Assembly (NCBI GenBank): GCA_963971425.1
Contig: OZ020526.1
Coordinates: 6,165,976-6,229,975 of the forward strand
Reading direction: 5' to 3'
Length of the DNA: 64,000 nt
From: Bryoerythrophyllum caledonicum
Lineage: Eukaryota; Streptophyta; Bryopsida; Pottiales; Pottiaceae
Made by a program: the position numbers and the translations under genes
Part shown: positions 1-64,000 of the stretch, piece after piece
Position numbering within the stretch: the stretch's first letter is position 1
Layout of the letters: the number at the start of each line of letters is the position of its first letter
Notes under the pieces: model-generated
Database searches by the model: none
Seen by the model: the letters and a program-made list of their open reading frames with translations, nothing else
Told to the model about the DNA's origin: nothing

Positions 1-173
1 GGATGGATATTTATTTTTTGTTGTATGTATTGGGCAATGTTTGGGTGGGAGGTGTTGTGTATGTGGTGTAGTGTATGTGTGTTTTTTAAAAGTGGTGTCA
101 AGGATTTTGCAATGTGTCCATATTCTGGTTGGAGTTTTATGGTATTAGGTATGAAGTATATTTTGGCATTTTT

Positions 174-1328
174 TTAATGTGTTCTAGGGTGTCTTTTTAG
201 TATATTTGGCATGGGTCTGGGGTTGGTCTCGATGTCTCCTCCATTTAGTATTAATAGTTTATGGTATGTGGAATTTTTTATTTGGTTTAGCGTTTTTTGT
301 TTTTGAATATGGTTTTGGTGTATTATTTCGTGTTTCCTTGATTTGTTTTTGTGTGTGTGTGTGTATGCGTTTCTTTGGTGACGTGTGGTTGTATATGTGT
401 GTGTATGTGTAGTAATGTGATAAATGATGTGTTTTATGTTTAGGATTATAGTTGTGTTCGAGTGAGTTATTTTTTGGGTGCGTGTGTTTGTTTTGGGTTT
501 TTTTAGTGGTGTTAGATGTATGTGTATTTCTATTGTTAAGTAGGCTTGTTGTGCGTTCCTTATAGGCGTGTTTGTAGATATTGATGTTGGTGGGGTTTGA
601 GTTGTGGTGGTTTTTTGTTTTGTGGTTAGGGGTGGAGTTGTATGGATGTTGGTTTTTGTGTTTGTGTTTTTGATTTGTGTGTAGAGAGGATTATATGGGT
701 GGTGGTGAGTGTTCGTTGGAGGTGTATTTGGGGGTAGCGTTCGTATGTTGTTTGTGGATGTGTGAGTTGTGTCTTTGGAGTATATATGTAATAGAGGTGT
801 GTTTGTGTTGAGTTTGGGTATTTTGTATGTATTTTTCCAAAAGATATTCATACCGTAATGGTATATATGGTGACATTGCTTATAGATGTGGAGTTTAAAA
901 CTCCAAAACCAATACATTTGTCTATCATGTGGTCTCATAGCTATGCATATATTTGTGGATGTGTAGTAACTGTGGTATAGGCTGTGTCTAGAGTGTGTGG
1001 TGGCTTGGGGGGAAGATATAGGGACTATAGAGAGGTGAGAGTGTGTTTCTACTAGTGGTGTGAGGTGGTATAGTACTAGTGTAATCAAAGTGGGGGAGTG
1101 GTGACTATGAAAGAGTGCAACTAGTGTGGAGGGTTCTATTGTAGTAAGTGTGATAGTACCATCTAGCATATCGTAGTACGGTAGGGGGAGTATATGAGAA
1201 TGGATAACAATTACACTAAGCAAAGGGGTGCAAGAAAGAAGTAGGAGAGTGTGAGAGATAGTTATGTTAGCCATATTCACCTTTGTGGCTCCATATTGGT
1301 GGTGTCTTCGGCCGTGGTCCTTGACCAA
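174..1328 (-). pseudogene. LINE ORF2 N-terminus with 2A-like motif
   Basis: A 384-codon minus-strand frame. Its first part overlaps the ORF1 coiled-coil region and is probably not genuine coding. The later part is extremely rich in Thr, Asn, His and Lys, matching the A/C-rich sense strand. Near the end it reads LLILNGGDIETNPRP (213-257). Many APE-type LINEs have the motif GD-[IV]-E-x-N-P-G-P just before the endonuclease, and in some it acts as a 2A-like ribosome-skipping peptide. Here the invariant Gly is Arg. A TAA follows at 174-176, after which the same frame stays open to the window edge. The endonuclease itself would lie outside the window. Confidence 0.5.
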
Positions 1329-2958
1329 TCCACGTTTGAGTGGTCTTCTAAGGTTGGAATGGTTGGGGGTCTCGTTCCTGTAATTTGTTGCACAGCCATC
1401 AGAGCAGACGCCATTAGTTGCTCCACATTTGAGAGCTTAGCTTGTAACTCACTGGTGCGGTTGTCAGTGTAAGCTTTTGTGTCCTTGATGATGTCTTCAC
1501 GGAGGGTGGTGAGCTCTTGGCGTAGTCTCTTGTTGCCTGCATCAATGATGGAGGTCATTTCTGATCTGGTTACTCCTGTAGGAGTTGGGGTGGCTTGGAG
1601 AGATGCCACCGTGTTCACCAGTGCTTTGTTGATGTCGTTAAAGCCCCATTTCTCCAGAAGGACAATGGAGGGGGGTCATCACCTTCGAGGCTACGGCGGT
1701 GGGGGGAGACCTCCATTTGGGGTCGCCCTATAGTGAAGGATTTGTTCAGGAACTGGCGGTAGATGATGGGACTAGGGAATTGCACATTGGCACTACCATT
1801 GTGCATTCCTCTCTGCTGCTTGTGGAACTAGAGGGAGATGACGTTTTTGGCATCGAAGGTTTGATGGATAGCCGCCGTGGTTTCTGCCACGCTCATAAGG
1901 ATGGAGAGATGGGAGAGGGTGACTGTAAGTGCGTCCTTCTTGGCTCTGTCTGCGGGTGAGAGGCTACGAGAGCTACTAGCACGTGCAAGGATCACCTCGT
2001 GATGTGTGGTAATTTGATGGAGCTCAAATTTCTTGGCTTGTTGAGGGGTTGGGGCTACTATGAAGGCATGTGATTCTTCTTGTACCTTCTGCACATCGGT
2101 GATCTCGAACTCTAAGTTTCTCGAGAAACTCTTTGATACTACATCCTGGAAGAGTGTGTGTGCAGCAACACCCTGAAGAGTTCCACTCTTGATTCGTACT
2201 GATAGGTTTCTTCTAGCCACCGCATGGAAAGTCTTGCACACTTTCCCTAGGGAGGCTTGTCCTGTAGGGTCCAAGTGTAAAATAAAATACCGGGTGCCTC
2301 GAAGGAGAGCAATGGCGTCGACCTCTGGTCTAAGAAGATGCAGTTTGATGATACCGGACCAAATACCCTTTTGTCCCTCTTTTTTGGCCCCTTTGCAGAG
2401 GACTACAATGGGGTCCATCAGGTTAGTGCCTAGTGGCATCCTCATGTGTTCTAGCCTAGCGAGGATAAGCTTCTTTACATCATCGTGGTGCATGGGGTGG
2501 TGTGGTGGTTCAAAGTGTATTGCCACATGGAAGTCATATGATAAGCCAGTTATAGGATTTGTATGGATATTGAAGGGTACCTATGTAATGTTATAATGTT
2601 GCCCTTCAATATTGTCATAACGCACCGAAGAGTATAATAGCTGCGGCATCCTGGGATATGCCACGGTAGCTCCTACGGCCTCCTCTGCCTCTTCTTTGGG
2701 CACTTCCCGCGTAATCATATCTCTGACAGTCTCTCCACTGAACAGGGGCTCCTGTCCCACATCTATGGCAAGTTTTTCCATGGTGGAAAAACCCAACCAG
2801 AAACGAAATGAAGAGAGGCTAGGGGCAGAAACTTGGATGGGGTTGGGGGACTTACCTCTTGCTTTCTTGGAGGGTGTTGGGCCTTCATATGTCATTAAGA
2901 CTGACTTGCTGGTGTCCAAGGTCTTCTCATAGCCTGGAGGGGAGTTTTTCGTATCCAT
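1277..2958 (-). pseudogene. LINE ORF1 remnant
   Basis: Three consecutive minus-strand open stretches (2958-2581, 2526-1828, 1618-1277) fit one ORF1-type protein now split by frame changes. The first part is acidic and Ser/Pro/Lys-rich. The middle part (about 230 residues) is a mixed alpha/beta-looking domain rich in basic residues, which could be RRM-like, as is usual for LINE ORF1, but I see no RNP motif clear enough to be sure. The last part is a predicted coiled coil (Leu/Glu/Lys heptads, roughly 1280-1560). ORF1 proteins coat LINE RNA. The assignment rests mainly on its position just upstream of an ORF2 start. An unrelated host-type ORF is the alternative. Confidence 0.45.
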
Positions 2959-3420
2959 GACATCATGCTTGTTGAGGATGGGGACTGCTGATGTAGGAGG
3001 TGTTGAGGTCGTTGGATTAGGGGTTGTCGGGGTTTGTACTTGCTGGAGGGTCGTTGATGTTGGGGTAGGTCTCCAGGGAGAGGGTTGCTAGGTAGAAGGC
3101 CGCTGAGAGGTCCGTTGGATAGAGGATCGCTGGGTAGGGGTCGTTGGGTGAGGGTCGTTGGATAGAGGGAGGTCGTTGGGCCTGGGGTGGGAGGTCGCTG
3201 GGTTAGAGGAGGAGCGTCGGGTTGGGAGGTCGTTGAAGACTGGTGGGGATTAACGACGAGGGCGCTGCACAATAAAAGTCTCGTCTCAGCTTCTTCCGAG
3301 TACTGCACATTGTTGGTCCTGTGTTCCTCTCCTGCGCACGTCTTCTGTGTTCTTCTGCTGGCCTGCGTCGATTTCTTTGAGTGAGCTCCTCTTGCCCGCA
3401 TTCCTTCAGCGCGTCTGGTG

Positions 3421-3540
3421 CTTCGGGGGCCCGGCTTCGTGTCTTCTTGTCTTCGGGGGCCTGACTTTGTGTCTTCGTGGCTGCGGAGGCCCGGCTTTGT
3501 GTCTTCGTGTCTTCGGGAGCCCAGCTTCGTGTCTTCGGGT
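3421..3540. repeat. 30-bp tandem repeat, four copies
   Basis: The unit begins CTTCGGGGGC at 3421, 3451, 3481 (CTGCGGAGGC) and 3511, an exact 30-bp period. On the minus strand it encodes a repeated Glu-Asp-Thr-Lys-containing decapeptide. It lies in GC-rich sequence (3000-4000) that also holds short GGTCGTTGG-type repeats at 3050-3240. This may be the 5' leader of LINE copy A. Confidence 0.85.
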
Positions 3541-3755
3541 CTTGATCTGTTGGAGCTACAGGGAGTTGAGCTTGTTCGCCTACTGGTCCGTGTGTTGCAG
3601 GGTCTGTTTGTCGGTTCGTTTTCTTGTCTTCCTTGTACGTCTGCAGCAGTCGGTACGCTCTTTGCTCTTGTGTTCTTGTTTTCTGTGTACCTTGTTATGC
3701 AGTCAGTGCTCTCCTCGTGGGTTGTACGTTTGTGCGCCTCGTGTGGACTCTGCAC

Positions 3756-4765
3756 CTGTCTGGTCTTTACTTCTTGTATGTCCGTCTTGTTTCTTGTTTC
3801 GTATGCACATTTTGTTCTCTTTGTCTTGTGTGTGCGCCTCTATGTGTCAACTGCTCTGCTTCCAATATCTTGTTGTCCGTCCCGGCTCGATTGTACTGCT
3901 CGGCTCTTGTCCTGCATGTGCGTATAGTAGTCTCCGTTGCTCGGTTGTTGAGGCTGGGCTGGATATTGTTGCCTGTGAGCTGAGGTTTATCTATTACATT
4001 GGGTCTATGTCTTGTTCTAGTGGGTCTTGTTTCTAGTAGTGGTAGGTATAGGATTTGCTACTATCGATTTGTCTTTGCCTATAGCCCTGGGTTTCCTAAT
4101 GGTGTGTTGTAGGGATGTTGAATCTTGTTGTGATGCTGGTGATGATGTGCTTGTGGGTTTATTGAGGTTGGCTTTGGTTTGGCAGGTTCGGGAGTGACGG
4201 GTGTTGAGGTGCTGCTTCTCTTGAAGGTCTGCAAAACACAGAAAAATTTGGCAGCCCTTCCGCACTCTACTGCGGACATGAAGAACCCTAAATATGTATA
4301 TCAAATTGTTGTTTATTTAGGGTTAAGAAGTTCTTTGTTGATGTTAGTGCTATCACTACAGGCTATGTATGTAATGTGAGCTACTGAATTTTAAGGAGAG
4401 GGTTTTGGAACAGAGGGTTTTGGTTTATGCGCTATGGATTAATTATCTATTGCAATAACTAAGAGAAAATGAGGAGGTGAAGGTTTTTAGAGATACTCAC
4501 AAAGATATGTGTGTATCTTGTTTGTGGAGATCTTGGTGAGTTTGTTCCCGGTGGTTGGCTAATCATGCTTACTTCCTCCTGGTTGCTGCTGATCACTCCT
4601 GCTTGCTGTTTGTTGGCGTGCCTGCTCCTTCCTGCTCGATGTTGATCGCTGCTTGTTGCGCTACTGTTGCTTGGCGTCCTTACTGCGTCCTTACTGCTTG
4701 TTGTTTGTTGTGCATCCTCACTATTGCTTGTTGTGCGTGCAAGCCCCGAACATCAACTACCGCAA
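3756..4765. other. no gene recognised
   Basis: Long open frames occur on both strands because stop codons are scarce, but none shows a recognisable domain or consistent codon use. Direct CTGCTTGTTG-like repetition is visible at 4590-4740. Confidence 0.5.
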
Positions 4766-4770
4766 CAAAC

Positions 4771-5679
4771 TGTTAACCGGAGATTTAGGCTTATTATAGG
4801 GTCCTGGTAGTAATTTTTTGAAAGTTACTAAGTAGTTATGGTTAAAAAGTAAACCAGTGGATGAATCTGGATAGTGGATGAAACTGTCCTGAATGACAGT
4901 GGATGAATCTGTCCTGAATTGACAGTGGATGAACTGTCTGAACTTTGGATGAATCTGTCCGGACCTGGATGTCATCCATCCGGACATCTTTCATCCATTA
5001 GGGCAAATTAGGGTTTGGAGGGGGTAGAGAGCCGCCCTCTTGGGTTGGAGGCTCATTCTCTCTTTCCCTCTCTTCTCTCTTGGTGTGTGTGTGTGGAGCT
5101 CGTAATGTGTTAGACTAGAATGTAGACGTGTGGTTAGAGAGTCAGGATCTGGAGCTAATGTGCGGATCTGTAGTTGTAGAGAGTATGGAAGAGGTTTGTG
5201 AAGGTTTGAGGAAGTAAAGCATGAATTGGATACTATTTCTTGCGTGTTTGTGTTGGTGTTGCGAATGTGTGAGTAGATCTTGTTGTTAGAAGAGCATTTG
5301 AGTGCAATTGGGTTGTGGGTATTGTAGATCTGGCCTAAATCCATTAGATCTAGTACAGATCTACCTTGATCTACTAAACCCTGACCAAAACTAGTGTGTT
5401 AGAGGTGGAAACGAGTCCGGATTTGTTGTGGGTATGTTCTGATTTGCTGTAATTGAGTACGGAAACTTCAGATCTATACGTTAAACGTAAGAAAAACTAC
5501 AGAACCGAAGTCCTAACAAACCCTGAATTCAGATCTAGATTCAGATCTAGGTCGATTCGGAGGTTTTAGATTCAGTACAAGTCAGATCCTTGACTTGTGT
5601 CTTATGGCTGGGAATTACAGTTTGGACAAGTGTAGAGAAGATGTTTCACCTAATCTTTGGGTGAAATCTCCCTTTAACA
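4771..5679 (+). mobile_element. solo LTR with 5-bp target duplication
   Basis: A 909-bp segment starts TGTTAACCGG and ends CCTTTAACA, so it has TG...CA ends with short inverted TGTTAA/TTAACA termini. It is flanked by CAAAC on both sides (4766-4770 and 5680-5684), the 5-bp duplication expected of LTR retroelement integration. No internal region or second LTR adjoins it, so it is a solo LTR. It carries a cluster of GGATGAA motifs (4855-4995). A related LTR with the same ends and motif is at 31177-31741. It interrupts or abuts the 5' edge of LINE copy B. Confidence 0.8.
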
Positions 5680-5719
5680 CAAACCAATCCCTATACTACA
5701 CCAAAACGAACTATACATA

Positions 5720-6178
5720 TATCTAGGTACAAATCTTGTCCCCTCACTAAAATGGAAAATCCAAATTAACACCACAACCACAAAGCTCATCAAACAATGC
5801 AAAGAACTAACAACATGTCCGGCCACCATGAAACAAAAAATAAAAATGGTTGATACCGTATTACGCCCAGGTGTGGCATACAGTTTTTATGGTGTACCAT
5901 ACTCTATGCCAACCATCAAAAAACTTGATCAAAAAATAATTGCCATACAAAAAACCATATGTGGCTTACCTAAATGTATGTCAAACGCAATAACACAACT
6001 CCCACATAACCTATTTGGACTTGAAGCTTTCTCCCTCAAAAATGCATACCTCCGATGTATAGGCGAACAACTACAAAATGCTCTAAACGACAAAGGTAGA
6101 CTAGGGAGAATATACAATGGGCTAACTCAATACGTCCTGGCCCAATATGGTGGTGCGGAAAACATACCCAGAATTTAA
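5720..6178 (+). pseudogene. LINE reverse transcriptase, C-terminal/thumb part
   Basis: The frame reads YLGTNL at 5720, the YLG motif that follows the palm in LINE reverse transcriptases. It continues with the thumb pattern: Lys-rich helix, VLRPGVAYSFYGVP, a LD..I...QK..CGLPK segment, then a helix ending at a TAA at 6176. The palm with its FADD-type active site is missing upstream, where the solo LTR sits. RT copies the LINE RNA at a nicked target. This part alone is not functional. Confidence 0.65.
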
Positions 6179-6930
6179 AAAAGTGACTGTATAAGATCAC
6201 CAATAACACGAACATTCTTCTTATTAAAACATATAGCTAAAGTCCATCTCAAAAGTACGCTCCCAAACTTCCTCATTAGTCCTACATCACTAGAAATACT
6301 ATGGCACCAAGCAGCACTAGACCACAACACACTTAATACCCAACTCTCCCAAAAGCTTCTACAAAAACTCCTTTCAAAAAATATTTTTGAACTAACCCAA
6401 ATTACTCTACCCAATGGCACGCACATCGTGAACAATGTAGACTTCAAAACCTACCATTTCACTCCATCCAAACTATTAAAAAGTGCCCTAAACGTTGCTA
6501 AACAACTATTTTGCCACCCTACATGCCCCACTACATGCTATACTCCTTGTAACATACACCCATACTCTCATATACTTAAAGATTCATTCATCACCCCCAA
6601 CAATAACACCACCCCAAGAAATAGCCCCACAAGAATCAATCCCCCAACCCTCCACAAACATACCATCTCCGCCCCCCAACATACATCCCCAAAATCCCCA
6701 CCACATATCCCATTAATAACATCATACGACATAAACATATACAACACACAGACACAAATAACATACAAAATACCTACACAAAATATCTATGCCAATGGCA
6801 ACACAATGATAATACATACGATAAATGGCTACCTCAAAGAGACCTTTTTCCACGACACAACACCAATACCTCCACACATAACATTGAAAAATTAAAACAA
6901 TACTACCATAAAGTTCAAAACAAAGCATAC

Positions 6931-7818
6931 TTGGATATCATCCTAGCCCACCACCCCCAAGAACAATTCTTAGACTCAAGATCCGTAACACCACCCATAA
7001 TTATCCCGCTATTAAACATCTACACAACAGAATGCAATCCCGAAAAAGATATTCTTACAACCTCAAACACAATTCAAATAGATAACAATCAAGCACATCT
7101 ATACGAAGAAAATGGCCGACATTTACACACCATCCCCGTTACTCGACTTCAATGGTTATGGAATCAATACAATACAAAGTTGCAAACCCCTACAATCATC
7201 GAAACAACGACACAACCTTTTGAAACCGAACTAATATGGCTCTACCAAAGGTGTAAATACCGAATACCAAAAACTGACCCCCTAAAAAATGCGCAATACA
7301 CAATACCCACTCCCATTTTAGACTCACTTATCTCATCATTTAACATAGAACAATCATACTTCTCTTCCCCAATCACATGTTCTATCAAACTAAAAAAATT
7401 CTACTCACCTTATGAAAGAGATAGAATATTTGGATCCCTAGGCAAGGCCTTTGAATATAAATGGACCGGTAATGGCATAGCTCACCCCCACAACAAGAAG
7501 GACATGGAACAAGCCATACATTGGGCTAGACTTGCCGCAAAACACGATCCAAACAACACGAAAACAATCATCATCACACCGAACAATAATTGGTACCAAA
7601 ACAACAACCAACATTCCAACCCATTCCCAGACTCCCATATCATTGCACTATTTGAAGCAGACACAATACCATACGAAGAACCTACTATTCCACCAGAGAT
7701 AAAAAAAACCCCGAATAGAACCATCCACATTACAAATATTATGCGTCCATCATCAAATACAAACCCTTGGCTCCTTAGAAACAACTTGCGGAACTTACCT
7801 CCATCACAGACAATCTAA
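6931..7818 (+). pseudogene. LINE ORF2 domain resembling PCIF1-type N6-adenine methyltransferases
   Basis: A 295-codon open frame between the RT thumb and RNase H, in line with both. Residues 143-255 read YFSSPITC, then IFGSLGKAFEYKWTGNG, AHPHNKKDMEQAIHWAR and TKTIIITPNNNWY. This follows the spacing of the PCIF1/CAPAM m6A methyltransferase core as I recall it: FxSPxxC, FGSxG, G...NPPF, a helix with (M)xxA, then a beta strand IxxxPxW. The catalytic NPPF is HPHN here (residues 185-188), so this copy would not be expected to methylate. Known families would put such a domain on mRNA cap or internal adenines; a role in the LINE cycle is unknown. The match is by eye and needs a profile search. The frame ends in a TAA before RNase H, another sign of decay. 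Confidence 0.5.
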
Positions 7819-7982
7819 ACATACACCGACTATACGCAAAACTGGCCCCACCAACACCCATATAAACCCCCGTAAACAAAAGTAAAAACTGGTCAAAACT
7901 AAACTATGTCAACAACACATTAAACTATTCAGTCATACCTCCTCCTCTTCTAGACTACCCAACCCAAACCACACCAAAATTT

Positions 7983-9383
7983 AATCCCACACATAGTTAT
8001 TACACCGGTGGCTCTTTTAAACCACCAGAACAAATTAGCCCGGGCTCTTGGCGCAGAGAAAAAGCTGGCTATGGCATATATAATTCTACCAAAGAAATTA
8101 AATTAGCCAAAAGACTTCATGGACTACAAAATATCCTAAGAGCAGAACTCATGGCCATTCACAAAACACTACAAATCATCACAACAAAATACAAGGATGA
8201 ACCCGCACATATATTCACAGATTGTATAAATGCACTCTACCTACTAAACACTCAAATAACACACGCTACACTTCATAATAGCCACCCCGACCAAACCATA
8301 TTAACATCGATGGTCCAAATGTTACAAAACCGAACACAAATCACAACCCTCCACAAAGTGAGAGCCCATGCCAACATTGATGGCAACGAACAAGCAGACA
8401 AACTAGCAAAAGAAGGCCGAGAAAAAACACACAAAAATGCCAAAGACCCTCACGAACATGCCCATGCTACCCCATACTACTTTCAAAAAGAAGATTGGCC
8501 TTCCAAAGAAGATACCCCCGACAAAGGCCCGATCAGATTTTTGGGCAAATATCTCAAAAAACAAGACCTCCACAACAACCTTGACACAATCTCAGAAAAT
8601 ATCCCTAACATAGAAAAATGGACTAACAATAACGACATAGACAATGAACTCTCTACAAATTTTTGGAAAAACCCCATCATCTCAGACTCGCAAATAACAT
8701 GCCTCATCAAATTCCGTACTGGTCAGTATATGGGATACGCTCGCAAACAACTCTTCTTTGGAATAGAAAGATTCCCATCCATAACATGCCCCATATGCCC
8801 CTCAACGGACCCCGACCCATGGCTTCATGTCCTACTCAAATGCCAAAATCACCACATACACTCTCTAATTGTTAAAAGACATAATAAAGCGGTATGGGAA
8901 GTCCAAAAACTAATCACCTCCTACAATAAATCGAGATGTTTTATACTAATGAACGCCGGCACTTTTAATAACAATCCACAGGAGAATACGGTCCCCCCTT
9001 GGCTACTCCCATGCTCATGTATGACCCAAAGATGTCATTGCAACGCTAGGCTCAAACCAGACATCCTTTGTGTTAAAGATTTACCATACAATGATCCACC
9101 ACCCAAAAACATTAACCAGGATTACACCATTCAATTCATTGTATTCACATACTCCAACGATAGATTTTCCCTGGAAACAATCCAAAATAAAATAGATAAA
9201 TACCAATCCCTTATTGACGACATCAGTGCCCTTGGATGGAATGTAGACCCCCTCATAGTAATCACATCTGGCGCTCGTGCCACCACCTTTATCCCATCTA
9301 TGAAGACACTAGAAGATACCTTCAAGATACCCATGGAAACAATTAAAACCACCTTTAAAAACATTAACACCATCGCTATTTAA
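7983..9383 (+). pseudogene. LINE ORF2 C-terminus: RNase H plus R2-type restriction-like endonuclease
   Basis: One open frame runs from about 7983 to the TAA at 9381-9383. RNase H motifs follow in order: YTGGSF (8001-8018, where YTDGS is usual, so the first Asp is lost), AEL (near 8143), FTDCINALYLL (near 8216) and the HANIDGNEQAD histidine/Asp block (near 8368). Next comes the endonuclease signature known from R2/R4/Dualen LINEs: a CCHC knuckle (CPIC, then His and Cys, near 8797-8853), RHN (near 8878), KPD (near 9056), and a conserved strand and helix ending in KYQSLIDDI..LGW. RNase H removes template RNA; the endonuclease nicks target DNA. Copy C has Glu where this copy reads FIVFTY (FIEFTY there), so copy B also lost a probable nuclease residue. 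Confidence 0.75.
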
Positions 9384-9729
9384 CATGCCATGTCCATTTT
9401 ACTACATAAACGCAAAATCGAAAACAATCAAGCCCTCCCTGATACACAAGACCCCCCTTAGATACTTCGCCACCTTCACGCTTCTTGTTTAACTGACTGT
9501 GTGGTCTCGTTGATGGTTTAGGTAGTTGGTTAGTTCATGGTTGACTGTTTGTTTGGTTAGATTCTGGTTTCTCGTTACATAATGTATCCTCGAAAGGGGG
9601 AAGTAGTTCCAGCTCACTAAGTCCTTGTCCGGTGGACATGGTCTTGGAAGTGGAACGAACAGACACTCTATTTACGCCGGTAGCCCCTCTGAGAACCGGC
9701 GTTCTTCTTCTTTTTCAACAGACTTTGAC

Positions 9730-9870
9730 TACACTTCGTGTCAAATTTTTGCACTACACAAGGTCTAAATTCATTATTATGTTAAAGAGTTCATTGTACA
9801 CCAATTTTCGAGGGTAGAGAAGGGATATACCACATTCAAGATAATTGTACAAGGAGTGGAGGTTCAATAA
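9730..9870 (-). repeat. dispersed AT-rich repeat, copy 1 (inverted)
   Basis: The reverse complement matches, with divergence, segments at 24880-25060, 25640-25790 and 33770-33960. Shared landmarks are a line of the type ACCTTGTGTAGTxCAAA, ACCCTCGAAAATTGGTGT and GAACCTCCACT. The match to 24600-24960 extends further, through about 10100. Class unknown; no terminal repeats or coding seen. Confidence 0.55.
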
Positions 9871-12300
9871 TTGTCAATTCACATTTTATTTTTTTGTGAA
9901 CTTAGTATGTTGTAGAATGATAATCCAAATGTTCAATAAGAAGGTTTACACCAAAGATTGTTGTAGATTACTAAAAAGTAACAAATATGAAGATCTCTAA
10001 TTTTTATGTCAAAAATAAGATGATTTTTGGTACCTTGCTCAACAATGTGTAAAAATGTTTGACTTGGGTCAATATACTATTATTTTCAAAAGGCAGGATT
10101 TCTTTAATGACAATATGAAAGGAAGTAATATTTTTGCTCGTATTGAAAATTCCACATTTAATAGATTGTCTTGGCAAAATGTTTAGGAGTTGTCCATCAT
10201 GCCTACTCGAGAGAATTTTTTTTTAAGATGGCATAATGGTTTTTCCATATGTTTGATGATAATTGAAATTATTAAATGATTGAAATTGATGATATTCTCA
10301 TGTACCTCTAGTCTTCTTGCATCTTTGTACAAAAATTCAAGAACTGTAAATACATATTGCAATCATAGGAACGTACCCGAGACTTGCAAAGGCACACTTA
10401 GAGAATTCTGTTATATGAGAATTTGATGTTATAAATGAGTGCATTAGATTACCTTCTCTATTCTGCACCTATATATCCAAACCTTAGCTATTTCAATTGG
10501 GTTAGGCTGGTGGATTGGAGAACATTCCAATTGAAGTGACATGTCATTTAGTAGGTTGAAGTTTGATGAGAGTATTGAACCCTATTTGAAGTAGAAAGAG
10601 AAGTTGGAATAGAATTTTGAGGTTGAAAGGGAGATAGAACTTCTATATTTTTGCTTAACTACAACATGCATGCCTTGCATGCATATAACATACCACAATA
10701 GTATGCAAAAAATTAGACATTGATTTTCCAGAATCTAATGCATTGAATAAATAATGTAGTTAATTCCCTCTTCACTTGGAGGAGCACAAACTAAAGAATG
10801 CCCATACAACATCAACCAAACACATAAATAGTGAATAATAGTTATAGAATCAATTTATACTGGAGAAGGTCACAATAAGATTAATACTTTGTGATAGAAC
10901 TAATATGTGTTTTAGTTTGCCTTTTCAAGAAGACAATGAATCAATTTAACCTACCACCAATCTTTTTATAATTTGTAACCTCTCCTTGCATCACAGTCTA
11001 AGTTTCTTTTGGAATAATATGATGTAAATCATGTATAAAGTTAAGGCCAACTTCACTATATTTAAATCATTATGCATATTTCTTTTTCATTTCCTTTGGC
11101 AATAATATTGAATAAAATCTGTGCACTGCTTGTTTTTGTTAAGAAATAAGTAAATGTTCATTGTTCCAAAACAAAAAGTAAAAGTAAAAGAAACAAAGAA
11201 AGAAATGTATACAACTTACCTATGTCCATTGACAGCAAGAGGCTTGTATAACAAACGTGTTACATGTCCTAACCTGGAAAGGACCATGACTAACATGCAA
11301 TTAAGCAATTATGCACTTAGCCAAGTGCATTAATTGCCAATTCAAAAGGACAAATTTTTACCCAAAACTTCTTCTTAAAAAAATTGCCAGATTTTAGCAT
11401 AATTTTTGGAATGAATTTAACAGTCTTTCTTCGTTAAACTTTGGCTTCTTCATGTTTACATAAGTGATACACCTTCTCTTTTTTGTAGGACATTTTCAAG
11501 AATACATGTTAACAAATTTAATTTGCAATTCCATTTACAAAACTACAATCATGTACCTAAAGTGATTATATATGTGTTTTTAATTATCGTAGGATTTTAA
11601 AGGCTCTTACTATAGTCATACTACTAAAATCATAATCTACGTAGTTCTTGTGCGGTTGACTGCATGGTTGACTGCGTTGTTGGTTGTTGTGAGGTTTACT
11701 GCACGGTTTTGAAATTTAGGGTCTTGAGTTTTTGGGTGTGTCAAATTTGCAATTGTGTATTGCAATTTGTGCTCTTGATTACAAGTATGACGTTCAAAAT
11801 ATTTTTTGAGTTATCACTTAAAGATTGAATTGTAAATTATGAGTTGTAAACTTGGAGTGCAAAAGTTGTGAAGTTGGAGTTGTGATCTTGGAGGTTGGCA
11901 TACAAAGTTGGAGTTGCAAAATTGCATATTCGAGTTGTGGAGATTGAAATTACAAGTTTTGAGGTGAGATTGCAAGTTTTGAGATTGTAATTGCAAATTG
12001 AGTTGTGGGTGTGTGAAATTGAGATTGTAATTGCAAGTTGAGTTTGTAACTGTGTGAAATTTGCATTTGTGTGTTGCAATTTGTGCTTATCCGAAACAAA
12101 TTTGAACTCTTGATTACAAATTTGATGTTCAAAACATTTTTGAAATTCCATGTTAAAATGCAAAAAATCTAAAACCTATTGTTTTTTTCTATTCTATTCT
12201 ATTACATTATTAAAATTCATGCATAGGTTTCAAAGACATATTTATATTTTATGTAGATTGTAGTTATTTTAAAAAAAAAATATTTTGTGATATAAAAACT
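9871..12300. other. AT-rich, no gene recognised
   Basis: Both strands lack convincing coding frames. From 11740 to 12130 the sequence is a degenerate series of GAG/TTGCAA/AGTTG-rich short repeats (for example TTGCAAGTTTTGAGATTGTAA variants) that create spurious minus-strand frames. Confidence 0.6.
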
Positions 12301-12317
12301 ACATTAAAATGGTTGAA

Positions 12318-12350
12318 CTAATGCGTTGCAAAGCAAGCGCCAAATACTAG
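12318..12350 (+). mobile_element. possible Helitron 3' terminus
   Basis: GCGTTGC and GCAAGCGC form a short hairpin with one bulged base, six bases before CTAG, followed by T. Plant Helitrons end with a hairpin shortly before CTRR and insert before T. A related arrangement occurs at 18161-18247. The 5' end was not located, so size and content are unknown. Confidence 0.45.
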
Positions 12351-13679
12351 TGTTAATAATAAAATCATACATATCGTATAGACCACCCACTATGCATCAC
12401 TCGCTGAAGCTCTATAAGCATTTTAAATTGCATTAAGATAGAGGCGCCCAATTTCGATTGGCCACCAAATTCCGATCTATAGAGTATGCATGGAATGGTG
12501 CATGAAAATGGTAAATGCTTGACATGGTGCATGAAGTGACCCAAAATCGATAATTCAAAATCTGAAAACCCCAGTCATTGTCGGCATTGGGTCATGAAGT
12601 GTGCAATTTTTGGTTGCTCCACTCCAATTGAGCTCTCATTGGCGCCTTGCCTCGACAATCGAACAAGGCGGATTGGCATCGGGTACCCTCCATGAGTTGA
12701 TTATCCATGGCATGTCTTCTCTCTTTTACTCACTCTCACTTGTTGGCATTCGGCAAAGGAGGGGACTCTATAGATTATGGGCTCCGGTGGTTTTTGGGCT
12801 TCTAAATTCTATATCAATTGCAAATCTTTGTAAATAAATTTGAAAAAATATTTGTTGAGTTTCATTCCTGATTCCGCATCTTTCTACATAAATGTTTTTG
12901 ACATACAATGTCATTTGAGTCCCCAACTAGCTTAAGTGATAGAAATTGGGTGCCTCCACGTTATACTGACATATCTGCCATCTAAACAACATGCCTGCTC
13001 GTCCTCTAGCAAAGTGACTTCCTATATGTCTTCTGTGACTCTGCCTACCATAGCGGACAATTCATGATCCTACTTCGGACAATCTTCCGTATCTCCAAGA
13101 ATAATGGATGCACACTCAACATATATGTAATTGTCATACACCCTGCCAAGTACGCCTTATGCTATCATCATTGTAGTAGAAGCCATTATACGTAGTGAAC
13201 ATCATCTCTCGCTCTAAGAAGAAGGCTCCCGAAAAGCAATGACGTCGTCCGATACGCTAGATCTTGGAACGGAAGGCGCAATCGGTCTGGTATCACTTTA
13301 AGTACTTCCGGTCCTCCCATGTGTCCATGATTCTCGCTCTGATTGGAAAAGCACCAAAGGTTGTGGAAACCTCCTCTGCATTGAGTCGAATTCTTCTTCC
13401 TCCATCTCAAGGTCTAAAGAGGCAAGTTTACCCACCTTCCTGTCACTACTACTAAATTAACATCCACTACATACCAATATCTTCCAACCTCTCAATAGGT
13501 GTCGCAGACGTCTCCTCCAAAGTATCGCCTACCAACAATTGCATTGATAGAGTCCTCTCTCTTGAAGGAGACTGGTCTACTTCATCTTCATTGGTGTTTG
13601 AGTTCTTGAAGTTGGAGCTATTGCGAGATGCAAAATCTTTTGTCGTACCTAGACATGGCAATCTCTCTTGTAAACCTCC

Positions 13680-13930
13680 TTCTTCCGATCGGACGGCCGA
13701 GACAGATCCGACGGCCGTGGCTGCGGACGGCCGCGACCCATCGGACGGTCGCGACCGATCAGACGGCCGCGACCGTCCGTGGCGGCATCGTGGCCGTCCG
13801 ATCGAGCGATACGCCCGAGGCCGTCCGCCATCGGACGGCTCGGACGATTCGCCGACCGTCCGCCGAGGCCGTCCGCCACTCGCGGACGGCATAAAAGGCG
13901 GACGGCCGACCTTTCTCCCACACTCTAGTG
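13680..13930 (+). promoter_or_regulatory. CGGACGGCC-repeat block with TATA box
   Basis: About 250 bp of densely repeated CGGACGGCCG/CGATCGGACGG words (GC far above the flanks) ending in GGCATAAAAGGC, a TATA-like box near 13890. The decayed ORF at 14263 lies downstream. The same architecture, in the other orientation, lies in front of the kinase-like gene at 26035-27519. I read both as transposon or gene-family promoters, by inference. Confidence 0.5.
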
Positions 13931-14012
13931 GGCGAGCTGGTCGCTTTGGCATATTCTGCCGAATCGCTTGCGCCCCCTCGAGTGGTGGGATATTTAATAT
14001 TTTTTAATTCGT

Positions 14013-14221
14013 TTAACCCCTTAACGACCAGGATCTCCTTCGGGTGGATTCTTTGATTTTGGGGTAGGTTCCTAAAATTCGATAACCACTCAATTTTCTC
14101 TGAAATTTTTATTCTACATTGCCTTTGATAAGAGCTTCGTGGACATATTTGGATTTCTGGTTTGAAAGTTAGTATCACTTATAGTTTTTGAGGGAAATTG
14201 TCAAGGAACTTTAGGGGTTGA
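14013..14221. mobile_element. TTAA-flanked MITE (piggyBac-like), ~209 bp
   Basis: The left end reads TTAACCCCTTAACGACC; the right end is CTTTAGGGGTTGA, its approximate inverted repeat. Just inside the left end is TTTTGGGGTAGGTTCCTAAAA, matched in the copies at 32041 and 38404. piggyBac transposons insert at TTAA and start CCC. No coding capacity. Confidence 0.5.
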
Positions 14222-14262
14222 TTCCCATTCATTCATTTAATTGTTTGTTCTAGTTAGGGAAG

Positions 14263-15312
14263 ATGCCAAGGTCCAACCGGCCCGTTGCTCCAAAGGGCAA
14301 AGCGCTTGAGATGGATTGGGACGCAACGGACGATCCAGATGTTGTTGCGGAGTTCGGATGGCAGGACGAGGAAGAGAGGTTGTAGACTTGCACCATGTGC
14401 AAGAGGTACGTGAAGATGAAGCACCTCATGAAGTTGTGGCCGAGGGCACAAGCGAGGATATCAGGGCCGCGGCGCGAAGGTCTAGCGAGCAATTGTCTGA
14501 GCGACCATTTCCGCCATCGATATCATGAGGTCACTGCTGCGGTGGGTGTGCATAACTCGAGGCCGGAGATCATGTTGTATTCGAACATGGCGATGGTTTG
14601 GGCGGAAATTGTCCTACACAAGGATGTGGACTGGCGCACCGTGGCGGGCCGCAATGTCAGCCTGATGGATCGAACTCCCCATTTTATACCAACCACCTGG
14701 AATCAACCGAGTGATTGTTGGCCACGTTGGTCAAACCGAAGATCCGGGGACGATCCCGATGCCCACCAACAATAGCAGACACCTCCAGAAGAGTACGGGG
14801 GACATAACTACAACGACTACAACCGTGGCAATGATATGGGTTCCACGCCTGTAACATTTGGTGGGGGGAGTGGCAGCCATTACTACGAAGGCGGCCAATG
14901 TGGTACAGGGACCAACACCCCTCAGAGCTATACGCCAACGCATCCAAGGGATACGTACGAGTCTCGTCGTAATTCCCCCAGAAAAGAGGAAGAACACGAC
15001 ACTCCAAACCCTGGACACGTCTATTACGACGTATATGGCCATCCTTACGATGGATATGGCCGGAGATTAGATGGAAGAGACAACACACCTCCATCAACGT
15101 TTCCACCTCGTCAGAACGAAGATGCCGAGTTTGAAAGACAAATGCATGAAGCCACAATACAAAGCCAGAACGAGTACATCCGCAGGCTCGAAGATGAATC
15201 TCGCTACATGAACAGGCAATACAATAACTTGTATGATGTTTATTCAAGCGGGCCGTACTCAAGTGGCGCTGGGCCAAGTCAAAGACGTGATACTGACTCT
15301 GATTCCGATTAA
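14263..15312 (+). pseudogene. decayed transposon-type protein with zinc-finger-like motif
   Basis: One frame runs 350 codons from ATG 14263 to TAA 15312, broken only by TAG at 14383-14385 and 14773-14775. The N-terminus is basic then acidic. After the first TAG comes CTMC followed by a basic helix with several His, which resembles a BED-type finger but lacks a clean final pair. The middle (14830-15080) is Gly/Tyr/Pro-rich, and the C-terminus has a charged helix ending in SDSD. Both stops could derive from CAG (the second lies in a Gln run, HQQ-stop-Q). It sits behind the CGGACGGCC/TATA block and a TTAA MITE. I do not recognise the family; the N-terminal part of a hAT-like transposase is one possibility. 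Confidence 0.4.
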
Positions 15313-15654
15313 TCATACATGGTCTTTGTGTAATGTAATCCATGTGGATAATGTCTTCATGTGAGAACAATGTTGACTATTTTGTACATTTAGAAGGTCA
15401 TTTTTTAAGATCTTCTAATCGATGTTTATTAAATATTTCTACGTTGCGGCCATGTCAATGTGGATGATGAATGTACAATGCATGCTACATGTTTCCAAAT
15501 GAATTTTATTGATAATTTTTTAGTATAAGTGGATGTGTGGAATGAGAAATTTTTATACATTCCAACTTTTCATTCACCTCATAAAAGTTAAAGAGTATTT
15601 CATATCATTACATGTTAAATAAAAAAAAAATTCAACCTGTACCTCTAAAGTTCC

Positions 15655-17125
15655 TTGACTATTTCTGACCTAGAAGTTAAAGCAAGAAGAGAAACGCCGC
15701 TCCGCAAAGGGGCTGGCGTGAATAAAGAATCTGTTCGTTCCATCAGTAAGACCATGCCCACCAGACACCCTGTCAAGGAGGGCTTGGTTTCTTTTCCATT
15801 TTCCGTTGGTGTAGTAGAATGGACATGGCATGTTGAATGGCAACAGTGTTAATAATATTGAAAGTGTGTGAAATTGTTTCGATGGAGATTTTAAAGGTAT
15901 CTCTAAAACATATTTATAGATGGGATAAAGGTGGTGGCACGAGCATCGGCAGTGATTACAATAAGCGGGTCCATTTTCCATCCGAGGGCAATGATGTCAT
16001 TAATAAGGGGTTGCTGGGTTGGTATTCATTTATTTTGTTTTCAATTGTTTCCGGGGAGAATCTATCATTACAATATGTGAATTCGATAAATTGAATGGTA
16101 TACTCTTGGTTAATGAGGTCGATGGTGGGTCATTGTATGGTAGGCCCCGAATGCAAAGTATGTCGGCTTTGAGTCTAGCGTTACAAAGACAACGCTATGT
16201 TGCGCATGTACATGAAACTCGGGAGTAGCCAATGGGGGGACCGTATTTCCTTGTGGGTTGTAACTTGTTATTAAAGGTGCCGGCATTCATGAGGATAAAT
16301 CATCGTGATTTGTTATGGGAGGTAAATAGTTTTCGAATTTCTCGTACTGCTTTGTTATGTCTTGTGACAATTAAGGAGTGTATGTGATGGTTTTGGCATT
16401 TTTGGTAGAACATGGAGTGATTTGTCGGCGTCTGAGAAAGTGCATATGGGGCATGTTACATATGGGAATTTTTCTATTCCAAATAAGAGTTGTTTTCGGG
16501 CGTTTCCCAAATATCGACTATTACGGAATTTGATGACGCATGTTATTTGTGAGTTTGGGATGATGGAATTTTTCGAAGAATTCGTAGAGAGTTCATAGTC
16601 TATTTTGTTGTTGCGAACCCATTATTCTATATTAGGGAAGTTTTATTTGATTGTGTCAAGGTTGTTATAGAGGTCTTGTGTCTTGAGATATTTGTTCAAG
16701 AATAAAACCGAAACCTTAATGGGGGTATCCTCTTTAGGAGGCCAATATTCTTTTTGGAAGTGGTATGGGGTAGCATGTGGATGTTCGTACAAGTCTTTGG
16801 CATTTTCATGCGTTTTTTTGAGGACCTCTTTCCCAAGTTTATTTGCTTGTTCGTTTCATCGATATTTGCTTGAGCAGAACTTTGTGAAGGATTGTTATAT
16901 GTGTTCAGTTTTGTAACATGTGGATCAACGACATTAAAATGGTTTGGTCGAGATGGCTATTGTACAGGATAGGGTTTGTTATTTGGATGTTTAGTAGATA
17001 AAGTGCATTGATACAGTCAGTGAATATGGGTGTGGGTTAGTTGTTGTACTCTGTTATGATGATTTGTCATGTTTTGTGTATGGGCATAAGTTATGCTCTA
17101 AGGATATTTTAGTGTGTGGAAATTA
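15655..17125 (-). mobile_element. LINE copy C: 3' end, inverted relative to copy B
   Basis: The reverse complement aligns with copy B from the middle of RNase H (about 8150) to the end of the 3' UTR (about 9725), including the CCHC/RHN/KPD endonuclease region. Shared 3' words include GCCATGTCCATTxTACTAC and GGAACGAACAGA. Frames are broken at several points. It keeps FIEFTYCNDRF where copy B has FIVFTYSNDRF, so the Glu is probably ancestral. Confidence 0.75.
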
Positions 17126-17692
17126 CTCCATAGAGTACACGAAATGGTATACCAAATACATTATACAATATCAATGAATACAACAAAATCTTCTTATAAG
17201 CATTTTTGCTATTCATATTTGAATGCCTCTACAATTTAATGTATGCATGTTTGTATTAATGATTGCATATACTTCATTGCTTTAAATTGTTATGATTCTA
17301 GATGTCCGAGTAAATATGTCGTAGCAATCTACCTACGGAGTTAGGCATTGAACTTCCTTAAAATGCTTTATAAACACACAGAAGAATGTGGTTTTTGGAA
17401 AACCTCCTACACAATTTATTTTTTCTACTAAATATAACCCTACTTAGAGAGCCGATATCCACTATTAATATAATGTGGCCAAATTACAATTTCCGCCACT
17501 GCGGATGAAAATAGTCAGAGGATGGAAAAGCAGTCCTTGGTTGAGAAAACAATCTCTGGACGAAAAACACTCTTCAGAAGCTACATGGGCCAGGCGCACA
17601 GGTATGTGCGCACAGGCGCACTTTAATGAAAATCGTCCGCGAATGACTATGGCAAAGTGTTAAGAATCATCACGAACACTATTAAGAAACAC

Positions 17693-18050
17693 TTAACCCT
17701 TAAACATCAGAGCCAGCCCAAGGGGCTTGGTTTCTACAGAATCTTCTCTGTAGCTCTTCCTGTACTCAACTTTTCACATATTTGATATCATTCTAATCAC
17801 CTTCTTTTGATGCATTCACAAAGTGAAATTTTACAATTCAAATCACAATTTGTATGAGTGATTTGTGCTTTGAAAGGATTGTGGTAGGTAGGTTGATAAC
17901 CTTTAGGAGGGTGCAAGCTCATCATTGATTGGTTTATTCATGATGCCCAAGTTCAAAAAGTGCACTATTCATTGATGTCCAAGTACAGAAGATGCCGTGA
18001 TCCAATTTCGGGCTGCCCGCCCAGGCCATGAAATGTCGTTTAAGGGTTAA
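17693..18050. mobile_element. TTAA-flanked MITE (piggyBac-like), 358 bp
   Basis: The left end is TTAACCCTTAAACATCAGA; the right end is TGTCGTTTAAGGGTTAA. The terminal inverted repeat is about 13 bp and the duplication is TTAA. The inner halves also pair loosely (GCCAGCCC with GGGCGGGC). Non-coding. Confidence 0.65.
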
Positions 18051-18160
18051 CGTTTGTAACCCGCTCCTTCTCTACTCTTCTTGTTTTTAAAAAGTAATTT
18101 TGAAATGAATGTTTTTCTTAATATTAAATAATATAGAGAATTCATTAAAGTGGTTGTTAT

Positions 18161-18247
18161 AATGCGTTGCAAAACAAGCGCGAACCACTACCAAACTTCT
18201 ATAGATGCAAATTAGCGGTTGGCGCTTGCTTCGAAACGCATTAGTCC
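18161..18247. mobile_element. two facing Helitron-type 3' ends
   Basis: AATGCGTTGCAAAACAAGCGC (split here: AATGCGTTGC at 18161, then AAAACAAGCGC) and, inverted at 18225-18247, GCGCTTGC...AACGCATT. On the minus strand the second is followed by AACCGCTAAT, a CTAA/T terminus. The motif matches the end at 12318-12350. Two truncated elements end to end, or a foldback, are both possible. Confidence 0.4.
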
Positions 18248-18299
18248 AAACATTGTAATGTAGTTTAATATTATAATGAGGATTTCAAAATTTCATCTG

Positions 18300-18545
18300 C
18301 AGTCTACTTTTCATCCGCTGTGAATGTTTTCATCCGCTGCAAACATTTAAACCGGACTCTGATTTTCCTCCGCATGGTGATTTTTCATCCGCAGTTTTTT
18401 TTCCATCCGCTGCTTGTTTTTAATTCGTTGCGCTGTTTTTCATCCGCTACGGAAATTTTCATCCGCTGCGGAAATTTCCATCCGCTGCGGGATTTTTCTT
18501 CCGCCGCATAGAATTTCATCCACAGTGGATGAAACTGTTTTTTTG
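18300..18545. repeat. ~20-bp minisatellite of TTCATCCGCTGC words
   Basis: Roughly ten imperfect units of the type TTTCATCCGCTGCGGAAA. The complementary word GGATGAA also clusters in the LTRs at 4855-4995 and 31255-31445, so this may be part of a related, degraded LTR. At 17505-17560 similar words appear on the other strand. Confidence 0.6.
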
Positions 18546-19312
18546 GCAGAATTATCATAATAGCGACTTAATAACTTCCAAATTTTTTATTTATTTTTTC
18601 AATTCCGACTTCGGATTTGGGCTTTTTAGGTGCGTTTTCATCTGGTATGTAAGCAAAAAAATTGTTACAAAAGTTTTGAAAATTTGACATTTTGGAGTGT
18701 ACTTAAAAATAACATTTTAGGGACTAAACCAGTGTTTTTTTTTTGGTGCGCATAGAGGTGTTGGTTGAATGAATAGGCAGTGTCGAATGGTGCGCCGCAG
18801 GCGAAAAAAATTTGAGCCACTTTTTCCAAACATTCGTAGCCTCAAAAATTGCAGCTAAAACTGCAGTTTTGTATTAAAAAAAATTTACTCAATGGGGAAT
18901 TTCTAGGTAGCTACAGCACGCTACTTTGCATAATTTTCCCATTGTATGAGGCTATTAAACGACTAATTCTTGTATTGAATTTTGCTAACTACTTTACTTG
19001 TGGATCGAAGACTTTGCTTATTCTTCAGCTCACACTCCAGTCTGGAGTCTCCAGACACCTCAATTACCTGCACACGACAAACACACTCCGACGCCCTAGT
19101 CAATACGTGATCAAAACATACATAAACAAGAGTCTACAAAACAAACAATTTAGATTCAAGTACTCCAATATAACATACTGGTGGCTGTTATCCATGTCAA
19201 GAGACAAGAAATTAGCTGCCAGTATGGAAACAAGGGCGAGTTCAGAATCAGCCACAGTGAACTTCACTGATGTCACCAAAACACCTCGCCTGAGTCGAAA
19301 CTAGGCTCAAAC

Positions 19313-22300
19313 TTACTGCCCATCTACAGCATATCTTGGCTTCATAGCCATCCACTCCGCTATGGCCTCATTGAAGGGGAAACTTTCCAAGCTCCAAAAC
19401 TTCTGCGTGTACATTTGTACACACAAAGCCATGTGATCCGTTAGTTTATTTCGAACTTTACTTTTCACAAAGCCAAACGTAGAAAACGTTCGCTCATCTT
19501 CCACGCTGCCAAGAACAAGCACAGTGGCAATCTCAGCAAGTTTGAAGTACTCGGGAAAGCCTGCTAGCAAGATGCTATTTGCCCCAAGCTGCTGCCATGC
19601 CCTCGTCAAAGGATTGATGGTGATGGGCCGAGCCATGGCAGTGGACCAATTTGCCTTCATCGCCAAGCGAAACATGGCGCTTTGAGCATCAAGGGCGTGG
19701 GCAGATAGGAGCCCTGCGGTACTAACATCACTTCGGCCAGGCCATCCCGTAATGCTCTTCGCCTGGCAGAAATGTTGCTTCAGCACCGCAAGGTGCTTGA
19801 AAAAGGACTCGTCAGCATGCTCATCCCTCCAGAACTGCGGGAACACAACTCCAAGGGCATCCATGATCGGCTGCGAAGGGAATCGAAAATGCAGCTCCGC
19901 AGCAATGGAGCGGGCAGCCCCTGCACAATGAACACATCGAATGAGGTCAGGCGGTTTAGGGTCAATGCAACCATCGACACAGAGTACACTTCACTGTAAC
20001 GTAGCCAGGCTGTGACAACGATGTGATCAATGGCATGCAGTGAACATAAATTAACAACACAAGTTACACAAAGACTATGGTGAACAGGAAGACTTCATGA
20101 ACAACACTATTTGCATTGTGAACAGGAACGACGTGAACACACAACGAACTACAGACCGACCATGGTGAACACCTTCGCAGATTGAACACTATGACCTCAA
20201 CTGAACAGGACCGAGACCTTGTACATTTCCTTCTCTTTTGTAGGTCACAGAAAGGTAAGAAAAGATTGGTTTTAGTCGGTGAATTCAAAGAGCTCTCAGT
20301 TCGATCTTATCTCAATAGAAAACTTCCTGTGAGCAGAGATGACCTCAACTGGGTCGTCCGTTCTCTGTCCGTCATTCTGGCTTCAATGAAAGTAAATTCA
20401 ATTCTTACAGTACTATTAGGACACTTCTGTCTGCAGAAACCGTGATCAACAAGTGGAATATTCATCAGATCAGTTTTGGAAACCATGCACCAACTGCAAG
20501 TGGCTTCACTCTTTGAGGCTTCACTGCACGGCATCTTGGCAAGAATCTTGCCCCCAAAATCCAAACATTTACTACAGTGGTGTCATGGATTCACTGCAGT
20601 GAATGTCAACACCAATGAAATAGACGTAATGAATTCACGACGTGAACACAAAGACGTTCATGGGAAACGAAACCAAGTCAAGACACCATGCAGACAACAC
20701 ACCGACCATGCAGTGAACAGGAATGAGACCTACATAAATGAAATGGTCACGTCAGCATGAACAGGAAATAGACGTGAACATGACGACTTCGGTGAGAATT
20801 CGCACGTGAACACAAAGACGTCCATGAGAAACGAAACCAAGTCAGGACATGATGCAGACAACACACCGAGTCACCGACTATGCAGTGAACTGGAACGAGA
20901 CCAGAAAACAAATGAAATTGTAAGTTGTAACGTGAGCATGAACAAGAATGCGACGTGAACATGACGACTTCGGTGAGAATTCACGACGAGAACACAAAGA
21001 CGCACCTGAACGACGAAACACAACAGGACGTAGACGTGAACGGCACACCGACCATGCAGTGAACAGGAACGAGACCAAAATTCAAATACGCATCACAAAA
21101 GCAGCGGTGAACAGGAACGTGTTGACACGGCACAAATGAACAACAGGATACGTGGTGAAGAGGAAAACGACGTGATCAACACAACGAGCAGAGAGCAAGT
21201 CAGAAACGTGAACGACGCAATGAAACGAGCAGTACAGGAACTGAGAAGAAGGCCTGACTCGGCCCAGAGTCTAGAACATATGGAAGAAGGACACAGCGAA
21301 AGAGAGCGAGTTCAGTTTCAGCCCGAGCAACAATCACATTGGATAGCAATTTGTAAGAGGGGCGGGATCTTACCTGTGACTGCATCCTTCGTCCTCGCAA
21401 TGGCAGCGGCCCAAACCTGTCGAGTAACCATTGTTTTCGCACGAGTCACAAAGTTAGTCTCATAAAGCCAGACATTGTTTGAGACCTCTGAGCCTGCGAA
21501 GGCAAGGTGCTCTACATCGTTCTGGTTGAGGTCACTGACCCACTTCAAACGAATGGCTGGAGAGCATGTCTCCTCCAGCCCATGCAACAAGTCAAAATTA
21601 TCTGACTTGAAGGCCGATTCAGGATCCAAGAACATTGTGCCAATTTGCAATTGGCACTCTCTAAGGGCGGCTACGAAATCACACACGTACACATCCCTCG
21701 CTTGCACGAACTGCATCATGCAGTCAATGACTTCCATGAGCGGAATCAGGCATGCAAGCCCGAGCAGGGTCTCAATGTCCGTGAGAGAAGCCAACAGATT
21801 CTTAGAGTTAGTATCCTTCGAATCATCTAACTCCATCTTCATCACCAGGGTGCGGTACTCACTGAGTACACGCTGAGAGGGTAGAAGCAAGCTCAACCAG
21901 CGGGTTTTGACATGCTTCAAGATCTTCCTCCCCTTTGTTTCCATAATGTCAGCTAGTTTCGTGAACTCTAAATGCCTCTTAGAACTCTTCGAGAAATACT
22001 CGTAGACTTTCTGTATGAGGACTTCGGTACGGGCTACAAGGTAAGTACCGGACATGGCTTGGACAGCCAAGTTCGTCCGATGAGCTATGCAATGAACACC
22101 TATCAGGTGCGGGGCATATTTGTCTCTAATCTGAACTGTAACGCCGTTTCTACAGCCTTGGAACACACTGTGTCCGTCAGCACCGAACGAGACCAACCTC
22201 TCCATGACTTGCTCGTGCGTAAGACCACCAGGCCCCAAGAGGGCTGCCATGACGACCTTGGTAATGTGGTCGCTTCCAGCCTTGCCAACGGCAACAACTC

Positions 22301-23354
22301 TCTCCAATGCCAGCTATAAGGGCACTCTCACATTATCCACAACTACATACGCATGAATAGAGATCCAGGAAGCATTATCAATTGAAGTAACCTCATCGGC
22401 TGACATTGCAATGAAACGAGCAGAAAGTAAGAGAGACTTCACTTTCATGCGGAAGACATGATGCAGCGCCTCTGCCATGCCCCACGCTGATGACAAGCAC
22501 CAGTGTTTCTTGGAACATGAAACATTGAGGAAATTGAAGAGCTCCAGTGCAACAGGGTAGTCCCTCAAAGGTCGGCCATTACTCAAGAGCCAAAAAATCA
22601 GCGCGAATTGCTCAATTTTCTTGTGCCCGGCTGCTGGATTGTCCTTCTGGAGGATGTCTAGAACAGTGTCACGCCCCAGGGCCGCAAACAACCTCTCGTT
22701 TTTGAAGTGCTTGTTCTGGCGGTCACGGTACCACTCTCCTTTTAAGACTCCCTCCTTCGGCATACTTCGGGTTGCACACTTCCAGCCAGCATGTTTGTTG
22801 AGATTGTCCTTCTTCATGCAGATTGTGGTAACGCGCTTCTCAATCCTTGTACAAATTGTACACTTCACCATGTGCGCAACTCCGGCATCGTCGTAGACAG
22901 GCTCGGCCCAAGGAAAGGAGGCTGCCCAAGAGGGTTGGAACTTTCGCACATAGCCTCTAGAGCCCCCTTGGGAGGAGCTCTCACCCTTAACCTCCGAGTC
23001 AGAAGACAACAAAACCAAGTCAGAAAACAGGGGACGACAAATGACCTTCCCAACATTGGACCTCATCGGCATTGGCTCTGAGTCTGAGAGCAGAACCACC
23101 TCTTCAGGCTTGAAAGCAGTGCTTCCGTCACTCCCTTCCTGTCTATAATCTCCAGAAACACCCACCGACTAGACAATCTCGGCAAGACGCATCAGGTTCA
23201 GGCTATCAGACTCAAGAGACAAACCAGGCAAAGATTGACACGGCTTCGATGAAGCAAGCACCCCCCTCCCAGATTCAAAAACCTTTGCATGGTACGACAT
23301 GGGGAGCGTGCCCTGCACGTGTTTCTTTCCTCGAAACTTGACTTGAGAAGCCAT
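19313..23354 (-). pseudogene. hAT-family transposase gene, decayed
   Basis: Exon 1 (23354-21374) starts MASQVKFRGKK. It holds a BED-type finger (CTIC, then HAGWKC, near 22850-22770), the DUF659-like stretch (RFIAMSADEVTSID), then FGADGHSVFQGC and HLIGVHCIAHRTNLA, typical of zinc-finger-862-like hAT proteins. It ends at a good donor (CACAG/GTAAGA). The last exon (about 19870-19313) contains the hAT dimerisation block, GFPEYFKLAEIATVLVLG..EDERTFSTFGFVKSK..NKL. hAT transposases cut and paste DNA using an RNase H-fold core assembled by that C-terminal domain. In-frame TAG codons at 23169 and 22314 interrupt exon 1, so it is inactive. The roughly 1.5-kb intervening sequence carries tandem repeats. 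I could not define the terminal inverted repeats. Confidence 0.8.
20090..21130. repeat. diverged tandem repeat inside hAT gene
   Basis: Repeated words CATGCAGTGAACAGGAACGA, GACCATGCAGTGAAC and CGTGAACATGACGACTTCGG recur near 20150, 20650, 20770, 20880, 20960 and 21050. The unit is roughly 150-180 bp and poorly conserved. It lies between the two recognisable transposase exons, probably in an intron. Confidence 0.6.
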
Positions 23355-24199
23355 CGCTCCCACCTCCGCAAGCAATGAGACACAGAATTACTCCTAGACA
23401 CCGGACTGAGAATTCACGCCTAAACCCTAAATCCAAAGCGCAGAAATGAATGATAAAGACGGAGGGCGGCTGCGAATTTAAAGGCGAGCATAGCAAACGT
23501 ACCTCTGTGAACTTCTCGCAGACTGATGCTTTGCGCCGCCTCATCGTGTATCACGCTGCACGCAGTCTGCAGACTGCACACTGTAGAGTCGCAGATGCTC
23601 GGTAAACCGCCGATGCAATCAAGCAAGGTTGAATCAGGAGTCCTGATTCGTAACACGACTGTGACGACTCACGAGTCACGGGTGACCACTGACGAAACAC
23701 TACACGCCGAATCACCGATCACTAAAAAAACACAGAGCGGTTGGGCCCTGGAGCACATTGGCGAATGAACAGAGCAGCTGAATGTGCTGAATGTGCGAAT
23801 GGAAACATTAGCTGAATGTGCGAATGGAGCACACTCGCGAATGTGCGAATGGAAACTTGGAAAGCGAGGCACTCAGAAGCAGGAAAGCTGCGGAGGAAAG
23901 CGAGGAACAAGAGGAACATGGAGCAAAAACGGCTGCGAGAGTGAATTTGGAGGGGCAGCTTCTGCGACAACCCTACAATTTTCCAATCTGGAAGTGGACA
24001 ACTTGTGGCACCGTTGGCCCTCCACTCCGCGCCACTCTGTCTCCCTCAGGACTCCTCTCAATCAGATCTGACTACAGTCACTACACTTCAATCGCATCAC
24101 TGGTCCCACCTCGGCTCATAACAGGTCTTTTCGCGCTCGTTGAGGCTCAGGTCCTACCTATACCCGCGGGTATGAGGCGATATTGATATTTGATTTTTT

Positions 24200-24879
24200 A
24201 CAATCCCTGTGTATCAATTCGCAGGGGTTTCGTCCGTGTAGCAAAAAAGCGAAAATTCGCACAAAACAACTTCACTGGACTAAACTTTGGATGTAGATTA
24301 TGGCTAGAGAATATGTTCATCACATTCGATCTCATGCATGTTTTTTGTGTGTTAGTGATGGTTGTGTTTTCAAATTTGTTATATATGGCGATATTCATTT
24401 ACAAGACATGTAAGGTGTCTCGTTTGAAATCTCATTTGAAACAATAATATGATGACGGACACGGAAAGAATACAATTGGATGGAAGGGGACGTCGTCAAA
24501 GCGTGCATGAACCCTAAACATGCAAAGTTTGAATCAAACTTTTAACTTTTCTATGCATCTAATTCAGGTGTAAATATTTAGAAGAATGTACATGACAATG
24601 TCATGGAAAACCTTATGAGAAACGATGTATTTCACCGATCCCTTGAAAAAACAAGTCTTCTCTTTATTGAAAATTTTAAAAATAGCATATCAACCCAAGT
24701 CAAACATTTTCACACATTGTCACTCATTGTCGAGCGAGGTACCAAAAGATCTTATGAATTTTCACATAAAACCTACATATCTTTGTATTTCTTACATTTT
24801 ATATTCTCTACATTAATATGTGGTGTAAACCTTCTTATTGACCATTCAGATTAGTAATTCAAAACACATGAAGTTCACA
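24200..24879. other. AT-rich, no gene recognised
   Basis: No supported gene. From 24600 on, the sequence is an inverted, diverged relative of 9870-10260 (shared AACCCAAGTCAAACATTTT and GTGTAAACCTTCTTATTGA). Confidence 0.5.
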
Positions 24880-25060
24880 AGAAAAAGAAGTTTGAATTGG
24901 CAAAGTTTGAACCTCCACTACTTCCATGGTTGTTTTGAATACGCTACACCTGTCCTCTACCTCAAGAAATTGTTGTCTAAGGAACTACCATCATGTTTAA
25001 GGTAGTGGATTTAGACCTTGCCTAGTTCAAAATTTTGACGCCAGGTAAAGTCAAAGTCTG
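24880..25060 (+). repeat. dispersed AT-rich repeat, copy 2
   Basis: Related to 9730-9870 (inverted), 25640-25790 and 33770-33960. It ends with a GGATTTAGACCTTGCCTAG line followed by GACGCCAGGTAAAGTCA, which reappears as CCAAGTGGAGTCAGAGTCTG near 33925. Confidence 0.55.
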
Positions 25061-25639
25061 CGGATCCACTAAACGCAGTGAAGACCCTAAACCATTTGCT
25101 TCACTTCACACACTATAATCTTTCAATATGTGCGGTCAAAGTTTCTGAAATTTTGTAAACATATTTTTTAATAAGTCTTAATTGAGTTCCAACGGTCACA
25201 ACTAGAAATCAAACTTTTGGTTTCCTTCTATGGTCATTGCACTAGAATCCAACAACTTTGAAATGTTTCCGGATCAAAACTGCCACGATATTTTTGGGGA
25301 TATAAGAGACATGTTGTATGAGTAGGGAGTCGGGCATGAGGAGGCGTTTCAAATGGGGGTAATTCCCATAAATGCTAAATTGTATTCAAGAAACATAACA
25401 TGGTTGAGGTTATGTATGATTTTGTGCCATGGGCACTATGATCTATCCAAAAAGTTCGAACCCAAATTCGTAAAATTTGATATACGTCTTCTCTACATAA
25501 AACCTAGAGATCATCATATTTTACACATTTTGCTTTTTCAACAACATGTACGGAACACATGAAAACCTTCCTAAACCTGGGTTTGGATTATCATTTGAAA
25601 TCTTATTCAGTTTACTAAAAAATAAAACATGGAATGGCA

Positions 25640-25790
25640 ATTTTTAAACTCCAGTATTTGCGCACTTGATTTGAATATGCTACAGTTCTTTTCTACCTCT
25701 AAAAATTGGTGTGTAGGGAAATCTCATCATAAGGTTGGATTAGGATATTTTGAGGTAATTTTAACAAAAATTCTGAAATACAAGAATTTT
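25640..25790 (+). repeat. dispersed AT-rich repeat, copy 3
   Basis: Carries the TTGAATATGCTACAGTTCTT and CTCTAAAAATTGGTGTGTAG landmarks shared with copies 2 and 4. Sequence from 25061 to 26030 otherwise shows nothing recognisable. Confidence 0.5.
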
Positions 25791-26034
25791 GAAATAGAAC
25801 ACATTGATAAGTTAAAAAATCGGAACTATGCCACAACCTAAACCATATAAAATTCAAAAAATGTCGCTCTTTGCATGACTATATGAAATAAGGTTTTTTT
25901 ACTTCTTGTGCCCAAATTATAAAGGCATGTAATACATATTAATCTAAGACTATTGCTATAGTCACTTCAAAATGTGCATGCTATCTAGTATAGTCTAATA
26001 ATGCCGAAAGGAATAAAGTAAAACCTATGTATTA

Positions 26035-27519
26035 CTAATACGTTGACCGATAATGCTCATGAGGCATGGGCCAATTGTATGTGTCGCTGAAGCGTGTAAT
26101 GATATGAAACAATCCTCCAGCGCTTTCTCGGTTTTCGTTGCAGACTCTCTCCATGTACATATGAAATGTATCTACAAATTCTTGATTTGAGAATACTACG
26201 GAACTCCGAGATTCCCGTTGCATATTCTCGTAGTCTATGGACATTGTCCGCCCGTTGATTCGTTGCGCTATTCGGGCCGTAGCGAACTCCTCCGAAGCCA
26301 TTGATAACTTCGGAATCATTTGCACATCCGCATCTGGTTTGTGCAAGTACGCAACCCGCGGATCGACCCACCATCGCCTTCGCAGAGTCTCGGCCATGTC
26401 TTCACGCTTTGTGAACGTATAAAGAGACTGCATTGGTTCGTTAACCTTCGTGGTCATGCCCCAATCGCATACTCCAATATACACTCGCGATTCATCTGGA
26501 GGGAAGTGGAGGAGGATATTGTCTGGAGACAAGTCATTGTGGAGATTGTTGCTCTTGTGGACCTCGTTCATGATGCGCAACAACGCCTACGCAAGCTCGG
26601 TCCGTTTTTTGCGAAAACGAACCAACTGTTGAACTCGAATAATCTCATCATCGGGGAATCTCCCATAGTTCAAATGTGTGATGACATCGTCACCAAACTC
26701 GATATCCCGGTTCAACATCTCTCGAACTGTCCCGCCATTCCACCAATACGCATAGCCTTCGTACTTGTCCGGATGAATGGCCACGAAACGGATGACACCC
26801 GGATGTGGAATCCTCACCGCCATCGACTCATTCTGATGCTCAACTTTTGCCAAATCCGGCCGTGTCTCCGATTGGTTGGACAACTTGGCGGCAAATTCCC
26901 AGAATGGTTCAATGCCCGGAGCACCCTCAATGCGGACTTTGCAAATGGTGGCGTATCCACCTCTCCTGTTCGCATTGTCCATTCGTATAACCGCGGCTGT
27001 TGGCGGAATGGCAATGAGATGAGCTTTACGCAACAGGTCTTCTTGGTGCCCCTCTATCGAATTCCACCATCCCACGGAGCCACGCCGGTTTCGATTCTTG
27101 GCGAATGGCTTCATCTGGGCCACGAACAAATCCGCCTTCAACAGCACGTCGTTGAAAACTTCATCCGCTGCGCGATTGAACCTCCCAAACTTGGTCAACA
27201 AGTTCTTGGCATTCCAGAGTGAATCGTGCACTCTGGCATCCAAGAACTTCCAAAACCCGCGCTTCTGGGTCTCCGTATACCACATCGGGGCTTGAAGCGC
27301 GTCCATCATGTGCTGCCGCATGTCCGTCCGGAACTTCTCGGGGCCTTCATCTCTATATCTGACGTACTTGCTCTCCAATAATCGAATAGAATTTTCCTCA
27401 TAGAATCTGACGGTCAGTTCTATGAGGAAATTCTTGCAAGCCTCAGATGGAACGTCGTGGATTGGATGAAGCTTCACTCCGAAGTCCGCAACCTTCTGCT
27501 TCTTCTTGTCCTTCGGCAT
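26035..27519 (-). pseudogene. protein-kinase-like gene with one in-frame stop
   Basis: Start chosen at ATG 27519 (MPKDKKKQKV). An upstream ATG at 27612 lies in the A-rich leader. One frame of 495 codons is interrupted only by TAG at 26587-26589. Kinase landmarks, numbered from 27519: a Gly-rich loop-like GGYATICKV (187-195), FAAKLS with the probable ATP Lys (212), a YWWNGGTVREML hinge (258-269), the catalytic loop HNDLSPDNILL (327-337) and DWG in place of DFG (352-354). The first 180 residues are a helical domain I do not recognise. HNDL-type loops occur in divergent plant and protist kinases with unknown substrates. The stop sits just before the catalytic loop and could come from CAG. It is preceded by a TATA box (28001-28007, minus strand) within a CGGACGGCC block. 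It may belong to a mobile gene family. Confidence 0.6.
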
Positions 27520-27544
27520 CTTCTTGATCCCGCCGCCGTTCGAA

Positions 27545-27850
27545 GTTTCAATAAAAAACTTTTTAGAAGAAGTTTTTAAAAAAACTTCAGGAAAAAAACT
27601 AGATGGGAACAAGTTCTAAAAAAAACTAAGAAAAAAAACTTCTTACAACAAGTTTTTAAAAAAAGTTCAAGAAAAAAACTAGTTTGGAACAAATTTAAAA
27701 AAAAAACCTATAAGAAAAAACTTCTAAGAGCAAGTTTTAAAAAAAACTTGAAGAGAAAAACTAGTTTGGAACAAGTTCTATAAAAAAACTATGAAAAAAG
27801 CATTTTACGAACAAGTTTTTAAAAAAACTTTAAAAAAACCGCAAAAACTC
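27545..27850. repeat. A-rich degenerate tandem repeat
   Basis: About five to six imperfect units of a 50-60 bp pattern containing GAACAAGTT, AAAAAAACTT and AAAACTAG. It forms the presumed leader between the TATA box and the kinase-like start codon. Confidence 0.7.
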
Positions 27851-27989
27851 CCCCCCAAATGTGAATCACTTTCTCCCTCCCAAAGATGAGGAGCCAATGG
27901 ATGGAAAAATGCCAGCCAAAGCCACTCTGCATCCACTCAAAAATATATTTCAATTTTCGAGAGGGGAAGGAAAAAGTGAGAGAGAGGTT

Positions 27990-28300
27990 GGCGGACGGTC
28001 TTTTATAGGGTGGCGGACGGCCATGAGGCCGACCGCCACCGCGGCCGTCCGATCGGACGGCCGATGGACCGGTCGCACGGCCGTCCGCGGATCGGACGGC
28101 CGTCCGCCGGATCGGTCGGCCCTAAAGCCGTCGGCCTAATCGAACGGCCGTCGTGCGCCCCCGCGATCAAATCGGGGCCGTACGATCTGTCCATCGGCCG
28201 TCCGATCACGCGGACGGCCGAAGTGCCGTCCGATCTCTCCGACGGCGGGGTCCGGTCGGACGACTCGACGGATTTCGACGGCTGAGATCTCGCCGCGTCG
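27990..28300 (-). promoter_or_regulatory. CGGACGGCC-repeat block with TATA box
   Basis: Dense CGGACGGCCG/CGATCGGACGG words. On the minus strand the block ends CCACCCTATAAAAGACCG (TATA at 28001-28007) and points at the kinase-like gene. Same word set and layout as 13680-13930. Confidence 0.55.
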
Positions 28301-28439
28301 CACTTCGTCGAATCTGACGGTCCAGAAAACTTACTACGGCCTTCGGTAAATGCATTTACCCCCCCCCCCGGACGTTGCGTCCGACGTGACGTCAGAACGT
28401 CCTCGTCCTAGGACGCCCTAGGACGCTCTAAGACCCCCA

Positions 28440-30335
28440 ATGACGTCGGATTGGTAACACTGCTGGAGTCCCAATCCGGACATCCGAGCACTTCCGGTGA
28501 CACCTGGAGACTTCCAACTGCAGCCAGCCCGGAGTCCCAACCTGGCCATCCGATCATTTCTGGCGACACCCGGAGATCAGGAGGCTTCCATCTGAAGTCA
28601 ACCTAGAGACCTTTCAGCTGCAGCCAGCCAAGAGTCCTAACCCGGCCATCCGATTATTTCAAGTGACACTCGACGACCCGGAGGCTTCCAGCTGCAACGA
28701 GCCCGGAGTCCGAACCCGGCCATCTGATCACTTCTAGTGACACCCGGCGACCCGGAGACTTCAAGCTGCAGCCAGCCCAGAGTCCTAACCCGGCCATCCG
28801 ATTATTTCTAGTGACACTCGGCGACCCGGAGGCTTCTAGCTGCAGCCAGCCCAGAGTCCCAACCCGGCCATCCGATTATTTCAAGTGACACCCGGCGACC
28901 CGGAGGCTTCCAACTGCAGTCAGCCCGGAGTCCCAACCCGGCCATCCGATTATTTCTAGTGACACCCGGCGACCCGGAGGCTTTCAGCTGCAGCCAGCCC
29001 GGAGTCCCAGCCCGGCCATCCGATTATTTCAAGTGACACCCGGCGACCCGGAGGCTTCCAGCTGCAGCCAGCCTGGAGTTCTAACTCGGCCATCCGATCA
29101 CTTCCAGTGACACTCGGCGACCCAGAGGCTTCTAGCTGCAGCCAGCCCAGAGTCCCAACCCGGCCATCCGATTATTTCTAGTGACACCCGGCGACTCGGA
29201 GGCTTCTAGCTGCAGCCAGCCCGGAGTTCCAACCCGGCCATATGATCACTTCTAGTGACACTCGGCGACCCGGAGGCTTTCAGCTGCAGCCAGCCCGGAG
29301 TCCCAATCCAGCCATCTGATCACTTCTAGTGACACTCGACGACCCAGAGGCTTCAAGCTGCAGCCAGCCCGGAGTCCTAACCCGGCCATCCGATTATTTC
29401 AAGTGACACTCGGCGACCCGGAGGCTTCTAGCTCCAGCCAGCCCGGAGTCCCAACCCGGCCATGTAATCCCCTCTAGTGACACCCGGCGACCTGGAGGCT
29501 TCTAGCTACAGCCAGCCCAGAGTCCCAACCTGGCCATCCGATTATTTCAAGTAACACCCGGCGACCCGGAGGCTTCCAGCTGCAGCCAGCCCGGAGTCCC
29601 AACCCGGCCATCCGATTATTTCAAGTGACACCCGGCGACCCGGAGGCTTCCAGCTGTAGCCAGCCCGGAGTTCTAACTCGGCCATCCGATCACTTCCAGT
29701 GACACTCGACGACCCAGGGGCTTCTAGCTGCAGCCAGCCCGGAGTCCCATCCCGGCCATCCGATTATTTCTAGTGACACCCGGCGACCCGGAGGCTTTCA
29801 GCTGCAGCCAGCCCGGAGTCCCAATCCAGCCATCTCATTATTTCTAGTGACACCCGGAGACCAAGAGACCTCCCAGCTGAAATCAACTCGGAGTCCCAAC
29901 CCGGAGATCCGAACACTTCTGGTGACACCCGGAGACCTTCCAGCTGACGTCAACCCGGAGTCTCAACCCGGACATCCAAGCACTTCCGGTGACACCCGGA
30001 GGGCTTCCAGCTGCCGCCAACCCGGAGTCCCAACCCGGACATACAATCATTTCCAATGACATCCGGAGACCTAGACGCCTTTCAGCTGCAGTCCACCCGG
30101 AGTTCCAACTTGGACATCCGATCACTTCCGGTGACACCCGGAGACCCGGCGACACTCGAAGGTCGGAGGCCTTCAAGCTCCAACTCAACCCGGAGGTTCC
30201 AGACCGGATACCCGAACATGTTCCATGAACACTGGAGACCCGGCAGTCTTCCAACTGCAGTCAACACCGGCGTACCACCCGGACCAGGGGACTGTTCCAC
30301 TCTAGAAGGGGGATGGTGCACCTGGACCAGGTAAG
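28440..30335. repeat. 74-bp minisatellite, 17 units in strict register, with diverged edges
   Basis: The landmark (G/A)GAGTCC recurs at 28631, 28705, 28779, 28853, 28927, 29001 and so on to 29815, exactly 16 intervals of 74 bp. The unit includes AACCCGGCCATCCGATTATT, AGTGACACCCGGCGACC and CTTCCAGCTGCAGCCAGCCC. Before 28560 and after 29850, units are longer and less regular. It adjoins the LTR-element remnant and may be its internal spacer. Confidence 0.9.
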
Positions 30336-30339
30336 TTTC

Positions 30340-31741
30340 CGGAAACACATCTTTCAAGTTAAAAACTAAAAATTAAAAAAGAAATACAAAGGGGAGGAAA
30401 AATATTTAAAATTTAAATTTTTTTTTAAAAAAAAGATTAAAAGATGTTATGTCAGGAGGTAATAATTGCAAAGGAAAATTCCAGCTACAATATGCGGACA
30501 CTACTCACTAGGCAACGCCTGGACTAGAAGAATGCACTGCTAACCCGAAAGGAGGAAAGACAATGATTGGTTGGCGGGATTGCATGACCAGGGCAGTATA
30601 TCGGCACCTGGAAAGGGAGGACCACAGGAGGGACGGAGGACAAAGGAGATCCCCGATCACTACCCGGCCACCCAGGGAAGACCGGATACTGAAGTGCTGG
30701 CAAGACAACCCGACTAGGCCAACACCGGAAGTTAGTCACCGGAAGCAGAAGATAATTCACTCAGCATGGACGGAGACCAGGGTGGAGGACGTCTAGAAGA
30801 TGTAGGGAGTCAATTCCAGCAACCGCGTACAACCCGGCTAGTATTACGGCTAGATAAATTGGAGGTTCACACGGTCATGGGCAGACCACATATTAACTCC
30901 GAGGTGAAGCTTGGAAGTTGATGTCAAGGCGGAGATTTTGGGACTTGGACAGGATATCGGCACCCGGACGGACTGAGAAGAGATGGAGGACGAAGAGATC
31001 CACGATCTTTACCCGACCACGGAGATGGCTTGATAACTGGAGCAGCTGGCGAGAAAACACGCTGGGGGCATACTCGAAGGCAACACCAGAGGGAGTCATA
31101 GATGCCCTTCAACAAAAAAAAAAAAAAAAAAAAAAAAAAAACATTGGAAGACCGATGTAGTTTAGAAAGGGGATAATGTTAAGCGGAGAACTAGGATTAG
31201 CGGACCCGAGTAGTGTTTTTCTATTTTTTGAAGCCGGTTGAGTTTTTGGGCTCTCCAATGGATGAATCTGGCCTGGCGGATGATTTCCGTCCTGGATAGT
31301 GTTTCATCCACTGGGCTGGCCGGATGAAACCTGGCGAGGCAGATGATTTCCGTCCTGACCAATTTCATCCGCCAGTTGGATGAATCTAGGCAGTTGGATG
31401 ACTTCCATCCAACCTAGTGTTCATCCGCCGGATGACTTCCATTAGGGTTTGGTGCACATGGAGGGGGAGCTTGGAGCTCTCTCTCTCTCTCTCTCTCACT
31501 CTTACACATTTTTGCAACTTAGAGCTAGAGCTTAGACAATTAGGGTTTGAGGAGTTGTAGAGGTTTGAGGTCACATTGAGTTGGAAGGACTTTGCCATGT
31601 ACAAACTATGAACTAGCCAATAAAATCCGACGTGATTTGAGGTTTTCCAAGGTGTTTTGAGCAAATCAGGGTTTCTTAGGGTTTTTAAGGATTTCTAGGG
31701 TTTATGTGAAAGTGAGTTTGTAGGTCAATCTCCCTTTAACA
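30340..31741 (+). mobile_element. LTR-retroelement remnant: internal 3' part plus LTR
   Basis: The LTR runs 31177-31741 (TGTTAAGCGG...CCTTTAACA). It shares ends and the GGATGAA cluster with the solo LTR at 4771-5679. The purine-rich AGAAAGGGGATAA just before it looks like a polypurine tract, so this would be a 3' LTR with internal sequence to its left. The internal part contains a diverged duplication (about 30590-30710 and 30930-31060) and a 30-base A run (31111-31140), with no recognisable gag or pol. No 5' LTR was found and no target duplication fits. An old, heavily decayed copy. Confidence 0.6.
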
Positions 31742-32040
31742 AGGGGGTAAACTAAAGAAGGAAGAAGTTAGACAAAGGCCCAAACAAAAATAATAGATTT
31801 AGGAATTCATTAAATATATATTCTTCTTGTGCTGAAGATGACACTACAATAGAAATTAAATCTTGGAAACAACCCATGAATGCATTTGATCTGCCACCAT
31901 AAAAAAAAGGAGACCACATACATTCCCGGCCCAGATCCAAAATAAAAGGCTAAAATAATCCGTAAAGGACGTTTTGCCCTTTTGGGAGACTTTTGCCATT
32001 TTGGACAAGTTCCAAAAATATCACTTTTGATCACGTTTTT

Positions 32041-32955
32041 TTAACCCCTAAAGGACCATTTGTACTTGTGGAGTACAGATCAATTTTGGGCAGGTTCCTC
32101 AAAATAACTTATTTAAATTTTAAGTGAGAATACAAATATGGGTTATCTTTGCAAGGGGGTTTTTTTTTTTTTTTGGACTTACAGGGGAAAATTTATGGTG
32201 CTTCAAACATAAGAAGCATGTTCCTTTTGGCAGCTAGGCAGTGTACTGTAGAGATGAATAGTGATATTGTAGAGTTGACAATTGCACTTTTTTGAGGCGG
32301 GTAGTAGTGAGGAAAAGTTCTTGGCAACCTTCATTGTCTTCACTGATAAACGCATAGAAATTAAGGACTTTACTTTCTTTGAAATATATGATTTCCTATT
32401 TTTAGAATAAATCATGATAATTCTATTTGATTGAAATATAAATTATGGATTTTTGTTCCAACGATTATTGAAATATAAATTATGGATTTTCTTTCCAACC
32501 ATTATTTTTCTAATAAAAAAATAAAATTGTTTTCCTAAGTAAAGGGTCCCTTTCTATACCCCTAGTCATTGCAAGTCTATTTTTCTATTTGTAAACACCT
32601 CCATTACTTGTGATTTTTGGCTCGCAATGACCTAACACAAGGTAGAACATAGAGCCATTGAGCTTATGCAATGTGTAGTGGAAAAACATGCCATTATCTT
32701 GAGTCATAGTACGCTCGTTCTCTTCGGGCACAATGGAAAATAACAATTTTGCACTCTTCAAATACATGTATCTTACAATCCATATGGTCAACTTTTACAA
32801 AAAAAATTGGGTGTCTTCTTTGAGTAGTTAGCTTGACTATCCTACGGTTTAAAATAATAAAAGGATGTTTTAATTAGTCTAATGATATCTCATGTCAAGT
32901 TAACAATTTTGGGGTGGTTTTGGTAAAGTAGAAGGCCTGGTCCTGTAGGGGTTAA
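32041..32955. mobile_element. TTAA-flanked MITE (piggyBac-like), 915 bp
   Basis: The left end is TTAACCCCTAAAGGACCA; the right end is TGGTCCTGTAGGGGTTAA, a terminal inverted repeat of about 14 bp with one mismatch plus TTAA. The interior is AT-rich and non-coding. The subterminal TTGGGCAGGTTCCT is shared with 14013-14221 and 37475-38407. Confidence 0.7.
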
Positions 32956-33769
32956 AGAGGCAACGAGGTTGAATCAATTTATAAATAAAGAATAATACCA
33001 TATTGAGTACAATTTATTGGATTTAAAAAAAAAAGACGGCTTTAAAACTTTTACTACAACCTTAAAAAACCTTGAGATTTTTTTACTAAATAAATAATAT
33101 AATTTTCTTTCATATTGTCAGAAACAAATTCTTGTCTTTAGTGTGAAGATTCTATATTAAGGCAATCCAAAAGTTTTCACACATATTAGAGTTTTTCTAA
33201 AATTAGTCAGCATAGTAACCTACCTTTTCGCCCTAGATCCACAATTTGATTGATTCCCTGGACATAAGGAGCTCAAATTGAGGAACCGAAAAGGTTGGGT
33301 TACTAGATGATGTCTGGCTCAATTTAGGCTAGAATTCACCATGCTCCATATATGTTACTATGCTCCATGCACCATTCAAGTGTATTTCATGGAGCCTAGG
33401 TGGAGCTATAGTACTATTCAAGGAATGCAGCCTATGGAGTAGGAAATACGCACGATGAGATTTCTCACCCTACAAATAATTTTATTTATAAATCTCACCC
33501 TATTTTTGTGATAAAAAAGGACACGAGGTCCTCCAAAGATGTTGCAGCACGTCTTTTTGGCTGACACAAGGTGGCCACCCTCTAAAAATCAGACTTTCAG
33601 GAAAACTCTTAGATTGGGTAGGATATCAATATTTTTTTTCTACATGAAGAATTGAAATTTGAGTGAGTTATATTTAGTTTATTTTTATTATCACATGATG
33701 TGGTATGACCCTCCTTTTTGATGGTTTGGACTCTCATTCAACAACAAATTCAATTTACAATAAATTTAA
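32956..33769. other. AT-rich, no gene recognised
   Basis: No coding frames of interest. Short repeated CATGGAGC/CTATGGAG words at 33340-33440. Confidence 0.5.
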
Positions 33770-33960
33770 AATGTATGTTTGCACTTCTTGTACCATTGCT
33801 TGTTAGTACACAATTGTTTTGGATATGCTATACCCATCCTCAACTTCTAAAAATCATGTAGCTGAAACTATATTAAAAGTGATGGTATAAAATTCAGACC
33901 TTGTGCAGTACAAATTTTCCATACCAAGTGGAGTCAGAGTCTGCTCATGAACTCAACACA
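33770..33960 (+). repeat. dispersed AT-rich repeat, copy 4
   Basis: Shares TTTGGATATGCTATACCCATC, CTCAACTTCTAAAAATCATG and CAGACCTTGTGCAGTACAAA landmarks with copies 1-3 (each given here with small differences among copies). Confidence 0.5.
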
Positions 33961-34439
33961 AGGAAGAAAAATAACTCTTTTCCTCATTCAAAAATCCTAC
34001 AAGCACAACCGCACCACTTATAAGAACCGCCATGCCACTAGGCAAAAATGTGAATTGATGTTGTTGAACCTCTTCACCACAAAGTTCATTTCCACACCAA
34101 AGGATGTTAGGACGACAAAACTTGGCCAATTCAAGGGAGGTTGCCGTGGAGATTGTAGACATGCTGACTGCAGCATAGACCAACGCCGTTGACTCCGGTA
34201 GAGATGGTCAGAGCTTGAGAGAATAGGGAACTCACAGCACTTCGACACAAGACACCTGCAATATCAATCGGGACGGGCTCCCATGGTTACAGTGCCGGCA
34301 GTAGCGGCAACAACGTGGCCGGCCCAACACTATAGTCCTCAAAGTGACCGACATCATCCCCAATGGTGTGGGTGCTCTAATCTTTCAATCCATGAGCCGG
34401 ACCTGCTCCAAATACACCCAGGATCGACCCGGTTTTGGC

Positions 34440-34461
34440 TCCCCTGGCCTTTAAGGGTTAA
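34440..34461 (-). mobile_element. single TTAA-type element end
   Basis: GGCCTTTAAGGGTTAA is the right-end form of the TTAACCCTTAAA terminus. No matching left end was found within the preceding kilobases, so the element is incomplete or rearranged. Confidence 0.4.
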
Positions 34462-34569
34462 TGACTTTCTTTTTGCAAAGTGATGTCACGAATCTAGATT
34501 AAGATCTTAAGTTGAAAATGGATCAAAACTTCATTTCTTTCTTATTCACTCTTTACACCAAAAAGGACA

Positions 34570-34665
34570 GTTTGAAGTACTCTTTTCGTTCCTTCTCCTT
34601 TTCGATCCTTTCCTTTTCGTTCCTTCTCCTTTTCGATCCTTTCCTTTTCGTTCCTTGTCCTTTTG
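34570..34665. repeat. pyrimidine-rich tandem repeat
   Basis: Two to three copies of a unit of about 36 bp made of TTTTCGTTCCTTCTCC and TTTTCGATCCTTTCC. Confidence 0.75.
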
Positions 34666-35120
34666 TCAGACAGAACATGCTCCTTTCTTCCCCCTTTCCT
34701 GGAACATGCAGTCTTTTACATGCAGTCATTCTAATAAAAAATGAATAAATAGAAGCGAATTAAACACAGAACAAAAAGTAAGAAAACAAACAGACAAAAA
34801 TAATTCAATGAAGAACAACAGAGAAACAGAAAAAAAACAAATAATAAAAAAGAGGTAGAAATTTCCAACAGCCTGCAAAGAGAATGGCATGCGACGGCGC
34901 GTGGCGCTGAGAATCTGCACTTGCAGCTCCGTGTCACACTACAACGAACCCGCGGGATTCACACCAATCTCTCCCAACCTGCATCGCACTTATTTCACCC
35001 CAGCAATGAGTCACCTACCATCTCATTGCTCCGAGCTACTTAAAATAAAAACACAACATAAAACAGAAGTACATCCGAAATGAATATTGAAACAGTGTAA
35101 CTTAAAAGGTGGTAGCAACT

Positions 35121-35462
35121 TCATGAAGCCTTGGCAGCATCGCTCCTCGCAGCGGGCTCGGCAGTAAACGGTGAAGTTACAGTTGGAAGCGGGAAGCTGA
35201 AGTGGTCGCTGCCTGAGCCAGCTGGTCCAGCGTGGGCAAGCATTTCCCCCGTTGCTCCGAATCGGGAACATTTCCCCTGGACTGCGCGTGCGGCGGCGAC
35301 CCTGGTGCAAGTTGCAGTGGCCGCTCGCCATGCGCATCGCCATGCTGAAAGTGGCACCTGCAGGAGTGACACCTGGGGACGCCGGACCTCCTTTTCGCCT
35401 GCTTTTTCTAGTACTCTGTACTCGCCGGCGTGCAGCACCCGGGCCGGAAAAATGAATGTCAT
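35121..35462 (-). CDS. possible GC-rich coding island, unrecognised
   Basis: GC content rises well above the flanks between about 35120 and 35470. A 113-codon minus-strand frame (MTFIFPARVL... to a TGA at 35121) has plausible composition, ending in a Pro/Ser/Ala-rich tail. A plus-strand frame of similar length (35131-35466) competes, and neither has a recognisable domain. It could be a terminal exon or another captured host fragment. I rate it weakly. Confidence 0.2.
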   Translation of the reverse strand: MTFIFPARVLHAGEYRVLEKAGEKEVRRPQVSLLQVPLSAWRCAWRAATATCTRVAAARAVQGKCSRFGATGEMLAHAGPAGSGSDHFSFPLPTVTSPFTAEPAARSDAAKAS

Positions 35463-35636
35463 CTAGAAGGCGCGCTTCGCTTTCTACTATTTCGCAGGGA
35501 CACATTGAGGGCCACTTCTTTACCTCGAGCAGAAGATCACTATCTTCATGATGACCAAAAGTGTTTAGAAGAAGAACTCTGGTCTCCGAAGACTTTAGTG
35601 TTTGTTCGATCTCTTCACTAAGAATATGGCGATCGC

Positions 35637-35923
35637 CCAGGGCGAATTGACCCCTCATTCGTACTTACCCGAGGGGGTCACAAGGTGGTGGGGTCACAAG
35701 GTGGTGGGGCCAAACCTGGCCCCTATTTTGTATTTGGATGGGGCCTTATTTATAGCAAGGGAGCATCCTCAAGGCAAACAATGGCCGTTGGTCCCAAATT
35801 TGTCAAAAAAATCCAAACAAATCCTCTAGACCCCCCAAAATAAGAGGGCCAGAAAAATGACCCCATGCAATTAAGACGGGCCCACCTCGGGTAAGTACCA
35901 ACAAGGGGGTCAATTTGCCCTGG
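35637..35923. mobile_element. MITE with ~35-bp inverted ends, copy 1
   Basis: The left end is CCAGGGCGAATTGACCCC, continuing through ACTTACCCGAGG; the right end is CCTCGGGTAAGTAC through GGGGTCAATTTGCCCTGG. The interior holds AGGTGGTGGGGCCAAACC (a 17-bp stretch is doubled here) and a strong potential hairpin. Confidence 0.75.
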
Positions 35924-36016
35924 GGCATGGGACATAGGTTAGTGTAATAGAATTACTTCCCCCTTTCCAGGGTAAACACCTTTTGTCAAAAGTGTTCACT
36001 TTGAATAGGATGGCCA

Positions 36017-36286
36017 AGGAGAATTGACCCCCTCGCTTGTCCTTACCCGTAGGGGCCACGAGGTGGTGGGGCCAAACCTGGCCCCTATTTTGTTTTTGGA
36101 TGGGGACCTATTTAAAGCAAAGGAGGGTCATCAAGGGTAAACAATAGCTGTAGGCCCCAAATTTGTAAATAAAAATCCAGAAAAAAACCTCTGGACCCCC
36201 CAAAATAAGAGGGCCAGAAAATGACCCTATGGAATTAAGACGGGGCCCACCTCGGATAAGGACGAGCGAGGGGGTCAATTCTCCCT
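36017..36286. mobile_element. MITE with ~35-bp inverted ends, copy 2
   Basis: Same family and orientation as 35637-35923, about 95 bp away. Termini are AGGAGAATTGACCCCC and GGGGGTCAATTCTCCCT. Inner words such as GGTGGTGGGGCCAAACC and CCCCCCAAAATAAGAGGG are shared. Confidence 0.75.
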
Positions 36287-36607
36287 GACCAAATATGATA
36301 TTGTGGTAATGGCGAGGGTGGAATGACCCTCAAGGGCTGGATCTAGATAGATGGCTCATCCCTCTCCTGATTGCCGCATGGCCCCATTCAGCTCTAAACC
36401 TTGGAAATCATCAAGAAATCTTAAACCCTAAACCCTAAAATTTGATTTTTGAGCCCGAAATCCTAGTACCTGATCGTTGGGGAATATGGAAGGGATGACT
36501 TCCTCATCCATCTCCGCTTTGGGAGCCATTCCTCTACAGCCCTATGGGAGTGTCTCTACTCTTGTATGGTCACATTCGTCTGTGATAATGCCTCTTCTCT
36601 TGTTTGT

Positions 36608-36834
36608 TTAACCCCTAAAGGACCAACGTATCTACAAGGGTACAAGGCATTCCACTTTGACCGCAATCAACTTTCAATCTGTATGGTTGACTTTCACAAA
36701 ACTTTTGCCACATCATCTCATAATATAAGATTAGAAGAAGATCCTACAAATACATTTTCAAAAAGTTCTTCTTGGCAGTTTTTAACCAATGGAGTATAAA
36801 TTCCTCTAAAATGCCTTGGTCCTCTCCGGGTTAA
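36608..36834. mobile_element. TTAA-flanked MITE (piggyBac-like), 227 bp
   Basis: The left end is TTAACCCCTAAAGGACCAA; the right end is TTGGTCCTCTCCGGGTTAA. Confidence 0.65.
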
Positions 36835-37474
36835 TTTTGAAATTTTGGTTTTTTGTTTTCGTATATTCGTGAAAATGAATAGAATTTGCTAAAAGATAAA
36901 TTTTCGTGTCATCTGGGGCTTTTACATGTATTTTCTCTCTGGATAAGGCCTAGGGCACCACAGACTTTAGTAGTTTTTTACAATTGGGTTTTGACTTGTA
37001 GCAGTAAAGGTGGAAACCATAAAAATAGAAAAAGAGACTTCTACCCTCCGGGAAGCCAACTAAGCTGCCAAAACGGGGGCCTTGCCTGTAATAATTTACG
37101 ATGACCGCATCCTTTGTGACACCTACCAATAACTTCTCCCGCGTGGTATCAAGGTAAGCCCCCCATAACGAACAAAACCCATAGCCAACGCCTATAAAAT
37201 TGGGGTATATCCAACCCTCTTCCACCCCATTACAACCAACTCACCTCCAAAATGGAGGTTTGTTATTAGTCAAGACCCTTACTTTTGGTCGTTGGTTATG
37301 GGGGGTACCTACCGCTGGCCACCCACTAAACATGGCTGCACTGTTTGAAAATTCACAACTAATTCAATTTTCATCTAAAAAGTATGAAATCACTTGGGTT
37401 GGAATTGTAATTCTATTGGCTATCACTGAAAAATAATAGTAAAATTTATCTCCTCTCTCCATATGTGCACATTC
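36835..37474. other. no gene; loose inverted repeat
   Basis: GGTAAGCCCCCCATAACG (near 37152) is mirrored by GTTATGGGGGGTACCTACC (near 37295). This may be another small foldback element. Nothing else supported. Confidence 0.45.
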
Positions 37475-38407
37475 CTTAACCCCTAAAATTCTTTGCGATT
37501 TTCTTGTCAAAAACACTTCAAAACTACATATTCTAGTAAAAGAGAAGGTAAGAGTAAAAAAAATCTTCCATTACTATTTTTAACCTTAAGATATTAATTT
37601 AGAGTATGACTAAAACAAGTGGTAATTTTCTCAAATTTTTTCACCATATGAATTAGAAGATTATAGTATTTGAAGTGAAAAACATAGTCATTTTGGGACC
37701 ATTCAAAACACGATCAGCACACTTTGTTTCCTCGTGAAAAAATATCTCTTGCATCTTTTCTTTTGAGGAGATTTTACCAAATAAAAATAGACCATATAAG
37801 CTATACTTTCCCCAAATTTCAAATGAAAAAATAGTGTGTAGCATTCTCAAATTAGTATTGCAAGTAGAAGGGATTTAAAACTTGCTTATTTGCATATTTT
37901 TTTTTTGTAAATTGTGGATCTTGAAAATTCAAAATCCAAACGGTGAAATCGAAGTTTCATACTCCTTTTCAAAGTAGAAAAAATTAAAAGTACAAAAAAA
38001 AAAAATCTCTATCTTTTATATGGCAAAGAAGATTTTTTTTTGGCACCTTGCCCGAAAAGGTGTGAGAACTTTGATTCTCTTTTAAAAAAAGACATCAATT
38101 CCAAAAGTAGTTTTTTTTTCAAAATCACCAAATAGTATAATATTAGCTTCTTGTAAAAAAAATTCATAAATAATGGAGTGTTTTTACTATGTTGCCCGAG
38201 GTGCCCGACGAGTAGGAATTTTTACTTTGGGCATCATATTTTTTTTTTCCAATGTCCAAATGATGAATAAATTAGATCCCCATGAAGCTCTAACATTACC
38301 ACACCTTCAAAAAAAGTTTCAATAAAATATATCTAAAATTGACATCATAGGAACCTGCCCAAATTCTCAAAAAACCCGTTTTGGGACAATTGTCTTTTAG
38401 GGGTTAA
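37475..38407. mobile_element. TTAA-flanked MITE (piggyBac-like), 933 bp
   Basis: The left end is TTAACCCCTAAAATTCTTTG; the right end is TTGTCTTTTAGGGGTTAA. The subterminal AGGAACCTGCCCAAATT is the reverse of TTTGGGCAGGTTCCT at 32090. Non-coding. Confidence 0.65.
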
Positions 38408-39109
38408 CTTGTCGGTTTTAGGGGGGCTTACCTAAACCGTTAAAATCGAAGAAGAGCTTACCACGGAGTTACAGAAATCGACTCAAACTCAAGCAAGATC
38501 GGTTATTTTAGAGACGATTCTCTAGAAGAACTCTTGTTCGGCGTTCCTGTCGACGTAATTAGTAAACAAATTAGCTCTGTAAACGTCGGTGACAGAGACC
38601 GGTTCACGAGCGATCCGTCACTCTTGCAGAGCGTCGAGATCCGCCATCACTTTTGCATGCAACTGGTTGGATTCAGAGCTCAATCTCAGATCTGAGGGGT
38701 TGCCGAGGTTGAAGAATAATGAGAGTTGCAGACGACGCACATGGAGTTACAGCAAGGTTGTAATTTAGGGGAATATAATATCTGGAGGAGCCAGTATCGT
38801 TCCAGCGGTTCCTACTGGGCCTCGTTTTGTCGTCGTCATCTCCGCCCCTCGTTGCTTTCTCTTCGCGTGCGATCTGCTTCGTAGAATTCCGTCTTTTCAC
38901 TTCTGGATGTGGATTTGAGAGATATTTTCTGTGTTGGATTGCCCCACGTTGTCGTCTCTCGCATGTGTTTCGTTGGTACAGGAAAGGCTCGAGTGTGTTT
39001 TGATCTGGGTGCGGGAGTTGTTATCTGGAGAGATGAGGAAGCAGAGGATATGAGTGTGGGGGCGGAGTGAGTGGTGAAAGGTCGGGGTGGTCGGCCGACC
39101 GACGAGACA

Positions 39110-40868
39110 ATGGGTGTGGCGGCGTTGTGCAGCTCCAAATTCGTCGCCTCCAATGCCGCGGTGCAGCTCATGCTGCTGCCATCGCCGCTCGCCATCGACC
39201 GCTTCTTCCGAGACGGCGGCGTGCTGACGCGGTCCGTGAAGGGGGCCAAGGCTATGTCGAGGGGCTGGAGCATCCTCAGATCCCTGGGACGCAGAAGGAG
39301 AAATTCCGCCTCCACGCGAGGAGCGTCGGAGTCCTTCATTTGCAGAGCAAACTCTCTGGAGGGAGCCGGAGACTCGGCCGGAGAAGAGTATCAGGGCGAG
39401 GATCGTCGTCCCATTTCGGTTCGATTCGAGAATCAAGCGGACGCAGGAGTGCAGGAGTTGGAGACGAAGGCTGCGGTGAGCGTGCGATATGGCGCACCGG
39501 GCGACAGGTTTCGGAGATCTCCGTCGCCAGATTTCAGTGACGAGTTTTTTTCCAAGATGATGGAAGCGCTGGAAGCGTCTCACAACGCAACACCTCGAGT
39601 GCATAGCGATTTGCGTTCAAGCGCGCAGCATCTCGACGCTGCCGCGGGAGGGTCCGACTCCGACTCCCCCCCGCGCACACCCTCCGGTGGCTATGGCGTG
39701 GACGCCTGCAGAGAGCAGCTGCCGAGCGCGGTGCTCGGAATGGGCGGCGTGCAGCTCCCGTCGTCCATCAAGAAGCTTCGGCGCCGCGGCGCTGCGAACT
39801 GCGCCATCCGGAACGCGTTCGCGTCCATGCTGTACATGATCAAGGTGGTGCAGAGCCACGCGCTGCAGATCCGGCAGGCGCTCTTCTCGGAGTGGGACGT
39901 GCAGGAGGTCCTGCTCCTGGTGCACCGCGAGATGCAATCGTCGTTCGTGTGGCTCTTCCAGCAGGTGTTCGCCTGTACGCCCAAGCTCATGGTGTCGGTG
40001 ATGCTCCTGTTGGCCAATTTCACCGTCTACTCCACCGGCGCCAACATCCCCATCGCCATCACCTCCGAAACCCCCGCACCCATCGCCTCCTTCCTGTCGC
40101 GCAACCCACAACCTGCAGCATCTACAGATTTCATCTCCTCCACCAAGGCGCCCACCGACGCCGCGTCGCCGCACCTCGACGCCGCAGGCTCCGGAGGCAA
40201 TATCAACAACAACAGCCGCTCCTCATCGGGGTTTGACGGAGACTCATGGCTCAACGGCGCGCTCCACCCGAGATTCATGTTCTCGCAGAAGGATTTCACC
40301 TCTCCTTCACCGGTCTCCCACCTTCAGGAACCGGATCGTGAGATGGATGGGTGGGTTGAGAGGACTGTGAAGGATCTGGATGTGCGACTGGAGCAGGAGA
40401 CGACTCGACGATTGGTAGCCCCTGTTGTGGCTCATCTCGAATCCGACAACTACACCTGCTTCGACCGCACGGATCTCGAGTACCAGCACGCCATCTCTCT
40501 AGAGCCTCACAACTCGCTCCTGCTCGCGAATTACGCCCACTTCCTCTTCGTCGTCCGCCACGACAACGATCGGTATGTGCCCTCACCTTCTCCCGATGCA
40601 TAACCCCTTTTCTAGACATCTTTCTGAGGTTCGGTTTCGATTTTGCAGAGCGGAAGGGTACTTCCACCAGGCGATGCAGGTGGATCCCATGGACGCCACC
40701 ATTCTGGGCCGGTTCGCGAGCTTCCTGTGGCTTGCGCGCGGCAACCGAAGCGGCGCGGAGCGCGCGTACAAGGCCGCGATGGCCGCCGATCCGGAGAGCT
40801 CCTTTCCTGCAGGAAGCTACGCGCATTTCCTGTGGCATTCAGGAGATGGCGAGAATTCCATGAGATAG
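39110..40868 (+). CDS. plant TPR-like membrane-associated protein, two exons
   Basis: Exons 39110-40572 and 40649-40868 (donor CG/GTATGTG, acceptor TTTTGCAG) give 560 residues. I chose ATG 39110 (MGVAALCSSKF); the frame upstream has no ATG. The C-terminal 105 residues hold three TPR-like helical repeats of the form (L)xxNYAHFL, AEGYFHQAMQVDP, LGRFASFLW and AERAYKAAMAADP, split by the intron. Around residues 290-315 is a hydrophobic segment (MVSVMLLLANFTVYS) preceded by a helical block. This layout matches a plant-wide family of TPR proteins of unknown function, some of which are described as chloroplast or membrane associated. The N-terminal third is Ser/Arg-rich and low in conservation. GC content is much higher than the surrounding DNA, especially at third positions. 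No breaks seen. Function is not established. Confidence 0.88.
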
Positions 40869-41704
40869 CGATGCACATCATGTAAATAGTTCATCGCTAT
40901 AATCGTCATGCGTGCAAACAAGCTTGACGTTCCAGGCGCTGATTTTGTTGAGAGAGACGATGGCGGCTTTTCACTTAGTTGCTGCCACTCAATTTCTTCA
41001 GATGGTGAGACTTTGTTGTAAAGCTGTACAAGATGTGGCATTCTGAAGAAATTTCCCTTGATGACACGCCCATTTGTTGGTGTGAAAGCTGTTATTTGGT
41101 TAAACGGATCATGGAAGTTCACGAAAACTGCTGATGTTGTGAATGTGAATGATTGTATTGTGGCGTGATGGTGCAACTTTTGAACGAGGAACCCGTCTTT
41201 GTTTGGTACACTTTTGGTGGCTGTTCGATGAAAACACTGAATTTAAGCTCCTCAGAACAGCGATATACTCGCTCTCTATTATCCGCATTAGAAGTTGAAG
41301 GCCACCTACGCGAAGGAAATTCTTCACTACCGTTTTCCTCTTGGACAAAATTATATAAACGTAGAAGCATTTAATGTCGATTATAGTAATTATAAATGAG
41401 AGAATAATTCAAAATTCATGATCTTGTTGCCTGACTTGACAAATTTCTCCGGTATTTTCAAATTATTACAAGTCATAACCACAAAGGCTTCTTCTTCACT
41501 TTTCCAAGAAGACCTTTCTTCGTGGATCGGAGCCAATGATACGATTAACGGTCGGAACTGGAACATTCTCGCTCGTATTATACTTCCTTTCCCTTATCTG
41601 AAATCTATACACACATTACCGACTGGCACTTTTATGGCACACAAGAGAAGAGCAGCCCGACGACAACAGCAGCAGCTGAACCAGAACCCACTCCGACTTT
41701 CTCT
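40869..41704. other. intergenic, convergent gene ends
   Basis: Lies between the ends of the TPR gene (+) and VTI1 (-). No gene supported; presumably both 3' UTRs. Confidence 0.6.
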
Positions 41705-43556
41705 CTACCTAGAAACTTTCACGTAGATCACCAAGATGATGGCGAGGATTAGGACGCTGATTATGCTCCCCATGATCCACTTGTTGCGCGACATGCGCCG
41801 AGACATTGAGTTCAGGATTCGCCGACTCTTTCCAATGTTGTCGTCCACGCCATGGAGCTGCAACAAAGACATGAAATGTATCAGGTAACTCTTTCAAAGA
41901 TAACTCATTAGAGCCAAGCAAGATATTAGAGTTGTTTATAAGTGAGGCAAAAAGATACCATAAGTCAAATCCAATGAAATCAATGAGGTTATTTGTAAAG
42001 GGAGGCAAAGATACTAAAATCAGTTCGAACTTAGAAGCGCTTTCATACTTAAAACAAGGATTCCAGTAAACGACTACCACGCTCTTTCAATGATCTATCA
42101 AGAGTGAACAAAGAGTAAAATTGTAGATAAGAAGAAAAGCATCATTATCAAACTTTGGAACTTTACAGAAACTGAAACGTACCGTATTCTGAGCATGAAG
42201 GAGAGTTTGTCGTTGTGAGTGCAGGTCTTGAAGAATGGACACACCTAGCTCCTCCGTCTCCAAAAGCGCCCTCTTGCTCTCCTTGATTCGTTCACCGGAT
42301 TGGTTGAGGCGCTCCGTGGACATCAGCAATCTACCTCTCTGGTCGTGGGTGGGCTGCACAGACGAGTCAAATAATGAGTCTCAGCTATTATTGCTTGCAA
42401 GTAAAACTTCTGGTTTCAACATCAGATCCGGGGGTCAAACTTGCTGAGACATTCAATACGTATTCCATGTTCAAGCTCTAAATGGAAAGGGCAGATTCCA
42501 GAACATTCTGAACCAGCCTTTCATTTGAGGAGGATTAGTAACTACCAAACTGAAAGATGAAAATTCAAACAAAGTGGCCATCAAAGGGGAAAAAAACAAG
42601 TCAAAAGGGCACACTACAGAACATTCTAGAACTGGGGTGGCCTTCCGTTTATGATTCCAAAGTGCAAGAGACTAATGACCATAAAGCAAGTGGCCACAAA
42701 GGAAAGAATTTGATGTGGGTGAGGATGCTGATTCCTAAATGAATTCTTGAACCAAAGCTGGAAGAGGCTGCTAAAAATGAAGGACTAGACATGACCTAGG
42801 ACTGGTTCTTAAATGTTTAGAGGAGCATGGGAGAGAAAACAAGAGCAGTCAATTACGACCACCAAGAAAAAGGATTCATAAGAAAGGATACTTACATTGG
42901 CGTGATCAGCCATTCCGGACTCAAGCAGGTCATCTCTGGCGGCCGCAGCATCAGTCGAGGCAGACTTCTTCACATCTCGCTTCAAGTTATTCAAATCGGA
43001 CTTGTACTCCCGCAACTTGGCTAGCAAGGTAGCTTTCTGCGTCGGAGGCAAGCTCCTGGCCTCCAAATCCATACGGCGAATCTGGCGCATAGAAAACCAA
43101 TCAATCAAAAACCCTTTTTGCAACATACCTGAATCCGAAGAGAACACTATCTCGACCAATCATTAAACCAAAAACGAATCAATGAAAGCTGAAAACCCCT
43201 GAGAATTTCGTGCAACACTGCTGCTTAATATACTTCTTAGTTCTGAAAGACCCGATAGTTCTTAGAAACTCTACATCTGTTTAAGCTAAAAAACCTGGAA
43301 TTCATTGAGAGAGTCGTACCAGAGAATCTGCTTCATCGAGCCCGGTTTTGAGCTCCGTGAGTTTATGTTTCTTCTCCTCTACACCAAAAAAAACCCACAC
43401 ATCATCAGAACCCCATCTCCCCCCCCAAAAAGATCAAACCCCAATTGCGAAGCGAGCCTCACCGCCATGAAGCGCCGGCACAGAAGTGCACTTGCGGGAC
43501 AAGTTCGCCGAGAGCTCGCAGTACTGCCGCTCGTAACCATCGAAGATTTCACTCAT
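41705..43556 (-). CDS. VTI1: VTI1-type Qb-SNARE, five exons, complete
   Basis: Exons on the minus strand: 43556-43463, 43378-43320, 43081-42896, 42353-42183 and 41857-41705. All introns are GT-AG and phases match. The product is 220 residues, the usual length for plant VTI11. It starts MSEIFDGYERQYCELSANLS (habc helix), continues MDLEARSLPP, LLAKLREYKSDLNNLKRDVK and ESGMADH, then the SNARE motif (RLLMSTERLNQSGERIKESK to LHAQNTLHGVDDNIGKS, roughly 122-180). It ends in a C-terminal anchor (WIMGSIISVLILAIILVIYV, 197-216). Vti1 proteins are tail-anchored SNAREs that act in fusion between trans-Golgi, prevacuolar compartment and vacuole, pairing with Qa, Qc and R-SNAREs. The central DLHSQRQTL (155-163) should contain the zero-layer Gln. 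The gene looks intact and is a reliable host anchor for the window. Confidence 0.96.
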
Positions 43557-44241
43557 CGCGACGTCCGGCTATCAATCCAACAACCCTACAACCAAAACCC
43601 ACCAACCTCGTCAACAACCCAAACCCTAAAACCCAGATCCAGCCCCGAATCGCCCACAACCCACAAAAACCCACCGCGATCTTGCTCTCCAGGAATTGAA
43701 GGAAACAAAAAGCATCAAAAATTGAGCCTACCTGAAGCCAAATTCGCGACTAAAGCAGGGACTATTCGGTGAAGGAGACGAAGCGCGATGCGCGTGGAGT
43801 GTGCACGCATTGAAGTGAGGGCCACGGCGCGAGGAGGTCGTGATTGTGGTGAGGCCCGGCACCGCGCGCTTCGGGTCGCGTGCACTGCTCGGTAAAATAG
43901 CGTGTGCTCGTAGGAAATAACGCCACGATCAATTCATAAGAGACATGTGTCCTCGAAACTCTACAGATTCTTAAGAAAATTGTGGGCTTAGGGTCCGGTG
44001 TGGGTTTACTGCACCCCTCTATCTCACGGCGTATTCGTTGGAGTGAGGCCCGGCACTGTCCGCTGTGGTTCCCGTGTCAAACGGATGGGCCCTCTAAAAT
44101 AGCGTGTGCTGGCAGTTCTGTCCCGGGGAGACATTTCTCTTTTGGAATCAACGGATAGAGAAGATAAGCCGTTTGTCATACCGTGTCCCACTACTTTACC
44201 GCGCGCTAGGAGTAATATTGGCTCACAATATGTACATCAAC
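43557..44241. other. VTI1 upstream region
   Basis: Contains the VTI1 5' flank and promoter. CGCGATGAG surrounds the VTI1 start. Two GAGGCCCGGCAC words (about 43851 and 44045) mark a short duplication with GTGTGCTxG following. No gene seen. Confidence 0.5.
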
Positions 44242-45653
44242 TTAACCCTTAAGCGTCGGACCTAAATCCATGTATGAAATGAGATGGATGGACCTATAAC
44301 CGTTGGTGTTCTTGCAAAGATCTGTAGACGTGTGGAGAATGTAGAAATAGAACAAGGGTTGTGCCAATATTAGAGAAGGGGTAATTTGCAAGGATAAAGT
44401 GTTGCTTAAGTACTTAAAGAATGGATTCAAAAGAAGGAATTGATGATTTCAATCAAGGTACAATATTTTGCATAACTTGAGCAGCTGATTCAAAAAGGAG
44501 AAAGGAATTTCACAAAAGGTTGTACGGATTAGCAAAATGCATCAGTACAAAACATACTAAGAAATAGATAGAGAGAGCTCATACCATGAGCAGGAGACAC
44601 CAGGAATTGAAGAAAAATAGCTTTGCAAATGAGAGTATGTGCTAGAAGGGCAACTAAGTGGGACTGTGCAAACGGAGAGCAGCCCATAGTGTGCCATGCG
44701 CTGCCCACATTCGATGATTTAGGAATGGGCGAAGATGCATGATGTAGTGGCGGGTCCCGGCTCTGACAGTTCCGAGTTGTTCCAGAATTTTGAAAATGAC
44801 GTACTAAGTTGGTGACTGTTACTAACAACTTGGTAACAATTTGTTGAGTGGATGTAGCATTTTCCTCGTCGTTTTGTCCAGCTTGGCCGTGAGTTGGATT
44901 GGTGTCTCACAACAACAGCAACTTGAATGTGTTGTTTCATGTTTGTGCTTGCACGAACACATGGGTCTCTACTTTGTTGTTCTACACGATTACCGTGTTG
45001 TTTCATGTCTGATCATTGTGGTCTCCAGTTTATGTTTCATGTCCGCATTTGCTCTAGAATCTCTTTGACATAATCGTTTCATGTTAGTGCTTGTGATGAG
45101 ATCTGCTTCACATGATCAATCAATGTCCTAGATGAGCAAATTTGTGGAGCAATGCGTCTTACGTTGTCGATTGCTCGTGCACCCTAAGCTGACGACGTTT
45201 TCCAATGTTCTTCGGAACTCACCACCTAGGCTTTGCATATATAGAAAGAATGAGTTCCATGTGCTAATGTAATCAATCAATGTGAATGGTTCCACCATGG
45301 GAAAGTACCCTCCTTTGACAGGGCAACACGCCCATGATCTAAATACAATGTTCTTAAATTCAACCTATTCTTCATTCGAACACATGGTCTACTAAAAAAA
45401 GTGTTGCCCATATACAAAACATTTCCTTCAAGCATCTAGCTTGCAAAGCTGTTGCACCCGTTTTTATTATGCCCTTTGCTACTGACAAAAATTGCACACC
45501 CCTACGAAGGATTTCTAAAGTGCATGTGGTGCAAACACTCATTGACAACATCTGTACACAAAATTGGATGAAAAATGTTATTTCTCATCCTTGGGAGGTG
45601 TTTTAAGTTAGTAAATTGACCAGATTTTGGTCACCCCGATACTTAAGGGTTGA
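44242..45653. mobile_element. TTAA-type element, ~1.4 kb
   Basis: The left end is TTAACCCTTAAGCGTCGG; the right end is CCGATACTTAAGGGTTGA, an inverted repeat of about 16 bp with TTGA at the right edge. At 45650 a second left-type end (TTGACCCTTAAACGTCAG) starts immediately, overlapping the first in a GGGTTGACCC palindrome. The interior is non-coding. Confidence 0.5.
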
Positions 45654-45710
45654 CCCTTAAACGTCAGAAGGTGCCACTGGTGACCACAATATTCTCACAT
45701 ATAGTGTTGT

Positions 45711-45760
45711 ATCTATATCTATAAAAGAATACAGGATGACAAATGAACGCGCCGATGGAT
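45711..45760 (+). promoter_or_regulatory. duplicated TATA-like segment
   Basis: ATCTATATCTATAAAAGAAT followed by ACAxGATGACAAA and a GATGGATGAAC word recurs at 47246-47300. CTATAAAAG is a plausible TATA box. Each copy lies just upstream of a captured exon fragment. Confidence 0.45.
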
Positions 45761-45772
45761 GAACTCTGGACC

Positions 45773-45909
45773 AGCACACCCAGAAGCCAGCCGACCCGAA
45801 GCTGGAGCGCGATACGAGCGCGGACGTGATTGTGGTGGGCGCCGGAATCTCCGGCCTCAACATCGCCTACAACCTCCTACAGGCGGGGAAAAGCGTCATC
45901 GTGTTGTAG
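45773..45909 (+). pseudogene. FAD-dependent oxidoreductase fragment (Rossmann motif)
   Basis: The frame reads ADVIVVGAGISGLNIAYNL then LQAGKSVIVL, a textbook dinucleotide-binding fold (GxGxxG, then a VIVL strand that normally ends in Glu). Here TAG (45907-45909) stands at the place of that Glu. This is the N-terminal motif of amine-oxidase or similar flavoproteins. Only about 45 codons remain, with no rest of the enzyme nearby. It lies next to prolidase and LQY1 exon fragments on the same strand, which suggests captured pieces of host genes. Which flavoprotein it came from cannot be told. Confidence 0.65.
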
Positions 45910-45955
45910 TCGCGAGTGCATATGAAAAATTGCATTTAGGGTTTGCGACAGGTGA

Positions 45956-46308
45956 AGAACTCGGAGCAGTGCGGGACATCGCCACCGGCGCCTTCACCCT
46001 CTTCTGCCCGCGCCTAGACCCTGAGTACGCCGTGTGGCTGGACCAGATCCAACCGCCCTTGCACTTCCAGCACCTCTACGACGTGGACGAGGTCTACAAC
46101 GTCGACGAGATGGCGGACATCTTGAAGGATCGTGCGTTGTATGTGCTCTATGGGGAGAACACCGACAGCAGGAGCTTCGCGCAGCCAACGGAGTTTCCAG
46201 GCATTGAGAGGTGGAGCCTGGATAAGGAGGTGTTGCATCCGGTCTTCAGCGAGTGCCATGTGCACAAGTCAAGCCTGGAAATCAAGCTCATGTGCTATAC
46301 GTGCAAGG
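45956..46308 (+). pseudogene. PEPD: prolidase (Xaa-Pro dipeptidase) exon fragment
   Basis: The frame (VRDIATGAFTLFCPRLDPEY, then AVWLDQIQPPLHFQHLYDVD and EVYNVDEMADILK) matches the N-terminal domain of eukaryotic prolidase, residues about 100-210 in the human protein as I recall it (TLFVPRL..., NTDSG..., F.GI..., LHP...ECRV.K...E). It continues with YGENTDS, FPGIERWSLDKEVLHPVFSE and ends CYTCK at a GTATGT donor. It therefore looks like a genomic exon, not a processed copy. The metal-binding catalytic domain is absent. No matching downstream exon follows within the window before the unrelated LQY1 piece. Probably a captured fragment. Confidence 0.75.
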
Positions 46309-47245
46309 TATGTGTGAGCATGTTGCAGCTTTGATTCTTTGGAGCATATTCATGAATCATAACGATCGACGTGATCAAGATGAAGGTACTTCTAACACAA
46401 CGCACTCTACTTTTGAGTATCAAATCTCAATATGATGTATTACGCAAATTATTGTCTTTTTACAGTGTAACCTAACCGTCACCATTATTTCAAATGATAG
46501 TTTAGGGCCCACAAATCACTAAGTTTTCTCCATGATGAGTGGATAGAGGCTCGAGCATAATTGGTCAACGAAGCTAATTACCGTAGAGTGACAGTTGGTA
46601 TGAATAACGGTACCAAAAAGAGTCCTATATAGTCTGGTGCACAAGTTTACATTTACATACTGATACCAGTGTTCGGCAAAATGGCCAGGCCCTAAAATCT
46701 TAACCGGTGAACATTCCATGCGACCGAGAACAATTCAGGTAAGCGCTGAAATTAAACCTAAATCACCAGTGGAATCATTCGTAGATAGTCACATTTGCAG
46801 CCTGAGAATCGACAAACTCAACTCGAATGTTGCCAGTGTAAAAACCTATCTTCAAGCTTCAACCAATTTGATAGTTTAGACCTCATGCTCCAGAAATCGG
46901 AAGGAAAACATATGCAAATAACCAACCTCCGATTGCGGCACCAATGAACCAAGAAGCACAAGCTCAATGCATTGAAAGAGGCAAGAAGAAGCAGCTCCGG
47001 TACAAATCGCAATGCACATACCAGCAGATACCAATAGAAAGGATACAACAAACCAACCAATCAATAGAAGTGCACCAACTTCAACTGTTGCACCAAGGAT
47101 GAAAATACGTTGTGAACAAATTCTGATGCTGCAAGGGCTCACAAACCACCTAGAGCCACATAAGAACCCATTCAGGAGGCGATCACCAAGGATCCAAGAT
47201 AAAGATGACAACTCAACTTCAATGCATTGGAAGAGGCAACAATTC

Positions 47246-47300
47246 CGATGAACATCTATATCTATAAAAGAATACATGATGACAAACGATCCCAAATGGA
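47246..47300 (+). promoter_or_regulatory. duplicated TATA-like segment, second copy
   Basis: ATCTATATCTATAAAAGAAT then ACATGATGACAAA, as at 45711-45760. It precedes the LQY1-like exon. Confidence 0.45.
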
Positions 47301-47477
47301 TGAACGCACCGATGAAAAACGAGCGCAGTTAGGGTTTGTGACAAGATGATGTTCCCCTTACAGCGACAACGAGTTGCAAGTGAAGAGCTCGGAGTAGCGC
47401 GAGAACGACCAGCCGTGCTTCCCGTGCAAGGGAACTGGCTCGCAGGTGTGCCGCTTATGCGTTGGTGCGGGCAACAT

Positions 47478-47595
47478 GGGGAATGCTATCTTGCGAACAG
47501 TGAGCGGTGAGCGGTGAGTGGTGAAACGTGAGCGGTGAGCAGTGAGACGTGAGCGGTGAGCGGTGAGACGTGAGCGGTAAGGGGTAAAAACTTTA
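47478..47595 (+). repeat. left terminal inverted repeat
   Basis: GGGGAATGCTATCTTGCG followed by imperfect tandem GTGAGCGGTGAGCG units ending GTGAGCGGTAAG. Pairs with 58590-58704. Confidence 0.85.
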
Positions 47596-47889
47596 CAGTG
47601 CATTTACTTCAAAAATTTAAGTGAAAGTAAAATAAAAAGGACTTCAAATTCTATAATATAAAAATTAATTTGTTATCCTGAAGAGAAATATAATAATATA
47701 TCTGAAATGACTTAAAAAGAAGCGGTAAGAGGGTAACCTATATCCGTAGACGTTGTCCGTTGTGGGAAGCCCCAAAAATGTAATCAGAATTTAAGTATCA
47801 GTTGACACCCGGCAAAACTTCTATGATATTCGTTAACATAAGTGGTTCTCGGAGGGTTATCAAAGATATAGGTTGCAAATCAAAATTAT

Positions 47890-50140
47890 CTAGGAAGAGG
47901 AGTTACAATAACTATCCGACGATGAAAGGAAAATATCTGACTCCTCTACTGCCTCAAGATCAAGAAATTTGAGAAAACTAAAACCTGAACAATAGGAAGT
48001 GGATGCAGACAAAGGGGAATCTACAATTGCCATCTGATTTGCAGCTTGGCCCGCATACAAAGGGAGCAAGAAATCCCTTTCCGGTGAAGCTACTAACTCC
48101 ATCAAACTGAAATAAAACGCGAGAGCACAAATTAATATGAGGGAATATAGAAACAAGTGAAGTAAAATTTAATGTTGTGACTTACTTATTTAAGCGGTTT
48201 CTCTTGGTAATCTTGCAGATTGGGGGATCTTTATCAATGATAAGGTCCACGGTGGTGGGCTGAACGGAAGTGGATCTCGGAGGCTTGGGCATAAATAGTG
48301 GCTTCAACACCACCTCAAATACAGCCTTATTGGGTTCGAAGCCGACGAAATGCCGACCAGCAGCGCGACACGCGTGAAGGGAGTTACCTGATGGATCAGA
48401 GAAAATGAGAATGATTGATTCAAAGGATAAAAGAGAAGCCAAAGAACTAAATTAGAGGCTAACAGATGGTTTAGGGATACCTGCAGATGCAAATGCATCA
48501 AAGATTACAGCGCCGGGCTTTGTGAGCAACTCAAATAGCATCTGGAAAAATATGATGCCCTTCTCTCGTCTAGCCCTCCAAGGAACATTACTGCGTATAG
48601 ACTGAGAAGAGAAGTCGTTGTGATTGAGAAGGACGTCGGTCTCTTCAATTTCCCAACCAGTCTTTGATAGATGAGCATTCACAATGTATGTGAAAGACTC
48701 CACTGGTAACGCGTTCCTCACGTAGAGGAGGATACGGAACGGTGGGTCTGAATTAGAAAAGACATGGCAAATTATTGGAATTAGTTGGAGTGTAAAAGAA
48801 ATATGTAGCAATGTCATTGAGATATATTCACTAACCTTTTTTGATGGATAAGATGGCAATGCTAACAATAATTCGTTAATACCCCACCACTCGCTAAGTA
48901 ACTTGAAATCGTAGGCTGCAGCGTATGACCGAATGTCGGTACGGATCTGCACGGACTGAGGGATGATAACCATAATGCATCCGAGTTCATGAAGAAACGA
49001 ATCAACAAATTCAAAGAGGGCCTCAACAACTGGTTCAGCATAGACATTCCAAGATGAAATGTCTTGAGGATCCCGCAAAATTGATGGACCTAGAGGCCTT
49101 CCGGGATGTCTCCAAGAATGAGGTCAAAACCACGGTGGGGACAAATTGCGCTGTGGGAAGTGGTCGAAGTGGGAGGACACACCTGCAAGAACAACAAGAA
49201 TTGATGTTATTTAGATTGAGTATTTAGGAAGAAAATCATTGTCAGACGCAATTCAGGCAGAAAAAGATGGAAAGCAAAACAAATGGTACGAGAAAACATG
49301 GCGAGACTTCACCTTCAGCATGAACTCATTCAGTCGAACCATACAGGGGTCGTCTTTTCCACCATTCATCATATCCTGGATAGAAGAGAGCTCCATTCTG
49401 ATTCCCATCTTTGGAGTTGACACGCTCGGTGGAGAGAAGGCGTCATGAAAGGGCTTCCTTTTCACCACATGAGAAGGCTGATGCGGAGGGGAGCCCGGAA
49501 TCTCCGGAGACGGTAGAACATCTGGAATGCTCTCAGCGACCACTGGAGCAGTGTCGGCCACGGCGACAGCTGAGGGAATGACGACCTCAACTTTAGAGTC
49601 GCGAGATGTAGAACCTCGAGCCTTCTTTGTGGCACCTTTTCCCTTATCCTTTGCTCTAGTTTGCACAACAACAGTTTGTGCATTTGTCTCCACCCCAATT
49701 AGCTCTGGCTGATTGGAATCGCGCAATGAAATGTCAAAGTGAGGCGGTTTCCGGACAAGGCAATCCAAATACCATCCGCAGGGCTCCCAATGTTGACGAT
49801 CCCAATCAATCTTGATTCCCTCTGATATCATGGTTGAGGGGCTCTTGGGATCCAGGTAGGATGCAAAAAATAGGGGGTTGCGGGTCACGGCCCTTGCCGG
49901 CATCAAAATGAACTTGAAATACCTGTATAAGGTACGCCTCAAAGCCGATTGAAACCCGCACTGATATCTAGGTTCATAGTTCTTGTGAACGCCCTTGTCC
50001 ACGTTGAACTCCCGATAAAATGTTGTATCCCATAGCTGAATCCGCATTTCCTCAACGTAGTCCAAAATTTGCGTGATTGGATCGCCATTATCGGGGTCGT
50101 AGTTCACTTCGACACCAATATCCAGCAACGAGCCATCCAA
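47890..50140 (-). CDS. beta-class (CcrM/HinfI-like) DNA methyltransferase-like protein of the transposon
   Basis: Exons that join in phase on the minus strand: an upstream exon ending at 49313 (open from 50140; true start not found), 49182-48481, 48387-48186 and 48106-47890 (stop TAG). All junctions are GT-AG. Exon 2 begins VCPPTSTTSH and reaches GFDLILGDIPEG, which has the form of motif IV (xDLIxxDPPY) with DIPE for DPPY. After a frame change at about 49090-49096 it continues to LTKPGAVIFDAFASAG then, across the intron, NSLHACRAAGRHFVGFEP, the motif I form (PGxxVLDPFxGSGTTxxA..GRxFIGIE). Motif IV before motif I defines the beta class of N6-adenine/N4-cytosine methylases. The N-terminal exon has an acidic, then Ser/Pro-rich linker (49400-49640). 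The altered motifs and the frameshift suggest this copy is inactive. Confidence 0.65.
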
Positions 50141-50415
50141 CAGCTACTCAGTTTCAGTAGATAGCTGCAATAAGGATTCAATGAATTAGAAACTAAAACA
50201 GAGAAAACATACTTCAGCTGCTCAGCTTCAGTAGACAGCTGCGATTAGGATTCAACTTTTTAGACTGAGAACTTTTATAACTTAAACAAAGAAAACAAAG
50301 TGAATTTATAGTGGGTATCTAAGCCCACCACGTTGCTTGGTGAAGCCAATCAGGGAACTCACTATCTGGAAACTTTGTCTTTGGAAACCTGAGAGATTCT
50401 CGAAGATTTCCAACT

Positions 50416-50757
50416 CTATTCCAACGCTAGAGCCATTTCACTTTCATCACAGGATCCATGGCAGATGTCGCGAGCATACTTAGCTTCTCCGAGGTCATCT
50501 CTACGTTCATGAGCCTTGTAATGAAGCTTCACTTGACTAAGGAATGTTGCAGTATGCTTCGGATCTACAATTGGAAGTTTTTTTCGCAGCTCTGAAAGAG
50601 TGGAGCCCTTCATCTTCTCAACAGCTTTTTTCACAAAATTGTGAGAATAACTTGAAGTCCATTCCTTGGGATCCGGAAATCTCTCGGCAAACTTTCTCTG
50701 CGCCACCGCACCTGCTTCTCCGATCTCTTGCTGTGAATACACGATAAAGTTGTCAAG
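50416..50757 (-). CDS. unknown ORF or upstream exon in the transposon
   Basis: About 113 codons on the minus strand: YSQQEIGEAGAVAQRKFAER, FPDPKEWTSSYSHNFVKKAV and a Lys/Glu-rich helical stretch, ending at TAG 50416-50418. There is no ATG at the open-frame start, so it may be an exon. It lies upstream of the methyltransferase gene on the same strand and could be its 5' exon or a separate accessory protein. No domain recognised. Confidence 0.35.
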   Translation of the reverse strand, partial: LDNFIVYSQQEIGEAGAVAQRKFAERFPDPKEWTSSYSHNFVKKAVEKMKGSTLSELRKKLPIVDPKHTATFLSQVKLHYKAHERRDDLGEAKYARDICHGSCDESEMALALE

Positions 50758-51049
50758 CACAACTCAAGACAATTTAGAGAAATCAAATGAAGCGCTCAGA
50801 CACACTAAACAATTTGCATTTGGAAAAGGAAGTGTGCCGCTGCCGGCACACCATTTGCTTCATCAGTGTCCGCATTCAAAATCCTATATCTAGGCAATCT
50901 TTGTTCACAAGTATGGCAAGATCTAAGTCTAATGGGACTTTAAAGAAAGGTTTGAAGAATGATTCAGGTTTCTAAAGTATCACACAAACACATGATTGAG
51001 TTCTTGATTTATAACTACGTCTTATTATTCGATTCACATCTTTGAAGAT

Positions 51050-51690
51050 TTGCAATGTTGTGGGGGTGTGCCGCCAGCGGCACACCCCTGCAGGGTCGTG
51101 CTTATGAGTGATTGCGCGACGCTATGGGGGTGTGCCGCCAGCAGCATAGCTCCCATCGCTCACACCTTGGTTCTTAAAATGGCCATATCTCACTCAAAAA
51201 TAGTCCAAATTAAGCGTGCAATATGTTTTTTGGCATTTTCAAACAAATTTGTTATTAAAACACACCTCAAACGCTTCATTTGGGCTATTTTTGAGTGAGT
51301 TATGACCATTCAAAGGTGCTAAGGTGTGAGATATGGGAGGTATGCCGCATAGCGTTGCGCAATCACTCATAAGCACGACGTTGCGGGGGTGTGCCGCCAG
51401 CGGCACACCTTTCATCGCTCATACCTTGGCACCTTTTAGGAACCAAGGTTTGAACGATGGAAGGTGTGCCGCTGGCGGCACACCTCCCTAGCGTCGCGCA
51501 ATCAGTCATAAGCTCGACGCTTCAGGGATGAGCCGCCAGCGGTACACCTCCCATCGCTCATACCTTGGCACCTTTTAGGAACTAAGGTTTGAGCGATGGG
51601 AGATGTGCCGCTGGCGGCACACCCCCCTAGCGTCGCGCAATCACTCGTAAGCACGACGCTACGGGGGTGTGCCGAGTGGGAGTCTAAAAC
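51050..51690. repeat. palindromic satellite GTGTGCCGCCAGCGGCACACC, part 1
   Basis: The core is the near-perfect palindrome GTGTGCCGC-CAG/CTG-GCGGCACAC. It alternates with two spacers, CCCATCGCTCACACCTTGG (itself inverted across AAAAGGTGCC) and CCCTAGCGTCGCGCAATCAC plus TCATAAGCACGACG. Five core copies in about 600 bp. The array is interrupted at 51675 and resumes at 55046. Confidence 0.85.
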
Positions 51691-52334
51691 TCCCACTTGG
51701 TCGCCCCTACCAAAAAAATTAGTTAAAATAGGGTTTTTAGTATTAATTAACTAGAAAAATAGTTAGTATTGTGTGAAATTAGATTAGATAGCCAACAGAG
51801 AAAATAGAGAAATGCTTAAGTAGTTAATTAGGTTTATAGTGGTGATAAAACCGGGTCTTAAAATCACTAATTTAAGTTCCGGGAAACAATTTCAAAAGAG
51901 TCCCGGGAGATATCCCGGGACGTAAGTCTAAAATCACCACTTAACTCTAAATTAACTAGTTGAGTTTAGAAGGTAGTTAGAAGTAGTTGAGTTCTTCTAG
52001 ATGCTAATTCTTGTTTGAATTAGTAGTAGTGGTAGAGAAAAGAAAAGAAAAGACAAAAAAGAAAAAGAAATAGAAAAGAAAAAGATTTCCAAAAAAATTA
52101 AAAAATTAAAAATAAAATTAAAAATACATACATACCCGGGTATCAACCCGGGTATGAACTAGCCCGGGTACCAACCCGGGTATCTCCAGCCGTCATGGTC
52201 GGCCTCTCTCTCCCCGAAATTTCACCTGTTCTCTCCAGAAATTCTTTCCCCCCTCCAGAACTCTTCTCTCCTCCCCCTCCTTCTCTAAAAATCTCCCCCC
52301 CCCCTCAAATTTTCTCCTCTATCTCCCTATCTAG

Positions 52335-52366
<32 letters not shown>

Positions 52367-55045
52367 TTTGTCTTTTTGGAGTTGGGGTATGAAGAAGTAG
52401 TCAAAGGAGTGAAGAAGAGGTAGTGCAACAAGGAGGAAGAAGAAGAAGGAGAGGAGGCTTTTCAAGTGTCTTGGAGGTGCGCGGACTAGGGTTTGGTGGA
52501 AGAGGTGTGCAAGCTAGGGTTTGATGGAAGAGGTGCGCAAGCTAGGGTTTGATGGAAGAGGTGCGCGAGCTAGGGTTTGGTGGAGATTTAAGGGTTTTGT
52601 GGAAGTGGAGAAGATTTGTGGCCGAAGCGAGAAGATAAAAGAGACAAAAGAAGGAGGTTGCGGGTGCAACAACAAAGGTGACTCTTGCCCATGTTGGGTT
52701 TCTTTTGTTTGTGAGAATTTCTTGTTTGTGAGTCTTTTCCTCTCTTATCTACCGGGGTGACTCCCCGGTAATATCCTCCCCGGTCTAGAGAAAAAATCCT
52801 CCCCAGGGACTTCATCTAGACCTCATTGTGTTGTTTACATGTGTAATTGTTGTTGATTGTCCTAGCCTTGTGGCAAGTTTTTATCTTGAGTTGTCTCCCT
52901 CCTCATATCATTTTAGGTCTTGCCCACAATTCCTATCTTTTTCCCGGTCTTCCCGGTCAACCGGGAAGAACCTCTTTCTAAGTCCTTGTCTCCAAAGTCT
53001 TCTCCTCGTTATCATTATATGTGACCTTGTGTTGTTAGTATGTTGCTAGATGTGTGAGACACCCATATCCACATACTCTAGCAAAGTGTTCCGGAGTTGT
53101 CTACCGGCTGACCGGTAGACTTGTGTTTCCGGGCCGGACCGGAGTTTGTGACAAGTTAATAGGGAGATTGGTGGAAATACAGGCATTTTGAGGATTTTGT
53201 CTACCCGGGACAACATGGCTCTCCGGTGAGTTAGGTGGATTCTCCATCCTCTAAAGGTTGGGCTTGAAGGTCTATGAGAGAGAAAAGCCTCCCGGTAACT
53301 TCTACCAGGAAGGAACCGGTAGACCTCCCTTCTTCAACCTCGGAGTCTTTGGTGGAGTCCTATGCGGCTATACTAATCGAGCTTAAAGAGACTCCGCATG
53401 TATCTATAGATACACCCAACCTTCCGGTGGATACCGCCACTCCACCGGTAGACCTCCCGGTGGATATTCCCAATCCACCGGTAGACCTCTTGGGGGATTC
53501 TCTTGACCCTGTTGGTACTTCCAGACGTGGTAACAATCTCTATACGTCTCAACCGGAAGAGTCTTCCGGTTGAGTCTTTGTTATATGTTATGTGTTGATT
53601 TACCTCACCGGTTGGTGAGAAGTCGTTTTAAGTTGCTAGAATTACACACTAGAGTGAGAGTAGTGATGTCGATGGGGCCCCATTGCGCACCCGGTCACTA
53701 CCACTTGAGTGGTTTCTCCGGCTACTTATTTTTGTTAGGAAAAGGTTCACCGGTTCCGGGACCGCCGGACCGGGAGTCTTCCGGTCTACCGGTCTTCCAG
53801 TTTACCGGTCTACCGGTAATCCGCCGGTGACTAGGCTACCCTTGATTTTAGGATCTAGACGCCGTTTTGTCTTTTAGTGGAACTACTTTTGGAGGGTAGC
53901 TATTGACTTTAGTGCACCTCCTAGATGCCGTTTCGTCCTTTTGCGGTCTAATTTTGGAGCGTAGCTATTGACTTTAGTGCACTCTTTAGATGCCATTTCC
54001 ACCTTTTGGGGATCTAGTTTTGGAGGGTAGCTAGTGGCCTTTGTGTACTTAAGGGCCTTGGGCTCTTGTGTTATGTACTCTTCTCTTTGTTGATCTCCTC
54101 GTGTCTTGCCTTCATTGCTTGTGTCTAGAGTCTTTGTTGAGCTTATGTGAGTAGACCGGGAGAGGGTTGAGTCCTCCTAGTGTGTCTTTGCTAGGTGTGC
54201 AAGATTGTGACTTGTTGTGTGTTAAGTGATTGAGTGTGAGTAGAGACATCCCGAGGGGCTAGGATATCCGGGTTAGATAGGTAGAGTGAGGTCCGGGACT
54301 TGTGCTCTAGACTTTTCACCGGTGGGACCGGGAAGAGTTGCTTTAGCGGATGGGATCCGGGAAGCCCACGGCTATTTATGATAGCCTCCCTTAAGTGGGA
54401 AGTATTCGGATTGGTGGGGAGTAGGGGGTGACATCCCCCTTCTCTCGGTACACCGGGAGACATCCCGGCTAAGCCTGAGTCCGGAAAATACCGGGATTAT
54501 TACCCTTGCAGTGGATGAGTTCCGACGATCCCCGTGGAAGGTTGTTTTACTCATATGATTTGTTTAGTACTAACTTGTTGTGAGTCTTGTATCTTCTTGC
54601 TTTGATTCATTGGGTGTGGTTGTAGTTGGAACCCGGGCTTGCGTGCCCGGTTTACCGGGACAAGTTCCCGGTAGATTGTGAAGATCGGTAAACCGACTGC
54701 GACCTCTTTAACTCCTTCAAGGTGTAGGGTTAGATTGTGGATATCGTGGCCTCTGGACTGCGAGAACGGAGGGTAGTGACTTTCCGGGCACTGTAAAAAC
54801 TTACCTGAAATCTACTCTGACGCTCAACAGAGTTTAACTGAAACACATATGGTTACTTGTTACCGGTTACTAAGGTACCGGGGAAGCCATCCTCCGGGAT
54901 GTGCCGAGGTATTAAATGTGGATTATTGTTAAGATTTAAAGAGTTTGATGCACGTTAAAAATCCCTGGAAACGATCTGGTAAGTTGGGCTTGCTTAAGGT
55001 TAATTTCGGTTAATTTTGAGAATAACGAACCACTAGACTACGACA
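51675..55045. mobile_element. 3.37-kb LTR-like insertion, probably a solo LTR
   Basis: Splits one satellite palindrome. TGCCG stands on both sides (51670-51674 and 55046-55050), a 5-bp duplication. It begins AGTGGGAGTC and ACTCCCACT (a 9-bp hairpin) and ends ACTACGACA. A CT-microsatellite followed by TATATATAT (52340-52368) resembles a promoter at the U3/R boundary. The rest is rich in CCGGTAGACC-type words, with no gag or pol. Solo LTR of a large LTR element is the best fit, though the left end is not a canonical TG. No sign of a second LTR. Moderate certainty. Confidence 0.45.
52340..52400 (+). promoter_or_regulatory. TATA-like promoter within LTR-like insertion
   Basis: CTCTCTCTCTCTCTATATAT followed by ATATTTTGTC. 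Pyrimidine-rich sequence upstream and a purine-rich transcribed-looking stretch downstream fit an LTR promoter. Confidence 0.4.
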
Positions 55046-55370
55046 TGCCGCCAGCGGCACACCTCTCATCGCTCATACCTTGGCACCTTTTAGGAACCAA
55101 GGTGTGAGCGATAGGAGGTGTGGCACTGGCGGCACACCCCCATAGCGTCGTGCAATCACTCAGAAGCACGATGTCGTGGGGGTGTGCCACCATCGGCTTA
55201 CCTCCCATCGGTTACACCTTGGCACCTCTTAGGAACCAAGGTGTGAGAGATGGGAGGTGTGCCGCCAGCGGCACACCTTCTATCGCTCACACCTTGGTTC
55301 TTAAAAGGTGCCAAGGTGTGAGCGCTGGGAGGTGTGCTGCTGGCCGCACACCCCCACAGCATTGCACATT
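55046..55370. repeat. palindromic satellite, part 2
   Basis: Continuation of the array at 51050-51674 after the nested insertion; three further cores, some degraded (GGTGTGGCACTGGCGGCACA). Confidence 0.8.
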
Positions 55371-55499
55371 CCCTCCTATGCGCATCAAACTCCTATTTAC
55401 TGACAGAATCAATTTCTCAAAATCCAATTTAATCTGGCTGAAGAAATTTGGACTCAGCAAGTGGATAAAGGGACATACATGATAGAGGATAGAGTTCAA

Positions 55500-55985
55500 T
55501 GACGTAGGCGTGTGCGTATAGCACGTCCTTTTCGTAGAGTTTTGCTTTGCTTCAGCTGCATTGATTTCCGCCTTCGATACCAGTTTTTAAAATAGTTCAA
55601 AGGCTGCCCGGCCATGCCTTGAATTCGGTAGAGCTTGTGAACAAGATTTGTTGTCACAAAAGATTTCTGGTTTTGCCTGCATAGGTAGATCATTAAACCA
55701 TTTAGACAAATTTTTCATTTGATGCAAAAGATTAAGTTGTTTGCACATAAAGAAACTTCAGGAACATCGTCACTTTCTGCTCCATTGTCATTCAAATCCA
55801 AGGCTTGGGCACTTCCTGCAAATACTGATTTGTTAGTGATGAAATCACAAGTCCATTGAGATTAGGTTTCTTTTTTGATAATTACCTGATGGCTGCACAG
55901 CAGAATTCGAGGGGTTCAGTGTCTCCATTTCAGTATCTCGTTCATCTCCGCAAACTTACACATCAGATTGGCTCTCCATTTCTGC
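55500..55985 (-). CDS. possible small exons of an acidic/basic protein
   Basis: On the minus strand, a segment with METLNPSNSAVQPSG ends at a GTAATT donor near 55885. A TTTGCAG acceptor near 55817 joins in phase to SAQALDLNDNGAESDD and VPEVSLCANN. A further stretch after an ATGCAG acceptor near 55683 is strongly basic (NWYRRRKSMQLKQSKTLRKG) and ends near 55500. How the second and third pieces join is unclear, and a TAA lies near the presumed start. No domain recognised. Could be the 5' end of a minus-strand transposon gene. Confidence 0.25.
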
Positions 55986-56161
55986 AAATTCAGTTGAGAG
56001 AACACTAGAGGGACAAGAATGAGACAAGAATGACATCATCCGATAAATGGAGATAATTGTGCAAAAAAATCCATCAAAACTTTAACAAGACACAGTATGA
56101 TCAAAAAAGCCAGAAGAGATATTCTATCCAAATCAGAGAATGGAGCTCATTTCTCTAACTA

Positions 56162-56713
56162 ATGAGCGACAAAACATCGTGCATATTCCAACACATTCTG
56201 CATAAGGCGGAGCTAAACAACAACAAGACAGAGACTCAACAAATGATCTCAACAGGCCGAATCGAGTTACGGCCCGACAGAAGTACACATGTTTCTCACC
56301 AAGCACTTCGCAAAGCGAACACTATGTTCGCAACCTCAGTGCACGATTTCGATACTGGCTGCATAAAATTGGACTGGGTGGAGAAAGTTGGATATGAATT
56401 ATTAAGCATACATTGCAGATTAAAACACCGTGTTCACTCAATCACCTGTAACACCTATAGTCACTCTGAACCTAGAAGACATGCACGAGAAGGCGCAGGC
56501 ATCTCCGTCATCAGATCCACGAAGTCTGGAGACACGGATTCCGCACACGAAACCTCCCCGATCCCACGACACAAATTCCGCACTGACCCTTATACATTTG
56601 ATAAAGACCTTGCGCGGAAGGCAAAAAACGTATCCTTCACTGTCTCACATTGCAATGAAAACATAGTTGAAAAACCGAATCTGAATTGGCTGAAATGCCA
56701 TCTTGCAATGTAG
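56162..56713 (+). CDS. open frame of unknown function upstream of SWIM ORF
   Basis: A 183-codon plus-strand frame starting MSDKTSCIFQHILHK and ending at TAG 56713. No recognisable domain. It may be coding or chance. It is on the same strand as the SWIM ORF but separated by about 80 bp. Confidence 0.2.
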   Translation: MSDKTSCIFQHILHKAELNNNKTETQQMISTGRIELRPDRSTHVSHQALRKANTMFATSVHDFDTGCIKLDWVEKVGYELLSIHCRLKHRVHSITCNTYSHSEPRRHAREGAGISVIRSTKSGDTDSAHETSPIPRHKFRTDPYTFDKDLARKAKNVSFTVSHCNENIVEKPNLNWLKCHLAM

Positions 56714-56790
56714 CGGAGACTGTCCACAACAAGTGATTGTAGCAGTCAGGAAAACGTGGAAATGATTTATACGTTGCCACTGTCGATGAC

Positions 56791-58116
56791 ATGGTTCGGG
56801 CATTCATGCAAGTCGTGGCTTGCTATCAATACTCGAAAGGTGAGCGAGGAAGGCAAGGGCCTGGGAAGGAAGAGCTTCGACTTTGTACTGCTCATTGGAT
56901 TGCTCAACGTTCGGGGAACTCAAAATCTCTTCATGAGGCTTTCTGTAATATGCCTGGAGATGCTGAGTTTTGCACTCGCCCTCCACATTTGGAAGGAGAG
57001 GAAGTCTTCTTGTCCGTGAAACGAAAGCCAGACCTTCCTCCCGGATTTGAGTTCGGTTCTCATCGTCCTGACAAAATCAACATTTCACGTCCTAGAGTCG
57101 CGATAAGGGCGTCTTCACAAATTACTATGGACCTTACTACTCACGATTGTATGTATTCAACAGTTGCGGAAGCTCCAACAAACCTCGCCAGTACCCTTAG
57201 ACCTGGAATTTCAACAAGGATAACCCAGAATATGGGTGTGTTGGAGACTACCTGTGACGAGAGCAAGTGGCATATTGCTAGGCTTCCGAGGACATCAACG
57301 AAAGCCTGTTTTGCACAACAGGCTAGTACGAAGAAGAAGTGTACTGCTCGAATTGTGCAGAACAACAAGAGTACTACCGCACCGACTTACAGTAGCATGA
57401 TGAAGAACTATAAGAAGACGCGACTTGATAAGATGCAGTTTTTCTTCTGTAACAAGGACATCAATCACTGTGTGATGGAATCAAAGAGGGACTGGGTAAT
57501 TTCTAAGCCAGTGGTCCCCGAAGTTTGGCCGGTGATATCTGGCACGTCCCTTACGAAGGCCGAGATTCTACGTCTGGGAAGTGCAGGTTTTCGTCTCGCA
57601 TCACGTATAATACTCTCTCCCCGGAAGTTGTTCTCTCAGGATGGTGCATTGTTTGACCTGAAATTTGTTTCAACTCCGGTGAACTCAGATGAGCATCCGA
57701 AGCGAAGATTCGGCAAGAACGTCCGCTGGAATCCGAAGGCCCCAACCACCAGACATCGGAACACCTACGCATCTGCGCTTTCGGTTCTTGGAAAAGTCAG
57801 TAACCTTCTTATGCTCCCTGATCTTGCCTTTGGCTGCATTCTCTCGTTTGAGTCCAAATCCATAACTAAAGTTTCAAACTACATGATCTCTATTAGTCAA
57901 TTTTCCAGTTGTGACTGCGTGTCTTTCAAGGAGTTGTCCAGCAAGTCTCTAGGCAGACGTCCTCAATGGTGTTACTGCAAACACCTTTATTTTATCTTTA
58001 CCATTGTTTGTGAGCTAGATCCAGAGGTAGAAGTCTTTATGCACGCCCCTAGTTTTAGTTTCAACGAGATTAAGCGTGTTCTCGAAGTCTTGCTTCAGAA
58101 AGAGGGTTGCATATAG
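56791..58116 (+). CDS. SWIM zinc-finger protein of the transposon
   Basis: An open frame of 441 codons (MVRAFMQVVACYQYSKGERG... to TAG). Near the C-terminus, YMISISQFSSCDC (CDC at 374-376) and QWCYCKHLYFIF (CKH at 396-398) form the SWIM pattern CxC...CxH, with the usual preceding beta strands and following helix. SWIM fingers bind DNA or protein and are common at the C-terminus of Mutator-like transposases and FAR1-type derivatives. The upstream 370 residues are basic with several Cys, and I cannot align them to a DDE catalytic core. The start is uncertain and an upstream exon is possible. It lies at the right end of the element, opposite in strand to the methyltransferase gene. Confidence 0.6.
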   Translation: MVRAFMQVVACYQYSKGERGRQGPGKEELRLCTAHWIAQRSGNSKSLHEAFCNMPGDAEFCTRPPHLEGEEVFLSVKRKPDLPPGFEFGSHRPDKINISRPRVAIRASSQITMDLTTHDCMYSTVAEAPTNLASTLRPGISTRITQNMGVLETTCDESKWHIARLPRTSTKACFAQQASTKKKCTARIVQNNKSTTAPTYSSMMKNYKKTRLDKMQFFFCNKDINHCVMESKRDWVISKPVVPEVWPVISGTSLTKAEILRLGSAGFRLASRIILSPRKLFSQDGALFDLKFVSTPVNSDEHPKRRFGKNVRWNPKAPTTRHRNTYASALSVLGKVSNLLMLPDLAFGCILSFESKSITKVSNYMISISQFSSCDCVSFKELSSKSLGRRPQWCYCKHLYFIFTIVCELDPEVEVFMHAPSFSFNEIKRVLEVLLQKEGCI

Positions 58117-58589
58117 TGTTTGATTTCACAAAGTAACCCTTTTACCTATTTTCTATAATATGTAAGAGACAGTGAGACTACAGGGCCACCGCTGTATTGG
58201 CAAGAATTTGAATTGTTCTTGAATCGCTCAATGTCTTTTTGATAATTTTATTTCCCACTTTTTCAATCTTCACTTTTTTGTAATTTTGTTTCACTTTGTT
58301 TTTATCTTTTTTGTCACTTTTTTCTCTCTTTTATTTTCTCATATTTTTATACTTACGTTTTTTTTCCTCTTTTTGGTTTGTTTTTCACAGTTTCTGCCCG
58401 CGGTCATGTACGTGAAATTGTCTTGCTCCTTTCTCAGTCATAAGGCCGTCTTGGAATCCTTATTTTAGATTATTTTTGGTAACATAAGTTTCAGTTCCTG
58501 TAGTCTGATTACTATCGTATAGTAAAAAAGTAACTTTCATATAGTGAAAAAGTAACTTTTATATAGTAAAAAGTGACAATTTTCAAAAC

Positions 58590-58704
58590 TTTTTACCAAC
58601 TATTTTCTTACCGCTCACCGTTCACCGCTCACGTCGCACCGCTCACCGCTCATGCCTCACCGCTCACCGCTCACACCTCACCGCACGCAAGATAGCTTCA
58701 TCCC
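58590..58704 (-). repeat. right terminal inverted repeat
   Basis: CTTACCGCTCACCG-type units and CGCAAGATAGCTTCATCCC at the edge; pairs with 47478-47595. Several of the units have drifted (CGTCGCACC, CATGCCTCACC). Confidence 0.85.
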
Positions 58705-58858
58705 GGGCAACATCATGGTGGAGCTCGGCGGCGGCGAGCGCGAGGTCTCACGCTGCATCAACTGCAAGGGCTCCGGGTCCCTAACGTGCACCATGTGCCA
58801 GGGCACGGGCGTGCAGCCGCGCTACCTCGACCGGCACGAGTACAAGGATGACGATTAG

Positions 58859-60360
58859 GTTTGTATAACATGTATGAGTTGGTAGGGATTTTGCCATTGA
58901 AATCGCTGAGGGAGGATGTGCAGCTCCGTTTGTAAAAATTTTGAATTCGGAATAAGTCTTGCGCTGGAGTTTCTTCCAGGTTGTAGCATTGGTTAGCTCC
59001 ACAACTTAGATTGCCCGCAATGCAGGTAGATGTAGCCGCTGGAATTTGTATAATTCGGTCCTCTGATTCTGTTACAAGGGCAGACAATACCTAAGGTTGG
59101 CATATGCCTTACAAAGAATGTCTTTTCCCACGGGCAGTTGTATATTGCTTTCTCGTGTGCAACAGCTCCAAAAAATGTTTCGGTTTTTCTTGATGCAGAG
59201 TCAGTTGAACATGCCCATGATCAAGTCATGCGCAATGTGGTATACAACAAGGCGTTGCGCTGAACAATGCTAAGGCCGCACATATGTAAAAGGATCCTAT
59301 GATGAATAAATATTCACCCATTTCTATTGCATTGAATTTTAACGAACATTAATGAAATACAAATGTGAAAGAATTGGTGTATACAATAGTGTTAGAATTT
59401 TGTATTTGTATTGAACCCAACTCAATGAAACATGGTGTTTCAAATTCATATAATTATTTCACCTACTACATGTATAAAAAATGGTCTTATACTGTATCGA
59501 CATGTATGATGTGGTACTTCTATTTTTAAAAGTTTATTTGCTTCACTTTATTACATTTTTTGTGCTTCAAGAGTAAATTTTGTGAACGTATGTATAATCG
59601 CCCATTAACCTCAATTGTACCTTGCAAACCTAGATATTAATGATTGTCCTTGCCGCGGTACTAACAACCATACAATATGCTAAGCTTGATGTCAGTCCGT
59701 CCATTCCCAGTAAATAAATTCATCCAACAAAAATTATCCAACAAGAAAGGTGTCCAAAGGACACAGGTACCCCACTAGTTTGAACATGATAAGGTTGAGA
59801 TATTGAAACGACCTCCACATGAAAAATGTTAGTTGAAGAATTTTCAATTTAAAGGTGTAAGTATTGCTAGACTTTAGTATTTCTTGGGTATTCTACAGAG
59901 TAAAATACGGCCATGTATACACGGTTCCCGACTGACTTTCGGGGATTAAAAAGTTACTCCAAAAACAATGGTGAGGAAATCAGCGACGTTGAGAACCATG
60001 GCGAGGGTGGCAACAATAAATTGGCCATTCTCACAGATAAAATTCTATTGTATTTAAATGGAGTTTGTGATGACTTAAATTATTGAATCTAATGTAATAG
60101 TCAATAAATCGGCATCCTAGAAACACAATTATAAAAGGAGAGAAAATCTCCAACTGATGCCTTGTAGTAGGAAAAGAAGACCACAAATTCTTATTAATGT
60201 TCAAATATCCAATTGTTAATAGCCAATTTAAAATAACACATAAATGTATAATTTTTAAACACAATATTAAAATTTGATTATTGTTAAATTGTAATAAATA
60301 ATACCAATTTCAAAACTAATTTAATGGCTACAAAGTTGTCTTGAATCGTCTTGAATTCAA
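58859..60360. other. no gene recognised
   Basis: Starts in what would be the 3' UTR of the LQY1-like fragment. The rest is AT-rich with no supported coding. Confidence 0.5.
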
Positions 60361-60361
60361 A

Positions 60362-61330
60362 GCTTGCCAGAGCCGTTTGCAGAGTTTAATAGCAGCTTGG
60401 AAGTAATACAGATGTTTGCTTGTAATATGCTCACTTCTCTACCACATTCATTTGGAAGCCTCAGGAAGCTCCGAGACATTAATCTTAAAAGTTCTAGAAT
60501 TCAAAGGTTGCCAGAGTTGATTGAAAAGCTTAGTAGCTCGGAAGCCTCAATAAGCTTCATGACATCAATGTTGCACATTCAAGAATTCAAAGCTTGCCGG
60601 AGTTGTTTGGAAAGCTTGGTACCCTAGAGGTCTTAAATATGTATTTTTGTCATCAACTCTCATCTCTACTACAATCAATTGGGAGTCTTAAGAAGTTGCA
60701 ACACCTCACTTGTTATGGTTCCAAAATTCAAGGCTTGCCAAAGTTGTATTGAGAGCTTGGTAGCCTAGAAGTGTTGGATATGGGTCATTGCCATTTACTC
60801 ACCACTCCTCCACAATCATTTGAAAGTCTCAGAAAGCTTCAAGACATCAATTTTGAATGAACCAGGATTAAAAGCTTGCCGAAGTCGTTTCGAGAGCTTA
60901 GTAGCTTGGAAAGGTAAAAGATGGAAGGCTATATCAACCTCATCACTCTTCCACCTTCATTTGGGAGCCTGAAGAAACTTCAATACGCAATTTTGGAACA
61001 ATCTAGAATCCAGAGCTTGCAAGAGTCGTTTGGAGAGCTAAGTAGCTTAGAAGTGTTAAATATGAGACTATGTCTTGAGCCCACTTTCCTCCCATTTTCA
61101 TTTGGATATTTCAAGAAGCTACGGTATTTATTTTAGACGAGATGTTGTTATATGTTAAGTGAATCATTCCCGGACCCGTGTTGCTCAGAATATTAGTGAA
61201 TGTGATCAACTCACCTCTCACATTCATTTGGGAGCCTTAAGAAGCTACGAGACATCAATCTTGGAGGTTTTGGAGTTTATAGCTTACCGGAGTAACTTCG
61301 TGAAATTGATAGCTTGGAAGTGTTGAACGA
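60362..61330 (+). pseudogene. leucine-rich-repeat fragment of a resistance-type gene
   Basis: At least ten LRR units of about 24 residues, alternating LPE(S/P)FGELSSLEVLNM and LPPSFGSLKKLQ patterns. The frame is continuous only over short parts (60364-60624, 60921-61133), with stops and frame changes between. LRRs of this LPxSFGxLxxL type are found in plant NB-ARC-LRR receptors that sense pathogens, but no NB-ARC, TIR or kinase part lies nearby. The DNA repeats are close to each other, so this is a relatively recent internal amplification that then decayed. An LRR gene relic, not expressed as a full protein. Confidence 0.7.
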
Positions 61331-62535
61331 TTGCTTTAAACACCATATTCATTAAATTGCTAGATTAGGAGCCTCTCAAAATAATATATGAAGCTTGAGT
61401 TGGCCTAAACATGCAAATGTTAAGTGAATCTGTACAATATAATTTGTCGACTATCTACAATTATCTTTGAAATTACATGGAAGTAGAAGAAATAGGGGTG
61501 CGTATGCACCTTTAGTCAACTTGAAAGTGCACAAACAATTACTACTAGGAAAACCATTCATACCTTTCAAAGTCCTACAAGAGTCACGATGAAAGCCCTG
61601 GTCGCTCCTAAGCACTCAAAAACCAATCATCAGATGCACTATAGTCCAGACCAAAGTAACAAGAAACAACTGAAAGCTAGGTCCTGCAACAACAAGAAGA
61701 AGAACGCTGGTCTCCGAAGGGGGGCGGCTCCTGCAACAACATCACCAAGACCCGAGTGCTTTTCTATTTCGTATACGCAAATGCTGTCAACGCAACACAC
61801 TAAATGTGTAGAGGTTCAGAAAGAGTGCCTAACAGCTTAGGAAATACCATCATGACACTGTTGCCCTCAAGTTGAAATGTTTGTAGTGAAAAGTAGTAGG
61901 CATGAGTTTTGAAACTTTTTCTCCATTCCAGCCAGCTCTAAATTGCTTGAAGTATCTAAGCAACTCAAAATAGAAGAGGAAGAGGAAGAAAGGGGGTCTG
62001 ATTCATGGTACAACATGACATTTTCTTCTTCCTTAGACGTAGCTAACGACATATTTTATTATATGGTGGAGGTGGCCAATCGGGCAAGAATTTAACTCTT
62101 TAACGCCTAAGTGGATCATGAGTGCCTCGGAGAATCTACGGGCGTAGTAGATTAGGCATAATATCATCTACACATTGGCTACATTTCAACACGACCCCAC
62201 TTCCACAAAAATCACTACGATTTACTGATGCATGCATGCATTGGAGATTGGAGAGATTCGTTGGAAAACTAACGAGGAGCTAGAAATGCATTCAGAGGAA
62301 CAATGGCCAATTGTGGAAAGAGTTAGATGTGCAATAGCACCAAAATCGACCATGCTAGGGCCTCGTAGCCGTTACAGGGTCAAGGAGAAATTTAGAATAT
62401 AGATGGCCAAGAGTGAGACCTTTTTCGCTCTTGGCTTAACATATTTGAGAATTCCTCTTAAATTTGTGACTGATGGCCTTCTCTATTGTTTAAGGGCCTC
62501 TTTACACTACAACAGAGAAGGCCGTCAATAAGGGC
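61331..62535. other. no gene; one TTAA-like element end
   Basis: TTAACTCTTTAACGCCTAAG at about 62094 resembles the left end of the TTAA-flanked family but has no partner. Short frames at 61589-61840 and 61867-62052 have no recognisable content. Confidence 0.45.
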
Positions 62536-63780
62536 CTTACCACACGGGAGGGGGAGGAAGTTTCACAACTTCCTCCAACATGACACTAGTGGCACAAAAA
62601 ATATTCTTTTCCTCCTTACATTGTGGACTTCCAGGCACTAGTGCCTGGTAGTTTTCAAATGCAATGATTGTGCCAAGTCATTGCCATGTAAATTCCAAAG
62701 CAACATCCAATGCAAATTCCAAAGCTACAAAGTTGCTCCATGTCATTCTTGCCACTCCCCCTACTTCCTCTCATGTGGCAACCACTTGCTAATTTGAACC
62801 AATGTGAGTCATCCAACTCACTGCCTTTCCTCTCGTGTGGTTTGGCCCTAAGTTTTAAGACCACCAAGTTCAGGGCCTTACCACATGGGAGGGGGAGGAA
62901 GTTTCACAACTTCCTCCAACATCGCACTAGTGGCACAAAAAATATTCTTTTCCTCCAACATGGCACTAGTGCCTGTGGACTTCCAGGCACTACACCGTTC
63001 ACTGAATATAGTGTGGAGGTATAGGTAATGTGGATGAAAATTGAGGTGGACCACATCAATTATAGTTTTGGATGAAAATTGATGTGGACCACATCAATTT
63101 TGGTTATTAATATAGTATTAATATGTTATTATTATATATAGTATTAATATGTTATTATTATATATAGTATTAATATTTATAATATATGTTATTATTACGT
63201 TGTTATGTTATTATTATGTTATTATGTTAATATTATATTATGTTATATTCTATTATAATATTATGTTAATATTCTTATGTTATATTCTTATGTTTTATTC
63301 TTATGTTATAAAATAATATTATCATGTTATTATATTATTATGTTATTATATTATAATTTTGGTTTTGAGTACAACTTGTAAAAACTTATCCACATCAATT
63401 CCAGTGTCTTTTATTTTGAAACAAGCCACACTATTTCTAATGGACAAGATTTGATGTGGATGGAAAATTCAAGTGGACCACTTTAAGTTGCGTTTAATGA
63501 AATTACTGTAGGAAATTTCAAATAGTCTAGTCTACACTATATTCAGTGAACGGTGTAGTGCATGGTAGTTTTCAACGGCAATTATTGTGCCAAGTCATTG
63601 CCATGTAGATTCCAAAGCAACATCCAATGCAAATTCCAAAGCTACAAAGTTGCTCCATGTCATTCTTGCCACTCCCCGTACTTCCTCTCATGTGGCAACC
63701 ACTTGCTAATTTGAACCAATGTGAGTCATCCAACCCACTGCCTTTCCTCTCGTGTGGTTTGGCCTTCATTCTCGCTGAGA
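62536..63780. repeat. tandem duplication A-B-A'-B'
   Basis: Block A (about 62536-62645, containing the palindrome GGAGGAAGTT-TCAC-AACTTCCTCC) recurs at 62875-62990. Block B (62648-62852) recurs at 63562-63766 almost identically. The second junction is split by the MITE at 62993-63555. Confidence 0.85.
62993..63555. mobile_element. TA-flanked MITE (Tc1/mariner-like), 563 bp
   Basis: The termini are CACCGTTCACTGAATATAGT and its inverted copy ACTATATTCAGTGAACGGTG, bounded by TA on each side (62991-62992, 63556-63557). The duplicated block at 62630-62650 (GGCACTAGTGCCTGG) shows the unoccupied site, with one TA. The core (63100-63360) is a TATTATGTTA-type AT-rich run. Non-coding. Confidence 0.85.
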
Positions 63781-64000
63781 GACCACGGTTGAGCTCTTGC
63801 ATGTCTAACAGCTGTTAAGAATAAATAAAGAGTAGTATGAAGGTGACTTTTGAGTGACTCAACTTGCTTCCATGGTTTTCAAAATCTCTCTAAGCTGTTA
63901 GTAAGAAGTGTGGTGTTGCTTTTGTGCAGTTGGATGTGGACATTGGCTTGTCCTTGGTAGCCAACAGTGTAGCAAACCTGGTTTTGGGGTACTTGAGCAA
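63781..64000. other. no gene recognised
   Basis: Short stretch to the window edge; nothing supported. Confidence 0.5.

Follow-up and report, generated by a model that had tools for sequence, protein, structure and literature searches.

Results

The window studied here is a 64,000-nucleotide stretch of Bryoerythrophyllum caledonicum DNA, and within it an element of 11,227 bp (47478-58704) lies inside an exon of a host gene for a BSD2/DnaJ-type zinc-finger protein. The element is directly adjoined, at 47478 and at 58704, by the 9-bp direct repeat that a first-pass annotation of this DNA had claimed, GGGCAACAT, whose left (47469-47477) and right (58705-58713) copies are exact and occur nowhere else in the window. 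When the flanks are rejoined with a single copy of GGGCAACAT, one open frame of BSD2/DnaJ-type zinc-finger character runs across the junction, and the DUF5351 score of the joined host peptide is 45.4 bits versus 29.2 bits for the right flank alone. This target-site duplication (TSD), the inverted ends and the restoration of the host frame on joining together establish 47478-58704 as a real insertion. An exact 9-bp duplication beside inverted ends is in keeping with Mutator-like elements (MULEs), for which duplications of 9-11 bp are a hallmark and terminal inverted repeats (TIRs) are typically 100-500 bp (PMC3310237).

The left TIR (47478-47590, plus strand) and the right TIR (58605-58704, minus strand) contain GTGAGCG-type tandem arrays, at 47500-47585 and, in complementary form, at 58610-58684. 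The sequence GCTATCTTGCG and its complement each occur a single time, the former at 47485 and the latter at 58686. The arms 47485-47574 and 58607-58696 match imperfectly, at 75 of 90 positions; the maximum in 500 shuffles of one arm was 43/90, a contrast that is overstated because shuffling breaks the 7-bp periodicity common to both arms. The arm match and the two arrays thus uphold the earlier description of inverted termini built of repeated units. A second copy of the element was sought in the window and not found, the TIR core being present at the two ends only; an exact search of viral_contigs with the terminal pattern gave nothing usable.

Inside the element, an array of alternating inverted GTGTGCCGCCAGCGGCACACC units (51062-51674) is interrupted by a nested insertion of about 3.4 kb (51675-55045), flanked by TGCCG at 51670-51674 and 55046-55050, and resumes beyond it at 55046-55381. 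The nested insertion is probably a solo LTR, its LTR identity being our reading of the sequence; we also considered it as the carrier of the methyltransferase-like gene described below, which its position, upstream of the methyltransferase exons, rules out. Weak Pfam matches of other pieces (AbiJ_NTD3, 0.21; prok_STING, 0.18; b-propeller, 0.082; HRXXH, 0.23) were judged to be due to chance.

The element has two oppositely oriented coding regions: a spliced, methyltransferase-like gene on the minus strand, and an uncharacterised 441-aa open reading frame (ORF) on the plus strand. The exon model of the former was predicted by eye and is weakest at its possible 5′ exons (55502-55955), which were likewise chosen by eye. 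Further upstream exon sequence (50325-50730), along which the reading frame changes, and a long upstream exon (49313-50164), open from 50143 and with an uncertain 5′ boundary, are both without a significant family match; the 5′ half of the gene gave no match in family profile searches, and the upstream exon found no usable relatives in viral_contigs. There follow a predicted exon at 48836-49182 with the motif IV-like sequence FDLILGDIPEG (DIPE at 49110-49099), in which none of the three frames is open throughout, and a predicted exon at 48481-48747 that ends partway through motif I, with its first half FDAFASA (48502-48482). The predicted last exon (48182-48387) supplies the rest of motif I, NSLHACRAAGRHFVGFE, as well as the C-terminus; both its AG acceptor and its phase fit the preceding exon, such that removal of the predicted GT-AG intron which splits motif I restores it in frame.

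Against Pfam PF01555 (N6_N4_Mtase) the spliced gene matched with E 1.3e-5 over residues 186-231 only, at 25.7 bits, one bit under the curated cut-off of 26.7 and so formally sub-threshold; the profile search of the joined exons that the first-pass annotation had proposed thus gave the family by E-value and narrowly missed it by bit score. The same gene matched PHROG 3008 (methyltransferase; E 3.2e-7) and, less strongly, six further methyltransferase PHROGs; in the PDB, DpnA (E 1.1e-3) and CcrM (E 0.041) along with two more methyltransferases; and two NCBIfam methyltransferases (E 2.9e-4 and 0.0096), at scores far under their cut-offs (20.6 versus 244 and 14.9 versus 830). By tblastn, 169 of 50,697 phage records matched at E <=1; the best reached 1e-3, and no record covered as much as 80% of the query. 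An hhalign comparison with 12 phage/plasmid enzymes, taken from among 40 of these 169 records, gave a probability of 97.7%, a value flattered by drawing the templates from tblastn matches to the same query; all eight shuffles (8/8) gave <=0.2%. The methyltransferase read-through found no usable relatives in viral_contigs and genome_contigs, the collections searched being viral, phage and prokaryote, and single-sequence structure predictions (mean pLDDT 40 and 33) gave no usable fold.

Significance is confined to the motif I half, with a match length of some 46-76 residues. Catalytic motif IV of beta-class N6_N4_Mtase enzymes is DPPY or close to it. Here, the motif IV half alone scored 17.9, and 17 of 300 shuffles reached 17, which is not significant; the motif itself reads DIPE, without an aromatic residue, in register with the DPPY of the template profile. 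The beta-class trait of a significant motif I profile match is therefore present, though under the Pfam cut-off, and a catalytic DPPY-like motif IV is absent from this copy. Of the earlier description of a minus-strand gene with motif IV-like then motif I-like sequences, motif I stands; the order as read is IV-like then I, and as a sign of the permuted class it depends on a motif IV that is non-significant alone; the suggestion to look for an intact DPPY is answered, in this copy, by DIPE. We consider it shown by sequence comparison that the C-terminal half of the spliced gene is homologous to the beta-class (permuted) amino-methyltransferases of bacteria and phages. The enzyme encoded by this copy is probably inactive, because the motif IV exon reads DIPE rather than DPPY and has no frame open through it, and because the nested insertion lies between the 5′ and 3′ parts of the gene.

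The plus-strand ORF (56791-58116) is open from stop to stop for 457 aa, versus a longest of 220 aa in 200 shuffles of the element, and its C-terminus has a CxC...CxH pattern (CDC...WCYCKH from 57910), which occurs four times in the six frames of the window and once in this ORF. The ORF claimed earlier to carry a SWIM finger is thus real, but its SWIM identity, for which we have the CxC...CxH pattern and no SWIM match in Pfam (PF04434; searched to E 10), NCBIfam, PHROGs or the PDB, is only plausible; the ORF found no usable relatives in viral_contigs and genome_contigs. None of the 105 single reading frames of at least 45 aa in 47400-58800 matched any transposase family, the MULE (DDE) transposase included, in a scan which reads frames singly and which an intron-split domain may escape, as the methyltransferase, with its split motif I, did. 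Having no recognised transposase in these frames and a broken methyltransferase frame, the element gives no support to the earlier description of it as autonomous.

Discussion

The insertion is best read as a Mutator-like element that is now defective and belongs to a lineage carrying a bacterial-type DNA methyltransferase gene or having captured one. The TSD, TIRs and profile matches bear out the first-pass view of a TIR transposon holding a homologue of prokaryotic-type amino-methyltransferases. Tentatively, and at a little under an even chance, we propose that a Mutator-like TIR transposon making a 9-bp duplication jumped into the exon of the host zinc-finger gene, and that in intact relatives the methyltransferase-like protein would be an element-borne epigenetic accessory. 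Such a protein may have methylated element DNA and so interfered with host silencing; alternatively, given DIPE for DPPY, it could have interfered by binding S-adenosylmethionine or DNA without catalysis. The terminal GTGAGCG tandem arrays would be where an element protein binds; as for the transposase, it may be supplied in trans, lost, or simply not recognised. The further idea that a lineage of plant TIR transposons has the bacterial-type amino-methyltransferase (or a dead, DNA-binding descendant) as a standard gene, marking or shielding its own DNA, is one we regard as unlikely; if true, such elements would be a possible vehicle for the entry and spread of N4/N6 amino-methyltransferases in plant genomes.

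A reading that we consider possible, if somewhat doubtful, is a Pack-MULE-type capture, in which a non-autonomous element took up, on one occasion, one or two host genes descended from a bacterial-type methyltransferase and having no role in transposon biology. The unrecognised transposase, the broken methyltransferase frame and a multi-intron layout resembling that of host genes are all consistent with this; Pack-MULEs carry a great many fragments of host genes (PMC13317346, PMC3310237), and Marchantia has a bacterial-type 4mC methyltransferase as a host gene (PMC8885841). However, the coding regions here look long rather than fragmentary and neither enters the TIRs (the 5′ end of the minus-strand gene being uncertain), which argues against such capture.

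It is improbable that the methyltransferase-like region is a separate nested insertion into an unrelated TIR element: the element does hold a nested insertion and inverted-repeat arrays, but that insertion does not carry the methyltransferase exons, and of the 140 inverted pairs the 25 longest include no second set of ends around 48.1-50.8 kb. Very unlikely, and the least probable reading, is that noncoding sequence resembles a methyltransferase by chance. A Pfam score just under cut-off, a broken frame and coverage of so few residues could be taken to favour it, yet Pfam, PHROGs, NCBIfam and the PDB agree on methyltransferases at the same residues, and motif I forms only once the predicted GT-AG intron is removed.

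Returning to the Mutator-like element with a bacterial-type methyltransferase gene, such a gene would be unusual transposon cargo and a new variant on the known transposons with DNA-modifying enzymes. Transposons with epigenetic enzymes (TET/JBP, DNMT, Dam-like, VANC) are already known; among the open-licence PMC papers listed by our searches, we came across no case of a TIR transposon carrying a methyltransferase of the beta-class N6_N4 type. Should the gene prove to be part of the element family, it would allow one to test how transposons counter silencing and by what route bacterial amino-methyltransferases, which are reported to serve as host enzymes in a liverwort and in rotifers (PMC8885841), reach eukaryotic genomes.

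Among known systems, MULEs, including the VANDAL elements with VANC, share with this element a 9-bp TSD, inverted ends of about 100 bp and genes other than a transposase. VANC is an anti-silencing protein of Arabidopsis transposons whose target motifs are often tandem repeats, comparable to the terminal arrays seen here (PMC5735166); in contrast, no MULE transposase was recognised in our element and its extra gene is a methyltransferase homologue, not VANC. The fungal DNA transposons that carry TET/JBP dioxygenases (PMC12730594) likewise pair a DNA transposon with a gene for a DNA-modification enzyme, but as described there the enzyme is a dioxygenase rather than a methyltransferase, the hosts are fungi and the elements are classed by their own transposases. 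Marine-virus DNA transposons encoding DNMT, known here by one mention in PMC5890265 (citing Bao and Jurka 2013), are another case of a DNA transposon that bears a DNA methyltransferase gene, although that mention names a C5-type enzyme and a viral setting. DIRS retrotransposons with a Dam-like methyltransferase, and dinoflagellate and charophyte retrotransposons with DNMT, are further eukaryotic transposons encoding a DNA methyltransferase; they differ in being retrotransposons and, as given in that source (PMC5890265), in having Dam-like or C5 enzymes, not beta-class N6_N4_Mtase. A last group comprises bdelloid N4CMT, an N6_N4_Mtase of the permuted subtype beta, and the Marchantia 4mC enzyme, both bacterial-type amino-methyltransferases in a eukaryote, which are described in PMC8885841 as 4mC-depositing host enzymes and not as transposon genes.

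Results

The element (47478-58704; 11,227 bp) is flanked by the 9-bp direct repeat that the first-pass annotation reported: the two copies of GGGCAACAT (47469-47477 and 58705-58713) are exact and are the only two in the window, both at the element edges. The core of the terminal inverted repeats (TIRs), GCTATCTTGCG, has a single copy in the window (47485), as does its complement (58686). The inverted termini were likewise rightly described as repeat-built: the arms, 47485-47574 and 58607-58696, are imperfect inverted repeats identical at 75/90 positions, and tandem 7/21-bp arrays of GTGAGCG type lie within the left end (47500-47585) and the right end (58610-58684). Shuffling one arm (n = 500) gave at most 43/90 matches versus the real 75/90, a control which is lenient because the 7-bp period of both arms is destroyed by shuffling. 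The argument for insertion is carried by the unique TIR core, the target-site duplication (TSD) and the restored host frame.

With the element removed and one TSD copy kept, a single frame runs across the flanks through a cysteine-rich CxxCxGxG protein, and the joined peptide scores 45.4 bits against DUF5351 (29.2 bits for the right flank alone) and barely reaches the 27-bit cut-off for BSD2_CRD (right flank alone, 22.2 bits). Thus the exon divided by the element (interval 47360-58860) belongs to a host zinc-finger gene of BSD2/DnaJ type, and disruption of this gene is expected in this allele. Plants have chloroplast proteins of this class, for which LQY1-like is a candidate name here; the source of the window is itself probably a plant. 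The N-terminal domain of aminopeptidase P (PF05195, E 2.3e-8) is present in a plus-strand frame at 45747-46331, so host-type genes occur in the neighbourhood. Elsewhere, at 28611-30149, a 74-bp unit is repeated in tandem (21 copies).

The element has two coding regions in opposite orientation, neither reaching its ends, which occupy most of it if the 5′ exons assigned by eye are right. The minus-strand, methyltransferase-like gene, its exons predicted by eye, extends from at least 50730, perhaps from ~55955, to 48182. Splicing of the last exons at predicted GT-AG junctions unites FDAFASAG and NSLHACRAAGRHFVGFE into an amino-methyltransferase motif I, interrupted by the predicted intron. The joined translation, with X placed at the frame change and at one doubtful junction, matches Pfam N6_N4_Mtase over residues 186-231 (E 1.3e-5, 25.7 bits; cut-off 26.7), seven PHROGs methyltransferase families (E 3.2e-7 to 0.18), two NCBIfam methyltransferase models (E 2.9e-4 and 0.0096; weak, far under the curated cut-offs) and five PDB sequences at E <=10, including DpnA (E 1.1e-3) and CcrM (E 0.041). 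An hhalign comparison with 12 aligned phage/plasmid enzymes gave 97.7% probability over residues 175-237 (8/8 shuffles, <=0.2%), a value that is not independent because the templates were chosen, from 40 listed of 169 records, by tblastn with the same query. Among the matches listed, tblastn in phages returned bacterial-type enzymes only, mostly aligned in the motif I half, and searches of viral and prokaryote contigs found no relatives. All significant methyltransferase matches are confined to the motif I half; the upstream ~400 residues matched no Pfam family. Part of the sequence at 50134-50264, where the long minus-strand exon has its 5′ boundary, is duplicated in tandem (79% over 57 nt).

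The methylase assignment of the first-pass annotation stands for motif I but not for motif IV. The motif IV-like FDLILGDIPEG lines up with DPPY in the bacterial profile; the half that contains it, taken by itself, scores 17.9, which is not significant (17/300 shuffles >=17). DPPY is not intact in this copy: DIPE retains the Asp and one Pro, without the aromatic residue, which in DPPY-type motifs stacks on the target base. This state of motif IV leaves the gene's membership of the active N6_N4_Mtase family unproven. All three frames are interrupted within exon 49182-48836, so a disruption adjoins motif IV; the overlap between the two usable frames is only about 30 bases, leaving scant space for an unseen intron. 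A second frame mismatch, at the next junction, is contingent on the donor site chosen, and an in-frame stop near 50144 on the acceptor. A TGCCG-flanked nested insertion of ~3.4 kb (51675-55045) separates the possible 5′ exons from the remaining gene. With the frame disrupted beside motif IV and an insertion between the possible 5′ exons and the rest, this copy probably yields no active enzyme. In the nested insertion a CT run precedes TATATATA, and none of the frames listed exceeds 101 aa; it is probably a solo LTR whose ends are unusual. On either side of it (51062-51674 and 55046-55381) is an inverted-unit array on GTGTGCCGCCAGCGGCACACC, with 64-, 75- and 139-bp spacings and long inverted-repeat arms.

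The plus-strand ORF (56791-58116) is open for 441 aa; its 457 aa from stop to stop compare with a longest frame of 220 aa in shuffles of the element (n = 200). Its C-terminus, CDC...WCYCKH, has the CxC...CxH arrangement, a pattern with four occurrences across the six frames of the window. No match was found in Pfam, NCBIfam, PHROGs or PDB, SWIM profiles included, so that of the SWIM protein proposed in the first pass the ORF and its cysteine pattern hold, and the name is a fair guess, unproven. Transposase families matched none of 105 reading frames (>=45 aa, 47400-58800, E <=0.5), nor did these single frames contain the DDE core sought for this element; the scan reads single frames and N6_N4_Mtase is likewise absent from its list, so an intron-split transposase domain could have escaped. 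VKOR (E 0.009), which ranked first among the 14 families listed, was taken as a chance match.

The plus-strand region 5678-9383 resembles a non-LTR retrotransposon in which RNase H is preceded by a PCIF1-type methyltransferase-like domain, and would be a second mobile element of the window with methyltransferase ancestry. ORF 6625-7815 matches PCIF1_WW (PF12237, E 7.2e-10, residues 191-321); in PDB its top match is PCIF1, with an E value of only 0.21. RNase H is matched by the ORF that follows, 7866-9383 (E 1.2e-12). The reverse-transcriptase part was judged by eye, there being no Pfam RT match in the region. None of the papers listed described this combination.

Discussion

The 9-bp TSD and ~100-bp inverted ends fit a Mutator-like element; TSDs of 9-11 bp and TIRs of typically 100-500 bp are given for these in a section of PMC3310237. 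We consider it about an even call that the methyltransferase-like gene is an accessory gene borne by such an element. This reads somewhat better than capture of a gene fragment, since the coding regions stop short of the ends and perhaps fill most of the element. Capture, as in a Pack-MULE, is an appreciable and only slightly lesser possibility, since a transposase was recognised in none of the 105 single frames and a single copy is at hand. That the methyltransferase similarity is a chance match is very improbable.

The methyltransferase homologue may have served to mark or shield the DNA of the element, and the GTGAGCG arrays may be bound by an element protein. Both roles are suggested by analogy with VANC, whose targets are often arranged as tandem repeats (in part of PMC5735166), as are the arrays at the ends here.

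DNA-modification genes in eukaryotic transposons are already known. Excerpts of PMC12730594 describe TET/JBP genes carried by fungal DNA transposons and SET histone methyltransferases in oomycete elements, MuDR among them; PMC5890265, in part, describes retrotransposons with Dam-like and C5 methyltransferases and mentions, after other work, DNMT-encoding DNA transposons in marine viruses, which narrows the novelty of the element. Bacterial-type amino-methyltransferases are host genes in bdelloid rotifers, and this is also stated for Marchantia, in a portion of PMC8885841, where the bdelloid enzyme is said to have no eukaryotic homologues; a passage of PMC12344493 records no PF01555 hit in three protists. 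In the open-licence PMC literature, no beta-class N6_N4-type gene within a TIR transposon was among the matches listed.
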